A stretch of DNA of 36,755 bases from a virus. Below, piece by piece: positions 1 to 36,755 of this stretch (the first letter of the stretch is position 1; the number at the start of each line of letters is the position of its first letter). The notes beneath the pieces are model-generated. The model was not told the origin of the DNA, searched no databases, and was given only the letters and a program-made list of their open reading frames with translations. Location: positions 1 to 36,755 of the IMG/VR virus record IMGVR_UViG_3300035703_000231; one strand, written 5' to 3'. A program made the position numbers and the translations under genes.

Positions 1-95
1 CGACGAAGTCGTTTGAGCTTATGGATGTCGAAGACATTTGTCGCAGCATTTTCGTCAAGGCTGATAAGCCTGTCGTAGTAGGTTTCACCTACTAA
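1..95 (+). CDS. 3' end of an unidentified gene (partial)
   Basis: One frame is open from the window edge (first full codon at 3) to a TAA at 93-95 and encodes about 30 residues ending in KPVVVGFTY. The 34-base gap to the strong Shine-Dalgarno site of the next gene fits a gene end. The piece is too short to assign a family. A 7-bp inverted repeat (77-93, loop TTC) overlaps the stop codon. It could equally be chance coding, because no start is visible. Confidence 0.45.
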   Translation, partial: TKSFELMDVEDICRSIFVKADKPVVVGFTY

Positions 96-109
96 GTTAT
101 CGTCAACTT

Positions 110-124
110 TTTCCTGAAAGGAAA
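110..124 (+). promoter_or_regulatory. Shine-Dalgarno hairpin, copy 1
   Basis: TTTCC (110-114), loop TGAAA (115-119), GGAAA (120-124): a 5-bp stem whose right arm and loop contain the AAAGGA ribosome binding site of the gene starting at 129. Near-identical elements lie at 1556-1570 and 3071-3085, and a variant with changed but still paired bases lies at 1460-1472. Confidence 0.6.
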
Positions 125-128
125 CACA

Positions 129-992
129 ATGCAAGTTCGCAAGTTCAACACCGCTACGTTCTCTGCTTTGCAGAGCTTTGCCGTCGCCGTTCAAACTGGC
201 ACGTTCTCTGACATCTTCAACGGAGTTGAAGCCATGCGTCAGTCTCCCCTGTTCGCTTCGAAGGGATGGCAGAATGCCATTGGCAAGTTCAAGCAAATGC
301 TTGCCGGTGACGTCCCGTTCACCATCTTTGCCAAAGGCAACAGCAAGCTTCCTTTCTATGCGTTTTCGACGTTGCCCGGTGTTACCTGCCCCGGTGCCGG
401 TGATTGCCTAAACTATTGCTATAGTTTCAGGGCATGGCGCTATCCTGCTGCCTTCTTCCGTCAGGCACAGAATGCATACCTGATGCGATTCGACAAAGGT
501 GCCATCGAAGCTGCCTTCGGCAAGCTTGTTGCCAAAAACCCGAAGGGTTTTGATTTCCGTCTGTATGTCGACGGCGACTTTGCTTCGCAAGATGACTTGT
601 CGTTCTGGATGCGTCAGCTTTCGCTGACTCCGTCGGTGCAAGCTTACGGATATAGCAAGAGTTTCAGCATCTTCGTTGACTACGTCAACGGTGGCGGCAC
701 GGTGCCGGTCAACTATAAGTTGAACATTTCGTCGGGTCACAATGCATCCGTTGACGTAGTCAACGCAGTGCGTCAGATGCCTTTCGTTCGCGGCGACTTC
801 GTCGCTGTGTCGATTGGTCGTAAGGTGAAGGCGAAGGACTACGGGACTAAGCCGGTCAACGACGCGATTCGTGCCCGCTTCGAAGACAAAGTCTTCCCCT
901 GCCCCGGCAAGTGCGGCACATGCACCAATGTGGGACATGCATGCGGTAGTGACGTGTTCAAGGGGCGTGTCATTGCAATCGCTGTTCACTGA
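129..992 (+). CDS. Gp88-like cysteine-rich phage protein
   Basis: This 287-residue protein resembles the 'gene product 88' family found in phages and plasmids, whose function is unknown. Seen directly: a central motif TCPGAGDCLNYCYS (about residues 85-98) and a C-terminal cluster CPGKCGTC..HACG (about 257-271), giving at least seven cysteines in two groups that could bind a metal or an iron-sulfur centre. The start at 129 is fixed by AAAGGAAA 5-9 bases upstream. It is the first complete gene of the rightward block and is followed by a UUCG-capped hairpin, so it probably ends a transcript. The family call is from memory of the motif; the metal-binding idea is inference. Confidence 0.6.
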   Translation: MQVRKFNTATFSALQSFAVAVQTGTFSDIFNGVEAMRQSPLFASKGWQNAIGKFKQMLAGDVPFTIFAKGNSKLPFYAFSTLPGVTCPGAGDCLNYCYSFRAWRYPAAFFRQAQNAYLMRFDKGAIEAAFGKLVAKNPKGFDFRLYVDGDFASQDDLSFWMRQLSLTPSVQAYGYSKSFSIFVDYVNGGGTVPVNYKLNISSGHNASVDVVNAVRQMPFVRGDFVAVSIGRKVKAKDYGTKPVNDAIRARFEDKVFPCPGKCGTCTNVGHACGSDVFKGRVIAIAVH

Positions 993-1000
993 CACGTAAC

Positions 1001-1023
1001 GACGATCCCCTTCGGGGGACGTC
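1001..1023 (+). terminator. Strong hairpin with UUCG tetraloop after the Gp88-like gene
   Basis: A stem of nine pairs (GACG-TCCCC against GGGGA-CGTC, one bulged A) closes a C(UUCG)G tetraloop, 9 bases after the stop codon. There is no T run behind it, so as an intrinsic terminator it is incomplete; it may instead be a 3'-end stabiliser or a Rho-dependent end. Confidence 0.5.
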
Positions 1024-1024
1024 A

Positions 1025-1046
1025 ACGAAAGCCCCTACAGTTGACA
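1025..1046 (+). repeat. Direct repeat, copy 1 (22 bases, ends in a -35 box)
   Basis: The 22 bases from ACGAAAGCCCC through CAGTTGACA recur identically at 1205-1226. Both copies end with a TTGACA -35 hexamer, so the repeat carries the upstream part of two promoters. Confidence 0.85.
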
Positions 1047-1070
1047 GGGTTTTTCGTTGGCGGCAATAAT
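1041..1070 (+). promoter_or_regulatory. Sigma70-type promoter P1
   Basis: TTGACA at 1041-1046 and AATAAT at 1065-1070 with an 18-base spacer. It lies in the long intergenic region and reads toward the boxA leader. The -10 is 5/6 to consensus. Confidence 0.55.
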
Positions 1071-1204
1071 GTAAGCCAATGCGATGCAGTGCCGAGTCGG
1101 TGAGAATCTAGCCGGGTGATGCCGGGTTACGACGACGCAATGCAACGAAGTGTGAGTGAGCATGTATGTTACATGAAACACCTATGCGACACGTTGACGA
1201 CGGG

Positions 1205-1226
1205 ACGAAAGCCCCTACAGTTGACA
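1205..1226 (+). repeat. Direct repeat, copy 2 (22 bases, ends in a -35 box)
   Basis: Identical to 1025-1046, exactly 180 bases downstream. It supplies the -35 box of promoter P2. Confidence 0.85.
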
Positions 1227-1250
1227 AAGGTATCGGCATCGTCCTACAAT
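1221..1250 (+). promoter_or_regulatory. Sigma70-type promoter P2
   Basis: TTGACA at 1221-1226, 18-base spacer, TACAAT at 1245-1250. Predicted transcription start is near 1257, so the boxA at 1261 would be at the very 5' end of the RNA. Confidence 0.75.
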
Positions 1251-1260
1251 GGATGCCATT

Positions 1261-1274
1261 CGCTCTTTAACAAT
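1261..1274 (+). promoter_or_regulatory. boxA antitermination element
   Basis: CGCTCTTTAACAAT matches the lambda boxA consensus (CGCTCTTTA) and the core of E. coli rrn boxA (GCTCTTTAACAAT). boxA RNA binds the host NusB-NusE(S10) pair. It is followed by a compound hairpin: GTCGGC 1286-1291 with GCCGAC 1314-1319, and inside it ATGT 1292-1295 with ACAT 1303-1306, at the position a boxB would take. Placement directly after P2 supports a real element. Confidence 0.7.
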
Positions 1275-1477
1275 CCGCTCTCGGTGTCGGCATGTGTGAC
1301 AGACATGCTATGGGCCGACGTGAATGATGCATACGTTAAGGCATCATGCATCAGGCAGAGTGCGGCATCTGCCGTGACGTAAGTCACGTTCCCCAAGTGA
1401 GGGTGGGTGCCCTTGCGACAGGGGGTTTTCTTGAGCGTTCAATGGTGAGCGTTCAACAAAACCTGAAAGGTTACACG
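1275..1477 (+). other. Untranslated leader with inverted and direct repeats
   Basis: About 200 bases between boxA and the first credible start codon. It holds the hairpin at 1286-1319, a 7-bp inverted repeat ATGATGC/GCATCAT (1324-1330 and 1341-1347), a 6-bp inverted repeat CGTGAC/GTCACG with loop GTAA (1373-1388), and an 11-base direct repeat TGAGCGTTCAA at 1432-1442 and 1446-1456. An open frame at 1116-1382 runs through the promoter and boxA and has no ribosome binding site. The region could be a structured leader, a small RNA or an operator cluster. Confidence 0.5.
1460..1472 (+). promoter_or_regulatory. Shine-Dalgarno hairpin, covariant copy
   Basis: AACC (1460-1463), loop TGAAA, GGTT (1469-1472). 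It keeps the CCTGAAAGG core of the other Shine-Dalgarno hairpins, but the outer pairs are changed on both sides so that pairing is kept. Confidence 0.55.
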
Positions 1478-1549
1478 ATGACATATTTCCTCGCCATAAT
1501 AGTGGCGCTCATCATTGTGTTTGTGTTGCTTGAACGCGACGCATTCTGA
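1478..1549 (+). CDS. 23-residue membrane peptide
   Basis: The start at 1478 follows GAAAGG at a good distance. The peptide is MTYFLAII...VLLERDAF, with a single hydrophobic segment of about 17 residues (residues 2-18) and then charged residues. It sits as the first gene behind the boxA leader and 25 bases before the next gene. Small single-span phage peptides often act on host membrane proteins, but no family is recognised here. A longer frame to 1346 exists but lacks a ribosome binding site. Confidence 0.6.
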   Translation: MTYFLAIIVALIIVFVLLERDAF

Positions 1550-1555
1550 CAACCC

Positions 1556-1570
1556 TTTCCTGAAAGGAAA
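1556..1570 (+). promoter_or_regulatory. Shine-Dalgarno hairpin, copy 2
   Basis: TTTCC (1556-1560), TGAAA, GGAAA (1566-1570), 4 bases before the ATG at 1575. The AAAGGA site is inside the loop and right arm. Confidence 0.6.
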
Positions 1571-1574
1571 CAAC

Positions 1575-1958
1575 ATGCGAGTCTTCGTTTACTTCAATCT
1601 CCATCGTAAGTGCCTCAGCGTGAAGGCACTCGAAGGCGAGCGTAAGGGGCGTGTCATTGCCCATGCGAACATGGTTGTGTTGCATGACGTCACGTTCAAG
1701 GTGTCCGAGGCAGGACGTCAACGTGTCATTCGTGAACGACGCAAGAATGTGCATGCCGGTGTAGTCGGTGAGATGTACATGATGGACGGCGACATGCGAG
1801 TGCTTGAGATTCTTGAGAATCTATACAGTCCGCTCAAGTATAATCCGTACAAGTTCGACAGCTTCGTTCACGCTGTCAACGAAACGCCAGTGCGTAGTGC
1901 AAAGCGTGCTGTCATTGCTTCCGTCAATGGAAGGGGCACCATCTACGCTTCGGAATAA
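1575..1958 (+). CDS. Conserved phage protein of unknown function
   Basis: 127 residues starting MRVFVYFNLH. The start at 1575 is set by the Shine-Dalgarno hairpin; frames extending upstream to 1515 overlap the preceding peptide gene and lack a ribosome site. The protein is strongly basic in the middle (RQRVIRERRKNVHAGVVGE, about residues 56-74), suggesting nucleic-acid contact. I have an impression of similar 'FNLHKKC..VKALEG' proteins in other phages and plasmids but know no function. Promoter P3 follows immediately. Confidence 0.75.
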   Translation: MRVFVYFNLHRKCLSVKALEGERKGRVIAHANMVVLHDVTFKVSEAGRQRVIRERRKNVHAGVVGEMYMMDGDMRVLEILENLYSPLKYNPYKFDSFVHAVNETPVRSAKRAVIASVNGRGTIYASE

Positions 1959-1966
1959 CCCCACAC

Positions 1967-1996
1967 TTGACAGGGATTTGACAACGTCCCTACAAT
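1967..1996 (+). promoter_or_regulatory. Sigma70-type promoter P3
   Basis: TTGACA at 1967-1972, 18-base spacer, TACAAT at 1991-1996, 32 bases before the ATG at 2029. A second TTGACA at 1978-1983 lies within the spacer. Confidence 0.75.
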
Positions 1997-2028
1997 GCAC
2001 CCCATCGACAACGCCGAAAGGAAACACC

Positions 2029-2301
2029 ATGAACAACATCGTCATCAACTCCCTCCTGTCTGCCGCCGCCTCTAGCGGACGATTCTTCACCGTCACGTTT
2101 GTCCGCAAGGATGGACGTATCCGCACCATGAACTGCCGCACCGGAGTGCGTAAGTTTCTGAAGAATCCCCTGCGTGTTCGCCCTGCACCTGAAGGCGTCA
2201 TCACCGTGTTCGACGTGAAGGCGATGCAATATCGCAGCATCCCAAAGGATCGGGTGTTGGCGATCCGTCTTGACAAAACGGAAGCCGCCGCTACAATTTA
2301 A
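2029..2301 (+). CDS. WYL_2/DUF2693-like SH3-barrel protein
   Basis: 90 residues, started at the ATG preceded by GAAAGGAAAC. The stretch from 'FFTVTFVRKDGRIRTM' to 'VFDVKAMQYRSIPKDRV' fits the small Sm/SH3-like barrel family called WYL_2 (formerly DUF2693), common in tailed phages. In that family two strands carrying a K/R-D/N-G-x-x-R turn are followed by a 'VxDxxAxxxRSI' strand. The molecular role is unknown; nucleic-acid binding is often assumed for this fold. It has its own promoter P3, and promoter P4 overlaps its last codons. Confidence 0.6.
   Translation: MNNIVINSLLSAAASSGRFFTVTFVRKDGRIRTMNCRTGVRKFLKNPLRVRPAPEGVITVFDVKAMQYRSIPKDRVLAIRLDKTEAAATI
2270..2297 (+). promoter_or_regulatory. 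Sigma70-type promoter P4
   Basis: TTGACA at 2270-2275, 16-base spacer, TACAAT at 2292-2297, inside the 3' end of the preceding gene. The leader that follows contains two hairpins: GTCAATGC/GCGTTGAC with loop AGTA (2321-2340) and GCCCG/CGGGC with loop GTAT (2345-2358). Confidence 0.65.
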
Positions 2302-2413
2302 TCCTGCTCAATCGGTTGGCGTCAATGCAGTAGCGTTGACGAAGGCCCGGTATCGGGCGGCACCAACGACGGAGTATCGTAACCGTCATCTACAACGCAA
2401 CACTGGAGCACAC

Positions 2414-2593
2414 ATGAACGATACACTCTCATCCATCCGTCGCAGCCTCACTCGCTTGTTTGCACGTTACGTCGTCAACGTCACATGGGAAGGCGACACG
2501 TTCAAGCACTACACCATCAAGCGCAACAGCGCTACTGAGTGGGCATCCGCATACCCTGCCGACGCATCCACCATCATCGTCACCCGCTACTGA
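2414..2593 (+). CDS. Small phage protein, unknown function
   Basis: 59 residues from the ATG at 2414, preceded by CTGGAG. An upstream start at 2270 would overlap promoter P4 and is unlikely. The N-terminal 15 residues are basic and amphipathic (SIRRSLTRLFARY); the rest looks like beta strands (YVVNVTWEGDTFKHYTI, STIIVTRY). No family is recognised. It lies 14 bases before the next gene and shares its transcript. Confidence 0.6.
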   Translation: MNDTLSSIRRSLTRLFARYVVNVTWEGDTFKHYTIKRNSATEWASAYPADASTIIVTRY

Positions 2594-2607
2594 AAGGGCA
2601 ACGCAAC

Positions 2608-3078
2608 ATGCGAACAGTCATCATCACCCATCTGCCTCATCACCCCGCTGAACCCGGCTACACTGCGTTTGACTTCGGGTTGTCCGACAGGAACGACTGC
2701 GTTGTTCGAGCATTCGCTAACGTTGGCGTCGACACCTACCCCAACCTGCGTGATTTGTTCTTCCGCATGGGACGCAAGCAATATCGGGGCACCCCTGTGA
2801 CGACGACGCATGACGTTGCAAAGATGTTCGGTGCAACGTACACTGCACTCGGCAAGTCGGGGCAACGACGTGAACTTTACATGTCGATGATGCAATGTGG
2901 TGCTGACGATGCTGAAAGCAAAGGATGCACAGTGGGCAACGTAGCCCTGCGTTATCCGACAGGGCGTCACATTGTGTCGGTGAGAGGGCATGTGTTTGCA
3001 CTCATCAACGGACGCATCATCGACACCCACGTCACTGCGCCCCGCACCCGTATCATTGGCATGTATACTTTTTCCTGA
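2608..3078 (+). CDS. Papain-like cysteine hydrolase candidate
   Basis: 156 residues, start set by GAAAGGGCAACG. It has the features of a family widespread in phages: an N-terminal 'RNDCVVRAF' (possible nucleophile Cys near residue 31), a central 'GTPVTTTHDVAKMFG', and a C-terminal 'GRHIVSVRGHVFALINGRI' followed by 'IDT', which offers the His and Asp of a Cys-His-Asp triad with the order expected for C39/papain-like folds. The catalytic assignment is inference from motif order. Possible roles are a peptidase, deubiquitinase-like or amidase activity. Confidence 0.5.
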   Translation: MRTVIITHLPHHPAEPGYTAFDFGLSDRNDCVVRAFANVGVDTYPNLRDLFFRMGRKQYRGTPVTTTHDVAKMFGATYTALGKSGQRRELYMSMMQCGADDAESKGCTVGNVALRYPTGRHIVSVRGHVFALINGRIIDTHVTAPRTRIIGMYTFS

Positions 3079-3085
3079 AAGGAAA
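3071..3085 (+). promoter_or_regulatory. Shine-Dalgarno hairpin, copy 3
   Basis: TTTCC (3071-3075), TGAAA, GGAAA (3081-3085), 4 bases before the ATG at 3090. It overlaps the stop codon of the preceding gene. Confidence 0.6.
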
Positions 3086-3089
3086 CAAC

Positions 3090-3659
3090 ATGATTGATCC
3101 TACCCGCATCACCAACTTCGAACGCACCGACAACGAACTGCAAGCGTTCGCCTTGTTCGCCCTGCTTGTAGCAGGCAAGAACAGCGACGTGACAGCGCGG
3201 AAACTTGCGGAGCTTGCGTCGAAGGTGGACGCATCCAACGGGGTGCTGTCAGCACTCGGCAACATGGACGAAACCGATCTGCACAATTTCCTTGTTGCGA
3301 ATAAGGTGGGTCAGTATGGACGAATCGTCCCCGCTATCCGCCGCCTGTCCCGCCTCAATCTGCGGCAATGCACGTTGGATGAATTGATGTCGATCCCCGG
3401 CATTGGCCCGAAGACGGCGCGGTTTTTCCTGCTACATTCCCGTCGTCATGTCAACGTTGCGGTGTTGGACGTTCATGTGCTACGATGGATGCGTCGATTC
3501 TACGAAGATGCACCGACGAACACGCCGCAGGGTCTTGACTATGTCAAGTGGGAGAATCTGTATTGCTCACTGCGTACATCATACTACCCCTGCATGTCGG
3601 CAGCAGACGCCGACCTGATGATTTGGATGAAGGAAAGCGGAAGGAGCGAGTCGACATGA
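3090..3659 (+). CDS. HhH-GPD DNA glycosylase (endonuclease III-like)
   Basis: 189 residues. A helix-hairpin-helix 'SIPGIGPKTARF' (about 101-112) is followed by 'VAVLDVHVLRW', placing the general-acid Asp (D127) where the superfamily has it. The Lys of the hairpin (K108) matches the catalytic Lys of bifunctional endonuclease III enzymes, so AP-lyase activity is possible. The four-cysteine iron-sulfur loop of E. coli Nth is absent. Such an enzyme would remove damaged or unusual bases from phage or host DNA. The start is set by the strong Shine-Dalgarno hairpin; an in-frame extension to 2925 lies within the preceding gene. The stop overlaps the next start (ATGA). Confidence 0.75.
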   Translation: MIDPTRITNFERTDNELQAFALFALLVAGKNSDVTARKLAELASKVDASNGVLSALGNMDETDLHNFLVANKVGQYGRIVPAIRRLSRLNLRQCTLDELMSIPGIGPKTARFFLLHSRRHVNVAVLDVHVLRWMRRFYEDAPTNTPQGLDYVKWENLYCSLRTSYYPCMSAADADLMIWMKESGRSEST

Positions 3660-3811
3660 TGAGCGGATACGCTAACGTACTGTCGTTGATGGTTGGACTA
3701 TTCCTGATGACCGCCGACTTAGGTGTAGCATGGTTTGGCGTCTTCATGTTCGTAGTCGCAATCATCAACATCGCATCAACACCAACCCCCGAGAAAGGCA
3801 AGAATGCTTGA
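3656..3811 (+). CDS. Small two-span membrane protein
   Basis: 51 residues (or 50 from the second ATG), with AAGGAG 9 bases upstream and ATGA overlap with the glycosylase gene. It contains two hydrophobic stretches (about residues 6-19 and 22-37) and a polar, lysine-rich tail. No family is recognised. Translational coupling to its neighbours on both sides supports that it is expressed. Confidence 0.6.
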   Translation: MMSGYANVLSLMVGLFLMTADLGVAWFGVFMFVVAIINIASTPTPEKGKNA

Positions 3812-4022
3812 ACATCAGTTCTATCTATCCGGCAGCGAGACACAGGGATACGCCGTCATCGACGCTAGGGCAGGCATGCCCTTGTGTGCAACGAAGTCTA
3901 CGATGGCGGAAGCGCTTGAGGTTGTTGTGCAGTGGCGTCTACCCCTGTCCCCGCTGATGTGGTGCAGCGACACGTTGTCATGGGTTGACATCCGACCCAA
4001 CGATGAAAGTCCCTCCGCTTGA
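3804..4022 (+). CDS. Small protein, unknown function
   Basis: 72 residues, overlapping the preceding gene by 8 bases, with GAAAGG upstream. 'YLSGSETQGYAVIDARAGMPLCATKSTMAEALEVV' reads like a short alpha/beta domain describing a display of stored values; no family was recognised. Promoter P5 overlaps its stop codon, so it ends a transcription unit. Confidence 0.6.
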   Translation: MLEHQFYLSGSETQGYAVIDARAGMPLCATKSTMAEALEVVVQWRLPLSPLMWCSDTLSWVDIRPNDESPSA

Positions 4023-4047
4023 CTCAACAATTATTTGCTGATACAGT
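4019..4047 (+). promoter_or_regulatory. Sigma70-type promoter P5
   Basis: TTGACT at 4019-4024, 17-base spacer, TACAGT at 4042-4047. A hairpin begins at the predicted transcription start. Confidence 0.55.
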
Positions 4048-4055
4048 TTGACCCC

Positions 4056-4084
4056 ATCGATGACGACACGGTGTCGTTGTCGAT
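4056..4084 (+). promoter_or_regulatory. 5'-terminal mRNA hairpin of the DUF932 gene
   Basis: ATCGATGACGAC (4056-4067) pairs with GTCGTTGTCGAT (4073-4084) through 12 pairs including two G-U, with loop ACGGT. It starts about at the transcription start of P5 and ends 10 bases before the GAAAGGA site. It may protect the 5' end of the mRNA. Confidence 0.55.
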
Positions 4085-4107
4085 AACACCCACCGAAAGG
4101 AAACACT

Positions 4108-4959
4108 ATGCGTCAATCTCTGATTTTCTCCCGTCGCAACGACAACGGCGTGCTCACTGTCGAAGACATGCGGCAACGTGCTCCTGCTATGTTCTCTGAC
4201 ACGAAGGCAGAGCGCCTGACTGATCGGTATGCTTCGCTCCGCACCGCTGACTTGTTGCCCATCATGGCTGACTACGGATACTTCCCTGTGCAAGCTGCAC
4301 AGAAGCGTCCGACGAAGTCGTCACCGGTTGCTGCCGAGCACAAGTCACACATGGTTGCCTTCAGCAAAGCCGGTGACGAAGGCGACGGTCAAACCCGTGG
4401 CGAGATCATTGTGTACAACAGTCACGACGGCACCTCTGCTGTCCGCCTGTTTGCCGGTGCCTATCGCTTCATCTGCTCCAACGGTGTGGTTGCCGGTGAG
4501 GGTATGCAGCAGCGTATCTACCACACGACGAAGTCGCTTGCGACGTTCGAAGAGTCGCTGCGTGGCACCATTGAGAAGTTGCCGAATGTGCTGTCAGCGT
4601 TTGAGAAGGCACGTTCGATTAACCTCGACGGCATGCAGTCGTATGAACTTGCGAAGCAGGCAGTGATGAAGCGTTGGGGTATGGACGAAGGCATCGTTGA
4701 CGTTGATGGTCGTCCGATCAAGGGCAGCTTCGCTGTCGACAAGACGATCCGCGATGCCCTCGGCGTGCAGCGCAACGAAGATGCGTTGTCTGATGCGTTC
4801 ACTGTGTGGAACCGCATTCAGGAAAACGTGTTGCGTGGCAACGTGATGATCAAGTCCGTCACCGAGCAGAGCAACGGCATGCGTAAGGCTCGACCCATCA
4901 CCGCAGTGGCAGAGCATGTCCGCATCAACAGCGAACTGTTCGACCTGTTGCCTGCATAA
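4108..4959 (+). CDS. DUF932 family protein
   Basis: 283 residues. The core 'AEHKSHMVAF', 'NSHDGTSAVRLFAGAYRFICSNGVVAGEG' region (about residues 75-135) is the hallmark of DUF932, a family common in phages, plasmids and integrative elements and often abundant in early expression; its biochemical role is unknown. The start at 4108 is set by GAAAGGAAAC. It is a single-gene unit: promoter P5 in front and an intrinsic terminator behind, which suggests expression separate from its neighbours. Confidence 0.8.
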   Translation: MRQSLIFSRRNDNGVLTVEDMRQRAPAMFSDTKAERLTDRYASLRTADLLPIMADYGYFPVQAAQKRPTKSSPVAAEHKSHMVAFSKAGDEGDGQTRGEIIVYNSHDGTSAVRLFAGAYRFICSNGVVAGEGMQQRIYHTTKSLATFEESLRGTIEKLPNVLSAFEKARSINLDGMQSYELAKQAVMKRWGMDEGIVDVDGRPIKGSFAVDKTIRDALGVQRNEDALSDAFTVWNRIQENVLRGNVMIKSVTEQSNGMRKARPITAVAEHVRINSELFDLLPA

Positions 4960-5012
4960 TGCAACGCAACGATGGGCTACCGATTGTGTGGCCCTTCCCC
5001 ACCTACAAAGGT

Positions 5013-5057
5013 GCGATGCTGCCTGAGTCACAACGACAACGGCAGCATCGTTTTCTT
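5013..5057 (+). terminator. Intrinsic terminator after the DUF932 gene
   Basis: CGATGCTGCC (5014-5023) pairs perfectly with GGCAGCATCG (5041-5050), followed by TTTTCTTC. The loop is long (17 bases). It lies in the 171-base gap before the next gene, where nothing else was seen. Confidence 0.7.
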
Positions 5058-5130
5058 CAACAGCAACAGCGCAAGCAAAGTAAGCAAGCGCTCACCAACA
5101 TTCCTCCTGCACTTTTCTGAAAGGATACAC

Positions 5131-5349
5131 ATGAGCAAGCCCATCGTACACTACATCAGGGGCAGTGAAGCGAACACCGGCTACGACCACACGTTGTCTG
5201 TGTTTGCACTTGATCACCCGAAGCTTGGTGCCGCCCGCATCATAACGTCACGCATCGTTGACATGCGTGAATACGGTATCTTCGAAACTCTCAACAGTCT
5301 GTATGTGCCTGTTGATGAATCCCTCATTGACGACTACATTACGGAGTAA
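5131..5349 (+). CDS. Small phage protein, unknown function
   Basis: 72 residues. The start is set by CTGAAAGGATACAC; an in-frame start at 4972 would read through the terminator. 'LDHPKLGAARIITSRIVDM...FETLNSLYVPV' suggests a compact alpha/beta protein. No family is recognised. It begins a tightly packed series running to the integrase, 4 bases before the next gene. Confidence 0.65.
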   Translation: MSKPIVHYIRGSEANTGYDHTLSVFALDHPKLGAARIITSRIVDMREYGIFETLNSLYVPVDESLIDDYITE

Positions 5350-5353
5350 CACC

Positions 5354-5620
5354 ATGCAGAAACAATTTACCGTCACCGTCTACTCCGATCCGTCCCATGC
5401 TTGGGCTAAGGTTAAACGCAGTGTGTTGACAAACCTGAAGATTGCAGATAAAGTTTCTTCCTTCTCATATCAGCGTGGCGACTATGCCTACCTTGAGGAA
5501 GATGCTGATTTCCCTCTGCTGATCGCTGCATTGCAACAACACAACACCCGCATCAAGTGTGTTGAGAAGCACACCGATAAGGAAAGCCGTGTGCGTTCCT
5601 ATGAGCGCTACAGTGTCTGA
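5354..5620 (+). CDS. Small phage protein, unknown function
   Basis: 88 residues, with GGAG 8 bases upstream of the ATG. It starts 'MQKQFTVTVYSDPSHAWAKV' and ends with a charged 'HTDKESRVRSYERYSV'. Secondary structure looks alpha/beta. I have a weak impression of similar short proteins in other tailed phages, without function. Its end overlaps a small membrane-peptide frame. Confidence 0.65.
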   Translation: MQKQFTVTVYSDPSHAWAKVKRSVLTNLKIADKVSSFSYQRGDYAYLEEDADFPLLIAALQQHNTRIKCVEKHTDKESRVRSYERYSV

Positions 5621-5687
5621 CGACGACGGCTTGTTTTGGGTGGCGCTAGTGATGGCGCTGCCTTTCTTTCTTCGACTCTTCATATGA
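5601..5687 (+). CDS. 28-residue single-span membrane peptide, overlapping gene
   Basis: An ATG at 5601 (or GTG at 5613) opens a short frame: acidic N-terminus (SDDD) then a hydrophobic span FWVALVMALPFFLRLFI. Its TGA (5685-5687) overlaps the next ATG (5684) as ATGA, the junction used throughout this block. AAGGAAAG lies at 5579-5586, rather far upstream of 5601. The frame overlaps the preceding gene by 20 bases. No homologue is recognised; the pattern of overlap and the clean hydrophobic span are the evidence. Confidence 0.5.
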   Translation: MSATVSDDDGLFWVALVMALPFFLRLFI

Positions 5688-5830
5688 ACATCGAACAGCA
5701 ATTGAACGAAATTCGTGAGCGCAACAACGAACGTCTGAAAGACGCAATCGCTCGACTCGGTACAAAATATCTCCTGCATCCTGTCAATCGGGTGAAGAAG
5801 ATCAAGACAAAGAAGGGATACCTCAAATGA
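5684..5830 (+). CDS. Small basic helical protein
   Basis: 48 residues, beginning MNIEQQLNEIRERNNERL. The N-terminal half is a charged helix; the C-terminal half is lysine rich (VKKIKTKKGYLK). There is no Shine-Dalgarno site in front of the ATG, which overlaps the stop of the upstream membrane-peptide frame, so translation is probably coupled. A TTG start at 5636 is possible but unsupported. The stop overlaps the next start (ATGA). Confidence 0.55.
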   Translation: MNIEQQLNEIRERNNERLKDAIARLGTKYLLHPVNRVKKIKTKKGYLK

Positions 5831-6051
5831 TCAGTGAAGTTGATCTGCGTGATTGGATTCACCTGAAGCCTGTTGAGTTATACGCAGTGCCACGTCATAA
5901 CTACGTTAAGTTTTGTGATCAATACTTTTATTTTGATCATCTCGACGGCATGTATTCCTATTGCCTCGACATGACGGGTAAACTATTTCATATTCCGGCA
6001 GCAGCACAAGTAACCCCGTTACGCAAACGAAAGGATGAAGATGAATCGTGA
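5827..6051 (+). CDS. Small protein, unknown function
   Basis: 74 residues, rich in Tyr, His and Asp ('YVKFCDQYFYFDHLDGMYSYCLDM'), with two Cys. ATGA overlap with the preceding gene. The end overlaps the start of the ADP-ribosylglycohydrolase gene by 11 bases. No family is recognised. Confidence 0.6.
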   Translation: MISEVDLRDWIHLKPVELYAVPRHNYVKFCDQYFYFDHLDGMYSYCLDMTGKLFHIPAAAQVTPLRKRKDEDES

Positions 6052-6877
6052 TCAAGTTGTAGGCATGTTTGTTGGTGCGTTCTTGGGCGACATGCTCGGC
6101 GCACCGTATGAGTTTCAAGAACCCATGTCCCCGAACGACGTCAAGCTGACGACGGGCGGCACACACGAAGTGTCGTTGGGTGAGTACACAGACGACGGCG
6201 CGTTGACGCTTGCCCTTGCTGAGACATACGTTGCACGTCGTTGCTTCAATGCCGACGACGCGATGATGCGCTTCAAAGATTGGCGCAGGACGGGCGCATA
6301 CGGCACTCGGGGTTACGTCTTCGACATTGGGCGCACGACGGCAGCAGCAATCGACCGCATGGAGCATGACCGACCCTTTGCTGCCACTGGCGGCACTCAC
6401 GATAGCGGTAACGGTAGTCTGATGCGGATTGCCGCATGCCTTGCTGCCAATCACAACAACAGCATGCAAGCGCTTGCTGACGCTGTCGCCGCAAGCTTGA
6501 TGACACACGGCAACGCTGACGTGTTGAACTACACTGCTGCCTTCGTTTCCGAAGTGATGGGGCCAGTGAACCCCGCCTTCCATCGTCTTTATTTCAATCC
6601 GACAATGACCCGCGAAAAGAAAGGATCAATCATGTACGCTTTCAATGCGGCGCGTCACGCAGTACACTACGGACGTGGCGACGGTGGCGCAACGCTGCGT
6701 CATGCTGTGTCGTACGGATGGGACACCGACACCAACGCTTGCATTGCAGGCATGTGGGTTGGCGCAAAGGAAGGCATTGGTTGCTTCCCAATGCAGTATG
6801 TCGACGCGCTTCAGAATAAAAAGCGCATTTTCGAAGTTGCTAATGCTCTGTACGAGCTAGGAGAACGAAACAAATGA
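6041..6877 (+). CDS. ADP-ribosylglycohydrolase (DraG/ARH family)
   Basis: 278 residues from the ATG at 6041, which has AAAGGA at proper distance; the ATG at 6035 is too close to it. Family motifs in order: 'GAFLGDMLGAPYEF' near the N-terminus, 'EYTDDGALTLALAE' (metal-binding Thr-Asp-Asp), 'GGTHDSGNGSLMRIA' and a C-terminal 'GWDTDTNACIAGMWVG' carrying the second Asp pair. DraG/ARH enzymes use two Mg2+ or Mn2+ ions to remove ADP-ribose from proteins (Arg or Ser) or nucleic acids. In a phage this could reverse host defence or the phage's own ADP-ribosylation; a candidate transferase is encoded at 21821-23620. The substrate cannot be read from sequence. Confidence 0.85.
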   Translation: MNRDQVVGMFVGAFLGDMLGAPYEFQEPMSPNDVKLTTGGTHEVSLGEYTDDGALTLALAETYVARRCFNADDAMMRFKDWRRTGAYGTRGYVFDIGRTTAAAIDRMEHDRPFAATGGTHDSGNGSLMRIAACLAANHNNSMQALADAVAASLMTHGNADVLNYTAAFVSEVMGPVNPAFHRLYFNPTMTREKKGSIMYAFNAARHAVHYGRGDGGATLRHAVSYGWDTDTNACIAGMWVGAKEGIGCFPMQYVDALQNKKRIFEVANALYELGERNK

Positions 6878-8007
6878 CAACGCCCCTTCACCTTCGCTTT
6901 CGCAACACAGACATTTATTACAACCCGCCACAGTCTGCGGTTGATGCGGGCGTGGTGAAGCGCAAATCTTTTCCCTCCGCGAAACAAGACGAAGCTATTG
7001 CATATGCTGACGAGTGCAACGCTCGCATCGAAGAATGGCGCACAGAGATGAAGCACATCTCTGGTTTGCAGAAAGACGGCAAAGTTAAAGACGTCATCTT
7101 TGCATATCTGCACAGTGTCGACTTCACTAAGCTGACTGACATCACGAAGCGGCAATATAAAATTGCCATCGACGCATGGCGCAATGTGCGTGTTGCAGGA
7201 CTTGCATTGCAGCATCATAAGCTGTCTACGTTGGAAACGCCCATGATTCAGCGCATGTATGACGAGGAGACACGCAGGACGACAACGCACACTGCCAACT
7301 ACAACATGACGGTGTATCGTGTTGTCCTCAACTATGCTATTCGTTGCGGATACACTCGGCACAATCCGTTTGAGAAAGTGCGTAAGCAAACGGTGAAGAA
7401 GCGCAAGGTGATGTGGGAGCGCACCAATGTGCTTGCGTTTCTGAATACGTCGTTTAGTCGGTGGCAGTGGCGCAATGCGGGCCTCATCTTCTACATGATT
7501 TACGAATGGGGACAGCGCGTCAGCGACATCCTCAAACTTAAATGGGAGAACATTGACTTCGAAACCAACACCGTCACGATTACACAAAGTAAGCGTGGCG
7601 CGACAGTGAAGTTGCCAATCTCGCCGGGACTTGGTAAAATGCTTCAGCAGCAGAAAAACGACTTCGTCTTGTCGGAATATGTTGCTCCGCAGATGGTAAG
7701 GCGTCACGGCAAGTTCGTACCGTACAGCATCAGTACGATCAACAACTACGCAACCGACATCATGCGGGAAGCGAAGCTCGACAGAGAGCTACAGCTTCGG
7801 GATCTGCGTCGAACTGCCATCACTGAAACTATTGAGAACGGTGGCGACTTGTTGACAGTGATGCAGATGAGTGGTCATCAACACGCTGCGTCTGTTACGC
7901 CCTACTTCGTTCACACTCGCAAGGGTGCGGCAAAGGCGCAAGAGATTAGGCAATTTCCTCAACAACTTATTCAGCAACAAGCGATGTTGCAAAGGAGTGC
8001 AAGATGA
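6874..8007 (+). CDS. int: Tyrosine recombinase / integrase
   Basis: 377 residues with an N-terminal SAM-like core-binding domain (about 70-170) and a catalytic domain. Active-site elements: R215 in 'EWGQRVSDILKLKW', K240 in 'TQSKRG', R312 in 'RDLRRTAIT', H335 in 'MSGHQH' and Y344 in 'TPYF'. The usual His of the HxxR box is Arg (R309). The gene lies in the early block, ATGA-coupled on both sides, not beside a repressor. It suggests a temperate or formerly temperate phage, or a role in resolving genome forms. No attP core or tRNA fragment could be recognised nearby. Confidence 0.9.
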   Translation: MTTPLHLRFRNTDIYYNPPQSAVDAGVVKRKSFPSAKQDEAIAYADECNARIEEWRTEMKHISGLQKDGKVKDVIFAYLHSVDFTKLTDITKRQYKIAIDAWRNVRVAGLALQHHKLSTLETPMIQRMYDEETRRTTTHTANYNMTVYRVVLNYAIRCGYTRHNPFEKVRKQTVKKRKVMWERTNVLAFLNTSFSRWQWRNAGLIFYMIYEWGQRVSDILKLKWENIDFETNTVTITQSKRGATVKLPISPGLGKMLQQQKNDFVLSEYVAPQMVRRHGKFVPYSISTINNYATDIMREAKLDRELQLRDLRRTAITETIENGGDLLTVMQMSGHQHAASVTPYFVHTRKGAAKAQEIRQFPQQLIQQQAMLQRSAR

Positions 8008-8150
8008 TTGAAGAAGCATTGATGTTGCTCTTGTGGGCGGCATGTGATCGGGAAGAACCACTTGACGAAGATGAGTTGAGTGGTGCAATAATCGGCATTA
8101 TGATGTTAGCTAAATTCGAAAGGGAACAACGTGAACAACAGCACGCATAA
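8004..8150 (+). CDS. Small acidic helical protein
   Basis: 48 residues, MIEEALMLLLWAA..., with AAAGGAG upstream and ATGA overlap with the integrase. It is acidic in the middle (REEPLDEDE) with a charged C-terminal helix. No family is recognised. A short excisionase is conceivable from its position but the protein is acidic, which argues against it. Confidence 0.6.
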   Translation: MIEEALMLLLWAACDREEPLDEDELSGAIIGIMMLAKFEREQREQQHA

Positions 8151-8325
8151 ATATATTTGGCAAAACGGAAGCAATGGCGCACTCAAGATTGTCGAAGGAG
8201 AAGTTGAGCCAGAAGGCGAATGGTATCTAATCGGACGTGCAAATCCTGAGAAGGGCGATGATGTCAAGTATGACAACTGGCATGTATACGCCACCGACTC
8301 CAAAGTAAATGGGGAAACCAAATGA
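8131..8325 (+). CDS. Small protein, unknown function
   Basis: 64 residues from a GTG start at 8131 with GAAAGGGA upstream, overlapping the preceding gene by 20 bases. Predicted beta-rich ('HKYIWQNGSNGALKIVEGEVEPEGEWYLIG', 'WHVYATD'). No family is recognised. Confidence 0.6.
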   Translation: MNNSTHKYIWQNGSNGALKIVEGEVEPEGEWYLIGRANPEKGDDVKYDNWHVYATDSKVNGETK

Positions 8326-8567
8326 GCGACAATCAATTCCTTGCCCTGCGCTTGGCTGATTTGCTTGATTCCGACTTTGATCCTGATTGGATGTACGAGT
8401 TGGGCTACGACCAGATCGCTGCCGAACTGCGCCGCCTGAGTGCGGTGAACGCAGAACTGCTTGAATTGCTGATTGAGGCCCGCGAAGAACTGAAAGTCGA
8501 GCCGGAAATGTTTGAGTTCGTTTCGCGAATCGACGCAGCAATCGCAAAGGCAGGAGAGCAAGCATGA
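8322..8567 (+). CDS. Coiled-coil small phage protein
   Basis: 81 residues, ATGA-coupled. 'AAELRRLSAVNAELLELLIEAREEL' is a heptad-type coiled coil of a kind frequent in small accessory phage proteins. From here to about 9257 the sequence is more GC-rich and uses Glu/Arg/Ala-rich codons unlike the flanking genes, so the group may have a separate origin. No function is known. Confidence 0.6.
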   Translation: MSDNQFLALRLADLLDSDFDPDWMYELGYDQIAAELRRLSAVNAELLELLIEAREELKVEPEMFEFVSRIDAAIAKAGEQA

Positions 8568-8743
8568 CAACACTGAGAAAAGCAGCGCAGCAGGCGCTTG
8601 AGGCAATGGAAGCCGCTGATTGGTACATCGACCAACTGGAAATGATCGTGTACTCCAGCGATGACAAAAGCACCCACGAAGAAAGGGTAAAGCTGCAAGC
8701 CGCCATCACCGCCCTGCGCGAACGACTAGGAGAGAAGGCATGA
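8564..8743 (+). CDS. Small helical phage protein
   Basis: 59 residues, MTTLRKAAQQALEAMEAADWYIDQ..., ATGA-coupled on both sides with GGAG upstream. It is all helical and ends ITALRERLGEKA. The form is very common among accessory genes of proteobacterial phages; no function is known. Confidence 0.6.
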   Translation: MTTLRKAAQQALEAMEAADWYIDQLEMIVYSSDDKSTHEERVKLQAAITALRERLGEKA

Positions 8744-8964
8744 CACCGACAAACAAACTGCGCTTCGTGGAACGCGAGGTGAGCGAGCCAGTCGAGCAGC
8801 GAGAGCGCGAACAGATTAACCGCGTCGTCAAAAAGCGCATCCTTCAGCAGTGGTGGGAGAGGCCCAGTATGGGAACCCTCAGCATGGGCTTCGGTGACCC
8901 GATACCTATCGGGGAAGTCCACGGCGAATGGCGCGATGTGCCGATTGAACAGGAGAAGGCATGA
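8740..8964 (+). CDS. Small charged protein, unknown function
   Basis: 74 residues, ATGA-coupled, with AGGAGA upstream. A charged helix (VEREVSEPVEQREREQINRVV) precedes a Gly/Pro-rich tail. No family is recognised. Confidence 0.55.
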   Translation: MTPTNKLRFVEREVSEPVEQREREQINRVVKKRILQQWWERPSMGTLSMGFGDPIPIGEVHGEWRDVPIEQEKA

Positions 8965-9257
8965 CTAAGGAAGAACTGATCCGCATGGCGCGGGAGGCCG
9001 GTTGGGAATATGCAGACGATGACCGTGGCTTTGAACCCCTTTGGCACTTCGCCGCCCTTGTCGCCGCTGCCGCAGTGCGTGAGACATCAGCGGAGTACCG
9101 CCTTGGTTGGAACGATGGCGCAATGATGGAGCGCGAGGAGTGTGCAAAGTTGGCCGATGCTGAACTGCGCAACTTGGTTGTACTAACAAGTTGGCCGGGG
9201 CAGTCAAGCGCCGCTTTCAACATTGCAAAAGCCATCAGAGCAAGGGGGCAGGAATGA
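8961..9257 (+). CDS. Small phage protein, unknown function
   Basis: 98 residues, 'MTKEELIRMAREAGWEYADD' then 'LWHFAALVAAAAVR' and a C-terminal 'NIAKAIRARGQE'. This arrangement (MAREAG..., FAALVAAA..E, AIRARG) is a familiar accessory protein type in betaproteobacterial phages, with no known function. ATGA-coupled on both sides. Confidence 0.65.
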   Translation: MTKEELIRMAREAGWEYADDDRGFEPLWHFAALVAAAAVRETSAEYRLGWNDGAMMEREECAKLADAELRNLVVLTSWPGQSSAAFNIAKAIRARGQE

Positions 9258-9457
9258 AAGTCGGACGAACAATCGCCCTAGTTGTATTGTTGACATGGGT
9301 CGCCGTATACTTGATGGTGTCATTCGTGACGTGGCAGATCGATGCGTCGCAATGGCAGGAAGAAACACGATTTATGTGCGCGTTTCTATTCGTACTACTT
9401 TCACCATTTGCGGCGATGGTAGGACACGATCTATCTCTAACCAAGGATAAAAAATGA
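9254..9457 (+). CDS. Two-span membrane protein
   Basis: 67 residues from the ATG at 9254 (GGCAGGA upstream, ATGA overlap). There are two hydrophobic segments, about residues 7-25 and 42-58, linked by a polar loop rich in Gln/Glu. No family is recognised. Confidence 0.6.
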   Translation: MKVGRTIALVVLLTWVAVYLMVSFVTWQIDASQWQEETRFMCAFLFVLLSPFAAMVGHDLSLTKDKK

Positions 9458-9597
9458 GCGGATGGTTAATTGCATTGACGGGTGTCATCTATCTCTGCGT
9501 AGCTCTTGAACAGTTGTACAAAGGCAACACACCAATGTTCATTTGCTACATTGGCTACGCTATTGGTAACATTGGACTTTACAGGATGGCAACATGA
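9454..9597 (+). CDS. Two-span membrane peptide
   Basis: 47 residues, MSGWLIALTGVIYLCVALEQL... then FICYIGYAIGNIGLYRM. AAGGA lies upstream and there are ATGA overlaps on both sides. The 'GWLIALTGVIY..VALEQL..GN...' form resembles small phage membrane proteins whose role is unknown. Confidence 0.6.
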   Translation: MSGWLIALTGVIYLCVALEQLYKGNTPMFICYIGYAIGNIGLYRMAT

Positions 9598-9866
9598 GTG
9601 AACTACGCAACGCAGTGATAAACGTTCTAGACTTTCTAGAATTTGGTGGACGCAGACACGACCGTGTCTTTCATGTTGATGCTTTGAAGGAGGCTTTACG
9701 AAATGATCAAACAACTGAAGCAAGTGATGAAGTCGATTGTAGACAGTGTCGACATTTGGATCGAAAGAAAAATTGTTCAAGCGAGTCCCCTTGCTCCAAC
9801 GGAGACAAGTTCGATGGACTACCGAGGCTGCGACTATATCTTACAGATTCAAATCAAGAAGTGTAG
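9594..9866 (+). CDS. Small cysteine-motif protein
   Basis: 90 residues, ATGA-coupled to the preceding gene. The C-terminal half has CRQCRHLDRKKNC followed by PCSNGDKFDGLPRLRLY, a four-cysteine arrangement suggesting a small metal site. I have an impression of similar 'C..C...C...PC.NGDKF' C-termini in other phages. It overlaps the next gene by 53 to 164 bases depending on the start used there. Confidence 0.55.
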   Translation: MSELRNAVINVLDFLEFGGRRHDRVFHVDALKEALRNDQTTEASDEVDCRQCRHLDRKKNCSSESPCSNGDKFDGLPRLRLYLTDSNQEV

Positions 9867-10008
9867 CGATAGCTTGTTCTGGTACCACCGAGAAATTGGG
9901 GGCACCTTCATGGTGGAAGCTCAAGACCAAGATAGATATTGGGTGCGGGAACCTGATGAACATCGCTGTCTCAACTTTGTCTTGAAGAAAGACGCTGTTG
10001 TCCTATGA
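9703..10008 (+). CDS. Phage protein, unknown function, long out-of-frame overlap
   Basis: 101 residues if started at 9703, which has an ideal AAGGAGG 10 bases upstream, or 64 residues if started at 9814 (ACGGAG upstream). The part after 9814 ('YILQIQIKKCSDSLFWYHREIG...DQDRYWVREPD') looks like a compact conserved beta domain, so at least that part is real. Starting at 9703 would overlap the cysteine-motif gene by 164 bases in another frame. The ATG of the next small frame overlaps its stop (ATGA). Confidence 0.6.
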   Translation: MIKQLKQVMKSIVDSVDIWIERKIVQASPLAPTETSSMDYRGCDYILQIQIKKCSDSLFWYHREIGGTFMVEAQDQDRYWVREPDEHRCLNFVLKKDAVVL

Positions 10009-10034
10009 CCACATCTGCACGAAAGGTGAAGAAG

Positions 10035-10151
10035 ATGAAACCACGCAATCCAGTTGCAGTGCCCGCCGCCGTTCGTGGAGGTGCGGGAAAACATCGAAAC
10101 AAAAAGAAGGACGCAAGACATGGGGTTTCTAAGAACACACGTTTCGTGTGA
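10035..10151 (+). CDS. Small basic protein
   Basis: 38 residues starting MKPRNPVA and continuing GGAGKHRNKKKDARHG, strongly basic. GAAAGG lies 8 bases upstream of this ATG. The same frame could begin at 10005, where it is ATGA-coupled to the preceding gene. The 'K-x-RNPVA...G.H..KKK' pattern recurs in small phage proteins of unknown function. It overlaps the first 32 bases of the primase-helicase gene. Confidence 0.5.
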   Translation: MKPRNPVAVPAAVRGGAGKHRNKKKDARHGVSKNTRFV

Positions 10152-11739
10152 CGAATGCGGCAGTAGCGATGCCCGAAGTATCAACATCGACGGCAGCAGT
10201 TACTGCTTCTCTTGCAATCACTACACTCCACCAGACGACGAAATCGTTGTCGAATATTCCAGACCCATCCAAAGGAAAGCGAACATGAACTTCAAAGCGC
10301 ATTTTGACAATAACGACTCTCCCTCCATCAGCGCACGTCGCTTGACCAAGGCAACCACTGAACGCTATGGCGTTACGTCAGATAGCAACAACTATTATTT
10401 CCCGTATTACGACGACAACGGTACGCTTGTTGCCGCAAAAGTGCGTAACAAAGCTGAAAAGAAATTTACCACCGAAGGTGAGTGGACAAAGTCGACCTTG
10501 TTTGGACAACAACTGTTCAGCAGCGGTGGCAAGTACATCACCATTACTGAGGGCGAATTCGACGCGTTGGCGGTGTTTCAAGCCACCGGCAGCAAGTGGC
10601 CCTGCGTCAGCATTCGCAACGGCGCCACCGGCGCATTGAAGGACTGCCGCGCAGCATACGAATGGCTGAACAGTTTCGAAAGCATCGTCGTCTGCTTTGA
10701 CAACGACGAACCCGGCAAGAAGGCAGCAAAGGAAGTTGCAGAACTCTTCGGCAGCAAGGCGAAGGTGTACAAGCATGACGTCGACATGAAGGACGCATGC
10801 GACTACATTGCTGCAAATAAAGAAGCCATCTTTGTGCAGCGGTGGTGGGGCGCTGAGGCATACATCCCTGACGGCATTGTTGCCGGTAATAATTTGTGGG
10901 ATCTGGTGTCGACTCCTCCTGCCCCGGCGCAATGTATGTACCCGTGGGATGGGCTAAACGCGCTGACGTATGGTATTCGACATGGCGAACTTGTCACTGT
11001 CACTGCGGGTAGTGGATTGGGCAAGTCGCAGTTGCTTCGTGAAATTGTTTGGCATCTGCTGTGCAACACCGAAGACAATATCGGACTGATGTTCCTTGAG
11101 GAAGGCATTCGCAAGACGGGCCTGTCTGTTATGTCGCTTGCTGCCAACAAGCCGTTGCATCTGCCCGACACGGTGGCGAGCGACGAAGAGCGCAAGGACG
11201 CATTCGAACGGACGTTGGGCACGGGTCGACTGTTCCTGTTCGACCACTTCGGTAGCACCAGTGTTGACAACATCATCAATCGTGTGCGCTATATGGCGAA
11301 GGCGCTCAATTGCAAATATGTTTTCGTTGATCACATTTCCATCATCGTGTCAGCGCAGGAGAGCGGCGACGAGCGCAAGGCAATCGATGAGATTATGACG
11401 AAGCTTCGAATGTTGGTGCAGGAAACAAACATCGCATTGTTTGCTGTGTCACACTTGAAGCGTCCTGACGGGCGTGGTCACGAAGAAGGCGCAGCTACTT
11501 CGCTTGCCCAACTTCGTGGAAGCGGCTCAATTGCTCAGCTTAGTGACATCGTTCTCGGTGCTGAGCGTAACGGTCAGGAAGAAGACATGACCAAGCGCAA
11601 CACGACGTACTTGCGTGTGCTAAAGAATCGTTACAGCGGTATGACCGGGCCTGCATGTTCGTTGTTGTACACGAAGGAAACCGGTCGCATGCTTGAGTAC
11701 ACGCCTCCCCCGGAGGACGAAGACGACGACGTGCTGTGA
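10120..11739 (+). CDS. T7 gp4-like primase-helicase
   Basis: 539 residues; the ATG at 10120 has AGAAGGA 8 bases upstream, and the extension to 10054 has none. The zinc-binding domain has C10/C13/C29/C32 ('SCDEC', 'CFSC'). The TOPRIM primase core has EGEFDA (144-149) and CFDNDE (192-197). The RecA-like helicase has Walker A 'AGSGLGKSQ' (about 296-304), Walker B 'YVFVDHISI' and 'VSHLKRP'. The protein primes lagging-strand synthesis and unwinds DNA 5' to 3' as a hexamer. The C-terminus is very acidic (EDEDDDVL), as in T7 gp4 where the tail docks on the polymerase, and is almost repeated at the end of the ssDNA-binding protein. Size is close to T7 gp4A (566). Confidence 0.93.
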   Translation: MGFLRTHVSCDECGSSDARSINIDGSSYCFSCNHYTPPDDEIVVEYSRPIQRKANMNFKAHFDNNDSPSISARRLTKATTERYGVTSDSNNYYFPYYDDNGTLVAAKVRNKAEKKFTTEGEWTKSTLFGQQLFSSGGKYITITEGEFDALAVFQATGSKWPCVSIRNGATGALKDCRAAYEWLNSFESIVVCFDNDEPGKKAAKEVAELFGSKAKVYKHDVDMKDACDYIAANKEAIFVQRWWGAEAYIPDGIVAGNNLWDLVSTPPAPAQCMYPWDGLNALTYGIRHGELVTVTAGSGLGKSQLLREIVWHLLCNTEDNIGLMFLEEGIRKTGLSVMSLAANKPLHLPDTVASDEERKDAFERTLGTGRLFLFDHFGSTSVDNIINRVRYMAKALNCKYVFVDHISIIVSAQESGDERKAIDEIMTKLRMLVQETNIALFAVSHLKRPDGRGHEEGAATSLAQLRGSGSIAQLSDIVLGAERNGQEEDMTKRNTTYLRVLKNRYSGMTGPACSLLYTKETGRMLEYTPPPEDEDDDVL

Positions 11740-11921
11740 TGGAGTCGCCTTGTATTAAACTGTGTCGCTTACACAACGGTGTCTGTACCGGGTGTAAGCG
11801 CACCGTTGACGAAATCACGCAATGGGCTAGAATGACCGACCTTCAACGACGCAACATCATGGAGCAACTACATGCCAGAAATACTGATGGAGATCATCAC
11901 CTTCCTACTAAACCTCTTTGA
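11739..11921 (+). CDS. DUF1289 family protein
   Basis: 60 residues, the ATG overlapping the primase-helicase stop by one base. 'SPCIKLCRLHNGVCTGCKRTVDEITQW' is the DUF1289 signature: four cysteines in C-x3-C-x6-C-x2-C order, then a short helix 'MTDLQRRNIM'. The family is common in Proteobacteria and is presumed to bind a metal or iron-sulfur cluster; its role is unknown. Its position inside the replisome gene group is unusual. Confidence 0.75.
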   Translation: MESPCIKLCRLHNGVCTGCKRTVDEITQWARMTDLQRRNIMEQLHARNTDGDHHLPTKPL

Positions 11922-11940
11922 CATCTTTCGGAGTCTGTGA
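11872..11940 (+). CDS. 22-residue amphipathic peptide between DUF1289 and polymerase genes
   Basis: The ATG at 11872 has GGAG 7 bases upstream. The peptide is MPEILMEIITFLLNLFDIFRSL, an almost uninterrupted hydrophobic/amphipathic helix. Its TGA overlaps the polymerase ATG (TGATG). It overlaps the DUF1289 gene by 50 bases in another frame. It may be a real micropeptide or a translational coupling device. Confidence 0.4.
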   Translation: MPEILMEIITFLLNLFDIFRSL

Positions 11941-14054
11941 TGGATTTCGTATTCGACATTGAGACTTACCCCAACTGCTTTTCGTTCATCGCTGTTTCAG
12001 CCGACAAACTGGAGAAAGTGACATATGAATGTTCTACTCGAAAGAATCAAGTCGCAGACTTGTTTGCATTTCTTGATCGTTTGCGCGATCAACAACACCG
12101 CATGGTGGGCTTTAATAATCTTGGCTTTGACTACCCTGTCATCCACGATCTTCTGAGCGTTCGCGAAAAGGCTGTCACTGTAAGCGGTAAAGCCGTTGCT
12201 GTGCGTGCCTATAAGAAGGCGATGGAAATCATCAAGAGCGAGGACAAGTTTGAGCACGTCGTTCGCACATCGGACGAATATGTCCCGCAAGTTGACTTGT
12301 ACAAGATTCATCACTTCGACAACAAAGCGCGTTCAACGTCGTTGAAGATGCTTCAGTTTAATATGCGAAGCGACACCATCGAAGACTTGCCGTTCGATGT
12401 TGGTACGCAATTGACTGACGATCAGATCGACGTGCTGTTGTCCTATAACGCGCACGACGTGTGGCGCACCCTCGACTTCTACAATGAGAGCAGGGGTGCT
12501 ATTAAGTTTCGTGAAGAGTTGACGCAGAAGTATGGGCGAAACTTCCTCAATCACAATGACACAAAGATCGGCAAGGACTACTTCGTCATGCGTCTTGAGG
12601 AAGAACTGCCGGGTAGCTGCTACAGCTACGACAGCAAGGGTCGACGCAGCATCAATCAAACAAAACGCAAAGTCATCAACATCAAGGAATGCCTCTTTGA
12701 TTATTATGACTTTCATCGTCCTGAGTTTCAGGCAGTGTTCGATTGGTTTGCGGGTCAGAAGATTACCGAAACCAAAGGTGTATTCTCTGAAATTGACGAA
12801 GCTGACTTGGGCGACGTGGCGCAATACGCACAACTGTACACAAAGCGTAAGAAGTTTCCGCGTGTACCTTCGTTCGAAGACATTGACGATTTCAAGAAGC
12901 AACATCCTCTCGGTTGGGTGGAGAAGGTGGAGTTGAAGGCTAAGAAGAAAGGCGAAGCGCAATATTCACATTGGATGTGTTGGAAAGAAGCGGATAACCT
13001 CAACGTGATTGTTGACGGCTTCCGTTTTGACTTCGGTACTGGTGGCATTCATGGCAGCTTGGAAAACACAATTGTTGAAGCTGATGACGACTGCATCATT
13101 GTTGATGCGGACGTGTCTTCCATGTATCCGAATATCGCCATTGCCAATCGTGTATACCCAAAGCATCTGTCTGAGAAGTTCTGTGACATTTACGAAGACG
13201 TCTACAACCAACGCAAGAGCTACGCTAAGGGCACGGCAGAGAATGCCATGTTGAAGCTTGCATTGAACGGTGTGTATGGCGACAGCAACAGTCAGTACAG
13301 TCCCTTCTATGATTCGCAGTACACGATGAGCATCACCATCAACGGACAACTTAGCCTGTGCTATCTGGCTGAGCAGTTGTTGAAGATTCGTGGCATGCAA
13401 ATTATTCAGGTCAACACCGACGGTATCACTGTGAAGTTCCCGAAGAAGTATCGTCGGTGGTATGACACGGCATGTAGGCAGTGGCAGGAAAACGTTGGTC
13501 TTGAGTTGGAGTTCGCAGAGTATTCGAAGATGTTCATCCGTGACGTCAACAACTACATTGCGGTCTACACAAATGGCAAGACAAAGCGCAAAGGCGTGTA
13601 TCAGTATGAAGGACTCGGATGGCATCAGGATCAGGGCGGACTCATCATTCCCCAAGCTGCTGAAGCTCACATGCTCAACGGTGTTGACATTGAGAAATAC
13701 ATCCGCGATAATTCACACCGTGTTCACGACTTTATGATGCGAACGAAGGTGCCTCGCAGCAGTCGACTTGTACTGGTACAGGAAGATGGTAGCGAGGTAC
13801 AGCAGCAGAACATCTGCCGTTACTACGCAAGCATCAACGGGGGTAAGCTGATCAAGATCATGCCCGCGCTGACACCGGACGGTGACCCGCGCAGGATTGG
13901 TATTGATACAGACTATCTGTTGAAGACGTGTAACAACATGAAGGACTTTGGCGACGACATTGACTACCAATACTATGTCGACGCAGCAAAGAAGTTGCTG
14001 ATTAACAACACTGACGAAGGGGTTGTTGACAGAACTGAGGCAGCGTTCCTATAA
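11940..14054 (+). CDS. Family-B-like DNA polymerase with 3'-5' exonuclease
   Basis: 704 residues. Exonuclease motifs: ExoI 'FDIETYPN' (5-12), ExoII 'GFNNLGFDYPVI' (about 56-67) and ExoIII 'YNAHDVWRTLDF'. Polymerase motif A 'DADVSSMYPNI' matches the family B DxxSLYP, motif B 'KLALNGVYGDSNS' matches KxxxNSxYG with the Lys shifted, and motif C 'VNTDGITV' matches the DTD turn with Asn in the first position. Thumb residues 'SMFIRDVNNYI' follow, similar to the KKRY region. It replicates the phage genome with proofreading. The start at 11940 has CGGAG 7 bases upstream. T7-type phages use a family A enzyme, so this pairing with a T7-like primase-helicase is a mixed replisome. The replacement in motif C is odd for this family. 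Confidence 0.85.
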   Translation: MDFVFDIETYPNCFSFIAVSADKLEKVTYECSTRKNQVADLFAFLDRLRDQQHRMVGFNNLGFDYPVIHDLLSVREKAVTVSGKAVAVRAYKKAMEIIKSEDKFEHVVRTSDEYVPQVDLYKIHHFDNKARSTSLKMLQFNMRSDTIEDLPFDVGTQLTDDQIDVLLSYNAHDVWRTLDFYNESRGAIKFREELTQKYGRNFLNHNDTKIGKDYFVMRLEEELPGSCYSYDSKGRRSINQTKRKVINIKECLFDYYDFHRPEFQAVFDWFAGQKITETKGVFSEIDEADLGDVAQYAQLYTKRKKFPRVPSFEDIDDFKKQHPLGWVEKVELKAKKKGEAQYSHWMCWKEADNLNVIVDGFRFDFGTGGIHGSLENTIVEADDDCIIVDADVSSMYPNIAIANRVYPKHLSEKFCDIYEDVYNQRKSYAKGTAENAMLKLALNGVYGDSNSQYSPFYDSQYTMSITINGQLSLCYLAEQLLKIRGMQIIQVNTDGITVKFPKKYRRWYDTACRQWQENVGLELEFAEYSKMFIRDVNNYIAVYTNGKTKRKGVYQYEGLGWHQDQGGLIIPQAAEAHMLNGVDIEKYIRDNSHRVHDFMMRTKVPRSSRLVLVQEDGSEVQQQNICRYYASINGGKLIKIMPALTPDGDPRRIGIDTDYLLKTCNNMKDFGDDIDYQYYVDAAKKLLINNTDEGVVDRTEAAFL

Positions 14055-14055
14055 T
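14026..14055 (+). promoter_or_regulatory. Perfect sigma70 consensus promoter P6
   Basis: TTGACA at 14026-14031, 18-base spacer, TATAAT at 14050-14055; both hexamers are consensus. It lies in the last codons of the polymerase gene and drives the ssDNA-binding protein gene, with predicted transcription start near 14062. Confidence 0.85.
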
Positions 14056-14063
14056 GCTGACTT

Positions 14064-14096
14064 ACCACGAAGCCGCACCGTGGTTCATTGTGCGGC
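14064..14096 (+). promoter_or_regulatory. H-type RNA pseudoknot in the ssDNA-binding protein leader
   Basis: Stem 1: ACCACG (14064-14069) with CGTGGT (14079-14084), 6 pairs. Stem 2: GCCGCAC (14072-14078) with GTGCGGC (14090-14096), 7 pairs. Loop 1 is AA, there is no base between stem 2 left and stem 1 right, and loop 3 is TCATT. All pairs are Watson-Crick. The lengths are those of a classical coaxially stacked pseudoknot. It begins about 2 bases after the predicted transcription start and ends 8 bases before the AAAAGGA site. T4 gene 32 mRNA has an autoregulatory pseudoknot in the equivalent place. Confidence 0.75.
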
Positions 14097-14118
14097 AACT
14101 CTGAAAAGGAAAACCATT

Positions 14119-14526
14119 ATGGCTGAAACTCAAATCGTGAAACTGAAGGCTGACATCATGTGGGCACAACTCGACAAGGTCAACGAAATGTCGGGCAAGT
14201 ATCAGGTGAACCTGTGCAACCTCTCTGATGCCGCTGTGCAGGCGCTTGAGGACATTGGTATCCCCGTTGCCGAAAAGGAAGGACAGGGTCGCTTCATCAC
14301 TTGCAAGTCGGCTAACCCGATCAAGGCATTTGATGCTGATGGCGACGAGATCGTCGGCGTGAAGGTTGGTAACGGCAGCAAGGCAAAGGCCGTCATCAAC
14401 CCCTACGAGTGGAAGTACAAGAATAAAAAGGGTGTGTCCCCGTCCCTTCGTAAGCTTGTTATCACTGACTTGATTGAATACGGTGGTGGCGATACCGCTG
14501 CTCTGGACGACGACGAAGTGCTGTAA
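14119..14526 (+). CDS. Single-stranded DNA-binding protein (T7 gp2.5-like role)
   Basis: 135 residues. The start at 14119 is set by AAAAGGAAAA; longer forms would include the leader. A single beta-rich domain of OB-fold character ('YQVNLCNLSDAAVQALEDIGIPV', 'GRFITCKSANPIKAFD', 'GSKAKAVINPYEWKYKNKKGVSPSLRKLVITDLIEY') resembles phage ssDNA-binding proteins of the type found between polymerase and exonuclease genes. The C-terminal tail ALDDDEVL is acidic, as in T7 gp2.5 and T4 gp32. It would coat ssDNA and contact polymerase and helicase. It has its own consensus promoter and a pseudoknot leader, so it is probably made in quantity and autoregulated. Confidence 0.75.
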   Translation: MAETQIVKLKADIMWAQLDKVNEMSGKYQVNLCNLSDAAVQALEDIGIPVAEKEGQGRFITCKSANPIKAFDADGDEIVGVKVGNGSKAKAVINPYEWKYKNKKGVSPSLRKLVITDLIEYGGGDTAALDDDEVL

Positions 14527-14528
14527 CA

Positions 14529-15371
14529 ATGAAGTCGCTCCTTGATGCCGACGTAATGGCTTTCAGGGCAGCGGCTGCTTGTAAAGAAGAAAGCGTCAGT
14601 GCTGCGCTGTTCACCGTGGACAGCATTGTCACTGACGCTTTGCTTTATTGCGATGCCGAAGATCGGTATTGCGACAAGTGGCAACTGTATCTGACAGGCA
14701 GCAACAACTTCCGCAAAGACATTGCCGTCACTGCACCCTACAAAGGTAACCGCACTTCACCAAAGCCTGAGCACTTACCCGCTGTACGCGAGCATCTAAT
14801 CAGTAAGTGGGGGGCAGTTGTTGCTGAAGGACAGGAGGCAGACGACGCAATTGCCATCGAAGCGACGAAGCTGCTAGACAAATGCGTAATGATTAGCGTG
14901 GATAAAGACTTTCGTCAGATCCCCGGCTATCACTACAACTTTGTCAAGCGTGAACATTTCTATGTCAGCGCTGAAGATGGGATACGGTTTCTGTATAAGC
15001 AAGTGTTGATGGGCGACAGCACCGACAACATCATCGGCTTACATGGCATCGGCCCAAAACGCGCAGACGCGTTGTTGCAAGACTGCAACACAGAGCAGGA
15101 CATGTTTGACGTGTGTGTTAAGGCATACGACAATCGTGACCGCGTTATCGAAAACGCAAGACTTCTTTACCTCAGACGAAAGGAAAACGAACTATGGTTG
15201 CCCCCGGACGAACGCTCGGTGAAGTTCTCAAAGAAAAGCTCGACCAAATCGAAAGCGGTGAGTACAAGCAGTACACCACCGTCTACGACGTCGACACCTT
15301 CGCCCAAACCGAAGCGAAGAAAGAAGTTGGACGCAAGTACGACAACGGCAAGCCCCGATACGGATTGCTGA
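14529..15371 (+). CDS. 5'-3' exonuclease (FEN / T7 gp6 type)
   Basis: 280 residues. Metal-site motifs are 'LLDADVMAF' (N-terminal Asp), 'YKGNR', 'EGQEADDAIAI', 'MISVDKDFRQIPG' and the helix-3-turn-helix 'LMGDSTDNIIGLHGIGPKRADALL' (about 158-181). The enzyme would remove RNA primers and degrade host DNA, as T7 gp6 does. The start lacks a clear Shine-Dalgarno site and sits 2 bases after the ssDNA-binding protein stop, implying coupling. The last 60 residues are low-complexity Ser/Thr/Pro/Lys and lie entirely over the next gene in another frame, so the functional protein probably ends near 'ENELWLPPDE'; the tail is a by-product of the overlap. Confidence 0.88.
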   Translation: MKSLLDADVMAFRAAAACKEESVSAALFTVDSIVTDALLYCDAEDRYCDKWQLYLTGSNNFRKDIAVTAPYKGNRTSPKPEHLPAVREHLISKWGAVVAEGQEADDAIAIEATKLLDKCVMISVDKDFRQIPGYHYNFVKREHFYVSAEDGIRFLYKQVLMGDSTDNIIGLHGIGPKRADALLQDCNTEQDMFDVCVKAYDNRDRVIENARLLYLRRKENELWLPPDERSVKFSKKSSTKSKAVSTSSTPPSTTSTPSPKPKRRKKLDASTTTASPDTDC

Positions 15372-15634
15372 AGCCTTATTCTCTTGAAGAAGTGGTGAAG
15401 GTGCTGACGTATGGTGCCAACAAGTACAGCGCCGACAACTGGAAACATGTTGACGACATGGAGAATCGCTACTTCGACGCAGCGCAACGCCACATGTGGG
15501 CGTATCGTCGCGGAGAACTGCGTGACCCTGAGTCGGGGATGCATCATCTGGCGCACGCAATGTGTAGTCTGATGTTCATTCTCGAAACCGAAATGGAACG
15601 CGAACGTGCCTACAAAGAAGAAGTCCCCTTCTAA
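15194..15634 (+). CDS. dATP/dGTP diphosphohydrolase-like protein (DUF5664, MazG superfamily)
   Basis: 146 residues, GAAAGGA upstream. The block 'KYDNGKPRYGLLKPYSLEEVVKVLTYGANKY' then 'NWKHV', 'RYFDAAQRHMWAYRRGE' and 'DPESGMHHLAHAMCSLMFI' is the signature of the phage family typified by the dATP/dGTP diphosphohydrolase (MazZ type) that cuts dGTP or dATP to the monophosphate. The Glu, His and Asp residues in these blocks supply the metal site. In phages with 2-aminoadenine DNA a MazZ enzyme works with PurZ; no PurZ is visible here, and many family members occur without it. It overlaps the exonuclease gene by 178 bases and the HNH gene by 29. Confidence 0.75.
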   Translation: MVAPGRTLGEVLKEKLDQIESGEYKQYTTVYDVDTFAQTEAKKEVGRKYDNGKPRYGLLKPYSLEEVVKVLTYGANKYSADNWKHVDDMENRYFDAAQRHMWAYRRGELRDPESGMHHLAHAMCSLMFILETEMERERAYKEEVPF

Positions 15635-16016
15635 GGGTCGTAACGGCGGGCAGTGGACGGAGGCACGATTTCGAAGTTTCGTAATCAGCGCACTCCGCGC
15701 TGCCTCCCGTCGATGGCCCGTGAAGTGGGCGGTATTGAAGGCAGCATTTGTTGGTAAGACGATCAACAAAAAGACGGGGAAGTTGGCAATGCATTACAAA
15801 TGCAACGAGTGCAAAGCCAATTACCCTGCTGCCGAAGTGGTTATTGACCACATCGATCCGGTTGTGGATACAATGAAGGGCTTCACCACATGGGACGACT
15901 ATGTCGAACGCATGTTTGTGGAGGCAGAGGGTCTTCAGGCACTATGCAAAGAGTGTCATAAGATCAAGACAGACAACGAACGAAAGGAACGCAAAAATGC
16001 TAAACATTCAGATTGA
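15606..16016 (+). CDS. HNH endonuclease-like protein
   Basis: 136 residues from a GTG start. The N-terminus is basic (KKKSPSKGR), a central helical part follows ('FRSFVISALRAASRRWPVKW'), and the C-terminal half is HNH-like: CNEC (zinc), 'VVIDHIDPVV' (HNH His-Asp), then 'GLQALCKECHKIKTDNER' (second Cys pair and His). This type, with nuclease domain and replication-gene neighbours, is frequent in tailed phages and appears resident rather than homing. No ATG start exists in the frame. It overlaps both neighbours. Confidence 0.75.
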   Translation: MPTKKKSPSKGRNGGQWTEARFRSFVISALRAASRRWPVKWAVLKAAFVGKTINKKTGKLAMHYKCNECKANYPAAEVVIDHIDPVVDTMKGFTTWDDYVERMFVEAEGLQALCKECHKIKTDNERKERKNAKHSD

Positions 16017-16272
16017 CGAAGAGACTTTTGAACAAGTAATGGTGGAGCATCTCAAGAACACCGCTTTCGCATCTTTGGAAGATGCGAAGTATCTGCGACA
16101 CCCTCAAGACGCAGAGTTTCACTCTAAACTGCTTCCCGCACTGCTCACCGTCATTTCTTACTTCTCAACGGCAAACGACTACAGGAAATTCACCGCTGAG
16201 TTGTTTACAAAGACAGAAGAAGAAGTTGACGATGATTTCCAGTTTTCGTTTCATTTCGAGGATGAAGAGTAA
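15997..16272 (+). CDS. Small acidic phage protein
   Basis: 91 residues from the ATG at 15997 (GAAAGGAACG upstream; the longer frame to 15901 has no site). It is helical, with 'HSKLLPALLTVISYFSTANDYRKFTAELF' and an acidic C-terminus (DFQFSFHFEDEE). Similar proteins occur in phages, with unknown function. The stop overlaps the next ATG by one base. Confidence 0.65.
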   Translation: MLNIQIDEETFEQVMVEHLKNTAFASLEDAKYLRHPQDAEFHSKLLPALLTVISYFSTANDYRKFTAELFTKTEEEVDDDFQFSFHFEDEE

Positions 16273-16460
16273 TGGAAGTCACTCTGATTCGTGAAAACGA
16301 AGATGGTAGCGCTGATTACACATTCAATATGACGGACGATGAAACGCAAGCGCTGATTCGTTTTGCCATCATCGAAGCGTTGAAGCGTGCAGTCGAAGAA
16401 GGAAATAAACTTCAAGTTAAGGAAGACGATGAAAGTAACGACGGTTTGGGCAACACCTGA
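16272..16460 (+). CDS. Small acidic phage protein
   Basis: 62 residues, MEVTLIRENEDGSADYTFNMTDDETQALIRFAIIEAL...: a beta hairpin followed by a long helix. This form is recurrent among short phage proteins, often beside the preceding gene type. It overlaps thyX by 32 bases. The function is unknown. Confidence 0.65.
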   Translation: MEVTLIRENEDGSADYTFNMTDDETQALIRFAIIEALKRAVEEGNKLQVKEDDESNDGLGNT

Positions 16461-17055
16461 TGCGGAACGGATGATCGCGTACATGGCGCGAGTGTCCAAT
16501 CCCGCAAATCAGACGAATGAGAAGTATGTGCCGCTGATCAAGTATCTGATCAAGCATAAGCACTGGAGTCCTTTTGAGATGGTCAACGTCTGCATGGAAA
16601 TCGAATGCACCCGCGACATTGCTCGACAAGTCTTGCGTCATCGCAGCTTTAGTTTCCAAGAGTTCAGTCAGCGCTATGCAGTTGCTGACGGTTATGAATT
16701 CTCAGAAGCTCGGCTGCAAGACGAGAAGAATCGGCAGAACAGCATTGCTGTTGAAGACCGCGAACTGTTGCAGTTTTGGGACGAACAACAGCAAGACGTG
16801 TTGGCGGCAGCAAAGCGTGCATACGAGAACGCGCTTAACGCAGGCATCGCCAAAGAGGTTGCCCGCAAGGTGTTGCCGGAAGGACTGACAACGAGTCGAA
16901 TGTACATGAATGGCACGTTGCGTAGTTGGCTGCACTACGTTGACATTCGTTGTGGTATTGAAACTCAAAAGGAACATCGCGACGTTGCTTTGGCGTGTCG
17001 TGAAGAACTGTGGAAGCATTTCCCTAACGTAATGGAGGCGTGTGTTGGAGTTTGA
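16429..17055 (+). CDS. thyX: Flavin-dependent thymidylate synthase ThyX
   Basis: 208 residues from the ATG at 16429 (AAGGA 6 bases upstream). The ThyX motif RHRSFSFQEFSQRY (about residues 70-83) is intact, as are 'HWSPFEMVNV' and the C-terminal 'GLTTSRMYMNGTLRSWLHYVDIRC' that forms part of the dUMP/FAD site. The enzyme makes dTMP from dUMP with methylene-tetrahydrofolate and NADPH, feeding phage DNA synthesis. It forms a nucleotide group with MazG and the class II ribonucleotide reductase. Confidence 0.95.
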   Translation: MKVTTVWATPDAERMIAYMARVSNPANQTNEKYVPLIKYLIKHKHWSPFEMVNVCMEIECTRDIARQVLRHRSFSFQEFSQRYAVADGYEFSEARLQDEKNRQNSIAVEDRELLQFWDEQQQDVLAAAKRAYENALNAGIAKEVARKVLPEGLTTSRMYMNGTLRSWLHYVDIRCGIETQKEHRDVALACREELWKHFPNVMEACVGV

Positions 17056-17356
17056 TAGTTATCAAGAAAAGGCGTGGGGGTTTGCCATGTCATCGGCTAA
17101 GACGACGGAATATCTCATTCCCGGCTTAGGCGGCGAAGTCGGTGAACTGCAAAGCCTCATCGCCAAGTCTGTCCGCGACGGCAAAGACCTGAGCTATGCT
17201 GATTTGTCAAAAGAATTGGGAGACATTCTGTGGTTTGTTTCGTCAATCGCTTTCTTTTACGGCATCCCGTTGAGTGTCATTGCAGAGAAGAACATCAACA
17301 AGCTTGATAGTCGACAACAGCGTGGGGTTATCGGTGGTAGTGGTGACAACCGATAA
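17042..17356 (+). CDS. mazG: MazG-type nucleotide pyrophosphohydrolase
   Basis: 104 residues. The start is GTG at 17042 or more likely TTG at 17045, 6 bases after GGAGG. The MazG fold motif 'GLGGEVGELQSLIAKSVRDGK' (EExxE-like) and 'LSKELGDILWFVSSIAFFYG' (ExxD-like) supply the Mg2+-binding acids. It hydrolyses NTPs or dNTPs to monophosphates. A role against (p)ppGpp has been proposed for phage MazG proteins, and dUTP or damaged nucleotides are alternatives. It overlaps thyX by 14 bases. Confidence 0.85.
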   Translation: MLEFDSYQEKAWGFAMSSAKTTEYLIPGLGGEVGELQSLIAKSVRDGKDLSYADLSKELGDILWFVSSIAFFYGIPLSVIAEKNINKLDSRQQRGVIGGSGDNR

Positions 17357-17370
17357 CGTTCTGGTATAAC
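17343..17370 (+). promoter_or_regulatory. Promoter P7 with extended -10
   Basis: GTGACA at 17343-17348, 16-base spacer, TATAAC at 17365-17370 preceded by TGG, an extended -10 (TGnTATAAC). A GC-rich hairpin follows 7 bases after the predicted start. Confidence 0.6.
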
Positions 17371-17383
17371 ATTCGCCCCTCAG

Positions 17384-17403
17384 CGCCGACCACTGCGTCG
17401 GCG
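17384..17403 (+). promoter_or_regulatory. GC-rich hairpin after P7
   Basis: CGCCGAC (17384-17390) pairs with GTCGGCG (17397-17403), loop CACTGC, followed by TTGTTGT. It may be a terminator for the thyX-mazG transcript with a weak T tract, or a 5' stabiliser of the transcript from P7. Confidence 0.5.
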
Positions 17404-17429
17404 TTGTTGTCTCAACAAAGGAAAAATAC

Positions 17430-17525
17430 ATGGATATTGACATTTCAAACGAACACACTCATAACGGAAAGACACAATGGAGGTGTCATGGAACAGAAGC
17501 AATGTGCCACATGCGAGAAAACTAA
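17430..17525 (+). CDS. 31-residue frame, possible remnant in front of the homing endonuclease
   Basis: An ATG at 17430 has a strong AAAGGA site 6 bases upstream and is the first start behind P7. It encodes MDIDISNEHTHNGKTQW... and then runs out of frame into the HNH gene, stopping at 17525. It looks like the start of a gene whose body has been displaced by the HNH insertion, or a leader peptide coupled to the HNH start at 17488. Confidence 0.4.
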   Translation: MDIDISNEHTHNGKTQWRCHGTEAMCHMREN

Positions 17526-18003
17526 GCCGTTATCAGATTTTCCCGCCCAAACTAGACGATCTGGATCGCTTTATTATCGACCCCACTGTTATTCATGCAA
17601 GTATGACAAAGAAGTCTTATCTGGCAGAGTAACGGATAAGCAGTATTTGAAAGAATACTATTATTCTAATAAACTGGCGTTCAAATATAAAGCATATCGA
17701 CACGGTGACTTGACTAGGTTTGGCTCTGCATGCGAGACTATCGACCGAGACAGCGCCGTCAGGATGATGATGCAGTCGTGTGTATATTGTGGTGTGGAGA
17801 AAAGTCATGGGTTAGATCGCAAGGATAGTAGCAAGGGACATAGCGATGACAATGTTGTTCCTTGCTGTGAGAAATGTAATTTTATTCTTGGCGACTTACC
17901 AAATGACGCAAAAGTTTTGTTGAAAACTGGACTGACAGAAATTAGAGAAAAAGGATATTTTGAATCATGGACAATACCAACCAAGCGAAAGAAAACATCG
18001 TGA
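17488..18003 (+). CDS. HNH homing-type endonuclease
   Basis: 171 residues; GGAGG 4 bases before the ATG. The N-terminus is a zinc finger 'CATCEKTKPLSDF....CYSC', then a basic linker, then the HNH core 'CVYCGVEKSHGLDRKDSSKGHSDDNVVPCCEKCN' (about 114-147) with two Cys pairs and the His. This pattern is typical of free-standing phage homing endonucleases that cut alleles lacking them next to conserved genes. The coding sequence is AT-richer than its neighbours (many AAA, TAT, TTT codons), and its last 37 bases overlap the ribonucleotide reductase start, which supports recent insertion. Confidence 0.85.
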   Translation: MEQKQCATCEKTKPLSDFPAQTRRSGSLYYRPHCYSCKYDKEVLSGRVTDKQYLKEYYYSNKLAFKYKAYRHGDLTRFGSACETIDRDSAVRMMMQSCVYCGVEKSHGLDRKDSSKGHSDDNVVPCCEKCNFILGDLPNDAKVLLKTGLTEIREKGYFESWTIPTKRKKTS

Positions 18004-19904
18004 CCCCTTGGTCTACCATTGGACTAATTACTTATAAAAGGACATACGCCCGTCGTCTGAACGAGCAAGACGTCAACTCTCCCACTGAAGAGTTTGACGA
18101 CACCATCAATCGCGTCATTACCGCCGCTAATGCCCAACTCGGCTGCAACTTCACCGACGAAGAGCAGGATCGCCTGCGTCGCTACATGCTTGAACTGAAG
18201 GGCACCGTTGCCGGTCGATTCCTGTGGCAACTCGGCACCGACACCGTTGGTCGACTCGGTCTGTCGTCGCTGCAAAACTGCGCCTTCACCGTCGTTGACA
18301 AGCCGGTTGAGCCGTTCACTTGGGCTATGGATTTGCTGATGCTCGGTAGCGGCGTTGGTTACAACATTCAGCGCGAGAACGTGGACAAGCTGCCCCCGGT
18401 CAATGACAACTTCAAGACGCCTGTCCGCACTGACAGCGCTGATGCTGACTTCATCGTGCCTGATAGCCGTGAAGGTTGGGTTGCCCTGCTCGGCAAGACG
18501 CTCAAAGCCGCCTTCCTTGCCCACAAGAGCGGCAAGCAGACGTTCACCTATTCGACGCAACTGATTCGCTCTAAGGGTGCTCCTATCAAGGGCTTTGGCG
18601 GTACTGCCAGTGGCCCCGAGGATCTGGTGTGGGGAATCAGCGAAATCGGTAAGGTGTTGGAGAAGCGTGCCGGTAAGAAGATTCGTCCCGTTGATGCTCT
18701 CGACATGATGAATATTATTGGCGCTGTTGTGGTTGCCGGTAATGTGCGTCGCTCGGCACAGATTGCCATTGGTGATCCTGACGATGTCGAATATCTGTTG
18801 GCTAAGCGTTGGGACATGGGCAACATTCCTTCGTGGCGTGCCATGTCGAACAACAGCGTTGTTTGCCACGACGTGACCGACCTTCACGACTTCTTTTGGG
18901 ACGGATATGAAGGCAAGGGTGAACCCTATGGCTTGATCAATCTGAAGCTGTCGCGCAAGATTGGTCTGCTCGGTGACACCCGTTATCCCGATCCGAAGGT
19001 GCAGGGCTACAACCCCTGTGCCGAACAGAGTCTTGCAGATAAGGAAACGTGTTGCCTTGCCGAAATCTTCCTACCCAACATCTCTTCGTATGAGGAATTT
19101 GTTGACGTGGCAAAGTTGCTCTATCGCATTAACAAGCATTCGCTTGCTCTGCCGTGCCATCTGAAGGGTACGGAAGAAATTGTGCATGCCAATATGCGGA
19201 TGGGCATCGGAGTCACTGGCGTGCTGCAATGCACCGAAGAGCAGAAGGGTTGGTTGCGTCGCGCTTATGACGAACTGCGTGCGTTTGACAAGCAATACAG
19301 CGAGGCTAACAACTTCCCTGAATCGGTGAAGCTGACGACAGTGAAGCCGTCTGGTACGCTGTCGTTGCTGCCCGGTGTCACTCCCGGTTGTCATCCTGCG
19401 TATGCTCGGTTCATGATTCGTCGTATTCGTATCAGCAGCAATCACCCTCTGGTGCAAGTCTGCCGCGACCACGGCTATCATGTCGAGTATCAGCAGAACT
19501 TCGACGGTAGTGAAGATCGTAGCACGGTGGTAGTGTCGTTCCCGTTCCGTCATCCCGACACTGCGGTGTTGGCGAAGGACATGACTGCCATCGATCAATT
19601 GGAGACAATTAAGTGGCTGCAAGAGAACTGGAGCGATAACAGTGTTAGCTGCACTGTCTATTATCGCAAGGAAGAGTTGCCCGAGATTCGTAAATACTTG
19701 AAGAAGTATTACAAGAACTCGCACAAGAGTCTGTCGTTCCTGTTGCATTCGGAACATGGTTTCAAGCAAGCACCGCTTGAGGAAATCACCGAAGAGCAAT
19801 ACAATGCACTGGTGGCTTCGACCCGGCTGATTACGAAGGTTGAAGAGGCTAACATTGGATTGGACGATAGCGAATGTGCAGGGGGTGCTTGCCCGATTCG
19901 CTGA
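17967..19904 (+). CDS. nrdJ: Class II (adenosylcobalamin-dependent) ribonucleotide reductase
   Basis: 645 residues, similar in plan to the monomeric Lactobacillus leichmannii enzyme (739). Catalytic groups: C105 in 'LQNCAF' and C362 in 'ETCCLAE' form the reducible pair; N349, C351 (thiyl radical) and E353 lie in 'YNPCAEQ', and the C351-C362 distance matches the family. 'VKPSGTLSLLPG' is the phosphate loop. The C-terminal CAGGACPIR carries the Cys pair that reloads the active site. It makes deoxynucleotides independent of oxygen but needs B12 from the host. The start at 17967 lies inside the HNH gene with AAAGGA 12 bases upstream. A strong terminator follows. Confidence 0.95.
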   Translation: MDNTNQAKENIVTPWSTIGLITYKRTYARRLNEQDVNSPTEEFDDTINRVITAANAQLGCNFTDEEQDRLRRYMLELKGTVAGRFLWQLGTDTVGRLGLSSLQNCAFTVVDKPVEPFTWAMDLLMLGSGVGYNIQRENVDKLPPVNDNFKTPVRTDSADADFIVPDSREGWVALLGKTLKAAFLAHKSGKQTFTYSTQLIRSKGAPIKGFGGTASGPEDLVWGISEIGKVLEKRAGKKIRPVDALDMMNIIGAVVVAGNVRRSAQIAIGDPDDVEYLLAKRWDMGNIPSWRAMSNNSVVCHDVTDLHDFFWDGYEGKGEPYGLINLKLSRKIGLLGDTRYPDPKVQGYNPCAEQSLADKETCCLAEIFLPNISSYEEFVDVAKLLYRINKHSLALPCHLKGTEEIVHANMRMGIGVTGVLQCTEEQKGWLRRAYDELRAFDKQYSEANNFPESVKLTTVKPSGTLSLLPGVTPGCHPAYARFMIRRIRISSNHPLVQVCRDHGYHVEYQQNFDGSEDRSTVVVSFPFRHPDTAVLAKDMTAIDQLETIKWLQENWSDNSVSCTVYYRKEELPEIRKYLKKYYKNSHKSLSFLLHSEHGFKQAPLEEITEEQYNALVASTRLITKVEEANIGLDDSECAGGACPIR

Positions 19905-19923
19905 TAATCCAGTGATATAACGG

Positions 19924-19957
19924 AGCCGCTGTTGGGAAACCTTCAGCGGCTTTTTTC
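19924..19957 (+). terminator. Intrinsic terminator after the ribonucleotide reductase gene
   Basis: AGCCGCTG (19924-19931) pairs with CAGCGGCT (19944-19951), followed by TTTTTT. An extended -10-like TGATATAAC (19913-19921) lies immediately upstream but has no -35 partner. Confidence 0.9.
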
Positions 19958-19970
19958 ATAAAGGAACTCA

Positions 19971-20738
19971 ATGAAGCGTGCTGCCAAGACCGTCACTGAA
20001 CGTGTCAGGAAAGAAAAGTTTGTTCGTGATGATTTCCCCGTTCTAACTCCTAGAAACGAAAATCAAAAGATACTTCTTGAAGAGCTAAGGCGTAGCACAT
20101 TAGTAGTTGCAGCGGGCAGTGCAGGAACGGGCAAGACCATTATGGCTTGTTGGCATGCGGCCAAGAAGCTGCATCACGGCGACGTGAAGAAGGTAGTACT
20201 CATCAGGGCATACCAACCCCTCGCGGGGCGGTCTATCGGGTTCCTGCCGGGTTCTCTTGACGAGAAGCTGATGCCTTACTATCAGCAGATGATTGACTAC
20301 TTCGAAGACTATCTCGGCAAAGCCACCACTGAGATTCATCTTAAACAAAAGACGATTGAGATTTGTTCGCTTGAAACTATTCGCGGACGCTCTTGGGAAA
20401 GGGCCATCATCATCGTTGACGAGGCGCAGTCGCTATTCGTTCCCGAAGTGCAGGCGCTTGTCACTCGCATCGGTGAAGGCAGTCAGATGATCTTCTGCGG
20501 TGACAACAGCGGAACGCAAACAGATGTCCGAGTCGGCACAGACGGCTTGACATACCTAGAGCAGCTTGTGGTACGATACGACATAGCCGACACCGCTTTC
20601 GTCAAGTTCACCCGCGACGACATTGTGCGATCAGGCATCACGAAGGAATTCGTTGTTGCATTCGAAGAGGAACTATGCAGGCGTGACCCGCTAGTTACTC
20701 TGGCTGATATTGATAAACAATTTAAGAAGGGTAGATGA
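19971..20738 (+). CDS. phoH: PhoH-like ATPase
   Basis: 255 residues, AAAGGAACTCA upstream. Walker A 'GSAGTGKT' (49-56), 'RAYQPLAGRSIGFLPGSLDEKL' (PhoH signature, about 79-100), Walker B 'IIIVDEAQ' (146-153) and 'MIFCGDNSGTQTD'. PhoH proteins are RecA/SF1-type P-loop ATPases common in phages, with reported roles in RNA processing or phosphate stress but no settled function. It lies immediately downstream of the terminator and heads the last group of rightward genes. Confidence 0.93.
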   Translation: MKRAAKTVTERVRKEKFVRDDFPVLTPRNENQKILLEELRRSTLVVAAGSAGTGKTIMACWHAAKKLHHGDVKKVVLIRAYQPLAGRSIGFLPGSLDEKLMPYYQQMIDYFEDYLGKATTEIHLKQKTIEICSLETIRGRSWERAIIIVDEAQSLFVPEVQALVTRIGEGSQMIFCGDNSGTQTDVRVGTDGLTYLEQLVVRYDIADTAFVKFTRDDIVRSGITKEFVVAFEEELCRRDPLVTLADIDKQFKKGR

Positions 20739-20929
20739 TGGAAGTGTTGATTCGCACGCGATTGGGTATCGGGCTTGATATTGAGCACAACGAAGAAATT
20801 TGTTATCGCGCAGAAGATGAGAAGGGTAAAGAAGTATTGCTTTGCTATGTTGGACTGCTGATAAAGGTTCCGTTTTTGACGATCCACATCGGTGACTTCG
20901 TAGACCGACGGGACATGGCTGATGATTGA
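20735..20929 (+). CDS. Small protein, unknown function
   Basis: 64 residues (63 from the second ATG at 20738), overlapping the phoH stop. Beta-rich with alternating charged residues ('VLIRTRLGIGLDIEHNEEI', 'KVPFLTIHIGDFVDR'). The position and ATG overlap imply coupling. No family is recognised. Confidence 0.55.
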   Translation: MMEVLIRTRLGIGLDIEHNEEICYRAEDEKGKEVLLCYVGLLIKVPFLTIHIGDFVDRRDMADD

Positions 20930-21410
20930 GGTTGAAATCACTGACGACATGATTAGTCGTGCGCGTAAAAAGGCGAAGGAGATGGGTACGCTGAAGAACA
21001 GCATTACCTTTGGTATGGGCAACCTCATCGGGTTCATCGGTGAGGAAGTCGCTGCCCACGTCTTCGCTGTACACGGTAAGTCGGTTGATCCGACGAACAC
21101 CTACGATTACGACATGATTGTGGACGGTGAGCGCGTTGACGTGAAGACGAAGTCAACCTCTGTTGCTCCGTTGCCGCACTACAGCAACAGCGTTGCCAAC
21201 TTCAACACGAAGCAGGAGTGCGACCACTACGCTTTCGTGCGCGTGAAGAAGGACTTGACAACGGCATGGTGGTGCGGTGTATACTCCAAAGACCAGTTCT
21301 TCAAAGACGCTGTGTTTATGAAGAAAGGGCAACTCGACGCCGACAACCGATATACGGTTAAGGCAGACTGTTACAATCTTCCCATTTCTCAACTAAAGGA
21401 TATGATATGA
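20922..21410 (+). CDS. PD-(D/E)XK-like nuclease candidate
   Basis: 162 residues. 'FIGEEVAAHVF' (Glu in helix 1), 'NTYDYDMIVDGERVDVKTK' (Asp, then D-V-K) give the E...D...(D/E)xK order of the restriction-endonuclease fold; 'CDHYAFVRV' and 'WWCGVYSKDQF' fit the following strands. Proteins of this form are common in phages and may be repair or structure-specific nucleases; a role like T7 endonuclease I is possible but not shown. It overlaps the preceding gene by 8 bases. Confidence 0.65.
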   Translation: MIEVEITDDMISRARKKAKEMGTLKNSITFGMGNLIGFIGEEVAAHVFAVHGKSVDPTNTYDYDMIVDGERVDVKTKSTSVAPLPHYSNSVANFNTKQECDHYAFVRVKKDLTTAWWCGVYSKDQFFKDAVFMKKGQLDADNRYTVKADCYNLPISQLKDMI

Positions 21411-21610
21411 GAATTGATAAGAACTTTTTCATTTCGAAAGAGTCCATGTTTGCATTCGAAGAAGGCTACTACGCCTTTAAGCGCGGATGGGTTGTGTGCA
21501 AGTACAATCCCGAAACGCTCAAGGGCAAGGAGTGGCAGCGTGGATTTGACCTCGCCTATTTCGACAATCTTAAAAAGGTGAGTGCAGATGCAACAAAACG
21601 AATCGCTTGA
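21407..21610 (+). CDS. Ribosome-modulation-factor-like small protein
   Basis: 67 residues, ATGA-coupled. 'FAFEEGYYAFKRGW....NPETLKGKEWQRGFDLAY' follows the G-x2-A...G....NP......W..GF pattern seen in RMF and RMF-like phage proteins. RMF dimerises 70S ribosomes in resting E. coli; whether this protein touches ribosomes is only inferred from the motif. Confidence 0.5.
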   Translation: MRIDKNFFISKESMFAFEEGYYAFKRGWVVCKYNPETLKGKEWQRGFDLAYFDNLKKVSADATKRIA

Positions 21611-21788
21611 AGGCACCATCATTCTCAAGGCGACGGAAGACGCGCTTGACATGTTCGTCAGCAGCGGATTGACGAAGGAAGAGGTGATGGGTTTGTTGTT
21701 TGAGGCGCTGTCGGCATTGGACGACAACGAAACGCCACTGGATGAGCCACTCCCGTCAGGGTCATTAGGCGTCGGACAACTTCAATAA
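21588..21788 (+). CDS. Small acidic protein, last gene of the rightward block
   Basis: 66 residues from the ATG at 21588 (AAAAAGG upstream; GTG at 21582 is an alternative). Helical and acidic ('MGLLFEALSALDDNETPLDEPLP'). It is followed 9 bases later by the bidirectional terminator. No family is recognised. Confidence 0.5.
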   Translation: MQQNESLEGTIILKATEDALDMFVSSGLTKEEVMGLLFEALSALDDNETPLDEPLPSGSLGVGQLQ

Positions 21789-21797
21789 CTACCAAAG

Positions 21798-21822
21798 AGA
21801 AAGCCCCTTACGGGGCTTTTTC
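21798..21822. terminator. Bidirectional intrinsic terminator between convergent blocks
   Basis: AAAGCCCC (21800-21807), loop TTAC, GGGGCTTT (21812-21819), with TTTTT on the right and AAA to the left. It serves the rightward early block and, read on the other strand, ends the leftward virion gene block; the stop codon of the last virion gene lies at its edge. Confidence 0.9.
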
Positions 21823-23620
21823 ATTTGCGTCGGACGAGTCCACCTTTGTTGAATTTGTCAGTGATATTAAGTAAGTCATTACCAACTTTTGAGTCTGTAC
21901 CCGCCCTTAAACCGCGCTCGGCAATTGCGACAAGCCGTCCCATGTTGTCTGCCTTCTCACTCATGCCAAACTTCTGCAACGCATCACGCAATCCTTTGAG
22001 ATAATCCGACCTATAGAACAAACTGGTCATGTCGTACTCGTAGCTTTCACCAATACCACTACGAACGTTTGAGATGCGTCCAAGCTTTGCAGAATTATTG
22101 AGATAGTCGCGGACGAGAGAATACGCCCGTGTTGCTGACGTCTTATCAAACTCTTTGTAAACGGGATACACAGCAGCTTCGTCGTTAAGTTTATCTTGCA
22201 GCTTACGCTTAGCGGTTAGAATTTCTTCATATTGCTTACCTTTCGGTGCAATTTCATCAACATTCTTTCCCATCTTCATCTTGTCAGATTCGATATATGC
22301 CGATTCTGTTTCGTAGAAGCCAGAAGTGCGCGGCAAACGCAATGCGCGAGTACCCGTTGGCGATCCGGTGATGGTGCGGGCGGTGGCGTCCAAGTCTTTA
22401 TCTTTATACTCGCTCGGCTTCATGTTCACGCGGGTGAAGATGTAGTCTGCGTAAGGAATCTTCTTCTCAAGAATGTTTTCAGCGGTGCCACCAAAGCCGG
22501 TGGCGGGATTGAAATTGAGAGCAATGTCGGTTGTCATCGACGTGGAGCCTGTACGCAACTCTTGTTGTGCCGTGCGCTTAGACAGCGAAGGACGGCGAAA
22601 GCCATCGGCTTCAATCGACGCAATCTTTTCCGTAGATCCACCGTGATAGAGAGTGATGTCGGGAGTGTCGGCATACTTCTTCTTCAGCCGATCATATTCC
22701 TTTTGTTTCTCTTCCATCAACTTAATGATGCGGCGGTTGTCACTGCGAATAACCGGATCGTATTCTTGACCATATTTGTAACGGAACTCGCCCAGTGCAA
22801 CATCCAACACCGGTTCATCAAACCGTTGAGCCTGCGGCATCGATGACAACTCTTTGTAGTTTTGTTCACGAAGCTGTCGAATCTCTTCCAGTATCTGATT
22901 GCTTTGAGCACCCTGACTTGTTCCGAGTTTACCGCTGAAGATGCTTTTCTTGTTATCAATGGGTTCGGCAGGAATAACGTCTTCTTCACCGGTAATATCT
23001 GCTTTGGGCTTTTGCGCCTTAGCCTCTTCCACTTCAGCAACAACTTCGTCAATATTCTTAGCCTTCGATTGCACGTCAAAGGGCATGTCATATTGATTGG
23101 TCTTGTCACCGAACAGGGTAATTGCCTTCTTTTGCAGTTCGTTGGCAAACTTCTCAGGATTCTTCTTTAGCTTCGTATATGCGCTCGGCATGAGGAAGCT
23201 GTCCTCAAGCGCCTTCTCAGCTTCGGCGTATTGATCATCGCTGAACGCTTTGTTGGGGAAGTTATAGGGCGACTCAGTCGCAGCAGGGGTCGGCAAAGCT
23301 TCTTCGGTCTGCGAAGCGATGCCTTCTTTCTTTGCCAATTGTTCCGACAACGACAGCACCACTTCGTCTGATGCCTCAGCCATCTTCTGCGACGACTCAG
23401 ACAGCGGAATGCTCATCTCCACCTCTCGCGGCAGTTCGTCTGCGGCAGAGGTAGCCTTGATCGATTTCGTCGCCTTAGACGCCGTTTTAGGCGTAACCAG
23501 AGGCATCTTAGCCGGTGCTGCGCTGACGGCTTCCTCCGACGCCTGCTCCGAAAGCGACAGCGCCACCTTCGGCGCTGCCTTCGTCACTGCTTTACTTACG
23601 AGTTTGCTAACGATGCCCAT
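21821..23620 (-). CDS. Putative virion protein with ADP-ribosyltransferase-like domain
   Basis: 599 residues. The first 120 are Ala/Ser/Glu/Pro-rich and probably disordered, with LSLSEQ twice (21-26 and 89-94). A helical middle follows, then about residues 321-445 look like the ADP-ribosyltransferase superfamily: 'ITLYHGGSTEKIASIEADGF' (first strand; His as in H-Y-E or replacing the R), 'TGSTSMTTD' (S-T-S strand) and 'FYETESAY' (an E-x-E turn, E437-E439). It ends NKGGLVRRK. It lies at the end of the virion gene block, behind large internal-protein-like genes, so it may be ejected into the host as T4 Alt is. The transferase call rests on motif order only. Confidence 0.55.
   Translation of the reverse strand: MGIVSKLVSKAVTKAAPKVALSLSEQASEEAVSAAPAKMPLVTPKTASKATKSIKATSAADELPREVEMSIPLSESSQKMAEASDEVVLSLSEQLAKKEGIASQTEEALPTPAATESPYNFPNKAFSDDQYAEAEKALEDSFLMPSAYTKLKKNPEKFANELQKKAITLFGDKTNQYDMPFDVQSKAKNIDEVVAEVEEAKAQKPKADITGEEDVIPAEPIDNKKSIFSGKLGTSQGAQSNQILEEIRQLREQNYKELSSMPQAQRFDEPVLDVALGEFRYKYGQEYDPVIRSDNRRIIKLMEEKQKEYDRLKKKYADTPDITLYHGGSTEKIASIEADGFRRPSLSKRTAQQELRTGSTSMTTDIALNFNPATGFGGTAENILEKKIPYADYIFTRVNMKPSEYKDKDLDATARTITGSPTGTRALRLPRTSGFYETESAYIESDKMKMGKNVDEIAPKGKQYEEILTAKRKLQDKLNDEAAVYPVYKEFDKTSATRAYSLVRDYLNNSAKLGRISNVRSGIGESYEYDMTSLFYRSDYLKGLRDALQKFGMSEKADNMGRLVAIAERGLRAGTDSKVGNDLLNITDKFNKGGLVRRK
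22286..22660 (-). other. ADP-ribosyltransferase-like segment
   Basis: Codons for about residues 321-445 of the 599-residue protein: LYHGGS, GSTSMTTD and ETES in order, with a strand-rich spacing like toxin-type transferases. Confidence 0.45.
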
Positions 23621-23622
23621 TG

Positions 23623-26600
23623 TTATTTCCCAAACAAACGATTCATCTGTTGTACCACACCGCCGACTGCAAATTGCTGTCCACCGAAGTCAGAATACTC
23701 AGGCAATTTGTCGTAGGCTTTGTCTTCCTCCATCGTCCTGCCGCCATGATCACGGGCATAACGCTGATTGACAATCTTCTTCTTCTCTGCCGACAGTCGC
23801 ATGTATTCAATGCGGCTTAGTTTCTCAGGAAAATCTTGAGCGAATTGACCTTCGGTTCGCGCCTTTGCAATTTCGACAGCCTTACTGATGGCGTTATCGA
23901 TCATCACCTTCTTTTCTTCACTCAGCCCTTGCTTATAATCAGGGCGAGTAATTACTTCGTTAACGAAATCGATAGCAAACTTGTTCGTGTTCTCAATGAA
24001 CAAACGATCAAAGTCTTTGTCACCACTCGGACGACCATATCGCTTATACAGATCGGTGCTGTGCTTGATGATTTCCTTCTCAGCCTCCGTGCGATTGGGA
24101 ATAGTGCGGAAGCCGACGAGTCGATTAAAGAATTCGCCTTCCTTAGACGGCGTCTGTTGCTCTTCAAAACGAACGACAGCGGGTGGCAGAGATTCTTTGA
24201 CGACAGGGAGTTTCGCCTGAACCCGTTGCTGTGCAGCCTCGACCATGCGCTCGCCTGCGGTGTCAGCGGTCAACACGTTGGGGTCACGCGCCATTACTGC
24301 TTCATCGCCACGAATCAGGTCGAACATGTCGAAGATTTGCTTCGTCACAAACGGCTGCGTGAAACGGCCCATGAAGTCACCGGCAATTTTACCGAGTCCT
24401 TCAAGAAAGGCTTTGCCGCTCTCATCGCTCTGAGTCAACTCCGTCAGAGTTTGCAGGAAACTATGTTGAGTACCGGCAGGGGTTTTGAAGCCAACGATGT
24501 TCTCAATAATATCCTTTGCAGGGGCATTACCAGTACCACCGGCTACATCACGCGCAAGCCAATCGGCAAGGCCGAGATAGGGCGCAAGCGGAAAGATAGA
24601 TTTCACATCGACAACACCACCGTCCGCCTTCACTTCGTTCCAATTGGTGTCGAGATTGTTCTTGCGATACTCATATGCAGCGGCAAGAGCGCCAAGACCG
24701 ACAGTAGCCTGAATAGCCTTTGTAGCGCCCTCACGCGCCACCATCTCAGCCTTCTCCAGTTGACCGGCAGCACGAAGTTTAGCCGCTTGTGTCGCGTATT
24801 CGGTAGCGCCGATAAATCCCAACGGGCTATATTTGTATTGGAAGGCAATGGCGTTGGTAATGAATCGCGGGAACGGAATAGCCAACGACATGCCGGGGGC
24901 TTCCGCAACACGAACAAATTGACCACCGATCTTTTCGAACGAGTCTTCAAACGCAGAGAACGACTTCGCGTAAATCTGTGGCGTGTACGAGAAGGTGTCT
25001 TTGAACGAGTTATCCAGTGCCTTCTTCAACACAGACGTGGGAATATCTTTGTTCTGTGACAGCACATCCTTATACAGATCAACGCCAACACGACGCAGTT
25101 CTTGATCAAGCGACGCAACAAACGACGCACGACGATACATGCCATCCATTGCGTTATTGAGCGTCTGCGACCAACGGGCAAGTTTGCTGACGTTGTCCAT
25201 TTCGGTGTCTTGCGTTGCCGTAGAAATACGACTGAGCAACGACGGATTATTCTCCAACACCTTCTCAGTAATGTCTTCAGCGAGTCCGGTCTTCCGCATG
25301 TAGTAGAACGTGCCGATAGCATCCTTGAACGCATCGCCCATCGTCTGACGCAACACCGTCAACTTCTGCCCATCAGCAGCGCTCAGTGCAGTGCCAACGC
25401 TATATCGAATGCCTTCGACCATCTGCACGCCGGTCTTCAACGAAACGCCAATGGTGTTACCGACGATGTTACGCGCCAAAGTGTCGATACCGGAAGTGAT
25501 AATTGCCTTCGACTCACGCTCAACGCGCTGAACGGCTTGACCAAACTTTGTCAGCGCACCGACTTGGTCGTTGTCAACACCATACAACTCTTCCATGCGC
25601 TTGTTGAAACCGGGGTCGATTTCACGCATGCGATTGAGTGCGCGAGAGGCAACGGAGTAACTCTGCAAAATCTTACCGGCTTCAGACGCAGTGGTCTTCG
25701 TCATCGCGGCAAACTGATCGGGGGTAAGACCAACCTTGTTGACGGCAGATTCAAGCGCTGCATTATCGAACTTGTCCAACTCCGAAAGCGTGCGATATAC
25801 GGCATCGCTAATTTGTTCTTTAGCAGGATTGAAACCAAACTGATCAGGACTGTCCTTCATCAGTTGCAGCGCCATGCGAACAGCGGTCTTGCTGTACGCT
25901 TCCTGCACTTTGCTATCGGTGACAGCCGTTGCCGGGTCTACTTGTTCCAGTAGCGACTTACCATACGATTTCACATATTCCGAATGAACTTGATCGAAAT
26001 CGCGAGTCATCGCTGCAGCGATGTTTTGCTCAGTCGGTGTCAGCGGTGCAGAAGGATTAGCGGTGGTGACGTTACGACGAACGAGTTCTTCGCCAATAAT
26101 CTCACCTTTTTCTTTGATGGTCGGAGCCTTTGTTGCCTTGGCAGAAACAGCGCCGCTGATCACGCCTGTCAGCATCGCTCCACGAACGGTGCGCCAAGCA
26201 TCAAACTCAGGCACTTCCTCACCGAGCGCACGCGCAGTCTCTTGTTCTGCACGCTGCGAAGTAATATCGGCAGCAGCACCCGCCGCCATTTCAACAGCGG
26301 TAGACGCACCAACTTCGGCGCGTTTTGCAACACGACTCAGGGCTTCCTTCTCAAGACGACGATTCAGCGGTTCGGTGACGAGTTTCTTGCCGCCTTGACG
26401 AACAACAGTAGACGACACCACTTTACCGGCTGCGGGGCCGACATATGTAACGGGATCGGAAATGATTGACTTCGCAATATCCCATGCCGCTCGCCACTGA
26501 CCGGGAGCATCACCGGCTTTCTCATACAAGTCGCGACCAACAGCAATTGCTTGCGCTACATCGGCACCAGAGTTCTTCAGCGCCAACAACTCAGGGATAG

Positions 26601-27159
26601 TACCAAAGACGGTGTTAAATTCGGCAAAGCGACGATTGCTATAGAAGCGATTAACGAAGTCTTCCCGAGTTTCTTTCTCGGCATCGAACGTCTTCTGACC
26701 AACCGCCTTCATGTAACTGTTAGCCATGTTGAACAACTCATCGTTCTTAACGATTTGTTCAAACGGAATCTCACGCGCCTTCTGCTCGGCTTTACGTTGT
26801 TCGATGTTCTGCTGACGTTGTTTACCCTGAATGGCATAGACGCCAAAGGCGGCACCGCCCTTGCTCTCAACCGGAGCCATCGTAGACGGAGCAAGTCCGG
26901 TGTCGACGCCATATTGCTGTCGATACATATTCGCTTGAGCGCGAATACCTTCGATGGTTGTGGGAGCCTTTGCTTCGCGTGCAAGACGAGGCTCAAGAGG
27001 AATGTCGTCAGCCGGTACAGCCGCAGCAGCCCGCTTCGGCGCGGCAACGGCGAAGTCAGGCATGTCGTCCATCGGCACGGCAACAGACTTAGTTGCCTTT
27101 GGTGCCGGGAAGGATGAAGGAAGATCGTCGTCAGGAACTCGCATTAGAGGTATTCCCAC
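23623..27159 (-). CDS. Large internal virion protein
   Basis: 1178 residues. The N-terminus has three copies of VPxDDxP at residues 8, 28 and 48, an exact 20-residue period. The body is mostly helical with Gln/Arg/Ala-rich segments ('IQGKQRQQNIEQRKAEQKARE') and a region with hydrophobic helices (about 690-800, 'FPRFITNAIAFQYKYSPLGF', 'ATVGLGALAAAYEYRK'). It ends with 'FAVGGVVQQMNRLFGK'. Size, composition and place next to other large helical proteins match ejected internal proteins of podovirus-type phages such as T7 gp15/gp16, but no lytic transglycosylase motif was recognised. It overlaps the upstream gene by 16 bases. Confidence 0.65.
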   Translation of the reverse strand: MGIPLMRVPDDDLPSSFPAPKATKSVAVPMDDMPDFAVAAPKRAAAAVPADDIPLEPRLAREAKAPTTIEGIRAQANMYRQQYGVDTGLAPSTMAPVESKGGAAFGVYAIQGKQRQQNIEQRKAEQKAREIPFEQIVKNDELFNMANSYMKAVGQKTFDAEKETREDFVNRFYSNRRFAEFNTVFGTIPELLALKNSGADVAQAIAVGRDLYEKAGDAPGQWRAAWDIAKSIISDPVTYVGPAAGKVVSSTVVRQGGKKLVTEPLNRRLEKEALSRVAKRAEVGASTAVEMAAGAAADITSQRAEQETARALGEEVPEFDAWRTVRGAMLTGVISGAVSAKATKAPTIKEKGEIIGEELVRRNVTTANPSAPLTPTEQNIAAAMTRDFDQVHSEYVKSYGKSLLEQVDPATAVTDSKVQEAYSKTAVRMALQLMKDSPDQFGFNPAKEQISDAVYRTLSELDKFDNAALESAVNKVGLTPDQFAAMTKTTASEAGKILQSYSVASRALNRMREIDPGFNKRMEELYGVDNDQVGALTKFGQAVQRVERESKAIITSGIDTLARNIVGNTIGVSLKTGVQMVEGIRYSVGTALSAADGQKLTVLRQTMGDAFKDAIGTFYYMRKTGLAEDITEKVLENNPSLLSRISTATQDTEMDNVSKLARWSQTLNNAMDGMYRRASFVASLDQELRRVGVDLYKDVLSQNKDIPTSVLKKALDNSFKDTFSYTPQIYAKSFSAFEDSFEKIGGQFVRVAEAPGMSLAIPFPRFITNAIAFQYKYSPLGFIGATEYATQAAKLRAAGQLEKAEMVAREGATKAIQATVGLGALAAAYEYRKNNLDTNWNEVKADGGVVDVKSIFPLAPYLGLADWLARDVAGGTGNAPAKDIIENIVGFKTPAGTQHSFLQTLTELTQSDESGKAFLEGLGKIAGDFMGRFTQPFVTKQIFDMFDLIRGDEAVMARDPNVLTADTAGERMVEAAQQRVQAKLPVVKESLPPAVVRFEEQQTPSKEGEFFNRLVGFRTIPNRTEAEKEIIKHSTDLYKRYGRPSGDKDFDRLFIENTNKFAIDFVNEVITRPDYKQGLSEEKKVMIDNAISKAVEIAKARTEGQFAQDFPEKLSRIEYMRLSAEKKKIVNQRYARDHGGRTMEEDKAYDKLPEYSDFGGQQFAVGGVVQQMNRLFGK

Positions 27160-28538
27160 TGTCCATTTCGATAGATGATGTCTTTGCCGCTCTTTGACTT
27201 AGACCGAGTGCCTTCCGCAATGGTGCGGGCTGTCGGAGCAGGCGCAGGAGCGGCGGCGGGAGCAGATGATACCACATCACCGGCAGTGCGCGGCTTAGCG
27301 GGCTTCTCAGGCATCGCAGGCGCATCGGGGATAACGGGACGACGATTGTCATCCAAACGAATACCGAAAGCCTGTAGCGCCGATTCAATCTTCTTGTCCA
27401 TGACTTTGCCGTCCGGTGTCATGTACGGACGCAACGAAGCAACGACGCCTTCGCGCTCACGACGAATAAGTTGCGCCTGCATCGTCGGATCATTACCGGA
27501 GTATTGCATCGACGTGCTACCGTCTGCGTTTGTGACAAACGACAGTTGCTTTGACGCAGCGCTAGTACCAAAAGTATCGCGAACAGCGTTAGCACCGGCA
27601 GTGCGACCAATGCTGATCAGCGAGTTGGTCGTCGGAATCTTTTCGTCGGGCTTATTTTCAGCCTCTTGCTTACGACGATATGCGTCGTATTCCTTCAGGT
27701 AATTAGCAGCCCATTGACGGTCTTGATCGGTGACATTCGTCATCGACTTATCGAACACAATGGCTTGAGCACGCGACAACTTCTTCGCGTGATCCATTTG
27801 CTCTTCGGTCATATTTGACGTGGTAACACGATATGCGTCAAGACGATTCTTGGCGGCGGTAGCTTCTTTGCTTCCTTCACCGAATTTATCAACAGCATCA
27901 GCGTAGGTGGTTTCAAAGCCTTCCAACTTTTGTTTCCACGTCTTCTTATCTTCCTTCTTCAGCAAGTCGAAGTTAACAGACGCAGCGGGCGTCGGCATCT
28001 GCGGCTTAGCACTGCTTTCCGCAGCCGCCACTTCTTGCAACGTCATACCGCGAGCGCTTGCAATCTGTTCAAGACGACGTTGTTGATTGCGAGATGACGG
28101 GGCCAACATAGACCCGCCTTCACTCTCCAACACCTTTGCAGGCTCGGCAGCGGTGGCAGCGGTAGGACGAGCAGCATTCTTAATCAACTCATCGGGAGTA
28201 CCGGAGAACAACTTCTCTTTGTTGATGGTAATAAGCGCAGCAGGATCAACGTCAACACCCGACGTCCTCGCTTTCTTCAGCGCCTCAAACGCCATCGGTG
28301 ACGTCAAATATGCCTTCTGCAAGTCGGGGTCTTCCACCTTCATCTCAATGAGCGCGTCACGGCGCTGACGCAGTTCTTCTTCAATAGCGGCGGCTTCCTT
28401 TTCGCGCTGCTGCTTCAGCACGGAGGCGCGTTCGATGCGACCCTGCAACGCAAGATTGGAGAACTTGCGTTCTTCGTCAATGCGCTCAACAACACTTTCG
28501 GAAATACCGGCGCCAAAGCCTGCAAGACTGAAACCCAT
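27144..28538 (-). CDS. Internal virion or structural protein
   Basis: 464 residues. A long N-terminal coiled coil ('ERIDEERKFSNLALQGRIERASVLKQQREKEAAAIEEELRQRRDA' region, about 17-60), a middle Ala/Glu/Lys-rich helical part, an Ala/Pro-rich linker ('APAAAPAPAPTAR') and a short C-terminal beta motif 'GKDIIYRNGQWEYL'. Composition matches internal virion proteins of T7-like phages. The start overlaps the stop of the preceding gene by one base. Confidence 0.6.
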   Translation of the reverse strand: MGFSLAGFGAGISESVVERIDEERKFSNLALQGRIERASVLKQQREKEAAAIEEELRQRRDALIEMKVEDPDLQKAYLTSPMAFEALKKARTSGVDVDPAALITINKEKLFSGTPDELIKNAARPTAATAAEPAKVLESEGGSMLAPSSRNQQRRLEQIASARGMTLQEVAAAESSAKPQMPTPAASVNFDLLKKEDKKTWKQKLEGFETTYADAVDKFGEGSKEATAAKNRLDAYRVTTSNMTEEQMDHAKKLSRAQAIVFDKSMTNVTDQDRQWAANYLKEYDAYRRKQEAENKPDEKIPTTNSLISIGRTAGANAVRDTFGTSAASKQLSFVTNADGSTSMQYSGNDPTMQAQLIRREREGVVASLRPYMTPDGKVMDKKIESALQAFGIRLDDNRRPVIPDAPAMPEKPAKPRTAGDVVSSAPAAAPAPAPTARTIAEGTRSKSKSGKDIIYRNGQWEYL

Positions 28539-28996
28539 TACTTTTTCCTCCGAGCGATAAGACCGCCATTTTCCTGCTTAGACTCAGCCATCTTCGTTAC
28601 AGACTCTGTAACCACGCGATTAACGACGTCGGTCGGCATAACCTGTTGTGTCTTCATGTCGTCGGCAGAAATGACGTATTTGACACCATAGATTTCTGCG
28701 AGGGCAATCATCAACTCTACAACAACCGGTTTCGCAAGCATTGCCGCATCGATAGAATGCATGCCCTGCATCACACCAATCTTCATCAATCCATCGGCAA
28801 TCGTAAGCAACGGGATGTCGCGCTTAATCGAATCGATAAGGCTCGGCAATACTTCTTCTTCAACGAGTTTGTCGGAGTAATAGTCGATCACTTCATCAAT
28901 CGTCGTGTACTGAGGAGGACGTTCCCACGGTGCCGCACCGGGTTCGCCCGTCAGCGAAATACCCGGAATAGGCTTATGCATGAAATTAGGCTCCAT
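28538..28996 (-). CDS. Virion-associated protein, unknown function
   Basis: 152 residues, helical ('IDEVIDYYSDKLVEEEVLPSLIDSIKRDIPLLTIADGLM', 'AKPVVVELMIALAEIYGVKYV'). It ends ENGGLIARRKK, a tail like that of the 599-residue protein (NKGGLVRRK). A similar layout, a helical body with a C-terminal GL(M/I/V)xR motif, is known from phage structural proteins. It lies among virion genes and overlaps the small upstream gene by 11 bases. Confidence 0.6.
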   Translation of the reverse strand: MEPNFMHKPIPGISLTGEPGAAPWERPPQYTTIDEVIDYYSDKLVEEEVLPSLIDSIKRDIPLLTIADGLMKIGVMQGMHSIDAAMLAKPVVVELMIALAEIYGVKYVISADDMKTQQVMPTDVVNRVVTESVTKMAESKQENGGLIARRKK

Positions 28997-29192
28997 TCTT
29001 TGCCTTCACTTTCTGTGCTGTCTTTCGAATAGTTGCAATGTAAGATGCGAGAGTGTCAATGTAGTCTGCTTCAGAACGAACAGTGTCTCGTTCCTTGCGC
29101 GACATAATACCGCCGTCTGTCTTCGATGGCTTACGTCCCATCTTTGCGATGCGCTCTTCAACTTGCGTCATCAACTTTTTGTAGTTTTGCAT
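28986..29192 (-). CDS. Small basic helical virion-block protein
   Basis: 68 residues, MQNYKKLMTQVEERIAKMGRKPS..., then 'GGIMSRKERD' and a long helix. It is strongly basic and directly abuts the 905-residue gene. It contains another GG-I-M-S-R motif. It may be a small scaffold or connector protein; no family is recognised. Confidence 0.6.
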   Translation of the reverse strand: MQNYKKLMTQVEERIAKMGRKPSKTDGGIMSRKERDTVRSEADYIDTLASYIATIRKTAQKVKAKNGA

Positions 29193-31910
29193 TTAGCCCC
29201 CGAACAAGTTCTTAATGAAATCGATGCCTGCGTCAACAATCTTGTCGCCCACTTTGGTACCCGTCAGCACAGAGCCGAGAAGCTTACCGTAAGCCGCACT
29301 GGTTTCAGCGTCAATCTTATCACGCTGTATGTCGGCTTGCAACACAGCCGTCGCCATCGACGCAGCACGATCTTCTTGACGCTCATACGAGTCAAACACC
29401 ATCTTCACTTGATCACGATAAAGCTGAACTTCGTTGTTATACTGCGTTGTCGTCATGTTGTTTGCAGCGCGGGCGTTTTCAAAATTGGCTGCGTTAACGG
29501 CGGCAGTATTGGCGGTACTGATTTGAACGAGCAATTGAGCATTCGCCTGATCAACAACGATTTGATTTTTGGTATTAAATTCATCACGGCGAGCGTCCAT
29601 CTCAGTGTTAAACTGAGCCATTGCATTTTTCTGACCCGCATTAAACTGACTGATTGTGTTTGCTTGCGCGGTGTTGAACGTCGATACGTCTGTTGCAAGT
29701 TTTGTCGCAAACTGTTCTGCCTGCTGCTTATTGGCAGCATTAAATTGCAGCGCTGCGTTTTGGGCTGCGGTATCACTCAAAGCCGCCTGTGCAAGCTGTT
29801 GCGCCTTAATTACTTGTGCCTGCTGCTGATTATTCATGTTCGCAATGTCCATCTCTAGAAACGCCTTTGCGTTTTGGACAGCGGTTTGTTGACGTGCGTT
29901 CAGGTTTGCCATATCCATCGACGCCTGCGCTGCGGCATTCGCAATCACCGTAGCCTGACGGTTGCTCATGTCCTGAATGTTAATGTCATTCAAAAACTTC
30001 GACTCAGTCAGCACCCGGTTTTGCTCTGCCGTAAAGTTGACCTGTGCAACCTCCGCAACTCGGGCAGCATTTGCAATAGATACTTGTTGGCGATTGCTGA
30101 GTTCTTGACCCTTCAGCGACGCTTCAATCTGTGCATTAGCAACAGCGGATTGTTGACGTGCGCTGAGATTCGCCATATCAACTTGCAGATTCTCAGCAGA
30201 GCGTGCCAACATTGCCTGCTGTGCAAGATTGAGGTTGAGATTGTTGACTTCGGCAACACGGGCAGCATTGGTAATTGCAACCTGAGTACGGACATCTAAA
30301 TTCTTTTCCGCAGCAGCTTGACGAAGCTGTGCATTAGCCAACACCGTTGCTTGCTGATTTGAAAGATTCTGTGACTGCAACGCAAACGCATTGCTGCTGT
30401 TTTGCAGAGCAGCTTGTTGACGCGCGTTGAGGTTGGCAATCTCCATTCCTTGAGCAGCCGCAGCATTAGCCAGTGCCACTTGCTGACGGTTTGCCAAATT
30501 CGTCAAGCCCATCTGCTCAAATGCTTTTGCGTCAGCGGCAGCGAGGGGCGTTGCTGATTCCATTACGGCTTGCACAATTGCAGCGCCTGCCATACTGCTC
30601 CCACCCAAACCACGCGCGGCAAGAGCGGCGTTAGCAGCACGCATGGCACCCGCAGCCCACGCAGGAGTGCCGTCGTTGAAATCTTGCATGTACTTCGCAA
30701 GTTGTCCACGAACAGTGGCTTCCGCCTCAACGCGACCCTGCATTACTTCAGCCGTACCCGCAAACAGATTACCCTGTGCAGCCTGCATGATGGCATCACT
30801 GTTAACCTTATCCATCGTGGCGGCGACAGCCTGTACCGCTTCCATTTGCAGCTTCTGCTTATCAACATCAACGAGTTCTTGTTCCGTAACGTCGCGACGC
30901 TGTGCCTGAATCTGAGACTGATAATTTGACTGCTGCGTAGCCACTGTCGGCGCACCACCGACGTCGGCAACAGTGGCAACATTTGCCAACATGCCGGGAG
31001 TGACCGTCATCGGGGCAACGCGCTCAACTTTTGCCGCTTCTGCGGGCGTGGCTGCGGTGGCAAGCGCACCGGACGACAACTGCCCCTGTGCCGCCTGTAC
31101 TTGTGCTTTGTCACTGACGGTGCCTGTAACGCCCGTAAGCCCCGTCAAAGCGTTCTGAACGCCGGGAACGGAAGACGTTGCCTGATACGTCGATGCACCG
31201 GGGGCGGGGGCTGCGGTAGCCTGTTGAGCAACCGCGCTTGTTGTAGTAGCTTGCGGAGCCAGATCGCTTAGTTTGTAATCACCCGCATTGAGTTGACCAG
31301 TATTCGTGGCGGTTTGTGCAGCCTGAACGGTGCGAACATCGCCCACTTGGGGTACACCGGTTTCTCCATAAGTAACAGAGGGAGTGGTAGAGGTAAGCGT
31401 TGTTCCGCGAGTGGAAGCAATATTTTGCAAAGCTGCCCAATTCTCGTCAGATTGAGCACCGAACTGCACTTCCGCAGCGGCGCGAATCTGAGCGTCCGTC
31501 ATACCAGTAGAGCGCATAAGATTGTATGCGTCGGCTTTTTGTGTAGCAGAAGCCGATGTATTGGTGGAAGTATTCGGGGTTGGCGTAATGCCGGCAGTGG
31601 TGTATGTTTCTTTAGTAGGGTCAGCCGGGGTAATGCTCTTCTTTTCGTCGGTCGATGTCGTGTTTGCGGTATCTGAGAAGTCTTTGACGTATCCGGTTTC
31701 GTCCGCGATCATCCCCGGCATCACAGTGCCACCGTCAGCATACTTCTTCACCATGCCGCCTTTAGCCATGTACTTGTCAGCAACCATGCCATACTTCATG
31801 GCAAGTGCAGGAGAGCTTTGCAGAAACTCATCGAAACCCTGCATAGGGCCATCATAGCCCAACTTGCGAGCTACAATTTCTTTTTGCTTTGCGGTGAATT
31901 CTTTACTCAT
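29193..31910 (-). CDS. Repeat-rich putative internal virion protein
   Basis: 905 residues. The N-terminus has 'KGGMVKKYADGGTVMPGM' (about 50-67), then a Thr/Ala/Gln-rich disordered region, then about 11 copies of a roughly 22-residue unit with consensus (N/D)L(N/S)xRQQxA(V/I)xNA between about residues 465 and 710, then a coiled coil rich in Gln/Asn. It ends with a short helix 'DAGIDFIKNLFGG'. Similar 'NLNARQQ' repeats are a remembered feature of long internal or tail proteins in aquatic podoviruses. The repeats are strongly predicted helical and could form a fibre or channel component. Function is not established. Confidence 0.65.
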   Translation of the reverse strand: MSKEFTAKQKEIVARKLGYDGPMQGFDEFLQSSPALAMKYGMVADKYMAKGGMVKKYADGGTVMPGMIADETGYVKDFSDTANTTSTDEKKSITPADPTKETYTTAGITPTPNTSTNTSASATQKADAYNLMRSTGMTDAQIRAAAEVQFGAQSDENWAALQNIASTRGTTLTSTTPSVTYGETGVPQVGDVRTVQAAQTATNTGQLNAGDYKLSDLAPQATTTSAVAQQATAAPAPGASTYQATSSVPGVQNALTGLTGVTGTVSDKAQVQAAQGQLSSGALATAATPAEAAKVERVAPMTVTPGMLANVATVADVGGAPTVATQQSNYQSQIQAQRRDVTEQELVDVDKQKLQMEAVQAVAATMDKVNSDAIMQAAQGNLFAGTAEVMQGRVEAEATVRGQLAKYMQDFNDGTPAWAAGAMRAANAALAARGLGGSSMAGAAIVQAVMESATPLAAADAKAFEQMGLTNLANRQQVALANAAAAQGMEIANLNARQQAALQNSSNAFALQSQNLSNQQATVLANAQLRQAAAEKNLDVRTQVAITNAARVAEVNNLNLNLAQQAMLARSAENLQVDMANLSARQQSAVANAQIEASLKGQELSNRQQVSIANAARVAEVAQVNFTAEQNRVLTESKFLNDINIQDMSNRQATVIANAAAQASMDMANLNARQQTAVQNAKAFLEMDIANMNNQQQAQVIKAQQLAQAALSDTAAQNAALQFNAANKQQAEQFATKLATDVSTFNTAQANTISQFNAGQKNAMAQFNTEMDARRDEFNTKNQIVVDQANAQLLVQISTANTAAVNAANFENARAANNMTTTQYNNEVQLYRDQVKMVFDSYERQEDRAASMATAVLQADIQRDKIDAETSAAYGKLLGSVLTGTKVGDKIVDAGIDFIKNLFGG
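29780..30515 (-). repeat. Array of about 11 degenerate 66-base coding repeats
   Basis: Each unit encodes NLxxRQQxAxxNA plus about 9 variable residues; copies are recognisable by the recurrent RQQ and NA codons. The array makes up about a quarter of the 905-residue gene. Confidence 0.75.
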
Positions 31911-32224
31911 ACTTTTCTCGGGGATTGAAGTGCGTCGTGCATGTAAGCAAACAACGTCGGGTTATCACGGAACAAAGCAACAAGTCCTGCAACGGTGCAA
32001 AAGACTTGTCGCTCGGTCAACTCAAGCTGAAATATCTCATCAATGACATGGACGGCTTCGTGGATAAGTGTATCACATTCCAACAGCTTCTGTTGTCCTG
32101 CGCGGAGAGAAATAACGCTACTCTCAAAATCGACCCCGCCAACTTGGTCTTCGTATTCTTGAAGCTTTACCACTTCATATTCGCGACCTACGATTTTCAA
32201 ACTGTTAGGGGTTTCGATGTTCAT
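31907..32224 (-). CDS. Small HEXXH metallopeptidase-like protein
   Basis: 105 residues from the ATG at 32224 (an in-frame extension to 32296 lies inside the lysozyme gene). 'DTLIHEAVHVIDEIF' contains HEAVH, a zinc-metallopeptidase HEXXH motif; an acidic residue for the third ligand could lie in 'LELTERQVF'. The short length resembles SprT/ImmA-type minimal peptidase domains in phages. It overlaps the lysozyme gene by 4 bases and precedes the 905-residue gene. Proteolytic maturation of virion proteins or host-target cleavage are possibilities only. Confidence 0.6.
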   Translation of the reverse strand: MNIETPNSLKIVGREYEVVKLQEYEDQVGGVDFESSVISLRAGQQKLLECDTLIHEAVHVIDEIFQLELTERQVFCTVAGLVALFRDNPTLFAYMHDALQSPRKV

Positions 32225-32691
32225 TTCAGTAACTCTGCTTCTGCTTGTCGTCGCAGCGTAAGGCCGCGCAAAACTCTTCCTGCCGCCTTGTTCCACTTAA
32301 CAATTTCTTCTTGAGCGCCACGCCAATCTTTAACGTTAACGCGCTTTCGCAATGTGGAAATCTGATAGTTTCGCAGTCCGCAGTTATACGCGAAAGAAAT
32401 GATGGCGGCAAGGCGTCGCGGAGGCTCATTTATCAGTTCTGGCGAAAGTGACAAAACTCCGCGACAGAAGAACATCAAATGTTTATCAAGCGACTCTTCC
32501 GCCTGTTGCAGCGTCCAGACAGTGTCGCGCTTTACCTCGGGGCCGGTGCTACCGTAACCAATCGTCCACGGTTCAGCGCCTGTACCGGGATCGGGATAGG
32601 CAGCACAGCCACCATCAGGAAGACGCCGTGCGTAGCCCTCAAAGGGCTTACAAAGCGCTTCCCGAGCGATGCGAATGGCATCGGCTATCAT
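32221..32691 (-). CDS. Endolysin, GH24 lysozyme
   Basis: 156 residues. E18 in 'KPFEGYARRLPDGG', D34 in 'AYPDPGTGAEPWTIGYGST' and T49 form the E-D-T active site of T4/lambdoid-type lysozymes; the C-terminus 'GLTLRRQAEAELL' is typical of the family. It cleaves peptidoglycan glycan strands at lysis. No signal peptide or N-terminal anchor is seen, so release depends on the adjacent holin, whose stop it overlaps by 4 bases. Confidence 0.95.
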   Translation of the reverse strand: MIADAIRIAREALCKPFEGYARRLPDGGCAAYPDPGTGAEPWTIGYGSTGPEVKRDTVWTLQQAEESLDKHLMFFCRGVLSLSPELINEPPRRLAAIISFAYNCGLRNYQISTLRKRVNVKDWRGAQEEIVKWNKAAGRVLRGLTLRRQAEAELLK

Positions 32692-33173
32692 CGGGCATTG
32701 TAGCGTTCAATGGCGCGTCCAATGAACCAGAACGTCAACACCATGTTCAGCATGCCAAAGTCTTCGACCGTCCAGTGATGCTGAACGACGTCGTACCAAG
32801 ACGCGCCGGAATTGATTGCGTAAGTAATCGCAACAATTTTGAAGGCGACGTAAAGTCCAAACAGGATGTACGTCACGCTCGGACGAACCAGTGCCGAAAG
32901 TGCTGCCACCCACTTGTACGAGGATTGTGCCGTAGCAGATTGCTCTTTGAAGGCTTCCTGAATTGCGTCTAGCTGCGAGATGCCGTGTTCGACGTATTTC
33001 TCTTCCATTCGGAAAGTACCACGAACCTTTTCCAAATCGGTCTGAAGAGTGAACATTGCCAATTCGTGCTTGCGCTCATTAGCTTTATCAAAAAACTTCA
33101 ACACTTCGGGGGCAAGTCGAAACAACCCGCCGAAGATACTACCGAGTAAACCACCGCTCAAAACTTCCAACAT
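32688..33173 (-). CDS. Holin of the 3-TM (GTA_holin_3TM-like) type
   Basis: 161 residues. An N-terminal hydrophobic, Gly-rich helix ('LSGGLLGSIFGGLFRLAPEVLKFFDKANERKHELAM'), a charged amphipathic middle ('ATAQSSYKWVAALSALVRPSVTYILFGLYVAFKIVAITYA') and a C-terminal span 'MLNMVLTFWFIGRAIER'. The R-P-S-V-T-Y motif and the order match the 3TM holin family first described for gene-transfer agents. It sits next to the endolysin and a spanin-like gene, forming a lysis cassette. Confidence 0.85.
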   Translation of the reverse strand: MLEVLSGGLLGSIFGGLFRLAPEVLKFFDKANERKHELAMFTLQTDLEKVRGTFRMEEKYVEHGISQLDAIQEAFKEQSATAQSSYKWVAALSALVRPSVTYILFGLYVAFKIVAITYAINSGASWYDVVQHHWTVEDFGMLNMVLTFWFIGRAIERYNAR

Positions 33174-33182
33174 TACAGTTCC

Positions 33183-33539
33183 TTATTTGATAAGATCTTT
33201 AATTGCTCTTTTTGATCTTGAAGGCAGTTTGGATTTCAACTCTTCGATCTCAAACTTGTACTCTTGCACTTGAATCTTCAATTGATAAATTTCAGTCTGA
33301 TCCTCTGCTCTGTGCTTTTCGCATTCTTCTTTCAGAGTCTTCAGTTCGGCAACCAGAGAGTTAATCTGATCGTTTTGACATTTGATTTGATCGCTCAAGA
33401 TCTCATAAAGACTTGCTTCAGCAGTAGACGCCGAGTTGCTTTTTTGAAGCAATTTCCACAAGCTGATGCAGATGAACAAGGCAATTCCTCCCGCACCTAA
33501 ATTGAGGAACACGTTGCTAAGGTCGATGAAGTTTTCCAT
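33183..33539 (-). CDS. Possible i-spanin-like lysis protein
   Basis: 118 residues with one N-terminal hydrophobic span ('LGAGGIALFICISLWKLL', about 14-31) and a long charged coiled coil ('QIKCQNDQINSLVAELKTLKEECEKHRAEDQTEIYQLK'), ending with a basic tail. This type II membrane plus coiled-coil form, immediately downstream of lysis genes, is what inner-membrane spanins look like. No outer-membrane lipoprotein (Rz1) with a lipobox was seen in another frame, so it could be a unimolecular or unrelated membrane protein. Confidence 0.5.
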   Translation of the reverse strand: MENFIDLSNVFLNLGAGGIALFICISLWKLLQKSNSASTAEASLYEILSDQIKCQNDQINSLVAELKTLKEECEKHRAEDQTEIYQLKIQVQEYKFEIEELKSKLPSRSKRAIKDLIK

Positions 33540-33556
33540 TATGATTACTACAGAGT

Positions 33557-33811
33557 TTACCGAAAATAACTCTCAGGTAGTTGCTTTCCAAATTTTTCGG
33601 AAACCCAAGCGTTGTAGCAATGATTTTCTTCTAGTCTAAGAAAACTAAAAATCCAATCTATTACAATTCTTGGGTACTTCCTTTTCCCTTCGATTGCCCA
33701 ACGATAAGCCGCCGCGCTTAGGGTTTCGTCAGGCCCATATTTACCTAAAGAAAACCAACAGAACATAAACTGATCTAAAGAAATCAGCATGTACAGGACG
33801 CGTTGTTTCAC
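33557..33811 (-). CDS. Small phage protein with conserved PDETLSAAAYR-like motif
   Basis: 84 residues. 'LGKYGPDETLSAAAYRWAIEGKRKYPRIVIDWIF' and a C-terminal 'HCYNAWVSEKFGKQLPESY' match a form seen beside tail and lysis genes in many phages; function unknown (database names such as pseudouridine synthase for it are likely wrong). An N-terminal hydrophobic stretch is present (YMLISLDQFMFCWF). It overlaps the downstream fibre-associated gene by 4 bases. Confidence 0.65.
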   Translation of the reverse strand: MKQRVLYMLISLDQFMFCWFSLGKYGPDETLSAAAYRWAIEGKRKYPRIVIDWIFSFLRLEENHCYNAWVSEKFGKQLPESYFR

Positions 33812-34338
33812 GGCGTCGGCTCAGGCGTCGGCGCCGGGACAGGTTCCGGTACAGGTTCGGGTGCAGGCTCTGGCTGAACCTCATCAGCCCACAACAGCGC
33901 AGGCAGTTCCGCTTCGATGTCCGCATATCCGGCAGGCATCTCGCGCTCACCGGCAAGCACTTGACCCAAGATTGCGTAGAGCGCAGCCCATGTCAGGTCA
34001 CGCAACTCCACCGCACGCTGGCCCTCGGCTTGGAACTTCGGCACTGTTGAGGTTGCGTAGGTGGCGGCGCTCAGGATGCCGTCGTAGTTGCGTGTGCGTG
34101 CGAAGTCATCAAGCCGGGACTGCACCGCCGCGACGATTTCGGCTTGAATCTGCTCGGGCGTCTTGGTTGGGGCAGGCTCGGCAAATGTGGGGGCCATAGG
34201 AAGATTTGGCGCATACACCCACTCCCCGAGGTTCCACACCCAATCCGAACTCGGCTCTGGCGGGGCGACATCCGTGGAATTCGCCGTGGAGTCGGTTTCC
34301 CCGGCGTAGCGCCCATAAGCGTCGAATGCGTACATCAT
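33808..34338 (-). CDS. Tail-fibre-associated DUF4376-like protein
   Basis: 176 residues. The segment 'AVQSRLDDFARTRNYDGILSAATYATSTVPKFQAEGQRAVELRDLTWAALYAIL' (about 85-140) is of the DUF4376 type found at tail-fibre loci, often at fibre C-termini or in fibre-assembly proteins. The C-terminus is a Pro/Glu repeat (PEPVPEPVPAPTPEPTP). It overlaps the fibre gene by 4 bases, supporting a role in fibre assembly or as a fibre chaperone. Confidence 0.7.
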   Translation of the reverse strand: MMYAFDAYGRYAGETDSTANSTDVAPPEPSSDWVWNLGEWVYAPNLPMAPTFAEPAPTKTPEQIQAEIVAAVQSRLDDFARTRNYDGILSAATYATSTVPKFQAEGQRAVELRDLTWAALYAILGQVLAGEREMPAGYADIEAELPALLWADEVQPEPAPEPVPEPVPAPTPEPTP

Positions 34339-36053
34339 GCCAACCTCATGTATGCGGTTGCGCCAGTTCGGATCGGATTGATTGGGCCACTCGACAATGC
34401 GTAAGACGCTGCACCAGAAAATGTGGCAGGGATAATCTGTTCGCCGCCGTTTCTATTCAGCCCACCCGCCCCAACACCGCGCGAAGAAGTAATAAAGTAA
34501 GCGGAGTTTCCGGCACCGACGGTTCTAACAATCGGGCCAAGCGACAGAATATCGGAAACCCCCGTAGCAGCCGCCGCCACCTCCCACGTAACGCCGTCGT
34601 CGGAGGAAAACAAAATCTCGCGCGTACTGACACCGGACGGCGTAACAAGAATGCGCCCATTAACCGATGCGGCCCGCACAAACGGATTGGATGAGGCGGT
34701 GTAGTTTTTAATTGACCGTACAACAAAAGAACTGCCGTCTGTAGTTATGGCTATTTGCCCAGACGAATAGACGACACACACTCGGTTGCCAATTGCAAAT
34801 GCGGAACGTGGTACTCCGGTTATTCCAGTCGGCGTTGGCATCGCTGTTATTGTGGCAAAATCATTGGTTGTAATAAATGCAGGATCAGTCGAAGATCGCA
34901 TCAGCACTGCCACAGAGTTTGCCCAAGCGATAGTTGTAGATGCCGAAGTGAGTGCAAAAGGAATTGACCTGTTGGTGAACGAAGCCCCAAAATTACCAGT
35001 GGTAGTAATTGTGGACAGGCTGTCATTGCACATTAAAAACTTACTGGCATCCGCACTGTTATTTACAAAGCGACTTCCCGAATTCAAACTCGGTAACTGA
35101 TTTAGACCTCCCGAGGTAGTCCAACTAACCCCACCATCAATACTATATCGCGCAGTTGCACCGCTGACACCATCAAAAGTGCCGCTACCGGCGACAAAGA
35201 ATGCATTGTTGCCGGATGCTTTCATCCACACGAACTGATTGGCCAACGTAAGACCCGTCGCGCCCAAAACGGCACTTGTAGCATCAACCCCAACGTCTGC
35301 CCCGTACCCACTTGTACTAGAAGACGCTGCTGTAGCTGTTTGCGCCGAATTTGATCCCCAAGTAATAACTCTGTTGGCACACCTAAACTGCCAAATAGTT
35401 GTGTTGCCAGAGCCCAAGTAAATCTCACCAAGGGTGCTATTGAAATAGCCTTGTTGACTGAGGGCACTACTACTGACCCCGAACGAAGAAGTGTTAACAA
35501 ACAAACCGCTGTATGCAATGGATTGATTACTCCATGTATTACCACCGTCATTGCTGAGCGCGTAAAGTAGACCCCCACCCGATGTGGTTACTGCAACAAC
35601 TTGGTTGGCGTTTGTTGGGTTAACGTACGCATAGTTATAGCCTACTGACGGACTAATCTGTCTGAAGGAAACGGTGCTGCCGGAAAAGACATACGCTGCG
35701 CTGTTAGTGCTACCATTACCGGCGAGCACAACAGAGTTGCCCATTGCCTGAGGTATAGGGTCAAACAAACCAAAGGCGGCTAGACTCGTCCCCGCAATGG
35801 GTCTGAATGTAGCGTTAAACGTTGCTGACCCAATACTTCTTAGATCGGGCCTGTTACTGGTGAATGTGTCCAAGAAATCCACAACCGCCTGCGACACTTG
35901 CGTCTTTCCGATGAAGATATAAGCCGAACCCAACGAACCGTAGGTGCGCCCGTTTACGGTCGTCAAGTCGCCCGAATTTGGGCGGTCTTCAATACTCCCG
36001 ACCCCCAAATCTTCTGCGGCACCGCCGCCCTGCTGTCCTACATAACTTGGCAT
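34335..36053 (-). CDS. Tail fibre/spike with Asp-box repeats
   Basis: 572 residues, Gly/Ser/Thr/Asn-rich and beta-strand rich throughout. Asp-box motifs (SxDxGxTW-like) occur as 'SNDGGNTWS', 'SIDGGVSWT' and 'SSDDGVTWE', as in sialidase-type beta-propellers. This is typical of receptor-binding fibres or spikes that may bind or cut surface glycans. No sialidase Arg triad was identified. The start has an ideal AAGGAGATATA leader (12 bases upstream on the - strand). Confidence 0.75.
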   Translation of the reverse strand: MPSYVGQQGGGAAEDLGVGSIEDRPNSGDLTTVNGRTYGSLGSAYIFIGKTQVSQAVVDFLDTFTSNRPDLRSIGSATFNATFRPIAGTSLAAFGLFDPIPQAMGNSVVLAGNGSTNSAAYVFSGSTVSFRQISPSVGYNYAYVNPTNANQVVAVTTSGGGLLYALSNDGGNTWSNQSIAYSGLFVNTSSFGVSSSALSQQGYFNSTLGEIYLGSGNTTIWQFRCANRVITWGSNSAQTATAASSSTSGYGADVGVDATSAVLGATGLTLANQFVWMKASGNNAFFVAGSGTFDGVSGATARYSIDGGVSWTTSGGLNQLPSLNSGSRFVNNSADASKFLMCNDSLSTITTTGNFGASFTNRSIPFALTSASTTIAWANSVAVLMRSSTDPAFITTNDFATITAMPTPTGITGVPRSAFAIGNRVCVVYSSGQIAITTDGSSFVVRSIKNYTASSNPFVRAASVNGRILVTPSGVSTREILFSSDDGVTWEVAAAATGVSDILSLGPIVRTVGAGNSAYFITSSRGVGAGGLNRNGGEQIIPATFSGAASYALSSGPINPIRTGATAYMRLA

Positions 36054-36065
36054 CTCTATATCTCC
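36054..36065 (-). promoter_or_regulatory. Very strong ribosome binding site of the 572-residue fibre gene
   Basis: Read on the - strand, AAGGAGATATAGAG precedes the ATG at 36053; the SD core is complementary to the full anti-Shine-Dalgarno end of 16S rRNA. It is the strongest site in the leftward block, in line with high expression of the fibre. Confidence 0.6.
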
Positions 36066-36755
36066 TTAAATAGTTTCTTCGAAACCGCGAACTTGGATGG
36101 TCACATCCCCTGCGTCGTCCGGCAAAGAAATGACAATGGTGTCACCCGCGTCCAGAACCAACCCCGTGCGTTCAAACGTCTGCGCCACCGACAGAGCCAA
36201 CTTGTCCAGAGTGCTGTCCGGCAGCAAAAGGAAGTCGTCAATCTGCGTGTTGATGGCTGTCTGCGTGGCAAGGGGCAGCGTTTGCTGCGTGAGTGCAGTT
36301 GCAGCAATGGTTGTGGTCGGCACCGTGATCGCCGTGGCTGTGCGGAACTGTACCGATCCGTTATTCGACAGTGCGCCCGAATCATCAAGGTAAGCACCGA
36401 TCAGCATGTTTTGGTTGGGGGCGCTCACGATTCGGGAGCCAGAACTTAGGGTCTGATTTACCGTGACCGAAACCCCTCGGTATGTGTACACAAACGGTCG
36501 CGGATTGCCCGTCACCGTGTAGTTCTGTGTGTACGTCGTGGAGCCGTTTGCGCCGCCAAGACTTATGGCAACCCCGAAGCCAAAAAGATCATTCGCCACA
36601 GGAGCGAGGTTATCTATTGTCTCAATCAAAGTCCAAGCCGTGCCACTTCGGGTATACAAATACGCCCTTCCTTGGTCAACCACGGCATCGTTAAACAGAT
36701 ACGAACCCACCAACAGATTACCTGCGGAGTCCATTGCAAGCCCGGTACCGAAATT
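36066..36755 (-). CDS. Tail fibre protein with FG-GAP-like repeats (5' end beyond window)
   Basis: The frame is open through the window edge, with upstream codons reading NFGTGLA; at least 230 residues are visible. Repeats of the form 'FGTGLAMDSAGNLLVG', 'GRAYLYTRSGTAWTLIETI' and 'FGFGVAISLGG' match FG-GAP/integrin-type propeller blades, which in phages occur in tail fibres. It ends with 'DVTIQVRGFEETI'. Together with the 572-residue protein it forms a fibre locus; the window edge cuts its N-terminal attachment region. Confidence 0.7.
   Translation of the reverse strand, partial: NFGTGLAMDSAGNLLVGSYLFNDAVVDQGRAYLYTRSGTAWTLIETIDNLAPVANDLFGFGVAISLGGANGSTTYTQNYTVTGNPRPFVYTYRGVSVTVNQTLSSGSRIVSAPNQNMLIGAYLDDSGALSNNGSVQFRTATAITVPTTTIAATALTQQTLPLATQTAINTQIDDFLLLPDSTLDKLALSVAQTFERTGLVLDAGDTIVISLPDDAGDVTIQVRGFEETI

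Follow-up and report, generated by a model that had tools for sequence, protein, structure and literature searches.

A conserved H-type pseudoknot in the leader of a predicted gp2.5/Enc34-type single-stranded DNA-binding protein gene of uncultivated phages

The window analyzed in this work is the whole of an uncultivated virus record, 36,755 bases in length. Genes for a DNA polymerase, an ssDNA-binding protein (SSB) and a 5'-3' exonuclease follow one another on its plus strand; the exonuclease gene probably shares the SSB transcript. The SSB gene is preceded by a sigma70-type promoter, an H-type pseudoknot composed of two interlocked stems (S1 and S2) with loops L1 and L3, and an A-rich linker holding the ribosome-binding site (Table 1). 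Elsewhere in the window there are genes for an integrase (6874-8007), an ADP-ribosylglycohydrolase-like protein (6035-6877), a ribonucleotide reductase (17967-19904) and a PhoH-like protein (19971-20738).

Table 1. Features of the SSB locus in the window.
Feature	Coordinates	Strand	Evidence or remarks
Upstream DNA polymerase gene	11937..14054	+	phrog_1252, E=2e-184
Sigma70-type promoter TTGACA-18-TATAAT (TTGACA 14026-14031, spacer 18 nt, TATAAT 14050-14055)	14026..14055	+	Direct reading and promoter scan
S1 5' strand ACCACG	14064..14069	+	Direct reading; two-sided changes in 5/6 S1 pairs among relatives
L1 AA	14070..14071	+	First A in 18/18 distinct versions, second A in 17/18
S2 5' strand GCCGCAC	14072..14078	+	S2 cells 100% paired; 6/7 pairs with two-sided changes
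S1 3' strand CGTGGT	14079..14084	+	Direct reading and relatives
L3 TCATT	14085..14089	+	AATT ends L3 in most relatives
S2 3' strand GTGCGGC	14090..14096	+	Direct reading and relatives
A-rich linker with ribosome-binding site AAAGGA (14105-14110)	14097..14118	+	Family linkers 17-23 nt, 53% A
Predicted ssDNA-binding protein gene (135 aa, gp2.5/Enc34-type OB fold, acidic C-terminal tail; ATG at 14119)	14119..14526	+	PHROG 112, E=1.2e-10
Downstream 5'-3' exonuclease gene	14529..15371	+	phrog_107, E=2.5e-65

Judged by profile searches and a structural model, the product of the SSB gene is a gp2.5/Enc34-type OB-fold ssDNA-binding protein. The PHROG 112 family of gp2.5-like ssDNA-binding proteins was matched by 32 of the 43 aligned family members, while no Pfam match was obtained for the protein. 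The top solved structures for its AlphaFold2 model (pLDDT 81.7) included the Enc34 SSB and T7 gp2.5, together with 4jg2 and 4klk, both phage-related (Foldseek E values from 4e-7 to 3e-5); T4 gp32 was absent among the structural matches listed. The VIA Z scores were 12-13 for the closest structures, 12.0-12.5 for T7 gp2.5 and the Enc34 SSB, and 6-7.5 for ordinary SSBs. The acidic tail of the window SSB ends in DDDEVL, and ends of this type with a hydrophobic last residue occur across the alignment. The protein is thus assigned to the same family and predicted fold as T7 gp2.5 and the Enc34 SSB, in agreement with the original prediction, made from the sequence of the window, that it is of a different type from T4 gp32.

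The same prediction had placed a perfect consensus promoter ahead of the pseudoknot, and the promoter scan bears this out, as the match at 14026 is the sole 12/12 match within positions 9000-22000. The -10 box and the polymerase stop codon overlap, and the last base of the promoter lies 8 nt ahead of the pseudoknot. A second, near-consensus promoter (TTGACA-17-GATAAT, 13684-13712) is located within the polymerase gene approximately 350 nt upstream. The SSB promoters of three other loci (L026, L029 and L040) contain an inverted repeat, CACAC..GTGTG, in the spacer, a possible transcriptional operator.

Direct reading of the leader confirmed both stems exactly where they had been predicted, with all six pairs of S1 and all seven pairs of S2 formed and with loops of 2, 0 and 5 bases, the zero meaning that the S2 5' strand runs straight into the S1 3' strand. 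The pseudoknot is 33 nt long and, as anticipated, ends 8 bases ahead of the Shine-Dalgarno site. In a search of both strands of the window by a pseudoknot finder with a simple stack-energy/nearest-neighbour model, it was the top H-type candidate, and when the leader was shuffled 4000 times with its dinucleotides preserved, no shuffle equalled its score. A nested-only folder draws S2 but cannot represent S1, and the support for S1 therefore comes from covariation.

The IMG/VR collection was searched with the SSB and its diverged homologues, which yielded several hundred loci. The pseudoknot type is present in 40 of 141 distinct SSB leaders, with 17 distinct cores; the alignment comprises 18 distinct versions, namely these cores and one row (L255) in which S2 is perfect and S1 is broken. 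Comparison of the leaders of related phages for covariation of both stems, which had been put forward as a check of the original prediction, revealed two-sided changes in 11 of the 13 pairs, a count that comes from related sequences of one family of uncultivated phages and may be inflated, as the counting tool warns. Standard pairs occupy 94.4% of the cells of the alignment; when the columns were shuffled this share was 68.7%, and for slid structures it was 28-46%. In S2, no cell of the 18 versions is unpaired. The relatives contain four versions of S1 (CACG, TGCG, CAGG and TAGG), each with its matching partner, and about a dozen S2 sequences, all paired (GCCGCAC, GCUACAG, GCCACUG, GUUUCCC, GCUGACC and GCCUACC among them). 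The loop of S2 encloses the S1 3' strand, so that when the two stems both covary, it is a pseudoknot that covaries. Across the family, S1 has 4-6 pairs, L1 is nearly always AA, S2 has 7 pairs, no base separates the stems, L3 usually ends in AAUU, and the distance from the pseudoknot to the AUG stays at 17-23 nt in all relatives that carry the element. The A content of the family linkers (Table 1) compares with 25% for the window, and A is abundant at other ribosome sites of the window as well. The paired changes of the stems, together with the kept shape and position, identify the pseudoknot as a real control element: it is an RNA structure maintained by selection.

Two explanations that do without an RNA structure were rejected on covariation. 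It is extremely improbable that the stems are inverted repeats that arose by chance within a narrow phylogenetic sample: kinship among the sequences can inflate covariation counts, but the outcome of the 4000 shuffles, the low pairing of the slid structures against 94% and the complete pairing of all S1 and S2 variants argue otherwise. Nor are the repeats at all likely to be a DNA operator for a transcription factor acting at the promoter, as might be suggested by S1, which on DNA is an inverted repeat close to the predicted transcription start. An operator would keep its bases, whereas here both stems change freely with compensation; moreover, the two repeats are interlocked, and loci with no recognisable promoter still have the element.

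The pseudoknot is tightly linked to one gene. When 2.9 million viral contigs were scanned with a sequence pattern, 30 contigs matched, and in 29 of 29 with readable downstream DNA the SSB gene was found directly downstream. A structure-based scan, which demanded pairing, AA or AC in L1 and AUU ending L3, was applied to 3.9 Mb of DNA, mostly flanking SSB genes, and gave 32 strict sites, all of them SSB leaders bar one at a contig end. With the covariance model, exactly one significant copy was detected in each of 16 phage contigs (30-62 kb); in the window, only the SSB leader was significant (E=2.3e-8), the next match having an E value of 0.1. In a collection of bacterial and archaeal genomes, a protein search found no relatives of the SSB, and the pattern for one pseudoknot variant had no match. 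The upstream context varies: the gene ahead of the pseudoknot may encode the window's polymerase type, a PolA-family polymerase (PF00476, E values of 9e-53 and 5e-48) or an endonuclease VII, and a promoter can be recognised in some of these settings but not in others. These varied upstream genes and promoters indicate that the pseudoknot follows the SSB gene rather than the promoter or the upstream gene.

The same comparison qualifies the proposed location of the pseudoknot at the 5' end of the mRNA. In the window this position is predicted from the promoter, and in relatives with the window's polymerase type the -10 box lies mostly 7-9 nt ahead of the pseudoknot, that is, the pseudoknot stands at the predicted transcript start. 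Such a position is not essential, however, since the element is kept behind the PolA-family polymerases, where it would be internal in the transcript given the lack of a recognisable promoter. This bears on the possibility that the pseudoknot alone, with no protein ligand, sets translation or mRNA stability by protecting the 5' end from decay or by positioning the 30S subunit. Its usual place just past the -10 box and 8 bases ahead of the Shine-Dalgarno site would suit such a role, which we nevertheless regard as unlikely: the element is retained where it would be internal, a general stabiliser is not expected ahead of a single gene only, and the loop bases are conserved while the stems vary, a combination that suggests specific contact. 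The pseudoknot might instead sense another ligand, such as ribosomal protein S1, a host RNA-binding protein, another phage protein or a metabolite, as small H-type pseudoknots do elsewhere. We consider this quite unlikely in view of the association with the SSB alone, no other gene of the 16 phage contigs having a significant copy, and of the lack of any Rfam 15 match for the leader, either at the gathering threshold or at E values up to 5. A known parallel in its favour is ribosomal protein S15, a single regulator of several unrelated autoregulatory leader structures in different lineages (PMC4137082, PMC5100602).

On the SSB tree, which rests on few columns and has many unresolved forks, the pseudoknot type is strongly clustered (4 changes versus a shuffled mean of 24.3). 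One SSB nested in the pseudoknot clade (L017) has a leader from which the element has been lost; the short stretch upstream of it is similar to the last part of the endonuclease VII gene of another locus, L018, which retains the pseudoknot. Several sister SSB clades are without the window-type pseudoknot, and no pseudoknot candidate was found in the leader of T7 gene 2.5; HTVC115P has a weak candidate. Given the absence of the pseudoknot from these sister clades and from the T7 leader, gp2.5-type SSBs do not all need it.

Other structures were found in the leaders of the sister clades. Type B leaders (L045, L110, L125, L237, L254, L256, L310, L312 and L058) have a variable 5' hairpin, then a conserved CGGYAUAG, then a covarying hairpin of 4 pairs with the loop CYCGNUAGC. 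In type B, CGG could also pair with YCG to form a pseudoknot, but this is not claimed because the S1 helix that it would need shows no two-sided changes. In type C leaders (L026, L029, L388 and relatives), a hairpin ATACCA..TGGTAT occupies the last ~27 nt before and into the start codon, with the Shine-Dalgarno site in the loop and the start codon at the 3' strand; compensated variants (ATAGCA/TGCTAT and ATACTA/TAGTAT) exist, and 2 of the 6 pairs are compensated. Type G leaders (L258, L264, L325 and L372) contain AGATC-A-GTTGT-GATCT-AAA-ACAAC shortly after TATAAT, a five-pair pseudoknot-like element with partly compensated variants, which is a candidate for either a tiny H-type pseudoknot or a DNA operator. 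Type D (L073 and L170) is represented by a single known sequence, ACGTTA att AGGC TAACGT cata GCCT, which is also pseudoknot-like. Although there are few sequences per type, these sister leaders suggest that RNA-level control is a general theme of this SSB gene. The likeness to the S15 RNAs is that homologous genes have unlike leader structures from lineage to lineage; the two cases differ in that the regulator here would be the SSB and that the remaining SSB leader types have only partial support.

The closest known counterpart of the window pseudoknot is the gene 32 operator of T4, T2 and RB69, likewise an H-type pseudoknot upstream of the ribosome site of an SSB gene. In T4, the pseudoknot is where gp32 binding is nucleated, and from there the protein extends across the ribosome site; autorepression has been demonstrated (PMC535899, PMC3014915). 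Between the pseudoknot and the start lies a less structured tract of >40 nt with UUAAA/UAAA repeats (PMC535899). In the T4 record, gene 32 is preceded by a leader with an S1 of 4 pairs, an L1 of one A, an S2 of 7 pairs, no inter-stem base, an L3 of 5 and 39 nt to the AUG. It shares with the window pseudoknot the 7 pairs of S2, the absence of an inter-stem base, an L1 made only of A, the L3 of 5 and an A-rich linker. The resemblance to the T4 operator claimed in the original prediction thus holds for the H-type pseudoknot at the ribosome-binding site of an SSB gene. The long T4 tract of UUAAA repeats, however, has a short A-rich linker in its place: these repeats are absent from the window's short linker, and the 17-23 nt to the AUG in its family are about half the T4 length. 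The proposed separate origin of the two elements is supported, as the RNA sequences are unrelated (a search of the T4 gene 32 region with the covariance model of the window pseudoknot, filters disabled, did not match the T4 operator) and the protein is of the gp2.5/Enc34 type and not a gp32 homologue. Literature searches, whose coverage took in only a minority of subscription journals, listed no title or abstract that describes a pseudoknot in the leader of a gp2.5-type SSB.

Taken together, these comparisons make it probable, in our judgement, that the leader is a cis-acting translational operator for self-repression by the SSB, as in the case of gp32 in T4. In favour of an operator we count the covariation of the two stems with its shuffle and slide controls, the SSB-only position, the fixed spacing to the AUG, the A-rich linkers, the persistence across upstream contexts, the OB-fold nucleic-acid-binding product and the T4-like geometry; against it we count the linker length and the lack of UUAAA repeats in the window, together with the sister clades and the T7 gene 2.5 leader in which the pseudoknot is missing. 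According to this model, SSB left free once the phage ssDNA is saturated would recognise the pseudoknot with its conserved loops and spread from there onto the short A-rich linker holding the Shine-Dalgarno site. Translation of the SSB would thereby be shut off by the SSB itself, and its level would track the ssDNA pool, as that of gp32 does. Whereas repression has been demonstrated in T4, here we infer both the binding and the repression.

A broader reading, which we hold only tentatively, is that phage SSB genes repeatedly and independently gain leader RNAs for self-control by unrelated SSB families. The structures that can be cited for it are the window pseudoknot, the hairpin with a possible pseudoknot, the tiny element at the transcript start and the hairpin at the ribosome site, all from sister clades of one SSB family. 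Under this reading, the geometry common to T4 and the window (a 7-pair S2, no inter-stem base and one or two A in L1) would be convergent, being suited to an OB-fold protein that nucleates on the single-stranded RNA beside it.

If self-repression by the SSB is true, the leader would be a second, independently evolved case of the self-limiting switch of T4 gene 32, with a different SSB family, an unrelated RNA sequence, a near-identical geometry and strong comparative support. It is an old question how a protein that binds ssDNA with indifference to sequence picks out its own mRNA, and the natural variants described here, with compensated stems and fixed loops, would make that question directly testable.
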